64,000 bases of DNA. It comes from Luzula sylvatica. Lineage: Eukaryota; Streptophyta; Magnoliopsida; Poales; Juncaceae. The notes beneath the pieces were generated by a model. That model ran no database searches, was not told the DNA's origin, and saw only the letters and a list, made by a program, of their open reading frames with translations. The stretch is taken from contig OX326958.1 in NCBI GenBank assembly GCA_946800325.1, forward strand, positions 62,055,793 through 62,119,792, written 5' to 3'. Shown in pieces: positions 1 to 64,000 of this stretch. How positions within the stretch are numbered: the stretch's first letter is position 1; each line of letters starts with the position of its first letter. Made by a program: the position numbers and the translations under genes.

Positions 1-140
1 ATTTGCACACATGATGAAATTCATTACGGATTGGAGGAAAGCCGATACAGATTGGAAGAATTTGCACACATGATGAACTTCATTACGGATTGGAGGAAAG
101 CCGATACAGATTGGAAGAATTTGCACACATGATGAACTTA
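1..140. repeat. 59-bp tandem repeat, about 2.4 copies
   Basis: A unit beginning TTTGCACACATGATGAA recurs at 2, 61 and 120, giving a 59-bp period. The copies are nearly identical, with AAAT against AACT after ATGATG. The array runs off the left edge, so its full size is unknown. The third copy breaks down after about 20 bases. No coding potential is evident. Confidence 0.9.
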
Positions 141-1445
141 AAATTGTGCCTAAGTTTGATGTTGAATACAAACAGTGTAATGACTATTGCTGTTTGAACC
201 ATCGATAAATCAAAATTAAACCAAAGAAATGTGTCTAAGCTTTGATTTTGAGGCGTTTTTTTTTCTCGATCTGTTATTTTTGGCATTTGATTTTTAATTG
301 GATTTTTTTGCTTAATCTGCCATTATCGTTGGGAAGTGTCATATATAGGCCTTTCTTAATTGGATTGTGATTTCAATTTTAAGATTGCGAAAATTATGAA
401 ATGTTATTAGATTTGATGTGGTTTATTTATATGTAACATCAAAGTGTTATCTTGAAAGGGTTTGTTAAGCTGCATGGATGTATATCAAAAAGGATTTGTT
501 TGCAATCACCAAGTATGAAATTGGCATTGTCTGTTTAAATGCCAAAATATTTTTTTGCAAATCACCAAGTATAAAATTTGCATAGTCGGTTTAAATGTCC
601 AAATATGAGATTTTTAATGCAAGTGTAGAGACCCAATATAATTTGGCTACAAATAGGTTCATCATTCTTCAATTTGTTCCTTTTTTGATGATAAGCAATA
701 CATGACTAGATGGTAGAAGAAAATTGTTTAAAAACTTAATTTTATTTGTATTTGTCTAAGTATTTGAATTTGAATGTATTACGATCTTGGGGATTAACTA
801 CAAAGTTCATATTCGAATGCAAAACTGTCAATGCAAAATTTCAACTTTATCATTATAAAATGACATATATTATGATTTAACATAAAAGCATATGAAATGT
901 CTGTGAGTATCCCTATTTAATATAGACAAATTCTTCATGTTTCCTAATTTGGTAATTGCTTCAAATTATCATTTCTATTATCACATTTATATACAAATTA
1001 CACACGAAGGGACTGTTTAGGTTCGTATTTTGGAGAATGCCTTGTCATGAAGTATGTCAAGAAAACTAATGCCAAGACATATCATTCCATGACATACTCT
1101 ATTATTTTGTTTGGTTGATACACTTATTTCTTTCATGACATACTCTAAAAATATAAAATCGAGTTTATTTATAGAAAACTTGAGCTATTTATTTTTGGAA
1201 ATGAAAAATAAAATGTATTTTCTCTTCATGAAAATAGAGAAAATCCACAAATTTTGATGGTAATTTTATTCCCATCAACTATTTCTTAAGAAATGAAGTA
1301 TGTCATTATTTTATTACCTAACGTGCAAATCAAACATGAGAATGAAATTCATAAGAAATGATTATGTATTGTTACTTTAAAATAAGAGAGTGAAAGGGGA
1401 TCAAGTAATATTTATCATAGTTTGTAATATTCTAAGATAGTACTA
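141..1445. other. AT-rich intergenic DNA
   Basis: This stretch is AT-rich with stops in all frames and no recognisable gene. It contains a 54-bp tandem dimer, listed separately. Around 1015-1370 there are short related stretches such as CATGACATACTCTA and GAAGTATGTCATTA. They could be the worn arms of a transposon, but I cannot define ends or a target duplication. Confidence 0.6.
497..607. repeat. 54-bp direct dimer
   Basis: A segment at about 499-550 with CACCAAGTATGAAATTGGC followed by CTGTTTAAATGCCAAAATAT is repeated at about 553-606 with scattered substitutions. It is a simple local tandem duplication in noncoding DNA. Confidence 0.75.
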
Positions 1446-1455
1446 AATCTAAACA

Positions 1456-2300
1456 TTGCCTCTTTTCCACATTTGGCCACGTTTCCTTTTCCTTGTTGCT
1501 TCGCTAAATAATTCTTTCCCTCCTTTCTCTCTTATCACTTCCCCGACCAACCAAAAAAAGAAAAAAAAAACAGCGCCAGCCGTCCGAAGAACCCTACCGG
1601 CGACGTGCTGCTTCCATCTTGGGACGAGCGACGAGCCGAAATTGAAAGGTGAAACCCTAGGCCTAATCGCCGTTTGCCTCAGCAGACCCAAAACCCTAGG
1701 CCTAATCGTCAAAGAACAACACAAAATCTGTGAGTTCTTTGCTTTTTTCATCGTTTTCGAAATCCTAGCAACGAAACCCAACACTTGCTGAGATCGTGCG
1801 TTGCTATTTTTCCTGAAACTGCTGGGATTTTGAGCATTTGTGGATTTATTCGAAGCCATTGTTGTTATTTTTTTTAATATGAACTATTTTTACACTTTTG
1901 TGTTCAAATTTCGAGTAAGAAATCAATTTTTGGACTGATTTAGCGGAGTTTTAGGTTCTATTATTCATGCTGGATAATGGAGATTTATGTTTTTGTTGAA
2001 TGATTCGGTTTTCAGGTCCATCTTCGATTTGGTTGCAATTTTTGTTTTGAAATTAAATTTTACAAGTTGTTTGTTTTGTGATTTAGGAAAAATATCGGCT
2101 GCTCGGTACCTGGAACTCAACGTACGCATGCTGCAAACCCGACTGCCACTGCCACTGCCACTGCGACAACATGCAGCAGTAGGGCGATGAAGACAGGGAG
2201 AGCCGCCTTCGACTGCGACGGCCCGTCTTTTCAAATTCACCTTCCGATTCCAGCTTGAAAGGAGAATGCACGGCTCTCGAGATACCAAGTACTAAAATTT
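1456..2300 (+). other. probable plant 5' leader exon and first intron of a decayed gene
   Basis: GC content rises sharply at about 1570-1720. The stretch has a typical plant 5' leader look: a pyrimidine-rich start, then two copies of AACCCTAGGCCTAATCG 38-40 bp apart, then a donor-like GTGAGTTC near 1730. A second GC-rich, exon-like block lies at 2090-2290 and ends in an AT-rich intron-like sequence. No long reading frame joins them. I infer the 5' part of the same gene whose decayed exons lie at 3626-3865, but the link is only positional. Confidence 0.35.
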
Positions 2301-2949
2301 TGAAATTTCGAAAATTAAATTGCACATTTTCAGGGGTTTTTTTTTTGCAAAATTGTGTCATCCTAATTACCATTTTCGAGATCTTATAATTTCTCCTTTC
2401 TTTATAATTCTCATGCTGTAAATATTGGGATATATAAAGAATTTAAAAAATCCTAATGAATGCTTATTACTAAAAGGGTTCTAGAATTTAGAGTCATTAG
2501 AGGATAGATGAATTATATTCGGGTAAATGTTATTAAATTCGAGGAGAAATTATTTTCGGGGGAACGTTCATTTCTCTGTTTCGATTTTGGACAACTTTTT
2601 TTCAGATGAATTATTTTCGGGGAATTATCATTATGTTCGAGGCCATCCATTTTTCCAGGACCATGCTCTCGGTTTATTTAGGTTAATCTAAACATAATCA
2701 CACAAAGAAAAAGTTGTACGTATATAAATTGTGTATTTACAAATTTGCCATTTGGTTATACAGAGAGGATCATACACCGCAGAAATAATATCGGCAGCGT
2801 TTCGTTTTCAAGCAAATGGATTCATGAACACAGACCTCAATCCTCAATCCTGAACAAAATCTCCTAGATGCAGATAGCCATGTAATTAATTAATTATTAT
2901 CCCAATTTTTATTTGTTGTATTATTTAATCTAAATTATGTATTTACCAA

Positions 2950-3385
2950 ATTGTCCTTGATTTTTCAGGTGATGGTTGAATTATCAGGTAATGGTAACCA
3001 TTTTTGGGCTGATAAAGGAGTTTGACGAGAACACGAGAGCAAATTTGCTGCGTGGAATCGTTCAATTCATGGCTCCAAAAATTATCGAAGGATCATGACC
3101 AAACGCGACAAAGGCAGGAAGTTCTCTCAACATTTATTTATATTTAATTTTCGAAATAATTGCGCAAAAAATGAGATTGTATTTAATTGTAGGAAATGGC
3201 AGAGGGAAGATTGGGGGGGGCAACTGTTGAGAGGTCATCATCATCACCGTTGGAATCGACATCATCTCATGGCCCGCTTCATCTCAGGCCAAGGTTTCTA
3301 CTGGACAGGTCCAGTTCGAGCGGCGATGGTGATACCAGTTGGGGCGTTCCTTTGTCTCTCTGAAGACGTGAAGGCAGCATAATCA
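2950..3385 (+). other. exon-like blocks of unknown coding content
   Basis: Two blocks with higher GC follow TTTTTCAG and TTGTAG acceptor-like sequences at about 2969 and 3194. The second, from 3095 to 3382, has an open frame of 95 codons rich in His and Arg, but I recognise no domain in it. Its position between the leader-like block and the RING-ligase-like exons suggests it belongs to the same decayed locus. It may be noncoding. Confidence 0.3.
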
Positions 3386-3625
3386 TCGAGGTTTCTTCTC
3401 TTTGTTTAATGTGTTTTGGTACGTGTATTTTTTGGTTATTTAATTTGAAATTTTAATTATTATTTTCTTATGTATTTCAAATAAGAAATGCATTCGAATT
3501 AATGTGCACAGGGGGGATAACTTATGATTCCAGTTTATAATTTTAACTAACACAAATTATTATTTGAAAATATATATATTATATGATTGCTTTGTTTATT
3601 GTATAATTTATTTATTTATTTACAG

Positions 3626-3865
3626 ATCCTATATTATGGGGGTATTGAAATGCTACATGGGCACAGAGACATGCGACTAGATATGGACAACATGTCCTCC
3701 GAGGTATGAATAAATCCTAATTGAAAAGGTTACGTACGTATGAATAATTGTGAAGGGTATGGTTGTAATTTTAAATTTTTCGTAGGATTTGGTCGCGTGT
3801 TGGACTGAATATTTCGCCGTGTGTGCCAATCTGTTCGCTATACTAATTTTGTCAATGATTTCAAG
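3626..3865 (+). pseudogene. decayed RHG1A/MBR-like RING E3 ligase exons
   Basis: Two intron-bounded exons are visible. The first (3626-3703, 26 codons, TTTACAG before, GTATGA after) encodes a peptide containing HRDMRLDMDNMSSE. This closely resembles the conserved HRDMRLDVDNMSYE stretch just upstream of the RING finger in plant RHG1A/MBR1-type E3 ubiquitin ligases. The second (3786-3865, 26 codons plus 2 bases, GTAG before, GTAAAA after) continues in phase and keeps Leu, Ala, Val and Leu at the spacing of the ELLALEERIG segment, but is otherwise degenerate. No RING cysteines or histidines follow; downstream DNA becomes simple sequence from about 4.4 kb. I infer a decayed gene truncated before its catalytic RING. 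Family assignment rests on memory of the motif. Confidence 0.5.
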
Positions 3866-5002
3866 GTAAAAATAAATTCGTGATTATATATTTATTATTC
3901 TTTTTTGGGTTTTAACGTTTGTTTTCATAACCATAACTTTCATTATTTTTAATCTTTAGGGACGAGGGGGTGAAAATAATAATAATAATAATTAATTTAC
4001 TTTTACCCTTTCTACTAAATATCTATTTTATTGTTACTAAGGTAAATAAAAGAGGTATTTCGGCAAGATTACACGGGAAATAAACGAGCTATGTGATGAG
4101 TCCAAGCCTGAACCGCTCGCTACATAATCATCAAATAAAAGAAATTCAAACCACCAACTCTACAAAGGTATTTTCCGTAAATCCAACATATTTTCTCTTT
4201 TAAAAAAAAATAAACATTTCAATTGTTCTATTATTAAACATTTTTCTCTTTTTATGAGTGCATTTTTCAACAAGCTTGAGCCCGATTCTTCGGTTACACG
4301 GGTAATTTTTTCTTATAACACAAAATATATAATTTCATAGTTTACAATATTGAACATGTTAATTATTATTTGAATTTACATGATTTATTTGTTGTGTATG
4401 TTATTTTTATACATCTTTGTACTAAATGATTTTAGTTTGTGTAGTTTGTGGACAAGTAATAATGTACAACAATTAAGAAATATGAAAATGATACAAATAC
4501 AAAATGACAATACGAATAAAAATACGAAATACGAATACACGTACAAGATTGTGAATAGGAATACGAAATATGAATGCAACATGAAAATACAAATACAAAT
4601 ACAAATACAAGTACGATTACACGTAAATTAAAATACAAATATACATAAATTAATTACTCATATTAACTAAGAAACATAACGAACTAAAAAGTACGAAGTA
4701 TGAGTCCAAAGACAAATATGAAATCCGAATATGAAAAAGCAAAAAAATATCAAAACTAAAATCAATACGAAATAGGATATACAAAACACGAAATATGAAG
4801 TACTAATAAGAATATGAATACAAATACGAATATGAATTCGAACACAAATACAAATACGAGAAAACAAATACCAATGCCATTACCAATGTCAATAGAAACA
4901 ACAAAATATAAATATAAATGAAAATGCATATACAAATAAAGGAACGATATCGAAATATAAATATGAATAGTAAAACATATACGGGATACAAATACGAAAT
5001 AC

Positions 5003-5020
5003 ATATCATCATCATCATAC

Positions 5021-5075
<55 letters not shown>

Positions 5076-5106
5076 GCCGTATCATCATCATCATCACATC
5101 ATCATT
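5003..5106. repeat. (ATC)n microsatellite
   Basis: About 30 ATC/CAT units occur with a few interruptions (ATACC at 5018, GCCGT near 5076). It is embedded in the AATACR tract and read as polySer or polyHis only by chance. Confidence 0.95.
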
Positions 5107-6224
5107 ATCATTATAAAAATGAGAATACATAATACGAATACACAAATATAAATATGTACAGAAATACGAAGTACGAATACGAACAAGAATGAAAAAAGAC
5201 ATAAAACAAATACCATTATCAACGTCAATTTCAATACGAAATGCGAAAAAAATACAAACACACATGAATATGCATATACAAATACATAGACGGAATGCAA
5301 ATACAAATACGAATAGTATGTACAATTACAGAATGCAAATATAAAATACATATACGAAATACAAAATATCGACACAATTACGAAGTACGAAATTGAAATA
5401 CGAATATGAATACGAATACTGACACGAACACAAGCACGAATACAAACACGCACACAAATAGGAATATGATTAGGAATTACGAATTACTAATTGCGAATTA
5501 TGAAATACCAAATCATACAAATACAAAAATGAATTCGAATAAACGAATACGAATAATACACGAATATGAATACACGAATACGAATACATGGACACAAATG
5601 CAAATTTAAATACGAAATAGGAATACGAAATCAAAATCAAAATACAAATCACGTGTCAATGAAAATGAAAACACAATTACAAATACAAATACCAGTACAA
5701 ATACAAAAACGAAATATGAACACAAATGCGAACACAAAATAAAAATACATAATATACAAATACGAAATACCAGTACAAATGCGAAATACGAATAAGAACA
5801 TGAATACAAAATAAAAAACAATATAGAAATACCAACACCAATCTTAATACAAATGACATATTAAAAATAAAATACACATAAATATGCAAATACAAATGCA
5901 TAAACATAATACAAGAACAAATACGAATACCAAGTACAATACCGGAATACGAAATACCAACATGAGTACGAAATACGAAAATGAAATATGAATACAAATA
6001 CGAATATGAATGCGAGAATACGAATACGATTATGAATTACGAATTATGAATTTGAACTATGAATTACGAAATACCAAATCAGAAATTCGAAACCCGAATT
6101 ACTAGATACTAAATACTAAACACGAAATACAAAATGTGACTACATATGAAAATACAAAAAACTAATACAAAATAGGAACATATATATAAATACGAATAAG
6201 AATATGATTATGAATTATGAATTA

Positions 6225-6290
6225 CCCCTAAATCCTGAACCATAAACCCTAAATCATCCTAAACCCTAAAGCCTTAAACCCTAAACCCTG
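6225..6290. repeat. interstitial telomere-like CCCTAAA motifs
   Basis: The segment holds CCCCTAAA, ACCCTAAA three times and ACCCTGA within 66 bases, separated by short spacers. CCCTAAA is the plant (Arabidopsis-type) telomere repeat. The cluster is degenerate and short, so it is an interstitial trace, not a chromosome end. Confidence 0.7.
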
Positions 6291-6545
6291 AGTCCGAAAT
6301 CCGAAATCCAAGTATGAAATACGAAATAAAAATATACGAAAGATGACTACAAAATACAAATGCAAACAAAATACGAGTACACATATAGATTAAAATTCGA
6401 ATACGAAATACGAATTACAAAATACATAAAACGAAATACGAATAAGAAAAAAACAATACCAACAACAATACGAACTACGAAATACGAAATACAAATCATG
6501 AATTATAAAAGACAAATGACGAAATACGAAATGTGAAATACGAAT

Positions 6546-7500
6546 AAAAAACCCTATCTTACGATTATGAATACGAAACCCTATCTTACGATGACGACGA
6601 AATCCTCCGATTTCTAGAGTTTTCGAAGGTGGCAATGATGTCGGTCTACTAGCGTCGATGGCGGCTTTGAACCCTCCGATTTCTTTCGTTTGGGCTCGAA
6701 GCAACTACAGGTACGATTAGTTCCTGTCAAGTCTTTCAGGTACGATTAGTTCCTGTCAAATTGGTTTATTTTTGAAGGACCTTTCTACAAATTTGTTTAT
6801 TGTTTTTAGGGGATAGTGGAGAATCTGCTGGATAGGAGCATATTCATGCGGCTCCAAGACGGTTATGTTGTGCGAAATGTCCTCAAAGGCCCCTCCGATA
6901 TTTAGTATTCGCAGATAAAGACGAACGAAACGACTTCGAAACTTACGTCAGCGATATCAGTGGGTTTTCTCGACAACGAGATTTTCTTCTTGCTCAATCC
7001 TTGCATGGTTAGTGTATGTATTAAATTTTATATTTGGTTAGTAATTAATTAAATTATGTGACTTGAGTGGATTTATTTAATAATTTTCATCTTAATTAAT
7101 TAATTAATTCAATTGATAATTTTTCATTAAGGTATATATGACGCAATGTCGGGCGGCTTTCTTGGCAACGGAAGTTTGTTCATGCCAATCCTTACATGTT
7201 AGCGTATATATATTGAAATTTATATTTTGTTGATAACTAATTAAATTATGTGATTGGAGTGGATTTAATTAATAATTTTCAGCCAAATTTGATTGCTTGG
7301 CTACTCCAAACCGCCATGTCACCAAAGGGTTAAATTCTGGTGTTTCGTAGAGTTTTATCAACGGGCATCTTTTCGTTAATTCCAATCTATGCAGGTTAGT
7401 AACTTTATTTGTAAAAAATAAAATTTCATTTATATTCAAAACTACTTATATTTGGTTTTGTTAATATGTTTTGAACCTCGGTGATTCCGTGGTACGGCCA
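6546..7500 (+). pseudogene. broken intron-containing gene, family not recognised
   Basis: GC-rich leader-like DNA leads to an ATG at 6658 followed by 17 clean codons (MAALNPPISFVWARSNY) and a CAG/GTACGA donor at 6710/6711. The donor region is duplicated: CAGGTACGATTAGTTCCTGT occurs at 6708 and again at 6737. A second exon-like block follows TTTTTAG at about 6810 and reads VENLLDRSIFMRLQDGYVVR before a stop near 6903; open sequence resumes and ends in LDNEIFFLLNPCM. Further blocks lie at 7140-7200 and 7283-7395, both with stops. The exon borders and amino-acid texture look genuine, but no frame is intact. I do not recognise the family. Confidence 0.4.
6960..7283 (+). repeat. tandem duplication of an exon-intron border
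   Basis: The segment from about 6960 to 7092 (exon end, CATGGTTAG donor, intron with ATTAATTAAATTATGTGA) is repeated at about 7150-7283 with roughly 80 percent similarity. In the second copy the coding half has changed frame. It is an old duplication of about 190 bp inside the broken gene. Confidence 0.65.
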
Positions 7501-7514
7501 TTTCTTCGCGTCAA

Positions 7515-7539
7515 TATATATATATATATATATATATAA
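7515..7539. repeat. (TA)n microsatellite
   Basis: A short uninterrupted run of about 12 TA units lies between the broken gene and the 3' flank of the SMR-domain gene. Confidence 0.9.
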
Positions 7540-7824
7540 CACTACAAACAACACCGTAAATAAAATACCAAATGGCATCATTTGATTGGTGATGGATGAT
7601 TCCTAACGATAAATAGTAAATTACCATTGTGAAACAACAATGAGATTTTATACATGAAACTCACTAGAAACCTTAATAAAGGCATGATTGGATTGAAGTC
7701 AATTACATAATAGATCTTAAATGTGCATATAACATGACAAGTCACAACAAACAACATCAATATCTTTAACAAAGATCCAGTACAACAACAAATCCATCTA
7801 GAAACGAAGCTAGCACAAATTCAA

Positions 7825-9189
7825 TTAAATCTTCATACGGAACTTGAGATGCACAACAAAAAAACCTGGGCTTTCTTCAAACCTATACCTACAATAACCA
7901 TCAAAATATAATGAATACCAAACAAACAAACTCAGTTAAGAAGAGGTCATAAATGCAAAACAACAGTTTTAAAAGGACATATATGTAAATATGTATAACA
8001 CACCTCTTATCGAAAAGGAAGGTGCTAACTGCACCTGGCAACGAAGGCCCTCCTTTACTTTGCGTACCGCTCCCTGAATCCATCCATAATTATTAATTCC
8101 CTCTTTAACTAAAAAGTTTGAAGGACCAATTTGCAAAAAAATACACTACCTGTAATAACATGCAAAACAGTCTTACTAATTGGACCGGACTCTAACTTGT
8201 ACAAACGCTGTTCCACTGCGTGCACGGCTTCCGAAGCATGCAAGCCGTGCAAATCAAGATTCCATAAATCGTTATTCGCATTTTTTATTTTGAGTATTTC
8301 TTCCGCAGCTTTTAAATTTAGTTTCTCTGCTTCGGCCCATTTTTCTTGGGCCTGCTTGGACAGCTGGCGAGCCGAGGAGTGGTCCCCTCGCGTGAATGCC
8401 TTGCTGGCAGCTCGTGAGTGGTTCGACGCAGCTCTGGTTAACAAAGTAGATTATCACAATAATTCACAATTGGATTAAAGTAAATACTAAATAAAAATGT
8501 GATGCATAATACTAATACCTCATTAATTTGAGAGCGTCCTTCCTGTGAAAGTAGTACACGTCATTTTCGTCCTCTTCCCATTCAGGTTCGATTGGTATCG
8601 AAGAAAGCCTTGGAAAAGTCGGTACGTTATTATTACCATTTATACTCATGGTTTCTATATCTGACGAGATTTCTTCCATCAACATAATATTGCTATTATC
8701 AGCATTGAAATTTGAATTTTCGTGTGAAGAGCTTGTATCTCCAGGCTCGAAATGATTCGGAACCATTGAATTCAAAATATCAGAAGCTTTAATCGAATCG
8801 TTATTAACGCCGGCTAGAATATCTTGTATTAAACTCTCGTCAGCCCAATTAAACATATCCCTTAGTAACTTAACTGGTTTATTTGTAGAACCCAAATTGG
8901 AATTACTCTTTAAAGCATCGTCTTTTTCGTTACAAGGACGAACGATCGAAGAGAAAGATTTCATCTTCGGGGGGATGGTCGTGGGACCCACACGAGTGGC
9001 AGTTGAGATAGGTGGGAAAGGGTCTGAACTGGAGTCGTCCAGTTGGCCATTTTTTAGTCGGTGTTGCCTGTCAAATGCGGACCAACCACCTGTGTCCCGA
9101 ACTCGTGGCATTTGCATGATTTGTTTTCGGTCTTTTGGAAAAGTATTCATGTTTGGTAAAGGAGTATGAATTTTCTTCTTGTTATTCAT
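7825..9189 (-). CDS. SMR-domain protein (DUF1771 plus Smr), At5g58720-like
   Basis: Four exons (9189-8519, 8433-8150, 8073-8004, 7888-7825) join in frame to 362 codons plus stop, all with GT/AG borders. A CUE-like segment (residues about 105-145, LLRDMFNWADESLIQDIL) is followed by a DUF1771 helical region (about 213-275, with AASNHSRAASKAFTRGDHSS) and a C-terminal Smr domain (about 280-362). The Smr domain shows LDLHGLHASEAV, the ITGSGTQS turn and the closing YRFEESPGFF segment. Smr domains bind or cleave nucleic acid; plant members of this group are poorly characterised. The start chosen is the first ATG after a CAG acceptor at 9210. A leader exon near 9503-9650 ends in AAG/GTATGG, so the intron lies in the 5' UTR. 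A second in-frame ATG follows at residue 14. The protein may be shorter than Arabidopsis homologues at the N-terminus. The motif-based family call is strong; function is inferred. Confidence 0.88.
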
Positions 9190-9502
9190 ATTCTGTAAAG
9201 AGTATCTCTCTGAAAGTAGAAAAAAGCAATATTGTAAACAAAATAATTGGATCATATGAAAGTATTTATGATTGGGCAATAGATTACAGTTCCAAAATTA
9301 TTCATTTTGTAATCAATTTAAAACAAATCAATACAAATTTTTTTCTCAATTTCACTAATTTGTTCGAGAAAATTATCCTGATATAAATCCGCGGGAATTG
9401 ATCAATTCCGTACACCAAAAAACAACAAAGTTGGCTAATCAACCCAAAATAAATGCAATTCGGAAATAATTCAATAATAAAAGTGATGAAACCAAACCAT
9501 AC

Positions 9503-9650
9503 CTTACAAAATCCCTACTTTAAAACCCCAGTCCAGAGTTCTCGAAACCAAGGCGTAGAAGCGGCCAAAGACTGGAAATCAGACGACTGAGACGCGGAAT
9601 TGCACAAATAGGAAATCAGTGAGAGTGATTTGCATCTATTATCCATTAAC
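9503..9650 (-). other. probable 5' UTR exon of the SMR-domain gene
   Basis: Read on the minus strand, this GC-richer block ends at 9503 in TTTTGTAAG followed by the donor GTATGG. It fits the acceptor TACTTTCAG at 9212-9210. The transcription start is not determined; the upper boundary is approximate. Confidence 0.55.
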
Positions 9651-9654
9651 TATT

Positions 9655-11690
9655 ACACGCTCTTTCGAAAAAAAATTTTGTCGAAAGTTTTCGCTTCTCC
9701 CCGATGGTAATTGGTACCTATTGATTGGTTGGAATGGTGAGGAGACACATATAGTCAACAGATAGTTATGAAATTACCTAAGTACCCCTGAAGAAAAAAC
9801 GGATCAAACTCAGGAAACAGTTTCTTGGATTTAGAATAAGTCAGTGATGGTAATATTTTTTGGCATTTTGTCTCTTCCAAGCCGCCTTAGTAATCAATGT
9901 AATGTGCATATTTTTTTGTAATATGTTGATTTATAAACCTGACAATTAGTGATGGTAATATTATTTGTTTATGTTGTGATATTTTTTCAAGAAAAAAATA
10001 TATAGGAGAAAAATTGCAAAAAATATATATGTCATATTTGACAACTATATTAGAAAACCTGCAGCCAAAGGCGGAATATTTCCTAGTTTCATACTAAAAT
10101 TTCAACACGTATACTTGATATTTTAGTGGTTTGTAGGTATACATATGAAATTATGCCTTCATTTTTTGTCTTTATTATTTTGTAACATCTTATTTTATTT
10201 TGTTTGTTATGCAAGGATAAAAACTCTTTATCAAATAACAAGTAGAGCAGACACAATTTTGAATTTCCATTTCACGATTACTAAAAAACAATGCATTATG
10301 GTTTAATTATTTTCTGCTTTACTTTTCATTATTTCATATTTTTTTTTTTAAAGATTTGAAGATTTTTTTTTCTGCATTACAAACAAAATTAAGCATGCCA
10401 AGAGTTTTTTTATTTCTGCTTTACTCTATTGTAACATCGATTTGAAGATTTTCATAAAGTCAACAAAAACATATTTGAATAAAATATTGAGGTTGGCATT
10501 ATTATTGTCATTCACTTTTATTTTCGTATCTGCATCAATGATTTATGATTGATACAACAATTGACGTTACATATTAAGTAATCAAATTAGACATTTTCTT
10601 GCTAAACCATATTGTTTATACGAGTATTCTCATATAATTGTATTTAAAAGGGTCTTAATTAGTGTTTCTTTTTTTAATATGAGTTGATTTCATCTCTATT
10701 TACCAATTTTTAGTTAACTGAAAAAATGAAGACATGTATGCCAATTTAGAATCAATTATTTGGAATGTTTATTGAAGCATCCTCAAAATATTTTTGAGTT
10801 GAATGAAGCAAAATAATTACTTAGCCATCATTTTAAGTACAAACAATATTTATACAAATGTATTCATTATTAGATATTACAAAATTCATCATATAATATT
10901 TTAATATTGGGTTTTAATATTTATATGTAATAACTAAAATTTAACTCCTTCTAGAAAGAATGGATTCTCCAACAAGCATTGCAAGTTGCAACACGGAACT
11001 TTCATTGTTAGACAACGATCACATTTTTTTTTCCGAGAAGGAATGGATTCCCCAAGAAGCGACTCTGTCACATATCCATGACTTTGTTTAGGGACATTAT
11101 TTTCAGTTTTTCTTTCAGATATTATTTTTGCTGCCTATATGTCTATGTCATGTTTCGAACTTATGTTTTGTATTTTGTGTGTCAACACAAAAAGTCAATA
11201 TGTTTTTTTTAAAATGTTTTGTACATAGTTAATGTTTGCCGAACTTTAATGCGTTAATAAAATTATGTTTTTTTCATCACATTATCTTCTTTCTTTTGAC
11301 AATTATAATTTTTTAATAACACCAAACTAACCCGCGCCGTCACACAATAACACCAAATTATCGCAACATGATTGACAGCAAGATGATGAGGTGTAGAATA
11401 TTGATTGAATTAAGTTAAACTGATTTTATACTGTGAATATATTTAACTTATGATTAATATCCTGCTGCGAAAACATGTTGCGGAGAATTACTCAGCTACT
11501 TTAAAATAAGAAAGTGAATAAATTAAACATGTATTGTTTTTCTTGATGAATTTGGGCCTAAACATGTGTACTAATAATCATGGGCTTTTATTTAGAAACG
11601 AGGCGACTTTTCCTTGGCCAATTTGGGCAATTTTAACAAACAGCTTTTTGTAACAAACAAAACGAGAATGACAATCTAAAACACTGTTGT
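9655..11690. other. AT-rich intergenic DNA
   Basis: This spacer lies upstream of both the minus-strand SMR gene and the plus-strand F-box gene. No gene is visible. It holds small direct repeats, such as AGTGATGGTAATATT at about 9844 and 9949, and two copies of GGAATGGATTCYCCAA near 10968 and 11041. Nothing else is supported. Confidence 0.6.
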
Positions 11691-11752
11691 CGCGAAACCT
11701 AGCTGCGCGACATTCTTTCCTATTTTGCTCGCCTTTCCATCACCGTACTCGC

Positions 11753-12200
11753 ATGAGGCATCGATCGGTACTCCCCTCTCTCCTCCTTTCCTCAATTTGA
11801 TTTCTTTCCATGATTGTTCGTTTCTTTGATTTGTTAATTGATTGACCATCTAATTGATAAATTGCTTATTCGTGATACTGATTTTCTGCCGACGGTTTCT
11901 TTTATCCGTTTTGGTTTTGATTAGCGAGATAGATATGAAGAAATTAGTTTTATCATATTTCTCGTCTCCCCATTTAGTTTGTCATCACGAATATAACTTC
12001 TGTCTATTTGAGCAGTTTTGTTTGGCCTGGGGCGGAATTTCAAAAAACCATTCAAGAAGCTTGACAAAATCCACCAAATCAAGGATGGAACTGAAGCGTC
12101 GATCAGTAATTCTCTCTCCCTCTCTCTCTGATTTCAGTTTTACTTATTTTCCATGGTTATTCGTCTTCTTCGATTCATCTAATTGGTAAAACTGCAATTT
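11753..12200 (+). repeat. small duplication of exon ends and intron starts in the F-box gene
   Basis: The exon-intron border GGCATCGATCG/GTACTCCCCTCTCTCC at 11757 resembles AGCGTCGATCA/GTAATTCTCTCTCCC at 12095. Similarity continues into both introns (CCATGATTGTTCGTTTCTTTG against CCATGGTTATTCGTCTTCTTC). This suggests the first two exon borders arose by a local duplication of about 340 bp. Confidence 0.5.
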
Positions 12201-13210
12201 TAGTGTGAAATCGATTGGGCCACACTCCCTCCCGATCTGATCAACCTCATATCGACGAAATTCACCGAAGCATCAGACCTGGTACGTTTCCGTGCGGTCT
12301 GTAAAAACTGGCAATCTTGCTCCCTCGACAACTCTCCCAAGTTCCTCCCGTGGCTTCTCAAGTCTTTCTACCCCGAACCCGACTCGGGTTTCGTCTTCTT
12401 CTCGTCCACCCTCAGACCCCAAACCTTCGACATTCCCGATATCGTCTGTCGAGAATCTCTTCTCAGATCTTCATGCGACGGGTATTTGGTCGCGTACGAT
12501 TCTCGCACCACTTCCCCGTTTCTCCTCAATCCTCTCACTCGAAGAAAGATATATCTTCCACCTTTAAAACTGGGATTTTGCAACCCGATCCATATCGGGA
12601 AGGAGAAAATCGTAATTATTGGTAGCAACGACGACACGACCAAATCCAAAATGTTGGCGCATATGGCGCCTGGTGATTCTGAATGGACGACGATCGAAGA
12701 CCGGTACGAAAGTTACGGCCACTTGTATCACGACAATAAATATTACATTTGCCATCACGACGGATGCATAGACATAACGGACCACACCGTCGATAATTTG
12801 CTATCTCGAATCCGGCCTCGATGCACGACCTCTCGTCCGGCGATATGCGCTTCGCGCGGAGGAGACAAACATTTAGTTGCGTTGAACGACGAGATTTTTC
12901 AAGTTTATCGAGCCCATGACGATCGCGTGCCGACCCAGCAATGTTATTTCGACATCCATAGACTCGAACCGGACGGAACTAGCGGGGGGTTTCGGTGGGA
13001 GAGAGTTAGCGATATCGGCGATAATATCTTGTTTGTTGATTCGGTGCGTATACTTGCGTAGGGAATAGTATCTACTTTGTGAAATTCGAATTCGTTGATT
13101 GGGAATGGAGTTGTTTGTTGTGTAGGTATGATATTGGGGAGGAACGAGTTGAGGTGCTTCCGTCTTCGCTCGAGTATGGGAATACGTGGTTCATGCCGAG
13201 ACTCGAGTAG
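11753..13210 (+). CDS. F-box protein with DUF295 C-terminus, frame-broken at the end
   Basis: Three exons can be joined in phase 0: 11753-11767, 12016-12105 and 12204-13061. The first ATG (11753) gives 320 residues; the internal ATG at 12085 gives 292 and starts more like other family members (MELKRRS, then CEIDWATLPPDLINLIS). The F-box is clear: LPPDLINLISTKFTEASDLV, then RFRAVCKNWQS. Downstream come LLNPLTRRKIYLPP and a DUF295-like region. Such proteins are substrate adaptors of SCF ubiquitin ligases. The long frame stops at 13061, but another frame continues from about 13048 to a stop at 13208 and encodes GNSIYFVKFEF and RYDIGEERVEVLPSSLEYG, the expected end of DUF295. A one-base loss near 13045-13060 would explain this. 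A splice (GTAGGG to TGTGTAG, near 13058-13127) would also reach the second frame but discards the GNSIYF segment. The gene is either recently broken or misread at one base. Confidence 0.8.
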
Positions 13211-13473
13211 GCGGTGAGATCTTCGATGAGTTCGAGTTATGTTTGGTTTTGGATATTGTTATGTTTTTTTGTTGGATATATTTGCTTACGATACGGTCTT
13301 ATGTGTATTTAGTATTTAGTATTTATACTAATATAGTACTTGATACTTAATATTAAATGGTTTTTAACTATTTTCTTTGTGGTTTGAAAATTAAGTAATA
13401 TCTACTATACCCCAAATCCCATGGCTTCATTGATGATTGATTGATTACAAGTGAGCCTCTATAGAAGAAAGAG

Positions 13474-13724
13474 TAGTGATGTACACCCCTTAGTACTCTT
13501 CTCCCACATCCTTGATGACGTAGATATGGTTTAACACTTTCAAAATTAGCACACAAAAACATGATTTAACGTCTTAATTTATGGTTTAATTATCTTAATT
13601 TATGATTGAACATACAATTAAGATGTTAAACCATGAATTAAAATGTTAATTTTTAAGATATAAAACCATATTCACGTCATCAAGGATATGGGAGGAGAGG
13701 TGAGGGTATGTCCAACATTTTCCT
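13474..13724. mobile_element. foldback MITE-like element, copy 1
   Basis: The two ends are inverted copies. TCTCCCACATCCTTGATGAC at 13501 matches the reverse complement of GTCATCAAGGATATGGGAGG near 13675. The AT-rich middle (TTTAACGTCTTAATTTATGG against TTAAGATGTTAAACCATGAA) also folds back, giving an almost full-length hairpin of about 250 bp. There is no coding capacity. A diverged second copy lies at 15818-16045, which shows it is a dispersed family. The target duplication is unclear. Confidence 0.75.
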
Positions 13725-13751
13725 AAAGAAAATAGTACGATAAGCATTTGT

Positions 13752-15431
13752 TTATCTAAAAAGACAGCCCCTATAAGGTGGGGCCCAGTAGTCAGAATTG
13801 TCTCGACAAACCGGAGGAGCCGAAGATACAGGAATCAAGCAAAGTCCTCTACTTCTCAAGTCAGTGTCCTCGTCTACTTTTTCTTTTTTGTCCAAACTTT
13901 TTCCCCATATTGCATTTTGATCCTAAAAATTATGTTAATAAATCAGTTCATATTTGTTACTAGTTAGTGATAAGAAGGGAAAAAAGAAGTTTTTAAATAC
14001 CTTGCTTGCACTTGACTTTATGTATGGGTCACTAAGTAACTGCATAAAAATAAATGCAACTTATATCAATAAATTTGATAAAAAAAAAAAACAGACAAAA
14101 AGATAAATGTATTAAATTTATTACTCGAACTTGTTCATGCAAGAACTCGATGTATTTAATCGCATCGAATAGTACCGACGCAGTATCAGTCTGGAAGGGA
14201 AAACAATATTATTAAAATTGGGATCAATTTACTAATTTATTTTTTAATTTTCAGACATAATCATTTATTAATAAACCATATATATACCTTTCCAAAAGGA
14301 GCAACAAGTTGTTGGAGTGCACTGATTTTCTCCCCCACTTTCACCTTAGGTACTTGGACCTTTTTCCCAAAAAAATCAGATCAACAAATTATATACACAC
14401 ATATAAATTCAACCTATATATTACAATCTCATATATACTATTTGAAGGATAATATAATAAAAAAATCGCACTAATTAATTACCTTAGGTACTGTGGTTAC
14501 GTTTTGTTGTTTAGACTTTTTTGAACTTGTCCCTGAATTCTCTCCAGTCTTCCTCTTCTTGCTATCGCAACTTATTTCGCTGCTTCGACTAGAACTCGTC
14601 TTTGTCTAATAAATAAACAATTTGAATCTATTTTAAACATTTTTTTATCTTTTATAGACGAGAAACCCCAAAATATATACAACTCACCTTTGGTACGGAT
14701 CGCTCAACTTGAGAGCTATTTAAACCGCTATTAAAGGATATAAGCTCTGCCAAGTTTTGAGTGCAAGACCACGGCACATTCATCATTTCCTCGCATAATT
14801 TGTTCGTATTGAGCTCTAAAAGCGAATCAACATTGGAATTACCAAACAACCCAGATTGATTGCAATCATATCGATACTGATCAAGCTCGCCGCGAGAGAT
14901 ATCAGGAAGGGAATAATGAGACATTGTTGGGACAAAATTGGATTGAACAGATATTCTATCATGATCATCTAAATTGTTATTGTAGCCACTAATCGAATTT
15001 ACCACCCCCGAGTTACTACTACTGCTAATCTTCTTCGAGTAATCATCAACTATTTCATTGGTTAGAGATCCCGAGGAGAACAATTCAAGAAACTTTCCTC
15101 CAGGATTGTTCGTATCATAATCTTCTTGCCGAAAGCTTCCCATCGTATCAGAATTTCTGCACGGAGAATAATGATATAAACTTTATAAGATTCTATCACC
15201 TTAAATTAATATATTGAATTGTATAGTATGTACTCACAATTGAGATTGGTTCCACATAAGCTGCGGGTTCATTCGATTGCTAGAGAGATCGGTAGTAGAA
15301 ACGGAGGGCACTTCGGTGCCGAGACAAGGGTGGTTCAGCGCATCGTTACTGAAAGGAGGAGTGTAGATGATAGGTAAATTGTCTTCACTATGCCATCTTT
15401 TCATGGGGCTCCAAGAAGCCATGAATTCCAT
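13752..15431 (-). CDS. atypical bHLH transcription factor (bHLH103/110/112/123-type)
   Basis: Seven exons (15431-15238, 15156-14688, 14605-14483, 14359-14288, 14190-14125, 14039-14001, 13922-13752) join in frame to 377 residues, all with GT/AG borders. The HLH spans about residues 270-310: VGEKISALQQLVAPFGK (exon 4), then TDTASVLFDAIKYIEFLHEQ (exon 5) and LLSDPYIK (exon 6). The last exon has DLRSRGLCLIPVS and a Trp-Ala-Pro segment. This set, with introns inside the HLH, is diagnostic of the plant subfamily that includes bHLH110, bHLH112 and bHLH123. The usual ARKEKLGDRI basic stretch is replaced by KVKVGEKI; exon 3 upstream is rich in Lys and Arg. Residues 1-220 are low-complexity and Ser/Asn-rich. 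Such factors act in the nucleus as dimers. The exact orthologue is not assigned. Confidence 0.9.
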
Positions 15432-15548
15432 AGTATTGTTTTTTTCCTTTTCTTTATGAGTGCTTGTGTTGTTATGCTAATTAATTGTCTCGTATTCTTT
15501 GATGTTGTTTATGTTGGATGTTTTCGTTTTGGCTTGATGTGGTGGGAG

Positions 15549-15556
15549 CTTATATA
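15549..15556 (-). promoter_or_regulatory. TATA box of the bHLH gene
   Basis: TATATAAG on the minus strand lies about 120 bp upstream of the ATG at 15431. That is a normal distance for a plant gene with a short leader. It is the only clear TATA box just upstream of the gene. Confidence 0.7.
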
Positions 15557-15817
15557 GGAGGAGAAGACAAAGATTATAGATATAACAAGTCCACTATGGA
15601 CATGCACCGCCACAAGTTTATGAAGTGGCCATTTGTCACTGGTATGGCCCATAATAAACCTCTAGCTTTGCCACCTTAGTTTACGGGAAATTTTACTTTG
15701 CCCCCATCTCTCTCATTCTCGATTAACAAAAAAAAAACGAATTAATCATCATTTCAACGTACCAATAAATGTATATGTTATTTAATTATTAATTCATTTT
15801 TACATATAAATTTAAAA

Positions 15818-16045
15818 TAGTGACGTAGATCCTCTAGTATTTTCCTCTAAGAGTCTTGATGATGTGAATATAATTTAATATCTTAAAAATTAATATATAA
15901 ATACATGATTTAATATCTTAATTTATGATTTAACATCTAATCAAGATGTCAAATCATGAATTAAAATGTTAATTCTTAAAGAGTTAAATCATATTCATGT
16001 CATCAAGACTCTTGGGGGAGAAGTGGGGTATGTCCAACATTTTCC
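15818..16045. mobile_element. foldback MITE-like element, copy 2
   Basis: This is a second copy of the element at 13474-13724. It shares the end sequence GGTATGTCCAACATTTTCC and the arm AGAGTCTTGATGATGTGAAT, which is inverted at the other end as TTCATGTCATCAAGACTCTT. The middle folds back around ATCTAATCAAGATGTCAAAT. The two copies flank the bHLH gene and its promoter. Confidence 0.75.
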
Positions 16046-16510
16046 ATAAATTTAATATTAATTTAGTGTTAATTGAGTTACTAATTAATTATTAATAATT
16101 AACACCGTGATGTCATGTGATAAAATCAAGAATAAAAATCATGAAATGCGAGACCATAATATATGGCCTCGTAGTTTATTCAAGCTCGAGAGGAAGCATG
16201 ATCAAAAGTAAGGTGGTCTATATGGAGTACTAATGCTAGGAACCCCACCTTTTTTACACATGGCAGGTGGGTACAATTCGTGGTAAAAAAAGTGAGGTTT
16301 CTATCACTACTCGTCTATATGCTGGCCAACCGTAGCTTGTATGATAATAGCTGTTGGATTCATATACAGCTGCTTGAATGAACCAATGTAAGACTTACCA
16401 AAGGAAAAATATACGACGTCCCCATGAATAAAAAAAACTTCATGAATACGTCAATCCATCAAGTTTTTTTGTGTTTGGGAGGCGCCATATATAACCGGAC
16501 AATTCTACTA

Positions 16511-16722
16511 TTTCTCTCAAATTCTTCCCAACATCTCCTATATCACGAATTAGTGATTAATCACCATGATGATTAACGAAAATACACTTCATTAACAATT
16601 AATTAATATTAATTATTAACTGTTAATGAAATATCTTTTTACTAATCACCATGATAATTAATCGTTAATTCGTGATATAGAGTTAATTCGTGATATAGAG
16701 GATATTAGGGAGAATTTGAAAG
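16511..16722. mobile_element. foldback element, a second MITE-like family
   Basis: TCAAATTCTTCCCAACATCTCCTATATCACGAAT at the left is matched inverted at the right by ATTCGTGATATAGAGGATATTAGGGAGAATTTGA. The arms continue through AATCACCATGAT and meet near ATTAATTAATATTAATTATT at about 16598. The right arm has one extra copy of GTTAATTCGTGATATAGA. It is about 210 bp, noncoding and different in sequence from the 13474 family. Confidence 0.75.
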
Positions 16723-17384
16723 GCTCCTTAAATGGGCTAAAAAAACCCTTACCAAAATGTTTGCGTTGGCATGACATCACAATATCACATAAGTGTATTC
16801 TCTTCGTTGAAAAGTTGGAAATTGGAAATTAATTAATTGTTTGAACTTTGAAAGTAAAGAGAGGACATAACATTGGGCCGGTGCAGTCCTTCCACTCACA
16901 GGTCCTCTACAAATTATTAGAATAGGGGCCTCTAGGGGTCCTTGTAGGTCAAAACACACGAGTCCAAATTCTATGAACTCGAAGTGGTTATGATATGTGG
17001 AGCAAGGTCAATCAATTTTAAAGTTTTTCACAGTTTTTTTTTGTTAAATATAGTTTGGAGTTTGCTATAGTTAATTAATTATGAAACTCGCAAACTACAG
17101 TTTTATTTTGAAATAAATGTGACGGCCTATTATGCGGTGCATATCATACATGTTCCATCGAACATGTATATTACAAAATAATCATCATTTGAATGGAGAT
17201 TGAAAGAAATTAAGAACAAATAAGGGGAAAAAAGCAAAAAAAAAAGTATTTACAAAAATGAATGAATTGATGAAGGATTTGACACAAAAATAAAAAAGAA
17301 ATAAAATCAGTAAATACTGTAGATTTGTGTTTTTTCACCGTTGTTTTCATTTAGCCGATCTTTTGAAATAATTGAATTTGCCGA

Positions 17385-17700
17385 AGGTATCATTCAATAC
17401 TTTAGCCATCAGTCTCGCCGGCTGCTACAATTTATCTCTGAATATTCTATTCTATCGTTCACGCCAAATTGCAAAGAATAAAAAGATAGTTGTGCTCTTG
17501 GGCCCGGTAACGAGTGTACCGGAATTCAATATTTGTTCATGAAATGGCGGTAACAAACCCCCATTACTCATAAACATAGTGCCCGTACTATGACCATAAA
17601 ATCACATTGTGCAAACAGATGCGGAACCAATTCTACTTCGTTATTACATAGGCACATTTATTTTGACATGCATCATCTAAATTATCGAGTCCTTTTGCTT
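17385..17700 (-). mobile_element. LINE (non-LTR) retrotransposon 3' coding remnant
   Basis: Reading the minus strand from about 17660, one frame gives CLCNNEVELVPHLFAQCDF. This is the Cys/His pattern of the zinc-binding domain found after reverse transcriptase in plant LINEs. Further on, another frame gives GPKSTTIFLFFAIWRER, then an NRIFRDK-like stretch, as in the usual WxERNxRxF tail. Stops and frame changes interrupt it, so it is an old, broken copy. The reverse transcriptase core is not recognisable upstream. Confidence 0.65.
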
Positions 17701-17959
17701 TTATAGCATTCACAATAAATTTCCACCCAATCCTGTCGAAATCTTACAAATATACGCTTTAAAGAGTGTGAGGAATTTGGATTGTCTTTTACAAAAATGC
17801 AGTACGTCCTCTGAACATGTAAATTCTCTGTAATTTAACGCAAGAAAGATGATCGCGGGTTATCTACTTGGGTTGCGATTACATGCACCATTGAAGACAT
17901 AGCATATGATAAACGTATGCATATTGTAAAGTAAAGTGCGACAATTTACCCATTCAAAA

Positions 17960-18580
17960 AGAAAAAAGAAAAAGAAAAGAAAAAAGTGGAAATATTTAAT
18001 CGTGACATCATTGTGATAATGAACATCAATTCATATTTCTAGTTTCTTGTTTTTATTGATTGTTCGGATTATTATATTTTCTTAAGAAAATTTCAAGAAG
18101 TTAAAGAATTGAATTGAAGTTTAATTACAATTTTGAGATAATTTTTTTTTACTCAAACCAATTCAACATTTAAACATCAAAAAATAGATGAAATTGTATT
18201 TTTATAAAAGTAATTAACTTATTTAATTTTCATGAAGTTTTACAAATTTTCACACAGCCAAAAGTTAAAAAAGAGCTGAATTTTAGGCCATTGTATACCC
18301 TTCTTAAGGGGCATCTATTTGGTGATATGAAATTATTCATGAACATGATCATTTCTTATATGAAATAATGACCGTCCAATTGGCAATTGCAGTCCAGTGC
18401 AGAGTTCTTTCATTATTATTCAATGCTAGCAAAGGAGGGTTTCACACTTCTCTAAGTTGATTTCGGTTTCTCGAAATGCAGAATAATTCATTATTACTGC
18501 CAAAAGAACCTAATTATTATATTAATCATGAACGAGTTTTTGAAGATTATAAAATATTTTTCAATTCTTTTTTGATATAT
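17960..18580. other. AT-rich intergenic DNA
   Basis: I see no gene, element end or repeat that I can support here. A/T runs dominate. Confidence 0.5.
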
Positions 18581-18733
18581 TTATATGATAGCCTTGCTCC
18601 TGATTATTGGGGAAGAGATGTCAAAGAAGCACTTGATTGATTTTAGCCCGTTGCTTTCGCCACGGATTCCGTTCTCGATCACTGATCATGCCAAAATTAA
18701 ATCTCAGTGTGACCAAGAAAAGGTATATATGTT

Positions 18734-18871
<138 letters not shown>

Positions 18872-18889
18872 TTGAAGTTTGAAGTTTGA

Positions 18890-20210
18890 AAGAGACTTCA
18901 CATCTAACGGGGTTATGTAGGTCGGCCTGATCTAAGTGGAACAACACAATAATACAGATTTGCTTTTTCTTATACAAATGTTTCTCCTCATCTACAAGGG
19001 GCCATATTATTTGTCTAAACACATTTTCAACACAATAATATTCTAAATATATCATTCACAACATAGTAACTCTCTAATCTTTATTCACTTCAAAAAGAGG
19101 AGTCAAGTAAATACATTAATTAAACCAACTTTGTAAGAAAATATGAAAATAAGATTGGACACCTTTAGTTAGGTCAAAAAAAGCAATCCTCGACCCAAAG
19201 GAATGTTATGACAAAGACATAATCTTATTTGTTAAGATAAATCTTGATCTCTAAGTGGACACCTTTCAACCTATTAATTAATTTACCTATTAATCAATAA
19301 CTAAGTGCTTAATAATTTGACAAACCAAACAAAATCAGTCACGTATTCTTTGCGGTTTTGTACGGCACGACACGGCACGCCAATATTATAGTTCTTTTTT
19401 ATCAAATACATGTTTGTTTATCAAGTAAATATGTACTAGGAAGTCAATATTAAATTCTCATTCTGTAATCCTCATTGACACTTAATGCCTCACTAATTCT
19501 GAGTTATCAAGGCAAAAGATTAGGCCAATAATTATGTAAAAAGAATTTGTATTAAAGCCATGGATTAGTGGAATGTGATTGTCGCGTAGCTATAGGACCC
19601 TCCATTGTTTAGAAGAAGAGGAAGAGACAAATAATGAATAGAACTTGATAGCATGCGCGCCATTTTTAAATTTCTCTAATTGAAAAGCAAATGTTACCCT
19701 TTTTTTTTTTTTGGAAAATAGCTAAAAAGTAAATGATTTGATAGAAAGAAAGCTATGTTTACTTTATCAAGACCAAATTAAGGAGGATGTGTATTTGGCT
19801 AATCCTAGCTAGTTGACCTCTTGGATTTGTCAATCGTGAAATGTTTACCCATTTTTAGGGTTTCGACTACCCTGAATTTATAAGCAAACACATATTAGTA
19901 TGTAGAGTAGAAACTGTTTATCTAGGTTTATAATTACTTGAAGAAGCTTCAAGAATTATTTTTTTGTACCATCAAAATTTATTCGAATCTTTTAGTGTGA
20001 TTATTCTCTTCAAATTCCTGCTTTAGTCTCAAATTACTTTATTTCTCTATCTATGAGAGACAAAAACAAGTTGAATAGAAATGGAAAGAGTGCATGGTTA
20101 CCACTAAGGTCAGTGGTGGGGTTGAAAAAGGGAAAAATAAATAAATAAGAGAATGAATGATGTAACGAAAAACCATTTCCTTTCAAATCAATTTCATATG
20201 GTCTCGTATT
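18890..20210. other. AT-rich intergenic DNA
   Basis: No coding sequence or complete repeat is recognised. GTGGACACCTTT and GGACACCTTTAGTT occur near 19157 and 19256, which may be traces of an unidentified old element. Confidence 0.5.
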
Positions 20211-20214
20211 TGTG

Positions 20215-20482
20215 GCAGGAAAGGCGTATGATTAGAAATCTTGAAATTGCACCTGATCGAAATGATCAAGTAGAAGAAAGATACTAGTAGTCAAAGTCAA
20301 CTAAACGGTGGAAAACCTGTCGATTTTTTTTTACATGCAGCGTTTCCAAAAGTTCAATTCGCAAGGTAGTTATAATTTTTTCAAAATTGCAAATTGTTCA
20401 ACCATGATTTTTGCATTAGAGGATTCGGCGAAAATGTTGAACCATGATTTTTGCACGTTAACTTAAAAAAAAATCAATTAAG

Positions 20483-20542
<60 letters not shown>

Positions 20543-21095
20543 TCGGAGAATTTTCTGTAAGATTTTAGAAATCTCTATGTAAAGATATCACATTTTTTTA
20601 TTGGTATATGTCCAAATTGATTTTTGTTAGATTTGTTATTCTGATCGTATGAAATGAGATAGATTTATCTTGAATTTCCAATTTATTATATTTTTTTATT
20701 AATTATGAATTTTTGTGAAAAATTAGCATTACAAGATTTTTTGTGATGTTTAAGATTATAAATATTTCTACATTATTTATATGTTTTTGCGTTTTTTCAA
20801 GTTTGGAAATTTGTCTTTTCAACAAGAAATAAAAAAATAAAAAAATATGTTGATAATTATGTTAAATTGCTATGAAAATTTTCCATTTTTATGTCATGTT
20901 TTGTAAAATAAATTTGACTCTTTTCTCGTTTAAAATCTCAAAAAATATTTTGTTTAATAATATCTGTGTCTAGTTTGCGACAGGTAAGACGCATGATTAG
21001 AAATCTTGAAATTGCAGCTGATAAAAATGATCAGGCAGAATAAAAATACTACCAGTGAAAAAATCAACTAAATGGGAAGAACATGTCTGTATATT
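20215..21095. repeat. dispersed direct repeat of about 100 bp (two copies)
   Basis: A segment at 20215-20320 with ATGATTAGAAATCTTGAAAT is repeated at about 20985-21090. Similarity covers roughly 100 bp with some 20 percent differences. The ~670 bp between them contains a TA microsatellite. Flanking direct repeats could be remnants of transposon ends, but no termini or genes are visible. Confidence 0.65.
20484..20538. repeat. (TA)n microsatellite
   Basis: About 27 TA units without interruption lie between the two copies of the ~100-bp direct repeat. Confidence 0.95.
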
Positions 21096-21491
21096 GGGCC
21101 GGACTATGTAATGGATATTAATTTGACAGGGCATATATTGTCTAAAGGAAATATATTCACGTAATTAAAAATACCGAGTTATAGTTCTTATGTTTGATTT
21201 GATTTGATGTAATTTAATTATGAGATTTCAAAATTTATATGCAACAAATTTCATCATTGACTTACAAAAAAGACGATATTAAAACATATGTATATTAGTA
21301 CAATATCAACGTGATTGTTTGTTATCGTGACCTCACTTGCACCAATAAATAATTAATGACAATCATGGAAATAAAATTATGCATTAATTAACCCAACATA
21401 AAAAGTAGTTCATGATAGTATTCTCGAAAATTATAGACAAAATTGCAATTTGCACTAATAGTCCATTTATAAAGGGTAAATTAAACAATAA

Positions 21492-22600
21492 CTAGGAGAT
21501 TACTCGCGCTTCGCGACATTTATTTTGTTATACATATAATATTTAGGTGTTAATTTTTTGGAACAAACATAAAACTTTTCAAAAATAAAAACCATTTTGA
21601 CTATAGTAGCTTGATGATAACAAAATTATTATACTATTTTATTCCTAACACAATGAGAAATATTTATTTAGTGCTCCAATACGATATAGAAAAAGATAAA
21701 TGCTATTGTAAAATAATAAAATAGAATGCGTGGAAATAGATAAAAAGTAAAATCATATGATATACTTTTCAATTTACATATCTAAAAATAAGAATAATTT
21801 CATGTTAAAAGTTGAAGAAGTTATTGTGTCGAATTCAAGTAAATTTTATTTTTCATGATTATTATTTAAAAATAATTATAAATTGAAAAAAGGTTTTTGT
21901 ATTTGGTAAATTAATATCTTTCATTATTGTTAATATTTTTAAAAGGTTACCATGATAAAGACACAAATATAACATAGTTAGTAGTATGTGCATTATTTTA
22001 AATTATAGTTTACGAAATACTAATGATAAAAGTCACTACTAATGTAATTATACTTAGGTTTGTATTGTATTTTCTTACAAACTATTTCATAACTATGGAC
22101 AAAATATTGGACATATGGTAATATGAAACTCAAAATAAAGATAAAATTGAAGTGAATATATTTCGTAATTTTTTAAAATTATATGCTAAAAATACTTATA
22201 ATATTTGATATTTGATGTATGTTTTAAGATATTATATATCAATTTATTAGTGTTAGATATTTAAACTCTTCACATTCCATTTGTATTCACATTTGATCAT
22301 GTAGTATAATGTGAAATGATTCAAAATTAAATACAACCGATCCAACATGAACCTAACGAATAATGTTTTGACACATCATCATTGGAAGGTGATGTGACAT
22401 TCTAAATTGCTCAAATCTATGTATGAAATAAGGGACAATAAATGTATACAAATAAAATATAACCATAAAAAATCAATGGTTAATTCATGGTTCATGTTCG
22501 GCCACATATCACAATTTAATGGTTGAAATGATTGTGATGATGTGGTATGAAGATATTGCATATAGATAGGTCTAAAATAAGGAGTTTGTAAACTAAAGAC
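21492..22600 (-). mobile_element. probable non-autonomous Helitron
   Basis: On the minus strand the element appears to end at 21492 with a short hairpin TCGCG-AAG-CGCGA followed by GTAATCTC and CTAG, then a host T. A GC hairpin about 10 bases before a CTRR end is the known 3' signature of plant Helitrons. Upstream DNA is AT-rich and noncoding, with GATGTGACAT-type words often seen inside plant Helitrons. The 5' end (TC) is not certain; I place it near 22600 because copia sequence starts soon after. No Rep/helicase gene is present. Confidence 0.55.
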
Positions 22601-22614
22601 AAATTGCAATTTAC

Positions 22615-23510
22615 ATCACCACTGCCATTTGTTGGAATCCTCACTCATCATAGCATCCTTGTGGGATGTCGGCTCATCATCTATGAGTTCGACCTCACCG
22701 TCATTAGTCACGATAAATCAATATTTATCTGCTCATGAAGTGGCCTACTAGATTATGAAAAGAGCCTTGCACGCTTGACTCGGGTTCATCAACTTTTGAT
22801 AGACTCGGGTCAACATTTGTTTGTTCAAAGTTCAATTTTGGGTCTCTAACTTTTCAAGATTTATTGTACTCTCACTAGTTCGCTTAGAGATAAATGACAT
22901 CAAGTTCTAAAACGTGTGCGCTTAAAGTCCTCCTCTAAGAATGTATCTCTTCGAGTTATGAAAATCTTTTCTTCGGGACTTTAGAAATAATATCCTTTAG
23001 TTTCCATAATATACCCGATAAACAAACACATTCATGATCGAGTTTATCTGAAACAAATTTTCGGATGTGCACTCATATCCTAAATCTACACAAAAGATAA
23101 CGCAAGAGGTTTTCCAGTCCATATTTCATATGTGATCTTTTGCACCGATTTAGAAGGTATACGGCCATATCTCACATGTAATCATTCATTAGTTGCAAAA
23201 GTCGTGGTCTGAAAGACATATTTCCAAAACGATTTTGGAAGATCCGTTTGAATCATCATCGATCGAACCATTTCCAACAAGGTTCGAGTCCTCCTCTCGG
23301 ACACACCTATCTATATCAGTATTTCGGGTGAAGTCAATTGTGAAACGATTCCATAATCCTTTAAGTGATGATTAAACTCATAGCTCAAATATTCCCCTTC
23401 TTGATCCAATTGAAAGACTTTGATTTTCTTACCGATTTCTCCATGACTTGAATAACGAAATTTGTGTATTTCTCCATAATTGGATACTACACCTTTAGTT
23501 CTTTTTCAAG
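22615..23510 (-). mobile_element. Ty1/copia pol remnant
   Basis: On the minus strand, frames from about 23500 down to 23190 give the copia integrase texture: KVFQLDQEGEYLSYEFNHHL, then YGIVSQLTSPE, GVSERRTRTLLEMVRSMM and TDLPKSFWKYVF. A later piece at about 23090-22900 gives VCLSGIL and KKRFS-like traces of the C-terminal region. At about 22705-22620 the frame reads DDEPTSHKDAMMSEDSNKW, the start of copia reverse transcriptase. In-frame stops and missing spacers show an inactive, internally deleted copy. Confidence 0.8.
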
Positions 23511-23566
23511 GTTCTTAGGGAGGCCGCTTCTTCTGACATACAAAATCAAATACATTCAAGGGGGAG

Positions 23567-23568
23567 TG

Positions 23569-23614
<46 letters not shown>

Positions 23615-24051
23615 GTGAATGTATTATTAGATTTATATTGTATATTATGACATATATATGTACATGTGTAAATGTACATGATGTTGTGTGTTATGTATGA
23701 GTTATGACACTATTCATGGTGTTGTGTGTTTTGTATGAGTAGGCACTACATATGGTGGTGTGTGTGATGTATATTTAGGGCACCACCAACCATGGTGTTG
23801 TGTGTTATATATGATAGGCTATATAAACTCCCCCCCACACACACACACCACACACACATTGTAATGATATGTGGTATGAATCCAATGAAAGAGAAAATCA
23901 TTCATCTCTCATTTCTTCCCTCTTTGAATATTGTGTTATGAATTGAAAATAGAGAGAAGAAGAAACATTCATCTTTCCTCATTCCTTCGTTTCTTGAAAT
24001 ACTTCTCTTATCTTGAGTTTTACTTCTTAAGTTTGTGCTTCTTTTACAACA
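23567..24051 (+). mobile_element. copia-like LTR with preceding polypurine tract
   Basis: AAGGGGGAG at 23558-23566 is a typical polypurine tract and is followed by TGTTATAT. About 485 bp downstream, TTTTACAACA closes the unit with the inverted TGTT/AACA pair. Inside are a TA microsatellite at 23571-23609, a TATATAAA box at about 23820 and a pyrimidine-rich end, as in copia LTRs. The orientation is plus, opposite to the adjacent minus-strand copia pol remnant, so two different insertions seem to be juxtaposed. No partner LTR is in the window. Confidence 0.65.
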
Positions 24052-24589
24052 AGAATACCCTTATTATATTTTATTAGTCCAACAAAAATACTATAATTAT
24101 ATAATCTTCTTCGTTAAAGAAGTACCGTTCCACTTTAATTCAAATAAATCATGCATTCCTTTATGTACATGCTTGTCTTTTCCTTATATTAGTTCATGCT
24201 TGCTACAAGATTAATAACATTTGCAATTTGCAATACCCAGTAGCGAACTGAATGTGTCAAAAAAAGGCTAATATTCTGCTGGCTCAAAATAATGAGACCC
24301 AAATATGGTTTAAATTTGCAATATCTCATTCGCTTTGTTTCGTTTCGGTTACTCAACATCTTATTAAGAGCAAATAATTAAAAATGTGATAACTACAAAA
24401 TTATTTTATTTTTCATTATCAATAAAATAATTGTCAATATAATTGAAGAAAAAAATTAAGAAATGTAACTTAGGATACATTTCAAATGGTAACCAAACTA
24501 AAAATATACTCAAATATGATAATATACGATTTTTTCTTACGTGTAATGTAAAGAACATTTTATACGTTTCGACTGTACCTCTCCCTCTA

Positions 24590-25105
24590 AAACCAGAAAA
24601 TTTCAAAATTTTCCTGACGAAACCTTGATATATCAAATATACCCTTCGAAAAATATGAAATTACAGAAACAACCATCTAAAATCTGTAAATATCAAACAC
24701 ACACATCCAAAATATTAACAATTCAATGGTACCCTTACGAAACATCAAAATTTCAAACATACCAATCTAAAACATGGAAGTTTAAAAATACAATTTCAAA
24801 ATCTGAAAATATCAAAAATGCCCCAATCAAAACCTGAAAATATCAAATATTCCCCTATAAAATCTGAATTTTTTTTAAAACGCCCTTCCAAAATCAGGAA
24901 ATTTCTAGAATATCCTAATAAAACCTGAAAATATCAAATAAAATCTGAAAGTTTCATAAATACACATAAAAATCCTGAAAATATCAAATATACCCATATA
25001 TAATATGAAGAGTTTTATACTCTGAAAATATGAAATATACCCCTCTAAAATCTAAAATTATCATATATGCGCTTATAAAATTTCAAATTACCATGTATCA
25101 TGCAT
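24590..25105. repeat. degenerate tandem repeat of about 30 bp
   Basis: Units such as AAATCTGAAAATATCAAATA followed by TACCCCTCTA recur with many changes roughly every 28-35 bases. The best copies lie at 24690, 24800, 24835, 24915, 24975 and 25020. It is an old minisatellite-like tract, noncoding. Confidence 0.65.
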
Positions 25106-25344
25106 ACACCTATAAAAGAAACTATGTTCGGATGAAATTAGAATATGATATTTATTGGATCTAAGTGTAAAAAGGTGTGAATCGAATCTTTAAATACACG
25201 AACACAATCTGAAAACGCTGACACATACATTATTCTTTTGTTTCGGTGCAAGTGGATGATCACATTCCTTTCAAGAAAGAAAAAAAAAATTAGGGGTATA
25301 AGTGCAAAATTCCCTTTGCTATAGGGGTATAAAAGTAAAATTAC

Positions 25345-25885
25345 CTTGATGAAGCAATAAAAGCTACCGTTTTTTTGTTCCCAAATGTGGCATGCTAATT
25401 ACATACTCTCTCGGGGTTAAAAAAGGAAATTTCTTCACGGTAAGGCCAATTTCATTACCATTGGTACCGTCAAATTGGATTAGGTCGTGTTTAAATATCA
25501 TGTTATCCCAATCCCAATCTTTTCTAACTTCATTGTCCATGTAGAAATCGCGCAGAATCTCAGGGGAGCATTTATCAAATGTTGTTATGCTTACACATTC
25601 CAGGGGTCCCACCTGTCTGTGACAAGAAAATTTTAGCATTGAGTATTTTGTTGTATACATGTAAATGATATATTATTTTGAGGAAAGGGCATATTTACCG
25701 AGTATTCGTAACGCCAAGCTTGGTAAGAAATCGAATTGTATTTCTTCAAGATGACATCTTCCCAATTTATCTTTTCTTCCGTGGGATTTGCGTTCATGCT
25801 CTTAATCAAATCCCCCAAATCGTCTTCGGTTATTATGCTCGCTAAACTCAAATTTGAAGATTGCTCCGCTTTTAATTTCAAAGAA
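25345..25885 (-). pseudogene. START-domain lipid-binding protein, truncated and frameshifted
   Basis: Two exons are visible on the minus strand. The first, from the satellite edge at about 25885 to 25699, reads ITEDDLGDLIKSMN and ISYQAWRYEYS before a GTAAAT donor. The second, 25612 to 25345, reads FDKCSPEILRDFYMDNEVRK and KKFPFLTPREYV. Both match plant START-domain proteins of the At3g23080/At3g13062 type (membrane-associated, putative lipid binding). A stop ends the frame at about 25365, but another frame continues with WEQKNGSFYCFIK to an intact GTAATT donor at 25344, so one base was gained or lost near CCACATTTGG. There is no start codon; upstream sequence is replaced by satellite DNA. The rest of the domain is missing on the other side. 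I infer a dead gene fragment. Confidence 0.85.
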
Positions 25886-25907
25886 GAGTAAAATGAGCAT
25901 TTAAGAT

Positions 25908-28398
25908 GAAACGCTTTGAGGAATGTTTTCTTTTCGACCCCATATCAATCTTTTTACGCTTTGAGGAGTTCAAATAACTTGTTTTTAGATCATTTGTATC
26001 GTATCTTTTAAGACATAATTTTTCACCAAATTTTACAAACACTAAGAAATTATGTTTTTTGATTCAAAACAATCTTTTAACGTTATGAGGAGTTCAAATA
26101 ACTTCTTTTTGAGATGGTTTGGATCGAATCTTTCACTACGTAACTTTTCACCAAATTGTACAAACACTAAGAAAATTTTCTTTTCGATTGATAGAAATCT
26201 TTTTACGTTTTGAGGAGTTCGAGTAACTTGTTTTTAGATCATTTGTATCGTATCTTTTACTACATAACTTTTCACCAAATTTTACAAACACTAAGAATGT
26301 TTTCTTTTCGACTCGTAGCAATCTTTTTAAGCATTGAGGAGTTCTAAGAACTTGTTTTTAGATCATTTGTACCGCATCTTTTAGTACATAACTTTTCACC
26401 AAATTGTACAAAAACTAAGAAAGTTTGTTTTTCGATTCAAAACAATCTTTTAACGCTCTAAAGAGTTCAAATAACGTGCTTTTGAGATGGTTTGGATCGA
26501 ATCTTTCACTACATAACTTTTCACCAAATTGTACAAACACTAAGAAAGTTTCCTATTAGATTCATAGCAATCTTTTTATCCTTTGAGGAGTTCAAATAAC
26601 TCTTTTTTAGATCATTTGTATCGTATCTTCTACTACATAACTTTTCAGCAAATTTTACAAACACTAAGAAAGTTTGTTTTTCGATTCAAAACAATCTTTA
26701 ACGTTCTGAGGAGTTCAAATAACTTCTTTTTGAGATAGTTTGGATCGAATCTTTCACTACGTAACTATTCACCAAATTGTACAAACACTAAGAAAGTTTT
26801 CTATTCGATTCATAGCAATCTTTTACCCTTTGAGGAGTTCAAATAACTTGTTTTTAGATCATTTGTATCGTACCTTTTACTACATAAATTTTCACCAAAT
26901 TTTACAAACGCTAAGAAAGTTTATTTTTCGATTCAAAACAATCTTTTAACGTTCTGAGGAGTTCAAATAATATGTTTTTGAGATGGTTTGGATCGAATCT
27001 TTCACTACGTTAGTTTTCACAAAATTGTACAAACACTAAGAAAGATCTCTTTTCGATTCAAAGAAATCTTTTTTCGCTTTGAGGAGTTCAAATAACTTGT
27101 TTTTAGATCATTTGTATCGTACCTTTTACTACATAACTTTTCACCAAATTTTACAAACACTAAGAATGTTTTCTTTTCGACTCATATCAATCTTTTTACG
27201 CTTTGAGGAGTTCAAATAACTTGTTTTTAGATCATTTGTATCGTATCTTTTACTACCTAACTTTTCACCAAATTTTACAAACACTAAGAAATTATGTGTT
27301 TTGATTCAAAACAATCTTTTAACGTTCTGAGGAGTTCAAATAACTTCTTTTTCATATGGTTTGGATGGAATATTTCACTACGTAACTTTTCACCAAATTG
27401 TACAAACTCTAAAAAAGTTTTCTTTTCGATTGATAGAAATCTTTTTACGTTTTGAGGAGTTCAAATAACTTATTTTTAGATCATTTGTATCGTATCTTTT
27501 ACTACATAACTTTTCACCAAATTTTACAAACACTAAGAATGTTTTCTTTTCGACTCGTAACAATCTTTTTAAGCATTGAGGAGTTATAATAACTTGTTTT
27601 TAGATCATTTGTATCGTATCTTTAAACTACATAACTTTTCACCAAACTGTACAAAAACTAAGAAAGTTTGTTTTTCGATTCAAAACAATCTTTTAACGCT
27701 CTAAAGAGTTCAAATAACGTGTTTTTGAGATGGTTTGGATCGAATCTTTCACTACGTAACTTTTCACCAAATTGTAGAAACACTAAGAAATTTTCCTATT
27801 AGACTCATATCAACCTTTTTACGCTTTGAGGAGTTCAAATAACTTGTTTTTAGATCATTTGTATCGTATCTTTTACTACATAACTTTTCACCAAATTTTA
27901 CAAACACTAAGAAAGTATGTTTTTCTATTCAAAACAATCTTTTAACGTTCCGAGGAATTCAAATAACTTCTTTCTGAGATGGTTTGGATCGAATCTTTCA
28001 CTAAGTAACTTTTCACCAAATTGTACAAACACTAAGAAAGTTTTCTTTTCGATTGCTAGAAATATTTTTACGTTTTGAGGAATTCAAATAACTTGTTTTT
28101 AGATCATTCGTATCTATCTTTTACTACATAACTTTTCACCAAATGTTACCAACAATAAGAATGTTTTCTTTTCGACTCATAGCAATAGTTTTACGCTTTA
28201 ATGAGTTCAAATAACTTGCTTTTACATCATTTGTATCGTATGTTTTACTACATAACTTTTCACCAAATTTTACAAACACTACGAAAGTTTGTTTTTCGAT
28301 TCAAAACAATCTTTTAACGCTCTAAAGAGTTCAAATAACGTGTTCTTGAGATGGTTAGGATCGAATCTTTTACTACGTAACTTTTCACCAAATTGTAC
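25908..28398 (+). repeat. 124-bp satellite array, older section with mixed monomer types (left of the retroelement)
   Basis: The monomer carries CTTTTCACCAAATT, ACAAACACTAAGAAAG and GAGGAGTTCAAATAAC in fixed order. Two types alternate. Type A has TAGATCATTTGTATCGTATC; type B has GAGATGGTTTGGATCGAATC. Type B recurs at 26111, 26484, 26732, 26980, 27353, 27727, 27977 and 28348, so spacings are about 248 or 373 bp, i.e. dimers and trimers of 124 bp. Divergence between neighbours is clearly visible. It adjoins the START pseudogene on the left. Confidence 0.95.
28394..28398. repeat. target site duplication TGTAC (left)
   Basis: TGTAC immediately precedes the left LTR and is repeated immediately after the right LTR at 34861-34865. 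The word belongs to the satellite sequence AAATTGTACAAACAC, so the empty site can be read directly. Confidence 0.95.
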
Positions 28399-29995
28399 TG
28401 ATGAGCGGGTTTTTGGCGTGTAAAATTATCGTTGTATTCGAAAACCCGATTCAATCAACAAGTTGAAAAATATAGTTGTATAGTGAAAAATATGCAAGTT
28501 CGTTCCACGAGGAGTATATGCGTCAAATAATGAACCAAAACTAGATGAGAAATAACGAAGAAAACTCACAGAACATAGTCCGTTACAACGGAAGTGGGTT
28601 CCGTTACAACGGACTTGAGTGAAAATTCTGTCGCTAAAAGTGAGATGAACGTCCGTTACAACGGAGGCAACTTCGTTATAACGCACTATACTTGTCCGTT
28701 ATAACGAACAGTGGTTGCGTTGCAACGGATTGGTTAATCCGTTACAACGGACCGAGATGTCCGTTATAACGCACTTGTATTGATTCCTTTGAATAAAAAT
28801 TCTGACTAGTCCGTTACAACGGAACTATAGTTGCGTTACAACGGAAGTATAACCAACTGAATATTAAAGGACCAACCGTCTAGTCCGTTGTAACGCAATG
28901 TGAGTCCGTTATAACGGAAGTAGTTCTGGAATTCTGATTTGAGATTTGAATTGGGAGCAGTTTGATGGTTTGTTTTGGATTCGAATTTAGAAGTAATTAA
29001 ACTAAGTAACAAGCACTAAAATCACTCAAACAAACAAAGAAGATTTAGAGCAAAGAAAAAGAACTAAAGATTCGTTAAACCGAGAATTCTTTACACAACA
29101 AAATCCAATCAAACAACAATTAATCAAGTAATTGAAAAGGAGTACACCTAGTTGAGAAAGCCTCGAAGTGAAGCTCCTTGTCTCCTTGTCTCGCACCGAA
29201 AGATCCTTGCTCCTCGTCTCGAGAGTGATGGATTGTCCCGAAAGGATGAAGCTCCCTTGTCTCGGATCGCAATCACTTCGAAGAAACGCGGATCGAGTCA
29301 CGGCACTTCTTCTCAAATCCACCGTAGGGAATAGCTCCTTGTCACGGCCCGATCTTCGAAGGATGAGAAGGATTCGTCGAAGGGATGAGCTCCCTTGTCT
29401 CGACTTGTCCTTGAGAGATTTTTCTTGATTGATCTTGAAGTATCTTGAAGGTTCTTGATTGTGCTTGGAAGTTCTTGAGAGGTTCTTGGAATTCTTGAGA
29501 GGGAGAGAGAAGAGAGAGAGAGAAAGTGCTCCGAAGAGCGGGAAGAAGGGCCCTCAACTCGTGGCCCTTTTAGTCTTATTTATAGCACTCACGGAGTCTT
29601 CTTATTGGTCACGAGTTGGTGGAGAGGATTGGGGGTAATGAAGTAATTTCCACCAAAGGTAGGTGGGAAGGATAAGGGCTAAGGATTGAGTGGTTTTCGT
29701 GTGGACTTTTGTGTAAGTCTTTATCATGATGATTGTTTGCCTCCCGTCTCATTCATGTACCGAATATATCGGTACAATATATCGTTTTCATTCCACTTGA
29801 CGTGTTGGAGACAACTACACTTTCCAAATTCCCAGAATTTCCTTCTAAAACCTGTAATTAATCAATAAAACACACTTAGTGAAGAAATATTCTTGTTATC
29901 TCAAATATGAACAATTATATATATAAAGTTGTGATTCAAAAGGGCTAAAATCCCCAAATTAGATATCAAAAAGGTGCTTTATTTTCCTCGTATCA
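28399..29995 (-). repeat. LTR (3' LTR of the minus-strand element)
   Basis: It begins TGATGAGCGGGTTTTTGGCG and ends TTTTCCTCGTATCA on the plus strand and is 1,597 bp, the same length as its partner. It contains the CCGTT-NN-AACGG cluster (28578-28920), a GA-rich stretch at 29497-29525, and TATAAATA on the minus strand at 29584-29577. Confidence 0.97.
28578..28920. promoter_or_regulatory. cluster of 12 CCGTT-NN-AACGG dyads in the left LTR
   Basis: Twelve copies of a 12-bp dyad lie within 343 bp, most as TCCGTTACAACGGA or TCCGTTATAACGGA; a few have one arm changed (TTCGTTATAACGCA, TGCGTTGCAACGGA). The two central bases vary (AC, TA, GC, GT) while the arms are kept. AACGG is a known plant MYB recognition core (for example in M-phase MSA elements). 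A protein-binding role is inferred. In the element's own orientation the cluster lies downstream of the TATA box. Confidence 0.8.
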
Positions 29996-29999
29996 AATA

Positions 30000-30506
30000 C
30001 CCCCATACTTAAACCTTTGATCGTCCTCGATCATGATGAGCGTAAAAATCAAGCACAAAGAAAAATGCATGTATAGGTTTTATTGAAATTATATTCATCG
30101 ATCTCAAAACTCAATTCTCACGAGATAATTGTTTACTCTCCTCATAATCACTAATATTGAAAGAGATAAGTTTGAGTTATATTAGAATCTATTTTCAATG
30201 AATTGCACAAATTCGAAGAGTTTATTAGAGCAATTGATCTCAACCGAAAAAGATGATTAAACACCATCATTCAATTCTTTTCACTCCACAATTCACAAGG
30301 ATTATCATGAAAAAGCATTAATGAAAACCAATTTTTCCGTTTTGCAAAAATCATTTCTTAAATGTAATTTGTCACTTTTAAACCGTTCGGTACGTTAGTA
30401 CTTGGTTCCTATTCGGTTTCAACTAATTCCCCCAATTGCGCTTGTTTACAATTCTTTTCTTTAACCGAGAGTTCCGCTGCACCGAAATACAACGAAATTA
30501 CATCCC

Positions 30507-30544
<38 letters not shown>

Positions 30545-31187
30545 TTGATCTTTTCTTTAACAGGGAGTTCCGTTGCACCGAAATACAACGAAATTACATC
30601 CCGGTATTCTCTTTTTTAGATCTCAAGTCGCAAGCGGGTCCAATCTATTTACTACCGAATCCCCATGAACGGTCGGGCCCTTAAAGTGCAATTGGTCAAA
30701 TTTTAAGATTCAAGCAAAACTTACTAAATTGGTTCAAACAAAACTTTTTAGAAATTCCAAGTTTAAAATGGGTTTATTTATTGAAAAATGGTGTGTCATG
30801 TAAATCAAGGATTGATCAAATTGTCAAAAACTCATGAATTTAGTGAACTCATTGATTAGGGTTTGAATCCCCAAAAGAATCTCTTCAAGATCTCAATCAA
30901 TTCCTTCAAATATTTTGTGAAAATTTCAAGCTTGAGAGTAAAATGATGTGTTTTGGTGAAAATTTGTTTAAAAATCGATGATTTATTCAATGAGGTGGAG
31001 AAAAACCTTTAACTTGCATAAAATCATTTTCTTGTATAACCTTGATGCTCAAAAAACAAAAATAAGATCGAAAAATTCAATTAAAAGCTCATTTTTTTCA
31101 ATTTTTTAAGCAAAAAACAAATTTTTCCAGAGAGCACTCCGTGGTAACTGACCTTAGGTCCGTTACAACCGAGTTGCAAAAAAAAAA

Positions 31188-31229
<42 letters not shown>

Positions 31230-31260
31230 CAAAGACTGTGTGTATATCCCCCCATACTTA
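30000..31260 (-). other. 3' noncoding part of the retroelement, with polypurine tract
   Basis: Next to the 3' LTR the minus strand reads AAGTATGGGGG, the expected place for the polypurine tract. The same word recurs at 31260-31248 and 32480-32468 with six Gs. A 52-55-bp direct repeat (30453-30507 and 30548-30603, with GTTCCGYTGCACCGAAATAC) brackets a run of 35 Ts at 30508-30542. A second A14/T35 tract lies at 31178-31226. No coding sequence is seen. Confidence 0.75.
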
Positions 31261-31308
31261 TTCCTTCGCTTGTCCTCAAGCGATAATAAAGAGAAAAATT
31301 AAAAGAAG

Positions 31309-31716
31309 TTAAGGAGAGACACAACCTTTGATGCGTGGTGCTTGATCGTCTTTGACTTGTTGCTCCTCCATCCATCTTGTTTCGAATTTTGCGTAGAATT
31401 TCTCGATGCGTTTTCCATTCATCTTGAACGATTCATTCGTTTCACCGCTTCGAATCTCCACAACTCCAAATAGTGTGACATTGGTCACCACAAATGGGTC
31501 GATCCAACGCGACCTTTGCTTCCTTTTGGAGTTGAACGTCTCGATCACCGATTTCGAATTCGCGTCCTTTGCCGGTGTCGTCTCCATCTTGTCGCATTTC
31601 TCGTGTCTTGGTCCCACCTTTGCGATTATTTGCTCGGAAATTCGTGGAGGTTGATCGAGGAGATTCGGAGGAAACGCATCATTTGCCGATCTTGGAGAGG
31701 TAAGCATCTTGATCAC
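31309..31716 (-). pseudogene. integrase C-terminal remnant of gypsy pol
   Basis: The open frame of 135 codons contains RSRWIDPFVVTNVTLFGVVE and ETNESFKMNGKRIEKFYAK. This matches the final part of Athila/Tat-type integrases, where a Trp-x-Gly-Pro-Phe-x-Val segment and a Lys-x-Asn-Gly-x-Arg segment are usual. The Gly of the first motif is Asp here. Nothing of the catalytic DDE core, reverse transcriptase or protease is present upstream, so it is a leftover of a deletion. Confidence 0.7.
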
Positions 31717-32004
31717 ATTGATTTTCGCATTATTGACTTCCTTTCCTTTCTTGAGATTAGATGGCCTAATATGATTTCATTGCTCACTAAAGAGTGGCAT
31801 TTTCAAAAATTCGAAACAAGGTTAGCTTGTAATGAGAGAGAATGAAAAGCATAAACCTTTGGATGTGATGGAGAATTGGAATTCTTGGTTCATCTTGGAA
31901 TGTACCAATTGAGCTTGAGCATGTAGTCCTTGCACCGTTGGTACGAGGGTTTGCCTCCCTCGCTAGCGCTCTCGTTTATGGTCTCGAGCTCGACCATGCC
32001 GATG

Positions 32005-33108
32005 TTATCCTCCTTCAAAATTAAACGAAGCACTAACATGGATCGCTACTTTTCGACCGCCTCGAAATACTCCCTTTGAGATGTTGGAGATGAGAGAAAT
32101 CGGCGCTTGTATCACTTGTTTTGCATATGTCGAAAGTGGCGGCAATATTTCCTCAATCTTGCTTCGAATTTTTCGAATTGCTTCATCGCTTGGAGTTTGA
32201 TGAAGAGGAGTTGTGAGAGGCGTGAGTGTCTCGATTGTATTTGATTTCCTTGATAAATCTACACAAGGTGAATTTCTATCATGAGAAGCATCATAGTTCT
32301 TAATTGAATTTAAATTGATGATATATGGAAAGAATTCACCTTGGAGAATTGTAGATTTCTCTTCTTGCTTGTTTTCATCGATTGGAGTGATTTGAACCGT
32401 CTTTTGGAGAGTCGAATCCAATGACACCTTTTCTTCTTCAATGATCATTCCAATGCTTTCATCGAATCCCCCCATACTTGAACTCTTGTCGTTTTCAATC
32501 TCCACGATCTCCTCTTTTGAAAACTCGAGATGAGAGGTGGTTACTTCTTCTTGTTTCATCTCATTCGAGGGATTACTTGTTTTTTCCATTATCTCTTTCA
32601 TCATTGCCATCATTTCCTCCATCCATCTTTTTAATTCTTGGTTTGGATCTTCGTTTTGGGATTGAAATGGTGGTACTTGGCATTCAAATTCATGTTGAAA
32701 TTCGAGTTCATTTTGAGGAAGTTCGTATATGGGGTTTGAGTACATGGTGTTTGAGTAGTTGTTAGCGGTTTCGGCATAGGATTGTGTCTCATAACCCCAT
32801 GGGGATTCGTTTTCGTATTGGTGAGCTTTGTAGATGGGATTTTGATAAAGGGTCTCGGTGTGTGATTCATCGTTTTGATTTGAGGGTGAACTTGAGAGCC
32901 ATCCGAGCCTTCGTTCTTCCATGGATTTTCGAGCTTCGTCTTCTTCTCTATCTTTCTTTTCTTCCATTTCTTCCCATTCTTGAAATTCTAATTTTTGTAT
33001 TTCTAGCTCGTGAACCTCTTGATTTGTCATGGAGTCCGGATATCCTTTTGCGGCTCTATCGAGACGTATCCACTCCCGAAGCGAAATTGGTTTTTCTTGA
33101 TGATCCAT
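32005..33108 (-). CDS. 367-residue element-encoded ORF of unknown function
   Basis: The intact frame starts about 135 bp downstream of the primer binding site, in the normal gag position. The N-terminus (SLREWIRLDRAAKGYPDSMT) is followed by a Glu/Lys-rich coiled-coil-like stretch at about residues 30-70, two NPIYxxxQ-type segments near 90 and 125, a Met/Glu helix near 160 (KRWMEEMMAMMKEIMEK) and a basic, Ser-rich end. I see no retrotransposon gag signature and no CCHC zinc knuckle. Being open for 1.1 kb in a recent copy it may be translated. It may be a diverged gag-like or spacer protein. No function is claimed. Confidence 0.65.
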   Translation of the reverse strand: MDHQEKPISLREWIRLDRAAKGYPDSMTNQEVHELEIQKLEFQEWEEMEEKKDREEDEARKSMEERRLGWLSSSPSNQNDESHTETLYQNPIYKAHQYENESPWGYETQSYAETANNYSNTMYSNPIYELPQNELEFQHEFECQVPPFQSQNEDPNQELKRWMEEMMAMMKEIMEKTSNPSNEMKQEEVTTSHLEFSKEEIVEIENDKSSSMGGFDESIGMIIEEEKVSLDSTLQKTVQITPIDENKQEEKSTILQGEFFPYIINLNSIKNYDASHDRNSPCVDLSRKSNTIETLTPLTTPLHQTPSDEAIRKIRSKIEEILPPLSTYAKQVIQAPISLISNISKGVFRGGRKVAIHVSASFNFEGG

Positions 33109-33243
33109 CTTGCTCCACTTCTTGTACCTTGCAAGAATAGAAAAATTTCGAAATTAGTGAAATATCAAGTTCAAATGTATCAAATCTATTAAAAATATCA
33201 CTCTAGATTGCAAGTTTGATTCAAAATTTGACTTAAACATTAC

Positions 33244-33261
33244 TCCCCGGCAGCGGCGCCA
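33244..33261 (-). other. primer binding site, tRNA-Asp type
   Basis: Two bases after the 5' LTR the minus strand reads TGGCGCCGCTGCCGGGGA. It is complementary to the 3' end of plant tRNA-Asp (TCCCCGGCAACGGCGCCA) with one mismatch. Athila-like gypsy elements use this primer. Confidence 0.85.
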
Positions 33262-33442
33262 TTTGATGAGCGGGTTTTTGGCGTGTAAAATTATCGTTGT
33301 ATTCGAAAACCCGATTCAATCAACAAGTTGAAAAATATAGTTGTATAGTGGAAAATATGCAAGTTCGTTCCACGAGGAGTATATGCGTCAAATAATGAAC
33401 CAAAACTAGATGAGAAATAACGAAGAAAACTCACAGAACATA

Positions 33443-33785
33443 GTCCGTTACAACGGAAGTGGGTTCCGTTACAACGGACTTGAGTGAAAATTCTGTCGCT
33501 AAAAGTGAGATGAACGTCCGTTACAACGGAGGCAACTTCGTTATAACGCACTATACTTGTCCGTTATAACGAACAGTGGTTGCGTTGCAACGGATTGGTT
33601 AATCCGTTACAACGGACCGAGATGTCCGTTATAACGCACTTGTATTGATTCCTTTGAATAAAAATTCTGACTAGTCCGTTACAACGGAACTATAGTTGCG
33701 TTACAACGGAAGTATAACCAACTGAATATTAAAGGACCAACCGTCTAGTCCGTTGTAACGCAATGTGAGTCCGTTATAACGGAAG
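33443..33785. promoter_or_regulatory. cluster of 12 CCGTT-NN-AACGG dyads in the right LTR
   Basis: This is the same cluster as in the left LTR, unchanged as far as I can see. Confidence 0.8.
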
Positions 33786-34441
33786 TAGTTCTGGAATTCT
33801 GATTTGAGATTTGAATTGGGAGCAGTTTGATGGTTTGTTTTGGATTCGAATTTAGAAGTAATTAAACTAAGTAACAAGCACTAAAATCACTCAAACAAAC
33901 AAAGAAGATTTAGAGCAAAGAAAAAGAACTAAAGATTCGTTAAACCGAGAATTCTTTACACAACAAAATCCAATCAAACAACAATTAATCAAGTAATTGA
34001 AAAGGAGTACACCTAGTTGAGAAAGCCTCGAAGTGAAGCTCCTTGTCTCCTTGCCTCACACCGAAAGATCCTTGCTCCCCGTCTCGAGAGTGATGGATTG
34101 TCCCGAAAGGATGAAGCTCCCTTGTCTCGGATCGCAATCACTTCGAAGAAACGCGGATCGAGTCACGACACTTCTTCTCAAATCCACCGTAGGGAATAGC
34201 TCCTTGTCACGGCCCGATCTTCGAAGGATGAGAAGGATTCGTCGAAGGGATGAGCTCCCTTGTCTCGACTTGTCCTTGAGAGATTTTTCTTGATTGATCT
34301 TGAAGTATCTTGAAGGTTCTTGATTGTGCTTGGAAGTTCTTGAGAGGTTCTTGGAATTCTTGAGAGGGAGAGAGAAGAGAGAGAGAGAAAGTGCTCCGAA
34401 GAGCGGGAAGAAGGGCCCTCAACTCGTGGCCCTTTTAGTCT

Positions 34442-34449
34442 TATTTATA
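34442..34449 (-). promoter_or_regulatory. candidate TATA box of the 5' LTR
   Basis: TATAAATA on the minus strand lies about 411 bp into the LTR, upstream of a GGGCC-rich and then CT-rich stretch. It is the best promoter candidate in the LTR in the direction of the ORFs. Confidence 0.5.
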
Positions 34450-34860
34450 GCACTCACGGAGTCTTCTTATTGGTCACGAGTTGGTGGAGAGGATTGGGGG
34501 TAATGAAGTAATTTCCACCAAAGGTAGGTGGGAAGGATAAGGGCTAAGGATTGAGTGGTTTTCGTGTGGACTTTTGTGTAAGTCTTTATCATGATGATTG
34601 TTTGCCTCCCGTCTCATTCATGTACCGAATATATCGGTACAATATATCGTTTTCATTCCACTTGACGTGTTGGAGACAACTACACTTTCCAAATTCCCAG
34701 AATTTCCTTCTAAAACCTGTAATTAATCAATAAAACACACTTAGTGAAGAAATATTCTTGTTATCTCAAATATGAACAATTATATATATAAAGTTGTGAT
34801 TCAAAAGGGCTAAAATCCCCAAATTAGATATCAAAAAGGTGCTTTATTTTCCTCGTATCA

Positions 34861-37400
34861 TGTACAAACACTAAGAAAGTTTCCTATTAGATTAATAGCA
34901 ATCTTGTTACCCTTTGAGGAGTCCAAATAACTCTTTTTTAGATCATTTGTATCGTATCTTTTACTACATAACTTTTCACCAAATTTTACAAACACGAAGA
35001 AAGTTTGTTTTTCGATTCAAAACATTCTTTAACGTTCTGAGGAGTTCAAATAACTTCTTTTTGAGATGGTTTGGATCGAATCTTTCACTACGTAACTTTT
35101 CATCAAATTGTACAAACACTAATAAAGTTTTATTTTCGATTCATAGCAATCTATTTACGCGTTAATGAGTTCAATTAACTTGTTTTTAGATCATTTGAAT
35201 CGTATCTTTTACAACATTACTTTTCACCAAATTTGACAAACACTAACAAAGTTTATTTTTCGATTCAAAATAATCTTTTAACGTTCTGAGGAGGTCAAAT
35301 AACGTGTTTTTTAGATGGTTTGGATCGAATCTTTCACTACGTAACTTTTAACCAAATTGTAAAAATACTAAGAAAGTTTTCTTTTCGATTCATAGCAATC
35401 TTTTTACGCTTTGAGGAGTTCAAATAGCTTGTTTGTAGATCATTTGTATCGTATCTTTTACAACATAACTTTTCATCAAATTTTACAACGACTACGAAAG
35501 ATTGTTTTTCAATTCAAAGCAATATTTTAACGCTCTAAAGAGTTCAAATAACGTGTTTTTGAGATGGTTTGGATCGTATCTTTCACTACGTAACTTTTGA
35601 CCAAATTGTAAAAACACTAAGAAAGTTCTCTTTTCGATTCAAAGAAATCTTTTTATGCTTTGAGCAGTTCAAATAACTTGATTTTAGATCATTTGTATCG
35701 TATCTTTTACTACATAACTTTTCACCAAATTGTACACACACTAAGAATGTATTCTTTTCGACTCATACCAATTTTTTTACGATTTGAGGAGTTCAAATAA
35801 CTTGTTTTTAGATCATTTGTATCGTATCTTTTACTACATAACTTTTCACCAAATTTTACATACACTCAAGAAAGTATGTTTTTCGATTCAAAACAATCTT
35901 TTAACGTTCTGAGGTGTTCAAATAACTTCTTTTTGAGATGGTTTGGATCGAATCTTTCACTATGTAACTTTTCACCAAATTTTACAAACACTAAGAAAGT
36001 ATGTCTTTTTGATTCAAAACAATCTTTTAACGTTCTGAGGAGTTCAAATAACTTCTTTTTCAGATGGTTTGGATGGAATATTTCACTACGTAACTTTTCA
36101 CCAAATTGTACAAACACTAACAATGTTTTCTTTTCGATTCATAGAAATCTTTTTACGTTTTGAGGAGTTCAAATAACTTGTTTTTAGATCATTTGTATCG
36201 TATAGTTTACTACATAACTTTTCACCAAATTTTACAAACACTAAGAATGTTTTCTTTTCGACTCGTAACAATCTTTTTAAGCATTGAGGAGTAATAATAA
36301 CTTGTTTTTAGATCATTTGTATCGTATCTTTAAACTACATAACTTTTGACCAAATTGTACAAAAACTAAGAAAGTTTGTTTTTCGATTCAAAACAATCTT
36401 TTAACGCTCAAAAGAGTTCAAATAACGTGATTTTGAGATGGTTTGGATCGAATCTTTCACTACGTAACTTTTCACCAAATTGTACAAACACTAAGAAAGT
36501 TTCCTATTAGATTCGTAGCAATCTTTTTACCCATTGAGGAGTTCAAATAACTCTTTTTTAGATCATTTGTATCGTATCTTTTGCTACATAACGTTTCACC
36601 AAATTTTACAAACAAGAAGAAAGTTAGTTTTTCGATTCAAAACAATCTTTTAACGTTCCGAGGAGTTCAAATAACTTCTTTTTGAGATGGTTTGGATCGA
36701 ATCTTTCACTACGTAACTTTTCACCAAATTGTACAAACACTAAGAAAGTTTCCTATTAGATTCATAGCAATCTATTTACCCTTTGAGGAGTTCAAATAAC
36801 TTTTTTTTAGATAATTTGTATTGTACCTTTTACTACATAACTTTTCACCAAATTTTACAAACAATAAGAATGTTTTCTTTTCGACTCATAGCAATCTTTT
36901 TACGCTTTAAGGAGTTAAACAAACTTGTTTTTACATCATTTGTATCGTATCTTTTACTAAACAACTTCACACCAAATTTTACAAACACTAAGAAAGTTTG
37001 TTTTTCGATTCAAAACAATCTTTTAACGCTCTAAAGAGTTCAAATAACGTGTTTTTGAGATGGTTTGGATCGAATCTTTTGCTACGTAACTTTTCACCAA
37101 ATTGTACAAACACTAAGAAAGTTTTCTTTTCGATTCATAACAATCTATTTACGCTTTAATGAGTTCAATTACCTTGTTTTAAGATCATTTGTATCGTATC
37201 TTTTACAACATAACTTTTCACCAAATTTGACAAACACTAACAAAGTTTATTTTTCGATTCAAAACAATCTTTTAACTTTCTGAGGAGTTCAAATAACGTG
37301 TTTTTTTGATGGTTTGGATCGAATCTTTCACTACGTAACTTTTCACCAAATTGTAAAAGCAGTAAGAACATTTTCTTTTCGATTCCTAGCAATCTTCTTA
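34861..37400 (+). repeat. 124-bp satellite array, older section right of the retroelement
   Basis: It begins with the second TGTAC target copy and resumes the interrupted monomer. Type A and type B monomers (GATGGTTTGGAT at about 35068, 35317, 35563, 35940, 36064, 36438, 36686, 37060 and 37309) are again mixed. The last type B monomer ends near 37.4 kb. Confidence 0.95.
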
Positions 37401-40090
37401 CGCTTTGAGGAGTTCAAATAACTTGTTTTTAGATAATTTGTATCGTATCTTTTACTACATAACTTTTCACCAAATTTTACAAACACTAAGAAACTTTGTT
37501 TTTCGATTCAAAACAAGATTTTAACGCTTTGAGGAGTTCAAATGACGTGTTTTTAGATCATTTGTATCGTATCTTTTACTACATAACTTTTCATCAAATT
37601 TTACAAACACTAAGAAAGTTTGTTTTTCGATTCAAAACAAGATTTTAACGCTTTGAGGAGTTCAAATAACGTGTTTTTAGATCAATTGTATCGTATATTT
37701 TACTACATAACTTTTCATCAAATTTCACAAACACTAAGAAAGTTTGTTTTTCGATTCAAAACAAGATTTTAACGCTTTGAGGAGTTCAAATAACGTGTTT
37801 TTAGATCATTTGTATCATATCTTTTAGTACATAACTTTTCACCAAATTTCACAAACACTAAGAAAGTTTGTTTTTCGATTCAAAACAAGATTTTAACGCT
37901 TTGAGGAGTTCAAATAACGTGTTTTTAGATCATTTGTATCGTATTTTTTACTACATAACTTTTCACCAAATTTCACAAACACTAAGAAAGTTTGTTTTTC
38001 GATTCAAAACATGATTTTGACGTTTTGAGGAGTTCGAATAACATGTGTTTTAGATCATTTGTATCGTATCTTTTACTACATAACTTTTCACCAAATTTCA
38101 CAAACACTAAAGAAATTTTGTTTTTCGATTCAAAACAAGATTTTAACGTTTTGAGGAGTTCAAATAACGTGTTTTTAGATCATTTGTATCGTATCTTTTA
38201 CTACATAACTTTTCACCAAATTTCACAAACACAAAGAAAGTTTGTTTTTCGATTCAAAACTTGATTTTAACGCTTTGAGGAGTTCAAATAACGTGTTTTT
38301 AGATCATTTGTATCGTATCTTTTACTACATAACTTTTCACCAAATTTCACAAACACTAAGGAAGTGTGTTTTTCGATTCAAAACAAGATTTTAACGCTTT
38401 GAGGAGTTCAAATAACTTGTTTTTAGATCATTTTTATCGTATCTTTTACTACATAACTTTTCACCAAATTTCACAAACACTAAGAAAGTTTGTTTTTCAA
38501 TTCAAAACAAGATTTTAACGCTTTCAGGAGTTCAAATAACGTGTTTTTAGATCAATTGTATCGTATCTTTTACTACATAACTTTTCACCAAATTTCACAA
38601 ACACTAAGAAAGTTCGTTTTTCGATTCAAAACAAGATTCTAACGCTTCGAGGAATTCAAATAACGTGTTTTAGATCATTTTATCGTATCTTTTACTACAT
38701 CAGTTTTCACCAAATTTCACAAACCCTAAGAAACTTTGTTTTCCGATTCAAAACAAGATTTTAACGCTTTGAGGAGTTCAAATGACGTGTTTTTAGATCA
38801 TTTGTATCGTATCTTTTACTACATAACTTTTCATCAAATTTTACAAACACTAGAAAAGTATGTTTTTCGATTCAAAACATGATTTTAACGCTTTGAGGAG
38901 TTCAAATAACGTGTTTTTAGATCATTTGTATCGTATCTTTTACTACATAACTTTTCACCAAATTTCACAAACACTAAGAAAGTTTGTTTTTCGATTCAAA
39001 ACATGATTTTAACGCTTTGAGGAGTTCGAATAACATGTGTTTTAGATCATTTGTATCGTATCTTTTACAACATAACTTTTCACCAAATTTCACAAACACT
39101 AAGAAAGTTTGTTTTTCGATTCAAAACAAGATTTTAACGCTTTGAGGAGTTCAAATCACGTGTTTTTAGATCATTTGTATCGTATCTTTTACTACATAAC
39201 TTTTCACCATATTTCACAAACACTAAGTAAGTGTGTTCTTCGATTCAAAACAAGATTTTAACGCTTTGAGGAGTTCAAATAACTTGTTTTTAGATCATTT
39301 TTATCGTATCTTTTACTACATAACTTTTCACCAAATTTCACAAACACTAAGAAAGTTTGTTTTTCAATTCAAAACAAGATTTTAACGCTTTCAGGAGTTC
39401 AAATAACGTGTTTTTAGATCAATTGTATCGTATCTTTTACTACATAACTTTTCACCAAATTTCACAAACAATAAGAAAGTTTGTTTTTCGATTCAAAACA
39501 AGATTTTAACGCTTCGAGGATTTCAAATAACGTGTTGTAGATCATTTTTATCGTATCTTTTACTACATAACTTTTCACCAAATTTCACAAACACTAAGAA
39601 ACTTTGTTTTTCGATTCAAAACAAGATTTTAACGCTTTGAGGAGTTCAAATGACGTGTTTTTAGATCATTTGTATCGTATCTTTTACTACATAACTTTTC
39701 ATCAAATTTTACAAACACAAGAAAAGTTTGTTTTTCGATTCAAAACATGATTTTAACGCTTTGAGGAGTACAAATAACGTGTTTTTAGATCATTTGTATC
39801 GTATCTTTTACTGCATAACTTTTCACCAAATTTCACAAACACTAAGAATGTTTGTTTTTCGATTCAAAACATGATTTTAACGCTTTGAGGAGCTCAAATA
39901 ACGTGTTTTTAGATCATTTGTATCTATCTTTTACTACATAATTTTTCACCAAATTTAACAAGCACTAAGAAAGTTTGTTTTTCGATTCAAAACAAGATTT
40001 TAACGCTTTGAGGAATTCGAATAACGTGTTTTTAGATCAATTGTCTCGTATCTTTTACCACATAACTTTTCACCAAATTTAACAAACACT
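37401..40090 (+). repeat. homogenised 124-bp satellite, plus orientation
   Basis: Only one monomer type remains, with GATTCAAAACAAGATTTTAA and TAACGTGTTTTTAGATCA. Neighbours are much more alike than in the older section. A 125-bp subtype has TAACATGTGTTTTAGATC. Confidence 0.95.
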
Positions 40091-41220
40091 TGTAGTAAAA
40101 GATACGATGCAAATGATCTAAAAACAAATTATTTGAACTCCTCAAAGCGTTAAAATCTTATTTTTAATCGAAAAACAAACTTACTTAGTGTTTGTGAAAT
40201 TTGGTGAAAAGTTATGTAGTAAAAGATACGATACAAATGATCTAAAAACAAGTTATTTGAACTCCTCAAAGCGTTAAAATCTTGTTTTGAATCGAGAAAC
40301 AAACTTTCTTAGTGTTTGTGAAATTTGGTGAAAAGTTAAGTAGTAAAAGATACGATACAAATGATCTAAAAACAAGTTATTTGAACTCCTCAAAGCGTTA
40401 AAATCTTGTTTCGAATCGAAAAACATACTTTCTTAGTGTTTGTGAAATTTGGTGAAAAGTCATGTTGTAAATTGAACTCCTCAAAGCGTTAAAATCTTGT
40501 TTTGAATCGAAAAACACACTTACTTAGTGTTTGTGAAATTTGGTGAAAAGTTATGTAGTAAAAGATATGATACAAATGATCTAAAAACACTTTATTTGAA
40601 CTCCCCAAAGCGTTAAAATCATGTTTTGAATCGAAAAACAAACTTTCTTTGTGTTTGTGAAATTTGGTGAAAACTTATGTAGTAAAAGATACGATACAAA
40701 TGATCTAAAAACACGTTATTTGAACTCCTCAAAGCGTTAAAATCATGTTTTGAATAGAAAAACAAACTTTCTTAGTGTTTGTGAAATTTGGGGAAAAATT
40801 ATGTAGTATAAGATACGAAACAATTGATCTAAAAACACGTTATTTGAACTCCTGAAAGCGTTAAAATCTTGTTTTGAATCGAAAAACAAACTTTCTTAGT
40901 GTTTGTGAAATTTGGTGAAAAGTTATGTAGTAAAAGACACGATACAAATGATCTAAAAACACGTTATTTGAACTCCTCAAAGCGTTAAAATCTTGTTTGG
41001 AATCGAAAAACAAACTTTCTTAGTGTTTGTGAAATTTGGTGAAAAGTTAGGTAGTAAAAGATACGATACAAATGATCTAAAAACACGTTATTTGAACTCC
41101 TCAAAGCGTTAAAATCATGTTTTGAATCGAAAAACAAATATTCTTAGTGTTTGTGAAATTTGGTGAAAATGTATGTAGTAAAAGATACGATACAAATGAT
41201 CTAAAAACATGTTATTTGAA
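40091..41220 (-). repeat. 124-bp satellite, inverted block 1
   Basis: At ACAAACACT/TGTAGTAAAAGATACG the array flips. The block runs as the reverse complement (GAAATTTGGTGAAAAGTTAT) for about nine monomers. One monomer near 40465 has lost about 40 bp. Confidence 0.93.
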
Positions 41221-44200
41221 CTTGTTTTTAGATCATTTGTATCGTATCTTTTAGTACATAACTTTTCACCAAATATCACAAACACTAAGAAAGTTTGTTT
41301 TTCGATTCAAAACAAGATTTTAACGCTTTGAGGAGTTCAAATGACATGTTTTTAGATCATTTGTATCGTATCTTTTACTACATAACTTTTCACCAAATTT
41401 CACAAACACTAAGAAAGTTTGTTTTTCGATTCAAAACATGATTTTAACGCTTTGAGGAGTTCAAATAACGTGTTTTTAGATCATTTGTACCGTATCTTTT
41501 ACTATATAACTTTTCACCAAATTTCACAAACACTAAGAAAGTTTGTTTTTCGATTCAAAACAAGATTTTAACGCTTTGAGGATTTCAAATAACGTGTTTT
41601 TAGATCATTTGTATCGTATCTTTTACTACATAACTTTTCACCAAATTTCACAAACACTAAGAAAGTTTGTTTTTCGATTCAAAACATGATTTTATCGCTT
41701 TGAGGAGTTCGAATAACATGTGTTTTAGATCATTTGTATCGTATCTTTTACTACATAACTTTTCACCAAATTTCACAAACACTAAGAAATTTTGTTTTTC
41801 GATTCAAAACAAAATTTTAACGCTTTGAGGATTTCAAATAACGTGTTTTTAGATCATTTGTATCGTATCTTTTACTACATAACTTTTCACCAAATTTCAC
41901 AAACACTAAGAAAGTTTGTTTTTCGATTCAAAACATGATTTTATCGCTATGAGGAGTTCGAATAACCTGTGTTTTAGATCATTTGTATCGTATCTTTTAC
42001 AACATAACTTTTCACCAAATTTCACAAACACTAAGAAACTTTGTTTTTCGATTCAAAACATGATTTTAACGCTTTGAGGAGTTCAAATAACGTGTTTTTA
42101 GATCAATTGTATCGTATATTTTACTACATAACTTTTCACCAAATTTCACAAACACTAAGAAATTTTGTTTTTCGATTCAAAACATGATTTTAACGCTTTG
42201 AGGAGTTCAAATAACGTGTTTTTAGATCATTTGTATCGTTTCTTTTACTACATAACTTTTCACCAAATTTCACAAACACTAAGAAAGTTTGTTTTTCGAT
42301 TCAAAACATGATTTTAACGCTTTGAGGAGCTCAAATAACGTGTTTTTAGAGAATTTGTATCGTATCTTTTACTACATAACTTTTCACCCAATTTCACAAA
42401 CACTAAGAAAGTTTGTTTTCCGATTCAAAATATGATTTTAACGCTTTGAGGAGTTCAAATAACGGGTTTTTAGATCATTTGTATCGTATCTTTTACTATA
42501 TAACTTTTCACCAAATTTCACAAACACTAAGAAAGTTTGTTTTCCAATTCAAAACAAGATTTTAACGCTTTGAGGAGTTCGAATAACGTGTTTTTAGATC
42601 ATTTGTATCGTATCTTTTACTATATAACTTTTCACCAAATTTCACAAACACTAAGAAAGTTTGTTTTTCGATTCAAAACAAGATTTTAACGCTTTGAGGA
42701 GTTCAAATAACGTGTTTTTAGATCATTTGTATCGTATCTTTTATTACATAACTTTTCACCAAATTTCACAAACACTAAGAAAGTTTGTTTTTCGATTCAA
42801 AACATGATTTTAACGCTTTGAGGAGTTCGAATAACATGTGTTTTAGATCATTTGTATCGTATCTTTTACTACATAACTTTTCACCAAATTTCACAAACAC
42901 TAAGAAACTTTGTTTTTCGATTCAAAACATGATTTTAACGCTTTGAGGAGTTCAAATAACTTGTTTTTAGATCATTTGTATCGTATCTTTTACTATATAA
43001 CTTTTCACCAAATTTCACAAACACTAAGAAAGTTTGTTTTTCTATTCAAAACAAGATTTTAACGCTTTGAGGAGTTCAAATAACGTGTTTTTAGATCAAT
43101 TGTATCGTATCTTTTACTACATAACTTTTCACCAAATTTGACAAACACTAAGAAAGTTTGTTTTTCAATTCAAAACATGATTTGAACGCTTTGAGGGGTT
43201 CAAATAACGTGTTTTTAGATCATTTGTATCGTATCTTTTACTATATAACTTTTCAGCAAATTTCACAAACACTAAGAAAGTTTGTTTTTCGATTCAAAAC
43301 AAGATTTTAACGATTTGAGGAGTTCAAATAACGTGCTTTTAGATCATTTGTATCGTATCTTTTACTACATAACTTTTCACCAAATTTTACAAACACTAAG
43401 AATGTTTGTTTTTCGATTCAAAACATAATTTTAACGCTTTGAGGAGTTCAAATAACGTGTTTTTAGATCATTTGTATCGTATTTTTTACTATATAACTTT
43501 TCACCAAATTTCACAAACACTAAAAAAGTTTGTTTTTCGATTCAAAACAAGATTTTAACGCTTTGAGGAGTTCAAATAACGTGTTCTTAGATCAATTGTA
43601 TCGTATCTTTTACTACATAACTTTTCACCAAATTTCTCAAACACTAAGAAAATTTGTTTTCCGATTCAAAATATGATTTTAACGCTTTGAGGAGTTCAAA
43701 TAACGTGTTTTTAGATCATTTGTATCGTATCTTTTACAACATAACTTTTCACCAAATTTCACAAACACTAAGAAAGTTTGTTTTTCGATTCAAAACATGA
43801 TTTTAACGCTTTGAGGAGTTCGAATAACATGTGTTTTAGATCATTTGTATCGTATCTTTTACTACATAACTTTTCACCAAATTTCACAAACACTAAGAAA
43901 GTTTGTTTTTCGATTCAAAACAAGATTTTAACGCTTTCATGAGTTCAAATAACGTGTTTTTAGATCATTTGTATCGTATCTTTTACTACATAACTTTTCA
44001 CCAAATTTCACAAACACTAAGAAAGTTTGTTTTTCGATTCAAAACATGATTTTAACGCTTTGAGGAGTTCGAATAACATGTGTCTTAGTTCATTTGTATC
44101 GTATCTTTTACTACATAACTTTTCACCAAATTTCACAAACACTATGAAACTTTGTTTTTCGATTCAAAACAAGATTTTATCGCTTTGAGGAGTTCAAATG

Positions 44201-46995
44201 ACATGTTTTTAGATCATTTGTATCGTATCTTTTACTACATAAATTTTCATCAAATTTCACAAACACTAAGAAAGTTTGTTTTTCGATTCAAAACAAGATT
44301 TTAACGCTTTGAGGAGTTCATATAACGTGTTTTTAGATCATTTGTATCGTATCTTTTACTACATAACTTTTCACCAAATTTCACAAACACAAAGAAAGTT
44401 TGTTTTTCGATTCAAAACTTGATTTTAACGCTTTGAGGAGGTCAAATAACTTGTTTTTAGATCATTTGTATCGTATCTTTTACTACATAACTTTTCACCA
44501 AATTTTACAAACACTAAGAAACTTTGTTTTTCGATTCAAAACAAGATTTTATCGCTTTGAGGAGTTCAAATGACATGTTTTTAGATCATTTGTATCGTAT
44601 CTTTTACTACATAACTTTTCATCAAATTTCACAAACACTAAGAAAGTTTGTTTTTCGATTCAAAACAAGATTTTAACGCTTTGAGGAGTTCATATAACGT
44701 GTTTTTAGATCATTTGTATCGTATCTTTTACTACATAACTTTTCACCAAATTTCACAAACACAAAGAAAGTTTGTTTTTCGATTCAAAACTTGATTTTAA
44801 CGCTTTGAGGAGGTCAAATAACTTGTTTTTAGATCATTTGTATCGTATCTTTTACTACATAACTTTTCACCAAATTTCACAAACACCAAGAAACTTTGTT
44901 TTCCGATTCAAAACAACATTTTAACGCTTTGAGGAGCTCAAATAACGTGTTTTTAGATCATTTGTATCGTATCTTTTACTACATAACTTTTCATCAAATT
45001 TTACAAACACTAGAAAAGTTTGTTTTTCGATTCAAAACATGATTTTAACGCTTTGAGGAGTTCAAATAACGTGTTTTTAGATCATTTGTATCGTTTCTTT
45101 TACTACATAACTTTTCACCAAATTTCACAAACACTAAGAAAGTTTGTTTTTCGATTCAAAACATGATTTTAACGCTTTGAGGAGCTCAAATAACGTGTTT
45201 TTTGATCATTTGTATCTATTTTTTACTACATAAATTTTCACCCAATTTCACAAACACTAAGAAAGTTTGTTTTTCGTTTCAAAACAAGATTTTAACGCTT
45301 TGAGGAGTTCAAATGACATGTTTTTAGATCATTTGTATCGTATCTTTTACTACATAACTTTTCATCAAATTTTACAAACACTAAGAAAGTTTGTTTTTCG
45401 ATTCAAAACAAGATTTTAACGCTTTGAGGAGACCCAATAACGTATTTTTAGATCATTTGTATCGTATCTTTTACTACATAACTTTTCACCAAATTTCACA
45501 AACACTAAGAAAGTTTGTTTTTCGATTCAAAACATGATTTTAACGCTTTGAGGAGTTCGAATAACATGTGTTTTAGATCATTTGTATCGTATCTTTTACT
45601 ACATAACTTTTCACCAAATTTCACAAACACTAAGAAATTTTGTTTTTCGATTCAAAACAAGATTTTAACGCTTTCAGGAGTTCAAATAACGTGTTTTTAG
45701 ATCATTTGTATCGTATCTTTTACTACATAACTTTTCACCAAATTTCACAAACACTAAGAAAGTTTGTTTTTCGATTCAAAACATGATTTTAACGCTTTGA
45801 GGAGTTCGAATAACATGTGTTTTAGTTCATTTGTATCGTATCTTTTACTACATAACTTTTCACCAAATTTCACAAACACTAAGAAACTTTGTTTTTCGAT
45901 TCAAAACAAGATTTTATCGCTTTGAGGAGTTCAAATGACATGTTTTTAGATCATTTGTATCGTATCTTTTACTACATAACTTTTCATCAAATTTCACAAA
46001 CACTAAGAAAGTTTGTTTTTCGATTCAAAACAAGATTTTAACGCTTTGAGGAGTTCATATAACGTGTTTTTAGATCATTTGTATCGTATCTTTTACTACA
46101 TAACTTTTCACCAAATTTCACAAACACAAAGAAAGTTTGTTTTTCGATTCAAAACTTGATTTTAACGCTTCGAGGAGGTCAAATAACTTGTTTTTAGATC
46201 ATTTGTATCGTATCTTTTACTGCATAATTTTTCACCAAATTTTACAAACACTAAGAAACTTTGTTTTTCGATTCAAAACAAGATTTTATCGCTTTGAGGA
46301 GTTCAAATGACATGTTTTTAGATCATTTGTATCGTATCTTTTACTACATAACTTTTCATCAAATTTCACAAACACTAAGAAAGTTTGTTTTTCAATTCAA
46401 AACAAGATTTTAACGCTTTGAGGAGTTCATATAACGTGTTTTTAGATCATTTGTATCGTATCTTTTACTACATAACTTTTCACCAAATTTCACAAACACA
46501 AAGAAAGTTTGTTTTTCGATTCAAAACTTGATTTTAATGCTTTGAGGAGGTCAAATAACTTGTTTTTAGATCATTTGTATCGTATCTTTTACTACATAAC
46601 TTTTCACCAAATTTCACAAACACCAAGAAACTTTGTTTTCCGATTCAAAACAACATTTTAACGCTTTGAGGAGCTCAAATAACGTGTTTTTAGATCATTT
46701 GTATCGTATCTTTTACTACATAACTTTTCATCAAATTTTACAAACACTAGAAAAGTTTGTTTTTCGATTCAAAACATGATTTTAACGCTTTGAGGAGTTC
46801 AAATAACGTGTTTTTAGATCATTTGTATCGTTTCTTTTACTACATAACTTTTCACCAAATTTCACAAACACTAAGAAAGTTTGTTTTTCGATTCAAAACA
46901 TGATTTTAACGCTTTGAGGAGCTCAAATAACGTGTTTTTTGATCATTTGTATCTATTTTTTACTACATAAATTTTCACCCAATTTCACAAACACT
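41221..46995 (+). repeat. 124-bp satellite, plus-orientation block
   Basis: The array returns to plus orientation at TTTGAACTTGTTTTTAGATC. It contains a tandem duplication of about 1.74 kb: rare variants such as the TTTAGTTCATTTG (TTAGTTCAT) form at about 44087 and 45823, and ACCAAGAAACTTTGTTTTCC at 44885 and 46622, recur at the same distance. Confidence 0.93.
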
Positions 46996-49302
46996 TGTAG
47001 TAAAAGATACGATGCAAATGATCTAAAAACAAGTTATTTGAACTCCTCAAAGCGTTAAAATCTTGTTTTGAATCGAAAAACAAACTTACTTAGTGTTTGT
47101 GAAATTTGGTGAAAAGTTATGTAGTAAAAGATACGATACAAATGATCTAAAAACAAGTTATTTGAACTCCTCAAAGCGTTAAAATCTTGTTTTGAATCGA
47201 AAAACAAACTTTCTTAGTGTTTGTGAAATTTGGTGAAAAGTTATGTAGTAAAAGATACGATACAAATGATCTATAAAAACAAGTTATTTGAACTCCTCAA
47301 AGCGTTAAAATCTTGTTTTGAATCGAAAAACACACTTACTTAGTGTTTGTGAAATTTGGTGAAAAGTTATGTAGTAAAAGATACGATACAAATGATCTAA
47401 AAACACGTTATTTGAACTCCTCAAAGCGTTAAAATCATGTTTTGAATCGAAAAAAAAACTTTCTTTGTGTTTGTGAAATTTGGTGAAAATTTATGTACTA
47501 AAAGATACGATACAAATGATCTAAAAACACGTTATTTGAACTGCTCAAATCGTTAAAATCTTGTTTTAAAATCGAATAACAAACTTTCTTAGTGTTTGTG
47601 AAATTTGGTGAAAAGTTATGTAGTAAAAGATACGATACAAATGATCTAAAAACACGTTATTTGAACTCCTCAAAGCGTTAAAATCTTGTTTTGTATCCAA
47701 AAACAAACTTACTTTACTTAGTGTTTGTAAAATTTGGTGAAAACTTAGGCAGTAAAAGATACGATACAAATGATCTAAAAATACGTTATTTAAACTCCTG
47801 AAAGCGTTAAAATCTTGTTTTGAATCGAAAAACAAACTTACTTAGTGTTTGTAAAATTTGGTGAAAACTTAGGCAGTAAAAGATACGATGCAAATGATCT
47901 AAAAACACGTTATTTGAACTCCTCAAAGCGTTAAAATCTTGTTTTGAATCGAAAAACAAACTTACTTAGTGTTTGTAAAATTTGGTGAAAACATATGTAG
48001 TAAAAGACACGATGCAAATGATCTAAAAAAAGTTATTTGAACTCCTCAAAGCGTTAAAATTTTGTTTTGAATCGAAAAACAAACTATCTTAGTGTTTGTG
48101 AAATTTGGGGAAAAGTTATGTAGTAAAAGAAACGATACAAATGATCTAAAAACACGTTATTTGAACTCCTCAAAGCGTTAAAATCTTGTTGTGAATCGAA
48201 AAACAAAATTTCTTAGTGTTTGTGAAATTTGGTGAAAAGTTATGTAGTAAAAGATACGATACAAATGATCTAAAACACATATTATTCGAACTCCTCAAAG
48301 CGTTAAAATCATGTTTTGAATCGAAAAACAAAATTTCTTAGTGTTTGCGAAATTTGGTGAAAAGTTATGTAGTAAAAGATACGGTACAAATGATCTAAAA
48401 ACACGTTATTTGAACTCCTCAAAGCGTTAAAATCATGTTTTGAATCGAAAAACAAACTTTCTTAGTGTTTGTAAAATTTGGTGAAAAGTTATGTAGTAAA
48501 AGATACGATACAAATGATCTAAAAACACGTTATTTGAACTCCTCAAAGCATTAAAATCTTGTTTTGAATCGAAAAAAAAACTTTCTTAGTGTTTGTGAAA
48601 TTTGGTGAAAAGTTATGTAGTAAAAGATACGATACAAATGATCTAAAACACATGTTATTCGAACTCCTCAAAGCGTTAAAATCATGTTTTGAATCGAAAA
48701 ACAAACTTTCTTAGTCTTTGTGAAATTTGGTGAAAAGTTATGTAGTAGAAGATACGATACAAATGATCTACAAACACGTCATTTGAACTCCTCAAAGCGT
48801 TAAAATCTTGTTTTGAATCGAAAAACAGACTTTCTTAGTGTTTGTGAAATTTGGTGAAAAGTTATGTAGTAAAACATACGATACAAATGATCTAAAAACA
48901 AGTTATTTGAACTCCTCAAAGCGTTAAAATCTTGTTTTGACTCGAAAAACAAACTTTCTTAGTGTTTGTGAAATTTGGTGAAAAGTTATATAGTAAAAGA
49001 TACGATACAAATGATCTAAAAACACGTTATTTGAACTCCTCAAAGCGTTAAAATCTTGTTTTGAATCGAAAAACAAACTTTCTTAGTGTTTGTGAAATTT
49101 GGTGAAAAGTTATGTAGTAAAAGATACGAAACAAATGATCTAAAAACACGTTATTTGAACTCCTCAAAGCGTTAAAATCATGTTTTGAATCGAAAATAAA
49201 ATATTCTTAGTGTTTGTGAAATTTGGTGAAAAGGTATGTAGTAAAAGATACGATACAAATGATCTAAAAACATGTTATTTGAACTCCTCAAAGCGTTAAA
49301 AT
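46996..49302 (-). repeat. 124-bp satellite, inverted block 2
   Basis: It begins with the same ACAAACACT/TGTAGTAAAAG junction as block 1. It ends at about 49302 inside GCGTTAAAATCATTTGTATC, where the two orientations overlap by ATCAT. Confidence 0.93.
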
Positions 49303-51962
49303 CATTTGTATCGTATCTTTTAGTACATAATTTTTCACCAAATTTCACAAACACTAAGAAAGTTTGTTTTTCGATTCAAAACAAGATTTTAACGTTTTGA
49401 GGAGTTCAAATGACATGTTTTTAGATCATTTGTATCGTATCTTTTACTACATAACTTTTCACCAAATTTCACAAACACTAAGAAAGTTTGTTTTTCGTTT
49501 GAAAACAAGATTTTAACGCTTTGAGGAGTTTAAATGACATGTTTTTAGATCATTTGTATCGTATCTTTTACTACATAACTTTTCATCAAATTTTACAAAC
49601 ACTAAGAAAGTTTGTTTTTCGATTCAAAACAAGATTTTAACGCTTTGAGGAGACCCAATAACGTATTTTTAGATCATTTGTATCGTATCTTTTACTACAT
49701 AACTTTTCACCAAATTTCACAAACACTAAGAAAGTTTGTTTTTCGATTCAAAACATGATTTTAACGCTTTGAGGAGTTCGAATAACATGTGTTTTAGATC
49801 ATTTGTATCGTATCTTTTACTAAATAACTTTTCACCAAATTTCACAAACACTAAGAAATTTTGTTTTTCGATTCAAAACAAGATTTTAACGCTTTCAGGA
49901 GTTCAAATAACGTGTTTTTAGATCATTTGTATCGTATCTTTTACTACATAACTTTTCACCAAATTTCACAAACACTAAGAAAGTTTGTTTTTCGATTCAA
50001 AACATGATTTTAACGCTTTGAGGAGTTCGAATAACATGTGTTTTAATTCATTTGTATCGTATCTTTTACTACATAACTTTTCACCAAATTTCACAAACAC
50101 TAAGAAACTTTGTTTTTCGATTCAAAACAAGATTTTATCGCTTTGAGGAGTTCAAATGACATGTTTTTAGATCATTTGTATCGTATCTTTTACTACATAA
50201 CTTTTCATCAAATTTCACAAACACTAAGAAAGTTTGTTTTTCGATTCAAAACAAGATTTTAACGCTTTGAGGAGTTCATATAACGTGTTTTTAGATCATT
50301 TGTATCGTATCTTTTACTACATAACTTTTCACCAAATTTCACAAACACAAAGAAAGTTTGTTTTTCGATTCAAAACAAGATTTTAACGCTTTGAGGAGAC
50401 CCAATAACGTATTTTTAGATCATTTGTATCGTATCTTTTACTACATAACTTTTCACCAAATTTCACAAACACTAAGAAAGTTTGTTTTTCGATTCAAAAC
50501 ATGATTTTAACGCTTTGAGGAGTTCGAATAACATGTGTTTTAGATCATTCGTATCGTATCTTTTACTACATAACTTTTCACCAAATTTCACAAACACTAA
50601 GAAATTTTGTTTTTCGATTCAAAACAAGATTTTAACGCTTTCAGGAGTTCAAATAACGTGTTTTTAGATCATTTGTATCGTATCTTTTACTAAATAACTT
50701 TTCACCAAATTTCACAAACACTAAGAAAGTTTGTTTTTCGATTCAAAACATGATTTTAACGCTTTGAGGAGTTCGAATAACATGTGTTTTAGTTCATTTG
50801 TATCGTATCTTTTACTACATAACTTTTCACCAAATTTCACAAACACTAAGAAACTTTGTTTTTCGATTCAAAACAAGATTTTATCGCTTTGAGGAGTTCA
50901 AATGACATGTTTTTAGATCATTTGTATCGTATCTTTTACTACATAACTTTTCATCAAATTTCACAAACACTAAGAAAGTTTGTTTTTCGATTCAAAACAA
51001 GATTTTAACGCTTTGAGGAGTTCATATAACGTGTTTTTAGATCATTTGTATCGTATCTTTTACTACATAACTTTTCACCAAATTTCACAAACACAAAGAA
51101 AGTTTGTTTTTCGATTCAAAACTTGATTTTAACGCTTTGAGGAGGTCAAATAACTTGTTTTTAGATCATTTGTATCGTATCTTATACTACATAACTTTTC
51201 ACCAAATTTTACAAACACTAAGAAACTTTGTTTTTCGATTCAAAACAAGATTTTATCGCTTTGAGGAGTTCAAATGACATGTTTTTAGATCATTTGTATC
51301 GTATCTTTTACTACATAACTTTTCATCAAATTTCACAAACACTAAGAAAGTTTGTTTTTCGATTCAAAACAAGATTTTAACGCTTTGAGGAGTTCATATA
51401 ACGTGTTTTTAGATCATTTGTATCGTATCTTTTACTACATAACTTTTCACCAAATTTCACAAACACAAAGAAAGTTTGTTTTTCGATTCAAAACTTGATT
51501 TTAATGCTTTGAGGAGGTCAAATAACTTGTTTTTAGATCATTTGTATCGTATCTTTTACTACATAACTTTTCACTAAATTTCACAAACACCAAGAAACTT
51601 TGTTTTCCGATTCAAAACAACATTTTAACGCTTTGAGGAGCTCAAATAACGTGTTTTTAGATCATTTGTATCGTATCTTTTACTACATAACTTTTCATCA
51701 AATTTTACAAACACTAGAAAAGTTTGTTTTTCGATTCAAAACATGATTTTAACGCTTTGAGGAGTTCAAATAACGTGTTTTTAGATCATTTGTATCGTTT
51801 CTTTTACTACATAACTTTTCACCAAATTTCACAAACACTAAGAAAGTTTGTTTTTCGATTCAAAACATGATTTTAACGCTTTGAGGAGCTCAAATAACGT
51901 GTTTTTTGATCATTTGTATCTATTTTTTACTACATAAATTTTCACCCAATTTCACAAACACT
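49303..51962 (+). repeat. 124-bp satellite, plus-orientation block
   Basis: It shares rare variants (GAGGAGACCCAATAACGTA at 49648 and 50393) with the block at 41221-46995 (45426), so it derives from the same segment by duplication. Confidence 0.93.
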
Positions 51963-54900
51963 TGTAGTAAAAGATACGATGCAAATGATCTAAAAACAAG
52001 TTATTTGAACTCCTCAAAGCGTTAAAATCTTGTTTTGAATCGAAAAACAAACTTACTTAGTGTTTGTGAAATTTGGTGAAAAGTTATGTAGTAAAAGATA
52101 CGATACAAATGATCTAAAAACAAGTCATTTGAACTCCTCAAAGCGATAAAATCTTGTTTTGTATCGAAAAACAAACTTTCTTAGTGTTTGTGAAATTTGG
52201 TGAAAAGTTATGTAGTAAAAGATACGATACAAATGATCTAAAAACAAGTTATTTGACCTCCTCAAAGCGTTAAAATCAAGTTTTGAATCGAAAAACAAAC
52301 TTTCTTTGTGTTTGTGAAATTTGGTGAAAAGTTATGTAGTAAAAGATACGATACAAATGATCTAAAAACACGTTATTTGAACTCCTCAAAGCGTTAAAAT
52401 CATGTTTTGAATCGAAAAACAAACTTTCTTTGTGTTTGTGAAATTTGGTGAAAATTTATGTACTAAAAGATACGATACATATGATCTAAAAACACGTTAT
52501 TTGAACTGCTCAAAGCGTTAAAATCTTGTTTTGAAATCGAATAACAAACTTTCTTAGTGTTTGTGAAATTTGGTGAAAAGTTATGTAGTAAAAGATACGA
52601 TACAAATGATCTAAAAACACGTTATTTGAACTCCTCAAAGCGTTAAAATCTTGTTTTGTATCCAAAAACAAACTTACTTAGTGTTTGTGAAATTTGGTGA
52701 AAAGTTACGTAGTAAAAGATACGATACAAATGATCTAAAAATACGTTATTTGAACTCCTGAAAGCGTTAAAATCTTGTTTTGAATCGAAAAACAAACTTA
52801 CTTAGTGTTTGTAAAATTTGGTGAAAACTTAGGCAGTAAAAGATACGATGCAAATGATCTAAAAACACGTTATTTGAACTCCTCAAAGCGTTAAAATCAT
52901 GTTTTGAATCGAAAAACAAACTTACTTAGTGTTTGTGAAATTTGGTGAAAAGTTATGTAGTAAAAGAAACGATACAAATGATCTAAAAACACGTTATTTG
53001 AACTCCTCAAAGCGTTAAAATCTTGTTTTGAATCGAAAAACAAAATTTCTTAGTGTTTGTGAAATTTGGTGAAAAGTTATGTAGTAAAAGATACGATACA
53101 AATGATCTAAAACACATATTATTCGAACTCCTCAAAGCGTTAAAATCATGTTTTGAATCGAAAAACAAAATTTCTTAGTGTTTGTGAAATTTGGTGAAAA
53201 GTTATGTAGTAAAAGATACGGTACAAATGATCTAAAAACACGTCATTTGAACTCCTCAAAGCGTTAAAATCTTGTTTTGAATCGAAAAACAAACTTTCTT
53301 AGTGTTTGTAAAATTTGGTGAAAAGTTATGTAGTAAAAGATACGATACAAATGATCTAAAAACACGTTATTTGAACTCCTCAAAGCATTAAAATCTTGTT
53401 TTGAATCGAAAAAAAAACTTTCTTAGTGTTTGTGAAATTTGGTGAAAAGTTATGTAGTAAAAGATACGATACAAATGATCTAAAACACATGTTATTCGAA
53501 CTCCTCAAAGCGTTAAAATCATGTTTTGAATCGAAAAACAAACTTTCTTAGTCTTTGTGAAATTTGGTGAAAAGTTATGTAGTAAAAGATACGATACAAA
53601 TGATCTATAAAAACAAGTTATTTGAACTCCTCAAAGCGTTAAAATCTTGTTTTGAATCGAAAAACACACTTACTTAGTGTTTGTGAAATTTGGTGAAAAG
53701 TTTTGTAGTAAAAGATACGATACAAATGATCTAAAAACACGTTATTTGAACTCCTCAAAGCGTTAAAATCATGTTTTGAATCGAAAAACAAACTTTCTTT
53801 GTGTTTGTGAAATTTGGTGAAAATTTATGTACTAAAAGATACGATACATATGATCTAAAAACACGTTATTTGAACTGCTCAAAGCGTTAAAATCTTGTTT
53901 TGAAATCGAACAACAAACTTTCTTAGTGTTTGTGAAATTTGGTGAAAAGTTATGTAGTAAAAGATACGATACAAATGATCTAAAAACACGTTATTTGAAC
54001 TCCTCAAAGCGTTAAAATCTTGTTTTGTATCCACAAACAAACTTACTTAGTGTTTGTGAAATTTGGTGAAAAGTTACGTAGTAAAAGATACGATACAAAT
54101 GATCTAAAAATACGTTATTTGAACTCCTGAAAGCGTTAAAATCTTGTTTTGAATCGAAAAACAAACTTACTTAGTGTTTGTAAAATTTGGTGAAAACTTA
54201 GGCAGTAAAAGATACGATGCAAATGATCTAAAAACACGTTATTTGAACTCCTCAAAGCGTTAAAATCATGTTTTGAATCGAAAAACAAACTTACTTAGTG
54301 TGTGTGAAATTTGGTGAAAAGTTATGTAGTAAAAGAAACGATACAAATGATCTAAAAACACGTTATTTGAACTCCTCAAAGCGTTAAAATCTTGTTTTGA
54401 ATCGAAAAACAAAATTTCTTAGTGTTTGTGAAATTTGGTGAAAAGTTATGTAGTAAAAGATACGATACAAATGATCTAAAACACATATTATTCGAACTCC
54501 TCAAAGCGTTAAAATCATGTTTTGAATCGAAAAACAAAATTTCTTAGTGTTTGTGAAATTTGGTGAAAAGTTATGTAGTAAAAGATACGGTACAAATGAT
54601 CTAAAAACACGTTATTTGAACTCCTCAAAGCGTTAAAATCTTGTTTTGAATCGAAAAGCAAACTTTCTTAGTGTTTGTAAAATTTGGTGAAAAGTTATGT
54701 AGTAAAAGATACGATACAAATGATCTAAAAACACGTTATTTGAACTCCTCAAAGCATTAAAATCTTGTTTTGAATCGAAAAAAAAAACTTTCTTAGTGTT
54801 TGTGAAATTTGGTGAAAAGTTATGTAGTAAAAGATACGATACAAATGATCTAAAACACATGTTATTCGAACTCCTCAAAGCGTTAAAATCATGTTTTGAA

Positions 54901-55486
54901 TCGAAAAACAAACTTTCTTAGTCTTTGTGAAATTTGGTGAAAAGTTATGTAGTAAAAGATACGATACAAATGATCTACAAACACGTCATTTGAACTCCTC
55001 AAAGCGTTAAAATCAAGTTTTGAATCGAAAAACAGACTTTCTTAGTGTTTGTGAAATTTGGTGAAAAGTTATGTAGTAAAAAATACGATACAAATGATCT
55101 AAAAACAAGTTATTTGAACTCCTCAAAGCGTTAAAATCTTGTTTTGAATCGAAAAACAAATTTTCTTATTGTTTGTGAAATTTGGTGAAAAGTTATATAG
55201 TAAAAGATACGATACAAATGATCTAAAAATACGTTATTTGAACTCCTCAAAGCGTTAAAATCTTGTTTTGAATCGAAAAACAAACTTTCTTAGTGTTTGT
55301 GAAATTTGGTGAAAAGTTATGTAGTAAAAGATACGAAACAAATGATCTAAAAACACGTTATTTGAACTCCTCAAAGCGTTAAAATCATGTTTTGAATCGA
55401 AAATAAAATATTCTTAGTGTTTGTGAAATTTGGTGAAAAGGTATGTAGTAAAAGATACGATACAAATGATCTAAAAACATGTTATT
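51963..55486 (-). repeat. 124-bp satellite, inverted block 3
   Basis: It starts at the recurring ACAAACACT/TGTAGTAAAAG junction and ends in the palindrome around 55486. It belongs to the first copy of the 4.21-kb unit. Confidence 0.93.
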
Positions 55487-55500
55487 TGAACATGTTTTTA
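55472..55500. repeat. 29-bp palindrome at an orientation switch
   Basis: TAAAAACATGTT, a five-base spacer ATTTG, then AACATGTTTTTA form a perfect hairpin exactly where the satellite changes from minus to plus. The same structure occurs at about 59684-59712. Confidence 0.9.
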
Positions 55501-56175
55501 GATCATTTGTATCGTATCTTTTAGTACATAACTTTTCACCAAATTTCACAAACACTAAGAAAGTTTGTTTTTCGATTCAAAACAAGATTTTAACGCTTTG
55601 AGGAGTTCAAATGACATGTTTTTAGATCATTTGTATCGTATATTTTACTACATAACTTTTCACCAAATTTCACAAACACTAAGAAAGTTTGTTTTTCGTT
55701 TCAAAACAAGATTTTAACGCTTTGAGGAGTTCAAATGACATGTTTTTAGATCATTTGTATCGTATCTTTTACTACATAACTTTTCACTAAATTTCACAAA
55801 CACCAAGAAACTTTGTTTTCCGATTCAAAACAACATTTTAACGCTTTGAGGAGCTCAAATAACGTGTTTTTAGATCATTTGTATCGTATCTTTTACTACA
55901 TAACTTTTCATCAAATTTTACAAACACTAGAAAAGTTTGTTTTTCGATTCAAAACATGATTTTAACGCTTTGAGGAGTTCAAATAACGTGTTTTTAGATC
56001 ATTTGTATCGTTTCTTTTACTACATAACTTTTCACCAAATTTCACAAACACTAAGAAAGTTTGTTTTTCGATTCAAAACATGATTTTAACGCTTTGAGGA
56101 GCTCAAATAACGTGTTTTTTGATCATTTGTATCTATTTTTTACTACATAAATTTTCACCCAATTTCACAAACACT
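55487..56175 (+). repeat. 124-bp satellite, short plus block
   Basis: About 5.5 monomers in plus orientation separate two long inverted blocks. The boundary of the 4.21-kb duplication (55784) falls inside it. Confidence 0.93.
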
Positions 56176-59100
56176 TGTAGTAAAAGATACGATGCAAATG
56201 ATCTAAAAACAAGTTATTTGAACTCCTCAAAGCGTTAAAATCTTGTTTTGAATCGAAAAACAAACTTACTTAGTGTTTGTGAAATTTGGTGAAAAGTTAT
56301 GTAGTAAAAGATACGATACAAATGATCTAAAAACAAGTCATTTGAACTCCTCAAAGCGATAAAATCTTGTTTTGTATCGAAAAACAAACTTTCTTAGTGT
56401 TTGTGAAATTTGGTGAAAAGTTATGTAGTAAAAGATACGATACAAATGATCTAAAAACAAGTTATTTGACCTCCTCAAAGCGTTAAAATCAAGTTTTGAA
56501 TCGAAAAACAAACTTTCTTTGTGTTTGTGAAATTTGGTGAAAAGTTATGTAGTAAAAGATACGATACAAATGATCTAAAAACACGTTATTTGAACTCCTC
56601 AAAGCGTTAAAATCATGTTTTGAATCGAAAAACAAACTTTCTTTGTGTTTGTGAAATTTGGTGAAAATTTATGTACTAAAAGATACGATACATATGATCT
56701 AAAAACACGTTATTTGAACTGCTCAAAGCGTTAAAATCTTGTTTTGAAATCGAATAACAAACTTTCTTAGTGTTTGTGAAATTTGGTGAAAAGTTATGTA
56801 GTAAAAGATACGATACAAATGATCTAAAAACACGTTATTTGAACTCCTCAAAGCGTTAAAATCTTGTTTTGTATCCAAAAACAAACTTACTTAGTGTTTG
56901 TGAAATTTGGTGAAAAGTTACGTAGTAAAAGATACGATACAAATGATCTAAAAATACGTTATTTGAACTTCTGAAAGCGTTAAAATCTTGTTTTGAATCG
57001 AAAAACAAACTTACTTAGTGTTTGTAAAATTTGGTGAAAACTTAGGCAGTAAAAGATACGATGCAAATGATCTAAAAACACGTTATTTGAACTCCTCAAA
57101 GCGTTAAAATCATGTTTTGAATCGAAAAACAAACTTACTTAGTGTTTGTGAAATTTGGTGAAAAGTTATGTAGTAAAAGAAACGATACAAATGATCTAAA
57201 AACACGTTATTTGAACTCCTCAAAGCGTTAAAATCTTGTTTTGAATCGAAAAACAAAATTTCTTAGTGTTTGTGAAATTTGGTGAAAAGTTATGTAGTAA
57301 AAGATACGATACAAATGATCTAAAACACATATTATTCGAACTCCTCAAAGCGTTAAAATCATGTTTTGAATCGAAAAACAAAATTTCTTAGTGTTTGTGA
57401 AATTTGGTGAAAAGTTATGTAGTAAAAGATACGGTACAAATGATCTAAAAACACGTCATTTGAACTCCTCAAAGCGTTAAAATCTTGTTTTGAATCGAAA
57501 AACAAACTTTCTTAGTGTTTGTAAAATTTGGTGAAAAGTTATGTAGTAAAAGATACGATACAAATGATCTAAAAACACGTTATTTGAACTCCTCAAAGCA
57601 TTAAAATCTTGTTTTGAATCGAAAAAAAAACTTTCTTAGTGTTTGTGAAATTTGGTGAAAAGTTATGTAGTAAAAGATACGATACAAATGATCTAAAACA
57701 CATGTTATTCGAACTCCTCAAAGCGTTAAAATCATGTTTTGAATCGAAAAACAAACTTTCTTAGTCTTTGTGAAATTTGGTGAAAAGTTATGTAGTAAAA
57801 GATACGATACAAATGATCTATAAAAACAAGTTATTTGAACTCCTCAAAGCGTTAAAATCTTGTTTTGAATCGAAAAACACACTTACTTAGTGTTTGTGAA
57901 ATTTGGTGAAAAGTTTTGTAGTAAAAGATACGATACAAATGATCTAAAAACACGTTATTTGAACTCCTCAAAGCGTTAAAATCATGTTTTGAATCGAAAA
58001 ACAAACTTTCTTTGTGTTTGTGAAATTTGGTGAAAATTTATGTACTAAAAGATACGATACATATGATCTAAAAACACGTTATTTGAACTGCTCAAAGCGT
58101 TAAAATCTTGTTTTGAAATCGAACAACAAACTTTCTTAGTGTTTGTGAAATTTGGTGAAAAGTTATGTAGTAAAAGATACGATACAAATGATCTAAAAAC
58201 ACGTTATTTGAACTCCTCAAAGCGTTAAAATCTTGTTTTGTATCCACAAACAAACTTACTTAGTGTTTGTGAAATTTGGTGAAAAGTTACGTAGTAAAAG
58301 ATACGATACAAATGATCTAAAAATACGTTATTTGAACTCCTGAAAGCGTTAAAATCTTGTTTTGAATCGAAAAACAAACTTACTTAGTGTTTGTAAAATT
58401 TGGTGAAAACTTAGGCAGTAAAAGATACGATGCAAATGATCTAAAAACACGTTATTTGAACTCCTCAAAGCGTTAAAATCATGTTTTGAATCGAAAAACA
58501 AACTTACTTAGTGTGTGTGAAATTTGGTGAAAAGTTATGTAGTAAAAGAAACGATACAAATGATCTAAAAACACGTTATTTGAACTCCTCAAAGCGTTAA
58601 AATCTTGTTTTGAATCGAAAAACAAAATTTCTTAGTGTTTGTGAAATTTGGTGAAAAGTTATGTAGTAAAAGATACGATACAAATGATCTAAAACACATA
58701 TTATTCGAACTCCTCAAAGCGTTAAAATCATGTTTTGAATCGAAAAACAAAATTTCTTAGTGTTTGTGAAATTTGGTGAAAAGTTATGTAGTAAAAGATA
58801 CGGTACAAATGATCTAAAAACACGTTATTTGAACCCCTCAAAGCGTTAAAATCTTGTTTTGAATCGAAAAGCAAACTTTCTTAGTGTTTGTAAAATTTGG
58901 TGAAAAGTTATGTAGTAAAAGATACGATACAAATGATCTAAAAACACGTTATTTGAACTCCTCAAAGCATTAAAATCTTGTTTTGAATCGAAAAAAAAAC
59001 TTTCTTAGTGTTTGTGAAATTTGGTGAAAAGTTATGTAGTAAAAGATACGATACAAATGATCTAAAACACATGTTATTCGAACTCCTCAAAGCGTTAAAA

Positions 59101-59697
59101 TCATGTTTTGAATCGAAAAACAAACTTTCTTAGTCTTTGTGAAATTTGGTGAAAAGTTATGTAGTAAAAGATACGATACAAATGATCTACAAACACGTCA
59201 TTTGAACTCCTCAAAGCGTTAAAATCAAGTTTTGAATCGAAAAACAGACTTTCTTAGTGTTTGTGAAATTTGGTGAAAAGTTATGTAGTAAAAAATACGA
59301 TACAAATGATCTAAAAACAAGTTATTTGAACTCCTCAAAGCGTTAAAATCTTGTTTTGAATCGAAAAACAAATTTTCTTATTGTTTGTGAAATTTGGTGA
59401 AAAGTTATATAGTAAAAGATACGATACAAATGATCTAAAAATACGTTATTTGAACTCCTCAAAGCGTTAAAATCTTGTTTTGAATCGAAAAACAAACTTT
59501 CTTAGTGTTTGTGAAATTTGGTGAAAAGTTATGTAGTAAAAGATACGAAACAAATGATCTAAAAACACGTTATTTGAACTCCTCAAAGCGTTAAAATCAT
59601 GTTTTGAATCGAAAATAAAATATTCTTAGTGTTTGTGAAATTTGGTGAAAAGGTATGTAGTAAAAGATACGATACAAATGATCTAAAAACATGTTAT
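56176..59697 (-). repeat. 124-bp satellite, inverted block 4
   Basis: It is the near-identical second copy of block 3, from the TGTAGTAAAAG junction to the palindrome near 59697. Confidence 0.93.
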
Positions 59698-62618
59698 TTG
59701 AACATGTTTTTAGATCATTTGTATCGTATCTTTTAGTACATAACTTTTCACCAAATTTCACAAACACTAAGAAAGTTTGTTTTTCGATTCAAAACAAGAT
59801 TTTAACGCTTTGAGGAGTTCAAATGACATGTTTTTAGATCATTTGTATCGTATATTTTACTACATAACTTTTCACCAAATTTCACAAACACTAAGAAAGT
59901 TTGTTTTTCGTTTCAAAACAAGATTTTAACGCTTTGAGGAGTTCAAATGACATGTTTTTAGATCATTTGTATCGTATCTTTTACTACATAACTTTTCATC
60001 AAATTTTACAAACACTAAGAAAGTTTGTTTTTCGATTCAAAACAAGATTTTAACGCTTTGAGGAGTTCAAATAACGTGTTTTTAAATCAATTGTATCGTA
60101 TCTTTTACTACATAACTTTTCACCAAATTTCACAAACACTAAGAAAGTTTGTTTTTCGATTCAAAACAAGATTTTAACGCTTTCAGGAGTTCAAATAACG
60201 TGTTTTTAGATCATTTGTATCGTATCTTTTACTATATAACTTTTCACCAAATTTCACAAACACTAAGAAAGTTTGTTTTTCGATTCAAAACAAGATTTTA
60301 ACGCTTTGAGGAGTTCAAATAACTTGTTTTTAGATCATTTGTATCGTATTTTTTACTACATAACTTTTCACCAAATTTCACAAACACTAAGAAAGTTTGT
60401 TTTTCGATTCAAAACAAGATTTTAACGCTTTGAGGAGTTCAAATAACGTGTTTTTAGATCATTTGTATCGTATCTTTTACTACATAACTTTTCACCAAAT
60501 TTCACAAACACAAAGAAAGTTTGTTTTTCGATTCAAAACTTGATTTTAACGCTTTGAGGAGTTCAAATAACGTGTTTTTAGATCATTTGTACCGTATCTT
60601 TTACTACATAACTTTTCACCAAATTTCACAAACACTAAGTAAGTGTGTTTTTCGATTCAAAACAAGATTTTAACGCTTTGAGCAGTTCAAATAACTTGTT
60701 TTTAGATCATTTTTATCGTATCTTTTACTACATAACTTTTCACCAAATTTCACAAAAACTAAGAAAGTTTGTTTTTCAATTCAAAACAAGATTTTAACGC
60801 TTTCAGGAGTTCAAATAACGTGTTTTTAGATCAATTGTATCGTATCTTTCACTACATAACTTTTCACCAAATTTCACAAACACTAAGAAAGTTTGTTTTT
60901 CGATTCAAAACAAGATTCTAACGCTTCGAGGATTTCAAATAACGTGTTTTAGATCATTTTTATCGTATCTTTTACTACATGACTTTTCACCAAATTTCAC
61001 AAACACAAAGAAACTTTGTTTTCCGATTCAAAACAAGATTTTAACGCTTTGAGGAATTCAAAAGACGTGTTTTTAGATCATTTGTATCGTATCTTTTACT
61101 ACATAACTTTTCACCAAATTTCACATACACAAAGAAAGTTTGTTTTTCGATTCAAAACTTGATTTTAACGCTTTGAGGAGTTCAAATAACGTGTTTTTAG
61201 ATCATTTGTACCGTATCTTTTACTACATAACTTTTCACCAAATTTCACAAACACTAAGTAAGTGTGTTTTTCGATTCAAAACATGATTTTAACGCTTTGA
61301 GGAGTTCAAATAACATGTGTTTTAGTTCATTTGTATCGTATCTTTTACTACATAACTTTTCACCAAATTTCACAAACACTAAGAAAGTTTGTTTTTCGAT
61401 TCAAAACAAGATTTTAACGCTTTGAGGAGTTCAAATAACGTGTTTTTAGATCATTTGTATCGTATCTTTTACTACATAACTTGTCACCAAATTTCACAAA
61501 CACAAAGAAAGTTTGTTTTTCGATTCAAAACTTGATTTTAACCCTTTGAGGAGTTCAAATAACGTGTTATTAGATCATTTGTATCGTATCTTTTACTACA
61601 TAACTTTTCACCAAATTTCACAAACACTAAGTAAGTGTGTTCTTCGATTCAAAACAAGATTTTAACGCTTTGAGGAGTTCAAATAACTTGTTTTTAGATC
61701 ATTTTTATCGTATCTTTTACTACATAATTTTTCACCAAATTTCACAAACATTAAGAAAGTTTGTTTTTCGATTGAAAACAAGCTTTTAACGCTTTGAGGA
61801 GTTCAAATAACGTGTTTTTAGATCAATTGTATCGTATCTTTTACTACATAACTTTTCACCGAATTTCACAAACACTAAGAAAGTTTGTTTTTCGATTCAA
61901 AACAAGATTTTAACGCTTCGAGGATTTCAAATAACGTATTTTAGATCATTTTTATCGTATCTTTTACTACATAACTTTTCACCAAATTTGACAAACACTA
62001 AGAAACTTTGTTTTCCGATTCAAAACAAGATTTTAACGCTTTGAGGAGTTCAAATGACGTGTTTTTAGATCATTTGTATCGTATCTTTTACTACATAACT
62101 TTTCATCAAATTTCACAATCACTAAGAAAGTTTGTTTTTCGATTCAAAACAGGATTTTAACGCTTCGAGGAGTTCAAATATCGTGTTTTTAGATCATTTT
62201 TATCGTATCTTTTACGACATAACTTTTCACCAAATTTCACAAACACTAAGAAACTTTGTTTTCCGATTCAAAACAATATTTTAACGCTTTGAGGAGCTCA
62301 AATAACGTGTTTTTAGATCATTTGTATCGTATCTTTTACTACATAACTTTTCATCAAATTTTACAAACACTAGAAAAGTTTGTTTTTCGATTCAAAACAT
62401 GATTTTAACGCTTTGAGGAGTTCAAATAACGTGTTCTTAGATCATTTGTATCGTTTCTTTTACTACAAAACTTTTCACCAAATTTCACAAACACTAAGAA
62501 AGTTTGTTTTTCGATTCAAAACATGATTTTAACGCTTTGAGGAGCTCAAATAACGTGTTTTTTGATCATTTGTATCTATTTTTTACTACATAAATTTTCA
62601 CCAAATTTCACAAACACT
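59698..62618 (+). repeat. 124-bp satellite, plus-orientation block
   Basis: Monomers here again resemble those at 38-40 kb, with subtypes TTTTATCGTATC and AAGTAAGTGTGTTTTTCG in the same local order. This suggests duplication of that segment. Confidence 0.93.
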
Positions 62619-64000
62619 TGTAGTAAAAGATATGATGCAAATGATCTAAAAACAAGTTATTTGAACTCCTCAAAGCGTTAAAATCTTGTTTTGAATCGAA
62701 AAACAAACTTACTTAGTGTTTGTGAAATTTGGTGAAAAGTTATGTAGTAAAAGATACGATACAAATGATCTAAAAACAAGTTAATTGAACTCCTCAAAGC
62801 GTTAAAATCTTGTTTTGAATCGAAAAACAAACTTTCTTAGTGTTTGTGAAATTTGGTGAAAAGTAATGTAGTAAAAGATACGATACAAATGATCTATAAA
62901 AACAAGTTATTTGAACTCCTCAAAGCGTTAAAATCTTGTTTTGAATCGAAAAACACACTTACTTAGTGTTTGTGAAATTTGGTGAAAAGTTATGTAGTAA
63001 AAGATACAATACAAATGATCTAAAAACACGTTATTTGAACTCCTCAAAGCGTTAAAATCATGTTTTGAATCGAAAAACAAACTTTCTTTGTGTATGTGAA
63101 ATTTGGTGAAAATTTATGTACTTAAAGATACGATACAAATGATCTAAAAACACGTTATTTGAACTGCTCAAAGCGTTAAAATCTTGTTTTGAAATCGAAT
63201 AACAAACTTTCTTAGTGTTTGTGAAATTTGGTGAAATGTTAGGTAGTAAAAGATACGATACAAATGATCTAAAAACACGTTATTTGAACTGCTCAAAGCG
63301 TTAAAATCTTGTTTTGAAATCGAATAACAAACTTTCTTAGTGTTTGTGAAATTTGGTGAAAAGTTACGTAGTAAAAGATACGATACAAATGATCTAAAAA
63401 CACGTTATTTGAACTCCTGAAAGCGTTAAAATCTTGTTTTGAATCGAAAAACAAACTTACTTAGTGTTTGTAAAATTTGGTGAAAAGTTATGTAGTAAAA
63501 GATACGATGCAAATGATCTAAAAACACGTTATTTGAACTCCTCAAAGCGTTAAAATCTTGTTTTGAATCGAAAAACAAACTTACTTAGTGTTTGTAAAAT
63601 TTGGTGAAAACATATGTAGTAAAATACACGATGCAAATGATCTAAAAACAGTTATTTGAACACCTCAAAGCATTAAAATCTTGTTTTGAATCGAAAAACA
63701 AGCTTTCTTAGTGTTTGTGAAATTTGGGGAAAAGTTATGTAGTAAAAGAAACGATACAAATTATCTAAAAACACGTTATTTGAACTCCTCAAAGCCTTAA
63801 AATCTTGGTTTGAATCGAAAAACAAACTTTCTTAGTGTTTGTGAAATTTGGTGAAAAGTTACGTAGTAAAAGATACGATACAAATGATCTAAAAACACGT
63901 TATTCGAACTCCTCAAAGCGTTAAAATCTTGTTTTGAATCGAAAAACAAACTTTCTTATTGTTTGTGAAATTTGGTGAAAAGTTATGTAGTAAAAGATAC
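62619..64000 (-). repeat. 124-bp satellite, inverted block 5 (runs off the window)
   Basis: It begins at the fifth copy of the ACAAACACT/TGTAGTAAAAG junction and continues in minus orientation to the end. The array clearly extends beyond this window. Confidence 0.93.

Follow-up and report, generated by a model that had tools for sequence, protein, structure and literature searches.

The window analysed here, a 64 000-nt stretch of Luzula sylvatica contig OX326958.1, contains coding and simple-repeat sequence in its left part and a satellite with monomers of about 124 bp from position 25951 to its end. On the minus strand, an open reading frame at 8512–9279, searched without its first residue, was closest to a protein of Juncus effusus (56% identity over 83%), the next matches being two unnamed proteins and then Rhynchospora pubera; a second open reading frame had no hit. 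A stretch encoding a KIB1-4 beta-propeller (Pfam PF03478, E 9.2e-24) was identified at 12486–13061, and degenerate CCCTAAA (telomere-type) repeats at 6224–6289 lie within a stretch of about 2 kb of AATACG-like hexamer repeats (4491–6544). The period of the satellite was 124 according to TRF, and its monomers are described below by 124 alignment columns. An abrupt switch at 37459/37460 separates an older, diverse subfamily (array A) from a younger and homogeneous one (array B), and orientation changes were confined to the younger part (Table 1). Array A was the more diverse of the two; pairwise identity in array B averaged 0.940 among 208 full monomers, monomers covering fewer than 110 of the 124 columns (18 of 226) being left out of the monomer statistics. 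Array A is interrupted by an LTR element, which occupies 28394–34865 including the target duplication TGTAC, has TG...CA ends and carries 1597-bp LTRs at 28399–29995 and 33264–34860 that are 99.69% identical. Its open reading frame at 32005–33108 (minus strand, 367 amino acids), searched without the first residue, gave no Pfam match at E 0.001. Based on the LTR identity and on the reading frame without a Pfam match, the element looks recent and is perhaps non-autonomous.

Lusy1 has been described as the CENH3-associated satellite of the holocentromeres of L. sylvatica, with a 124-bp monomer (PMC11538461). The published 36-nt Lusy1 FISH probe (PMC11538461) matched the array B consensus at 30 of 35 columns and the best single monomer at 31 of 35. 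Its best local score was 26 in array B and 24 in array A, with 30 shuffled probes scoring at most 18 on the window; the score of the Lusy2 probe on the window was no better than that of its own shuffles. The array, which resembles Lusy1 as described there in its 124-bp monomer and in probe similarity (PMC11538461), is probably a Lusy1-like satellite of the type from which woodrush centromeres are built. The published probe and the array B consensus are not identical, and array B could be a diverged subfamily.

When the window was aligned to the monomer with strand switching allowed, ten orientation segments were resolved, the complete ones 0.7–5.8 kb in size, with five minus-to-plus turns (J1–J5) and four plus-to-minus turns (T1–T4).

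Table 1. Satellite arrays, plus-oriented segments, orientation junctions and copied regions in the window
Feature	Position	Strand	Remarks
Array A, older satellite subfamily	25951–37459	-	TRF period of about 373 best in its left part; interrupted by LTR element at 28399–34860
Array B, younger ~124-bp satellite	37460–64000	.	208 full monomers in ten orientation segments; continues past the window end
Junction J1	40082–40104, turn 40090/40091	+	one extra left monomer (39939–40062) compared with J2–J5
Plus segment F1	40091–41222	+	1132 bp, about 9 monomers
Junction T1	41179–41253	.	core fusion as in T3/T4 with one base changed
Junction-free twin of J2 left flank	44860–45258	-	runs on in the same orientation into a T-right-type monomer; plus segment absent
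Junction J2	46987–47009, turn 46995/46996	+	exact fusion
Plus segment F2	46996–49300	+	18 monomer pairs in register with F3, 98.6%
Junction T2	49242–49322, turn 49300/49301	.	flanks common with T1/T3/T4; centre changed; 22-bp stem, 37-nt loop
Duplicated block with J3 and T3	51277–56175	.	offset 4213; copy at 55490–60388, 99.14%
Junction J3	51954–51976, turn 51962/51963	+	exact fusion
Plus segment F3	51963–55488	+	internal 1366-bp (11-monomer) tandem duplication, also in F4
Junction T3	55449–55523	.	perfect 35-bp stem, 5-nt loop
Junction J4	56167–56189, turn 56175/56176	+	exact fusion
Plus segment F4	56176–59700	+	near-identical to F3
Junction T4	59661–59735	.	identical to T3 over 710 bp left and 298 bp right; perfect 35-bp stem, 5-nt loop
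Junction J5	62610–62632, turn 62618/62619	+	exact fusion
Plus segment F5	62619–64000	+	cut by the window end

The initial annotation of this DNA, made from the sequence alone, had reported a single inversion fusion recurring five times with the same breakpoint, and this was confirmed exactly at all five places. The fusion ACAAACACTTGTAGTAAAAGATA is present in the window in five exact copies on the plus strand, which make up all five minus-to-plus turns of the array; there is no minus-to-plus turn elsewhere. J1–J5 all lie at the same pair of monomer columns, column 96 and column 0, and the chance of four repeats of one column pair is about 10^-17 if all 124 × 124 pairs are assumed to be equally likely. 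With up to three mismatches allowed, no further fusion site was found in the window, nor in 100 shuffles; since both halves of the fusion occur in ordinary monomers, shuffling is a weak null for the fusion count and no reliance was placed on the shuffle expectation. The sequence past the junction was likewise shared in the form reported, with CGATGC in four copies and TGATGC in the last. The first right-hand monomers of J1–J5 all carry 18G, 36A and 92A, of which G at column 18 is found in 13 of the 208 full monomers of array B.

The sameness of the breakpoint in all five J would also be expected if five independent inversions had occurred at one base, for example where cleavage or hairpin formation is favoured. 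The J junctions have a 28-nt spacer and J2 is capable of forming a hairpin, with a predicted fold of -26.9 kcal/mol (z -6.6, against -0.7 for an ordinary piece of the array). Inversions arising separately at a hotspot would, however, have unrelated flanks, whereas ordered rare variants are common to the copies on both sides. In a tree of the 208 full monomers, the monomers at position right-0 of J1–J5 formed an exact clade (5 of 5), and those at position left-1, with J1 shifted by one monomer, formed an exact clade together with a junction-free twin of the J2 left flank (6 of 6). The six monomers at the second left position fell within a clade of seven, and random sets of the same size gave a clade as tight as that of right-0 or left-1 in 0 of 300 draws each. 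The order of the first three left monomers was conserved across J2–J5, and those of J1 matched at 0.944–0.976 once its extra monomer was skipped. Three rare variants were found only at homologous places, namely a deletion at column 14 (6 of 208 monomers), A at column 28 (5 of 208) and G at column 121 (4 of 208).

In-register identity of the flanks was compared with that at random anchors within array B (78 in plus and 106 in minus orientation; 20 000 draws; null mean of about 0.94). For J2–J5, identity was 0.980 in the right flank, a value reached by 2 of the 20 000 draws, and 0.993 in the left flank, reached by none. With J1 included, it was 0.982 on the right (0 of 20 000) and, on the left, 0.980 with J1 shifted (0 of 20 000) or 0.961 with J1 unshifted (40 of 20 000). 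These values above random anchors, together with the flank clades, bear out the earlier proposal that one ancestral junction was copied with its surroundings; the favoured break site that had been offered as its alternative is rejected, since the flanking monomers are related instead of randomly grouped.

Further from the junction the relationships were less simple. Right monomers R1 and R2 formed no clades in the tree, the smallest clades containing them comprising 146 and 161 of the 208 monomers; R1 is near the consensus, and R2 is of differing type in J3/J4. The tree of flanking monomers that had been suggested as a check thus gave the predicted grouping next to the junction, as a clade of five on the right and one of six including the twin on the left, but not for R1 and R2. 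Over 500 bp, the left flanks paired J2 with J3 and the right flanks J3 with J4. Because left and right flanks group differently and R1 and R2 do not form clades, copying of J appears to have been stepwise and mosaic, not of one block, and of the block duplication put forward in the initial annotation the co-inheritance of flanks stands while a single block does not. Repeated exchange, that is, mosaic descent, fits both the discordant grouping and the R1 and R2 monomers outside clades.

The plus-to-minus partner junction, which had been overlooked in the first reading, was copied as well. All four T have common flanks, and one core fusion is present in T1, T3 and T4 (three of four). The last full plus monomers before T formed an exact clade (4 of 4 in the tree of 208 monomers) marked by 89T, 90A and 121G, and the first full minus monomers after T fell in a clade of eight. 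The second full minus monomers of T2–T4 formed a clade of four with the twin monomer at 45231, a set from which the second right monomer of T1 (41383), unlike the T2–T4 type, was excluded. T1 was at first segmented at other columns; its treatment as a separate breakpoint was rejected, its core being that of T3 apart from the one base. At T2, 19 bases of plus sequence replace 13 bases of minus sequence, and the sequence at the new end, ATCAT, would also be present in a plus monomer carrying A at column 67 (77 of 208). Near-perfect palindromes are fragile structures, and the centre of T2 may have been rewritten following breakage of an unstable palindrome. Common flanks of T junctions that alternate with J, and the absence from the window of any J with another breakpoint, weigh further against a hotspot, and we regard five independent inversions at one base as exceedingly improbable. 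Because ordered flanking variants are common to the copies, a single origin is shown for each junction class, J with its five members and T with its four.

Larger units containing the junctions were also found in copies. The 99.14% block pair with J3 and T3 spans 4.9 kb, and the blocks 44337–49305 and 49301–54269 were 96.3% alike over 5.0 kb. F2 and F3 were colinear: across their 18 monomer pairs they differed at 30 of 2121 columns. This comparison excludes two F2 monomers, 47996 and the partial one at 47711, and also the F3 monomers from 52211 through 53453, which make up the other copy of the internal duplication. Across 29 monomer pairs, F3 and F4 (3526 and 3525 bp) differed at 2 columns. 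Assembly of satellite arrays is difficult, and with so few differences between F3 and F4 it might be supposed that one real junction was duplicated by haplotype or read misjoins; false duplication could in principle yield the 99.14% block pair. It cannot, however, yield the more diverged copies, and J1, J2, J3/J4 and J5 differ mutually by substitutions and interior lengths. A fold-back read artefact would in turn leave nearly identical arms, whereas arms of about 600 bp at the nine junctions matched at only 86.7–94.6%, the mean for any two monomers being 94.0%. An assembly artefact is, on this evidence, very unlikely. A fresh or recent fold-back origin of the junctions was also rejected, the arms being no more alike than any two monomers.

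The twin shows no difference from the left flank of J2 over three monomers and a 28-bp stub, whereas J1 departs from it at 17 of the 400 positions compared, indicating that the twin probably arose by secondary loss of a plus segment. The reading of the twin as the state before inversion was rejected, since the twin falls within the group of younger junctions if J1 is taken to be the outlier. A toy simulation of neutral unequal exchange between same-orientation monomers, with no inversions added, comprised 3000 runs per setting; its settings were arbitrary and chosen once, and it addresses feasibility only. The inversion was lost in 54–83% of runs per setting. Among the runs retaining it, a fraction of 0.114 to 0.658 ended with at least five junctions, corresponding to 0.052 to 0.117 of all runs.

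Very probably, a single inverted segment was copied with both of its ends, J and T, the later copying taking place by unequal exchange or a similar process. One segment of the Lusy1-like satellite of about 124 bp would have been placed in reverse inside the array, creating J and, at the other end, T as a near-perfect palindrome. Unequal exchange or similar copying between monomers of the same orientation would have duplicated units with J and T, and exchange would also have expanded or shrunk their interiors and removed one plus segment. The same fusion would recur because exchange in the same orientation cannot shift the bases of the junction. The pattern of gain and loss is as expected from such unequal exchange, from which we infer the copying step. 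The spreading unit is the inverted segment including both ends, within a larger unit that gains and loses interior monomers, and identical flip points need not imply repeated breakage or selection.

Dyad symmetries were counted as perfect inverted repeats with a stem of at least 10 and a gap of at most 100. Array B contained 20 dyads, ten spanning J and nine spanning T, and a single dyad was left in array B when the plus segments were computationally reversed. Junctions accounted for 24 of 30 dyads at a stem length of 9 and for 26 of 110 at 8, so the concentration of dyads at junctions applies from a stem length of about 9 upwards. In the non-satellite first 25 kb of the window there were 82 dyads, a large number of which lay within a single TA run. 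With this non-satellite DNA being denser in dyads (3.28 per kb against 0.75), array B is not dyad-rich in absolute terms; its dyads sit at the turns.

Selection might keep the junctions as structural elements of the centromere, with a cruciform or hairpin at the turns, as proposed for Tribolium satellites. The T3 hairpin is very strong as a single strand (-68.1 kcal/mol, z -22), junctions hold 19 of the 20 dyads of array B, and functional, CENH3-bearing Lusy1 arrays were reported to be richer in dyad symmetries in a zero-mismatch palindrome search (PMC11538461). The sameness of the junctions is, however, already accounted for by common descent, and monomers far outside the hairpins are common to the copies too. 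The changed centre of T2 and the lost plus segment are structures that were not strictly kept, and the higher density of dyads outside the satellite also argues against selection, which we consider very unlikely as the explanation.

Under common descent of J and T, dyad counts in such arrays may largely count inherited junctions. If the dyads reported for Lusy1 (PMC11538461) are also junctions, the difference between active and inactive arrays would reflect array history. It is conceivable, if rather doubtful, that the dyad excess of CENH3 arrays consists mainly of inherited junctions that spread because palindromic turns aid their own copying or centromere chromatin; dyad symmetry would in that case belong to the array architecture, as a heritable and mobile trait, rather than to the monomer. 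The test implied for genome-wide data is to mask or phase junctions ahead of comparing dyads between active and inactive arrays. Uniform inversion sites and enriched dyads in centromeric satellites have previously been interpreted as potential indications of function. In this array, variants in the flanking monomers reveal the ancestry of the junctions, and descent alone accounts for their uniformity, which provides a concrete null model.

In titles and the beginnings of abstracts, tracing of copied Lusy1 inversion junctions was not found, which is weak evidence of absence. In the text of PMC11538461 the words 'invert' and 'inversion' occur 0 times each, and inversions within arrays are not described in that text. 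Satellite inversions as such are already known, and the present array adds a well-resolved example rather than a new kind. The TmSat1 and TmSat2 satellites of Tribolium madens were described as having macro-dyad symmetries with conserved inversion sites (PMC13081366). Array B shares with them, as described, the alternating orientation and very uniform inversion sites, and the variable monomer count between its constant ends resembles that of the 'cassettes' reported there (PMC13081366). Its alternating subarrays are of kilobase size as in macro-dyads of the Tribolium type, and its inversion sites are conserved, with all five J agreeing exactly over 23 bp and, on the T side, the core fusion common to three of four. 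In the Tribolium description, uniformity was taken to suggest function (PMC13081366), whereas here descent, followed monomer by monomer, accounts for it; the Tribolium satellite is unrelated and from another kingdom, and the present case concerns one locus only. The Chio arrays of Chionographis japonica are likewise a plant satellite of holocentromere type with mixed forward and reverse orientation, but have 23-bp monomers in place of about 124 bp, and in the description consulted the origin of single orientation changes was not traced (PMC10264360). Orientation changes within satellite arrays, centromeric in that case, were also reported for primate alpha-satellite (PMC11062924), where they are large polymorphic inversions, one of them of 3.2 Mb, in contrast to the copied kilobase-scale junction pair found here.
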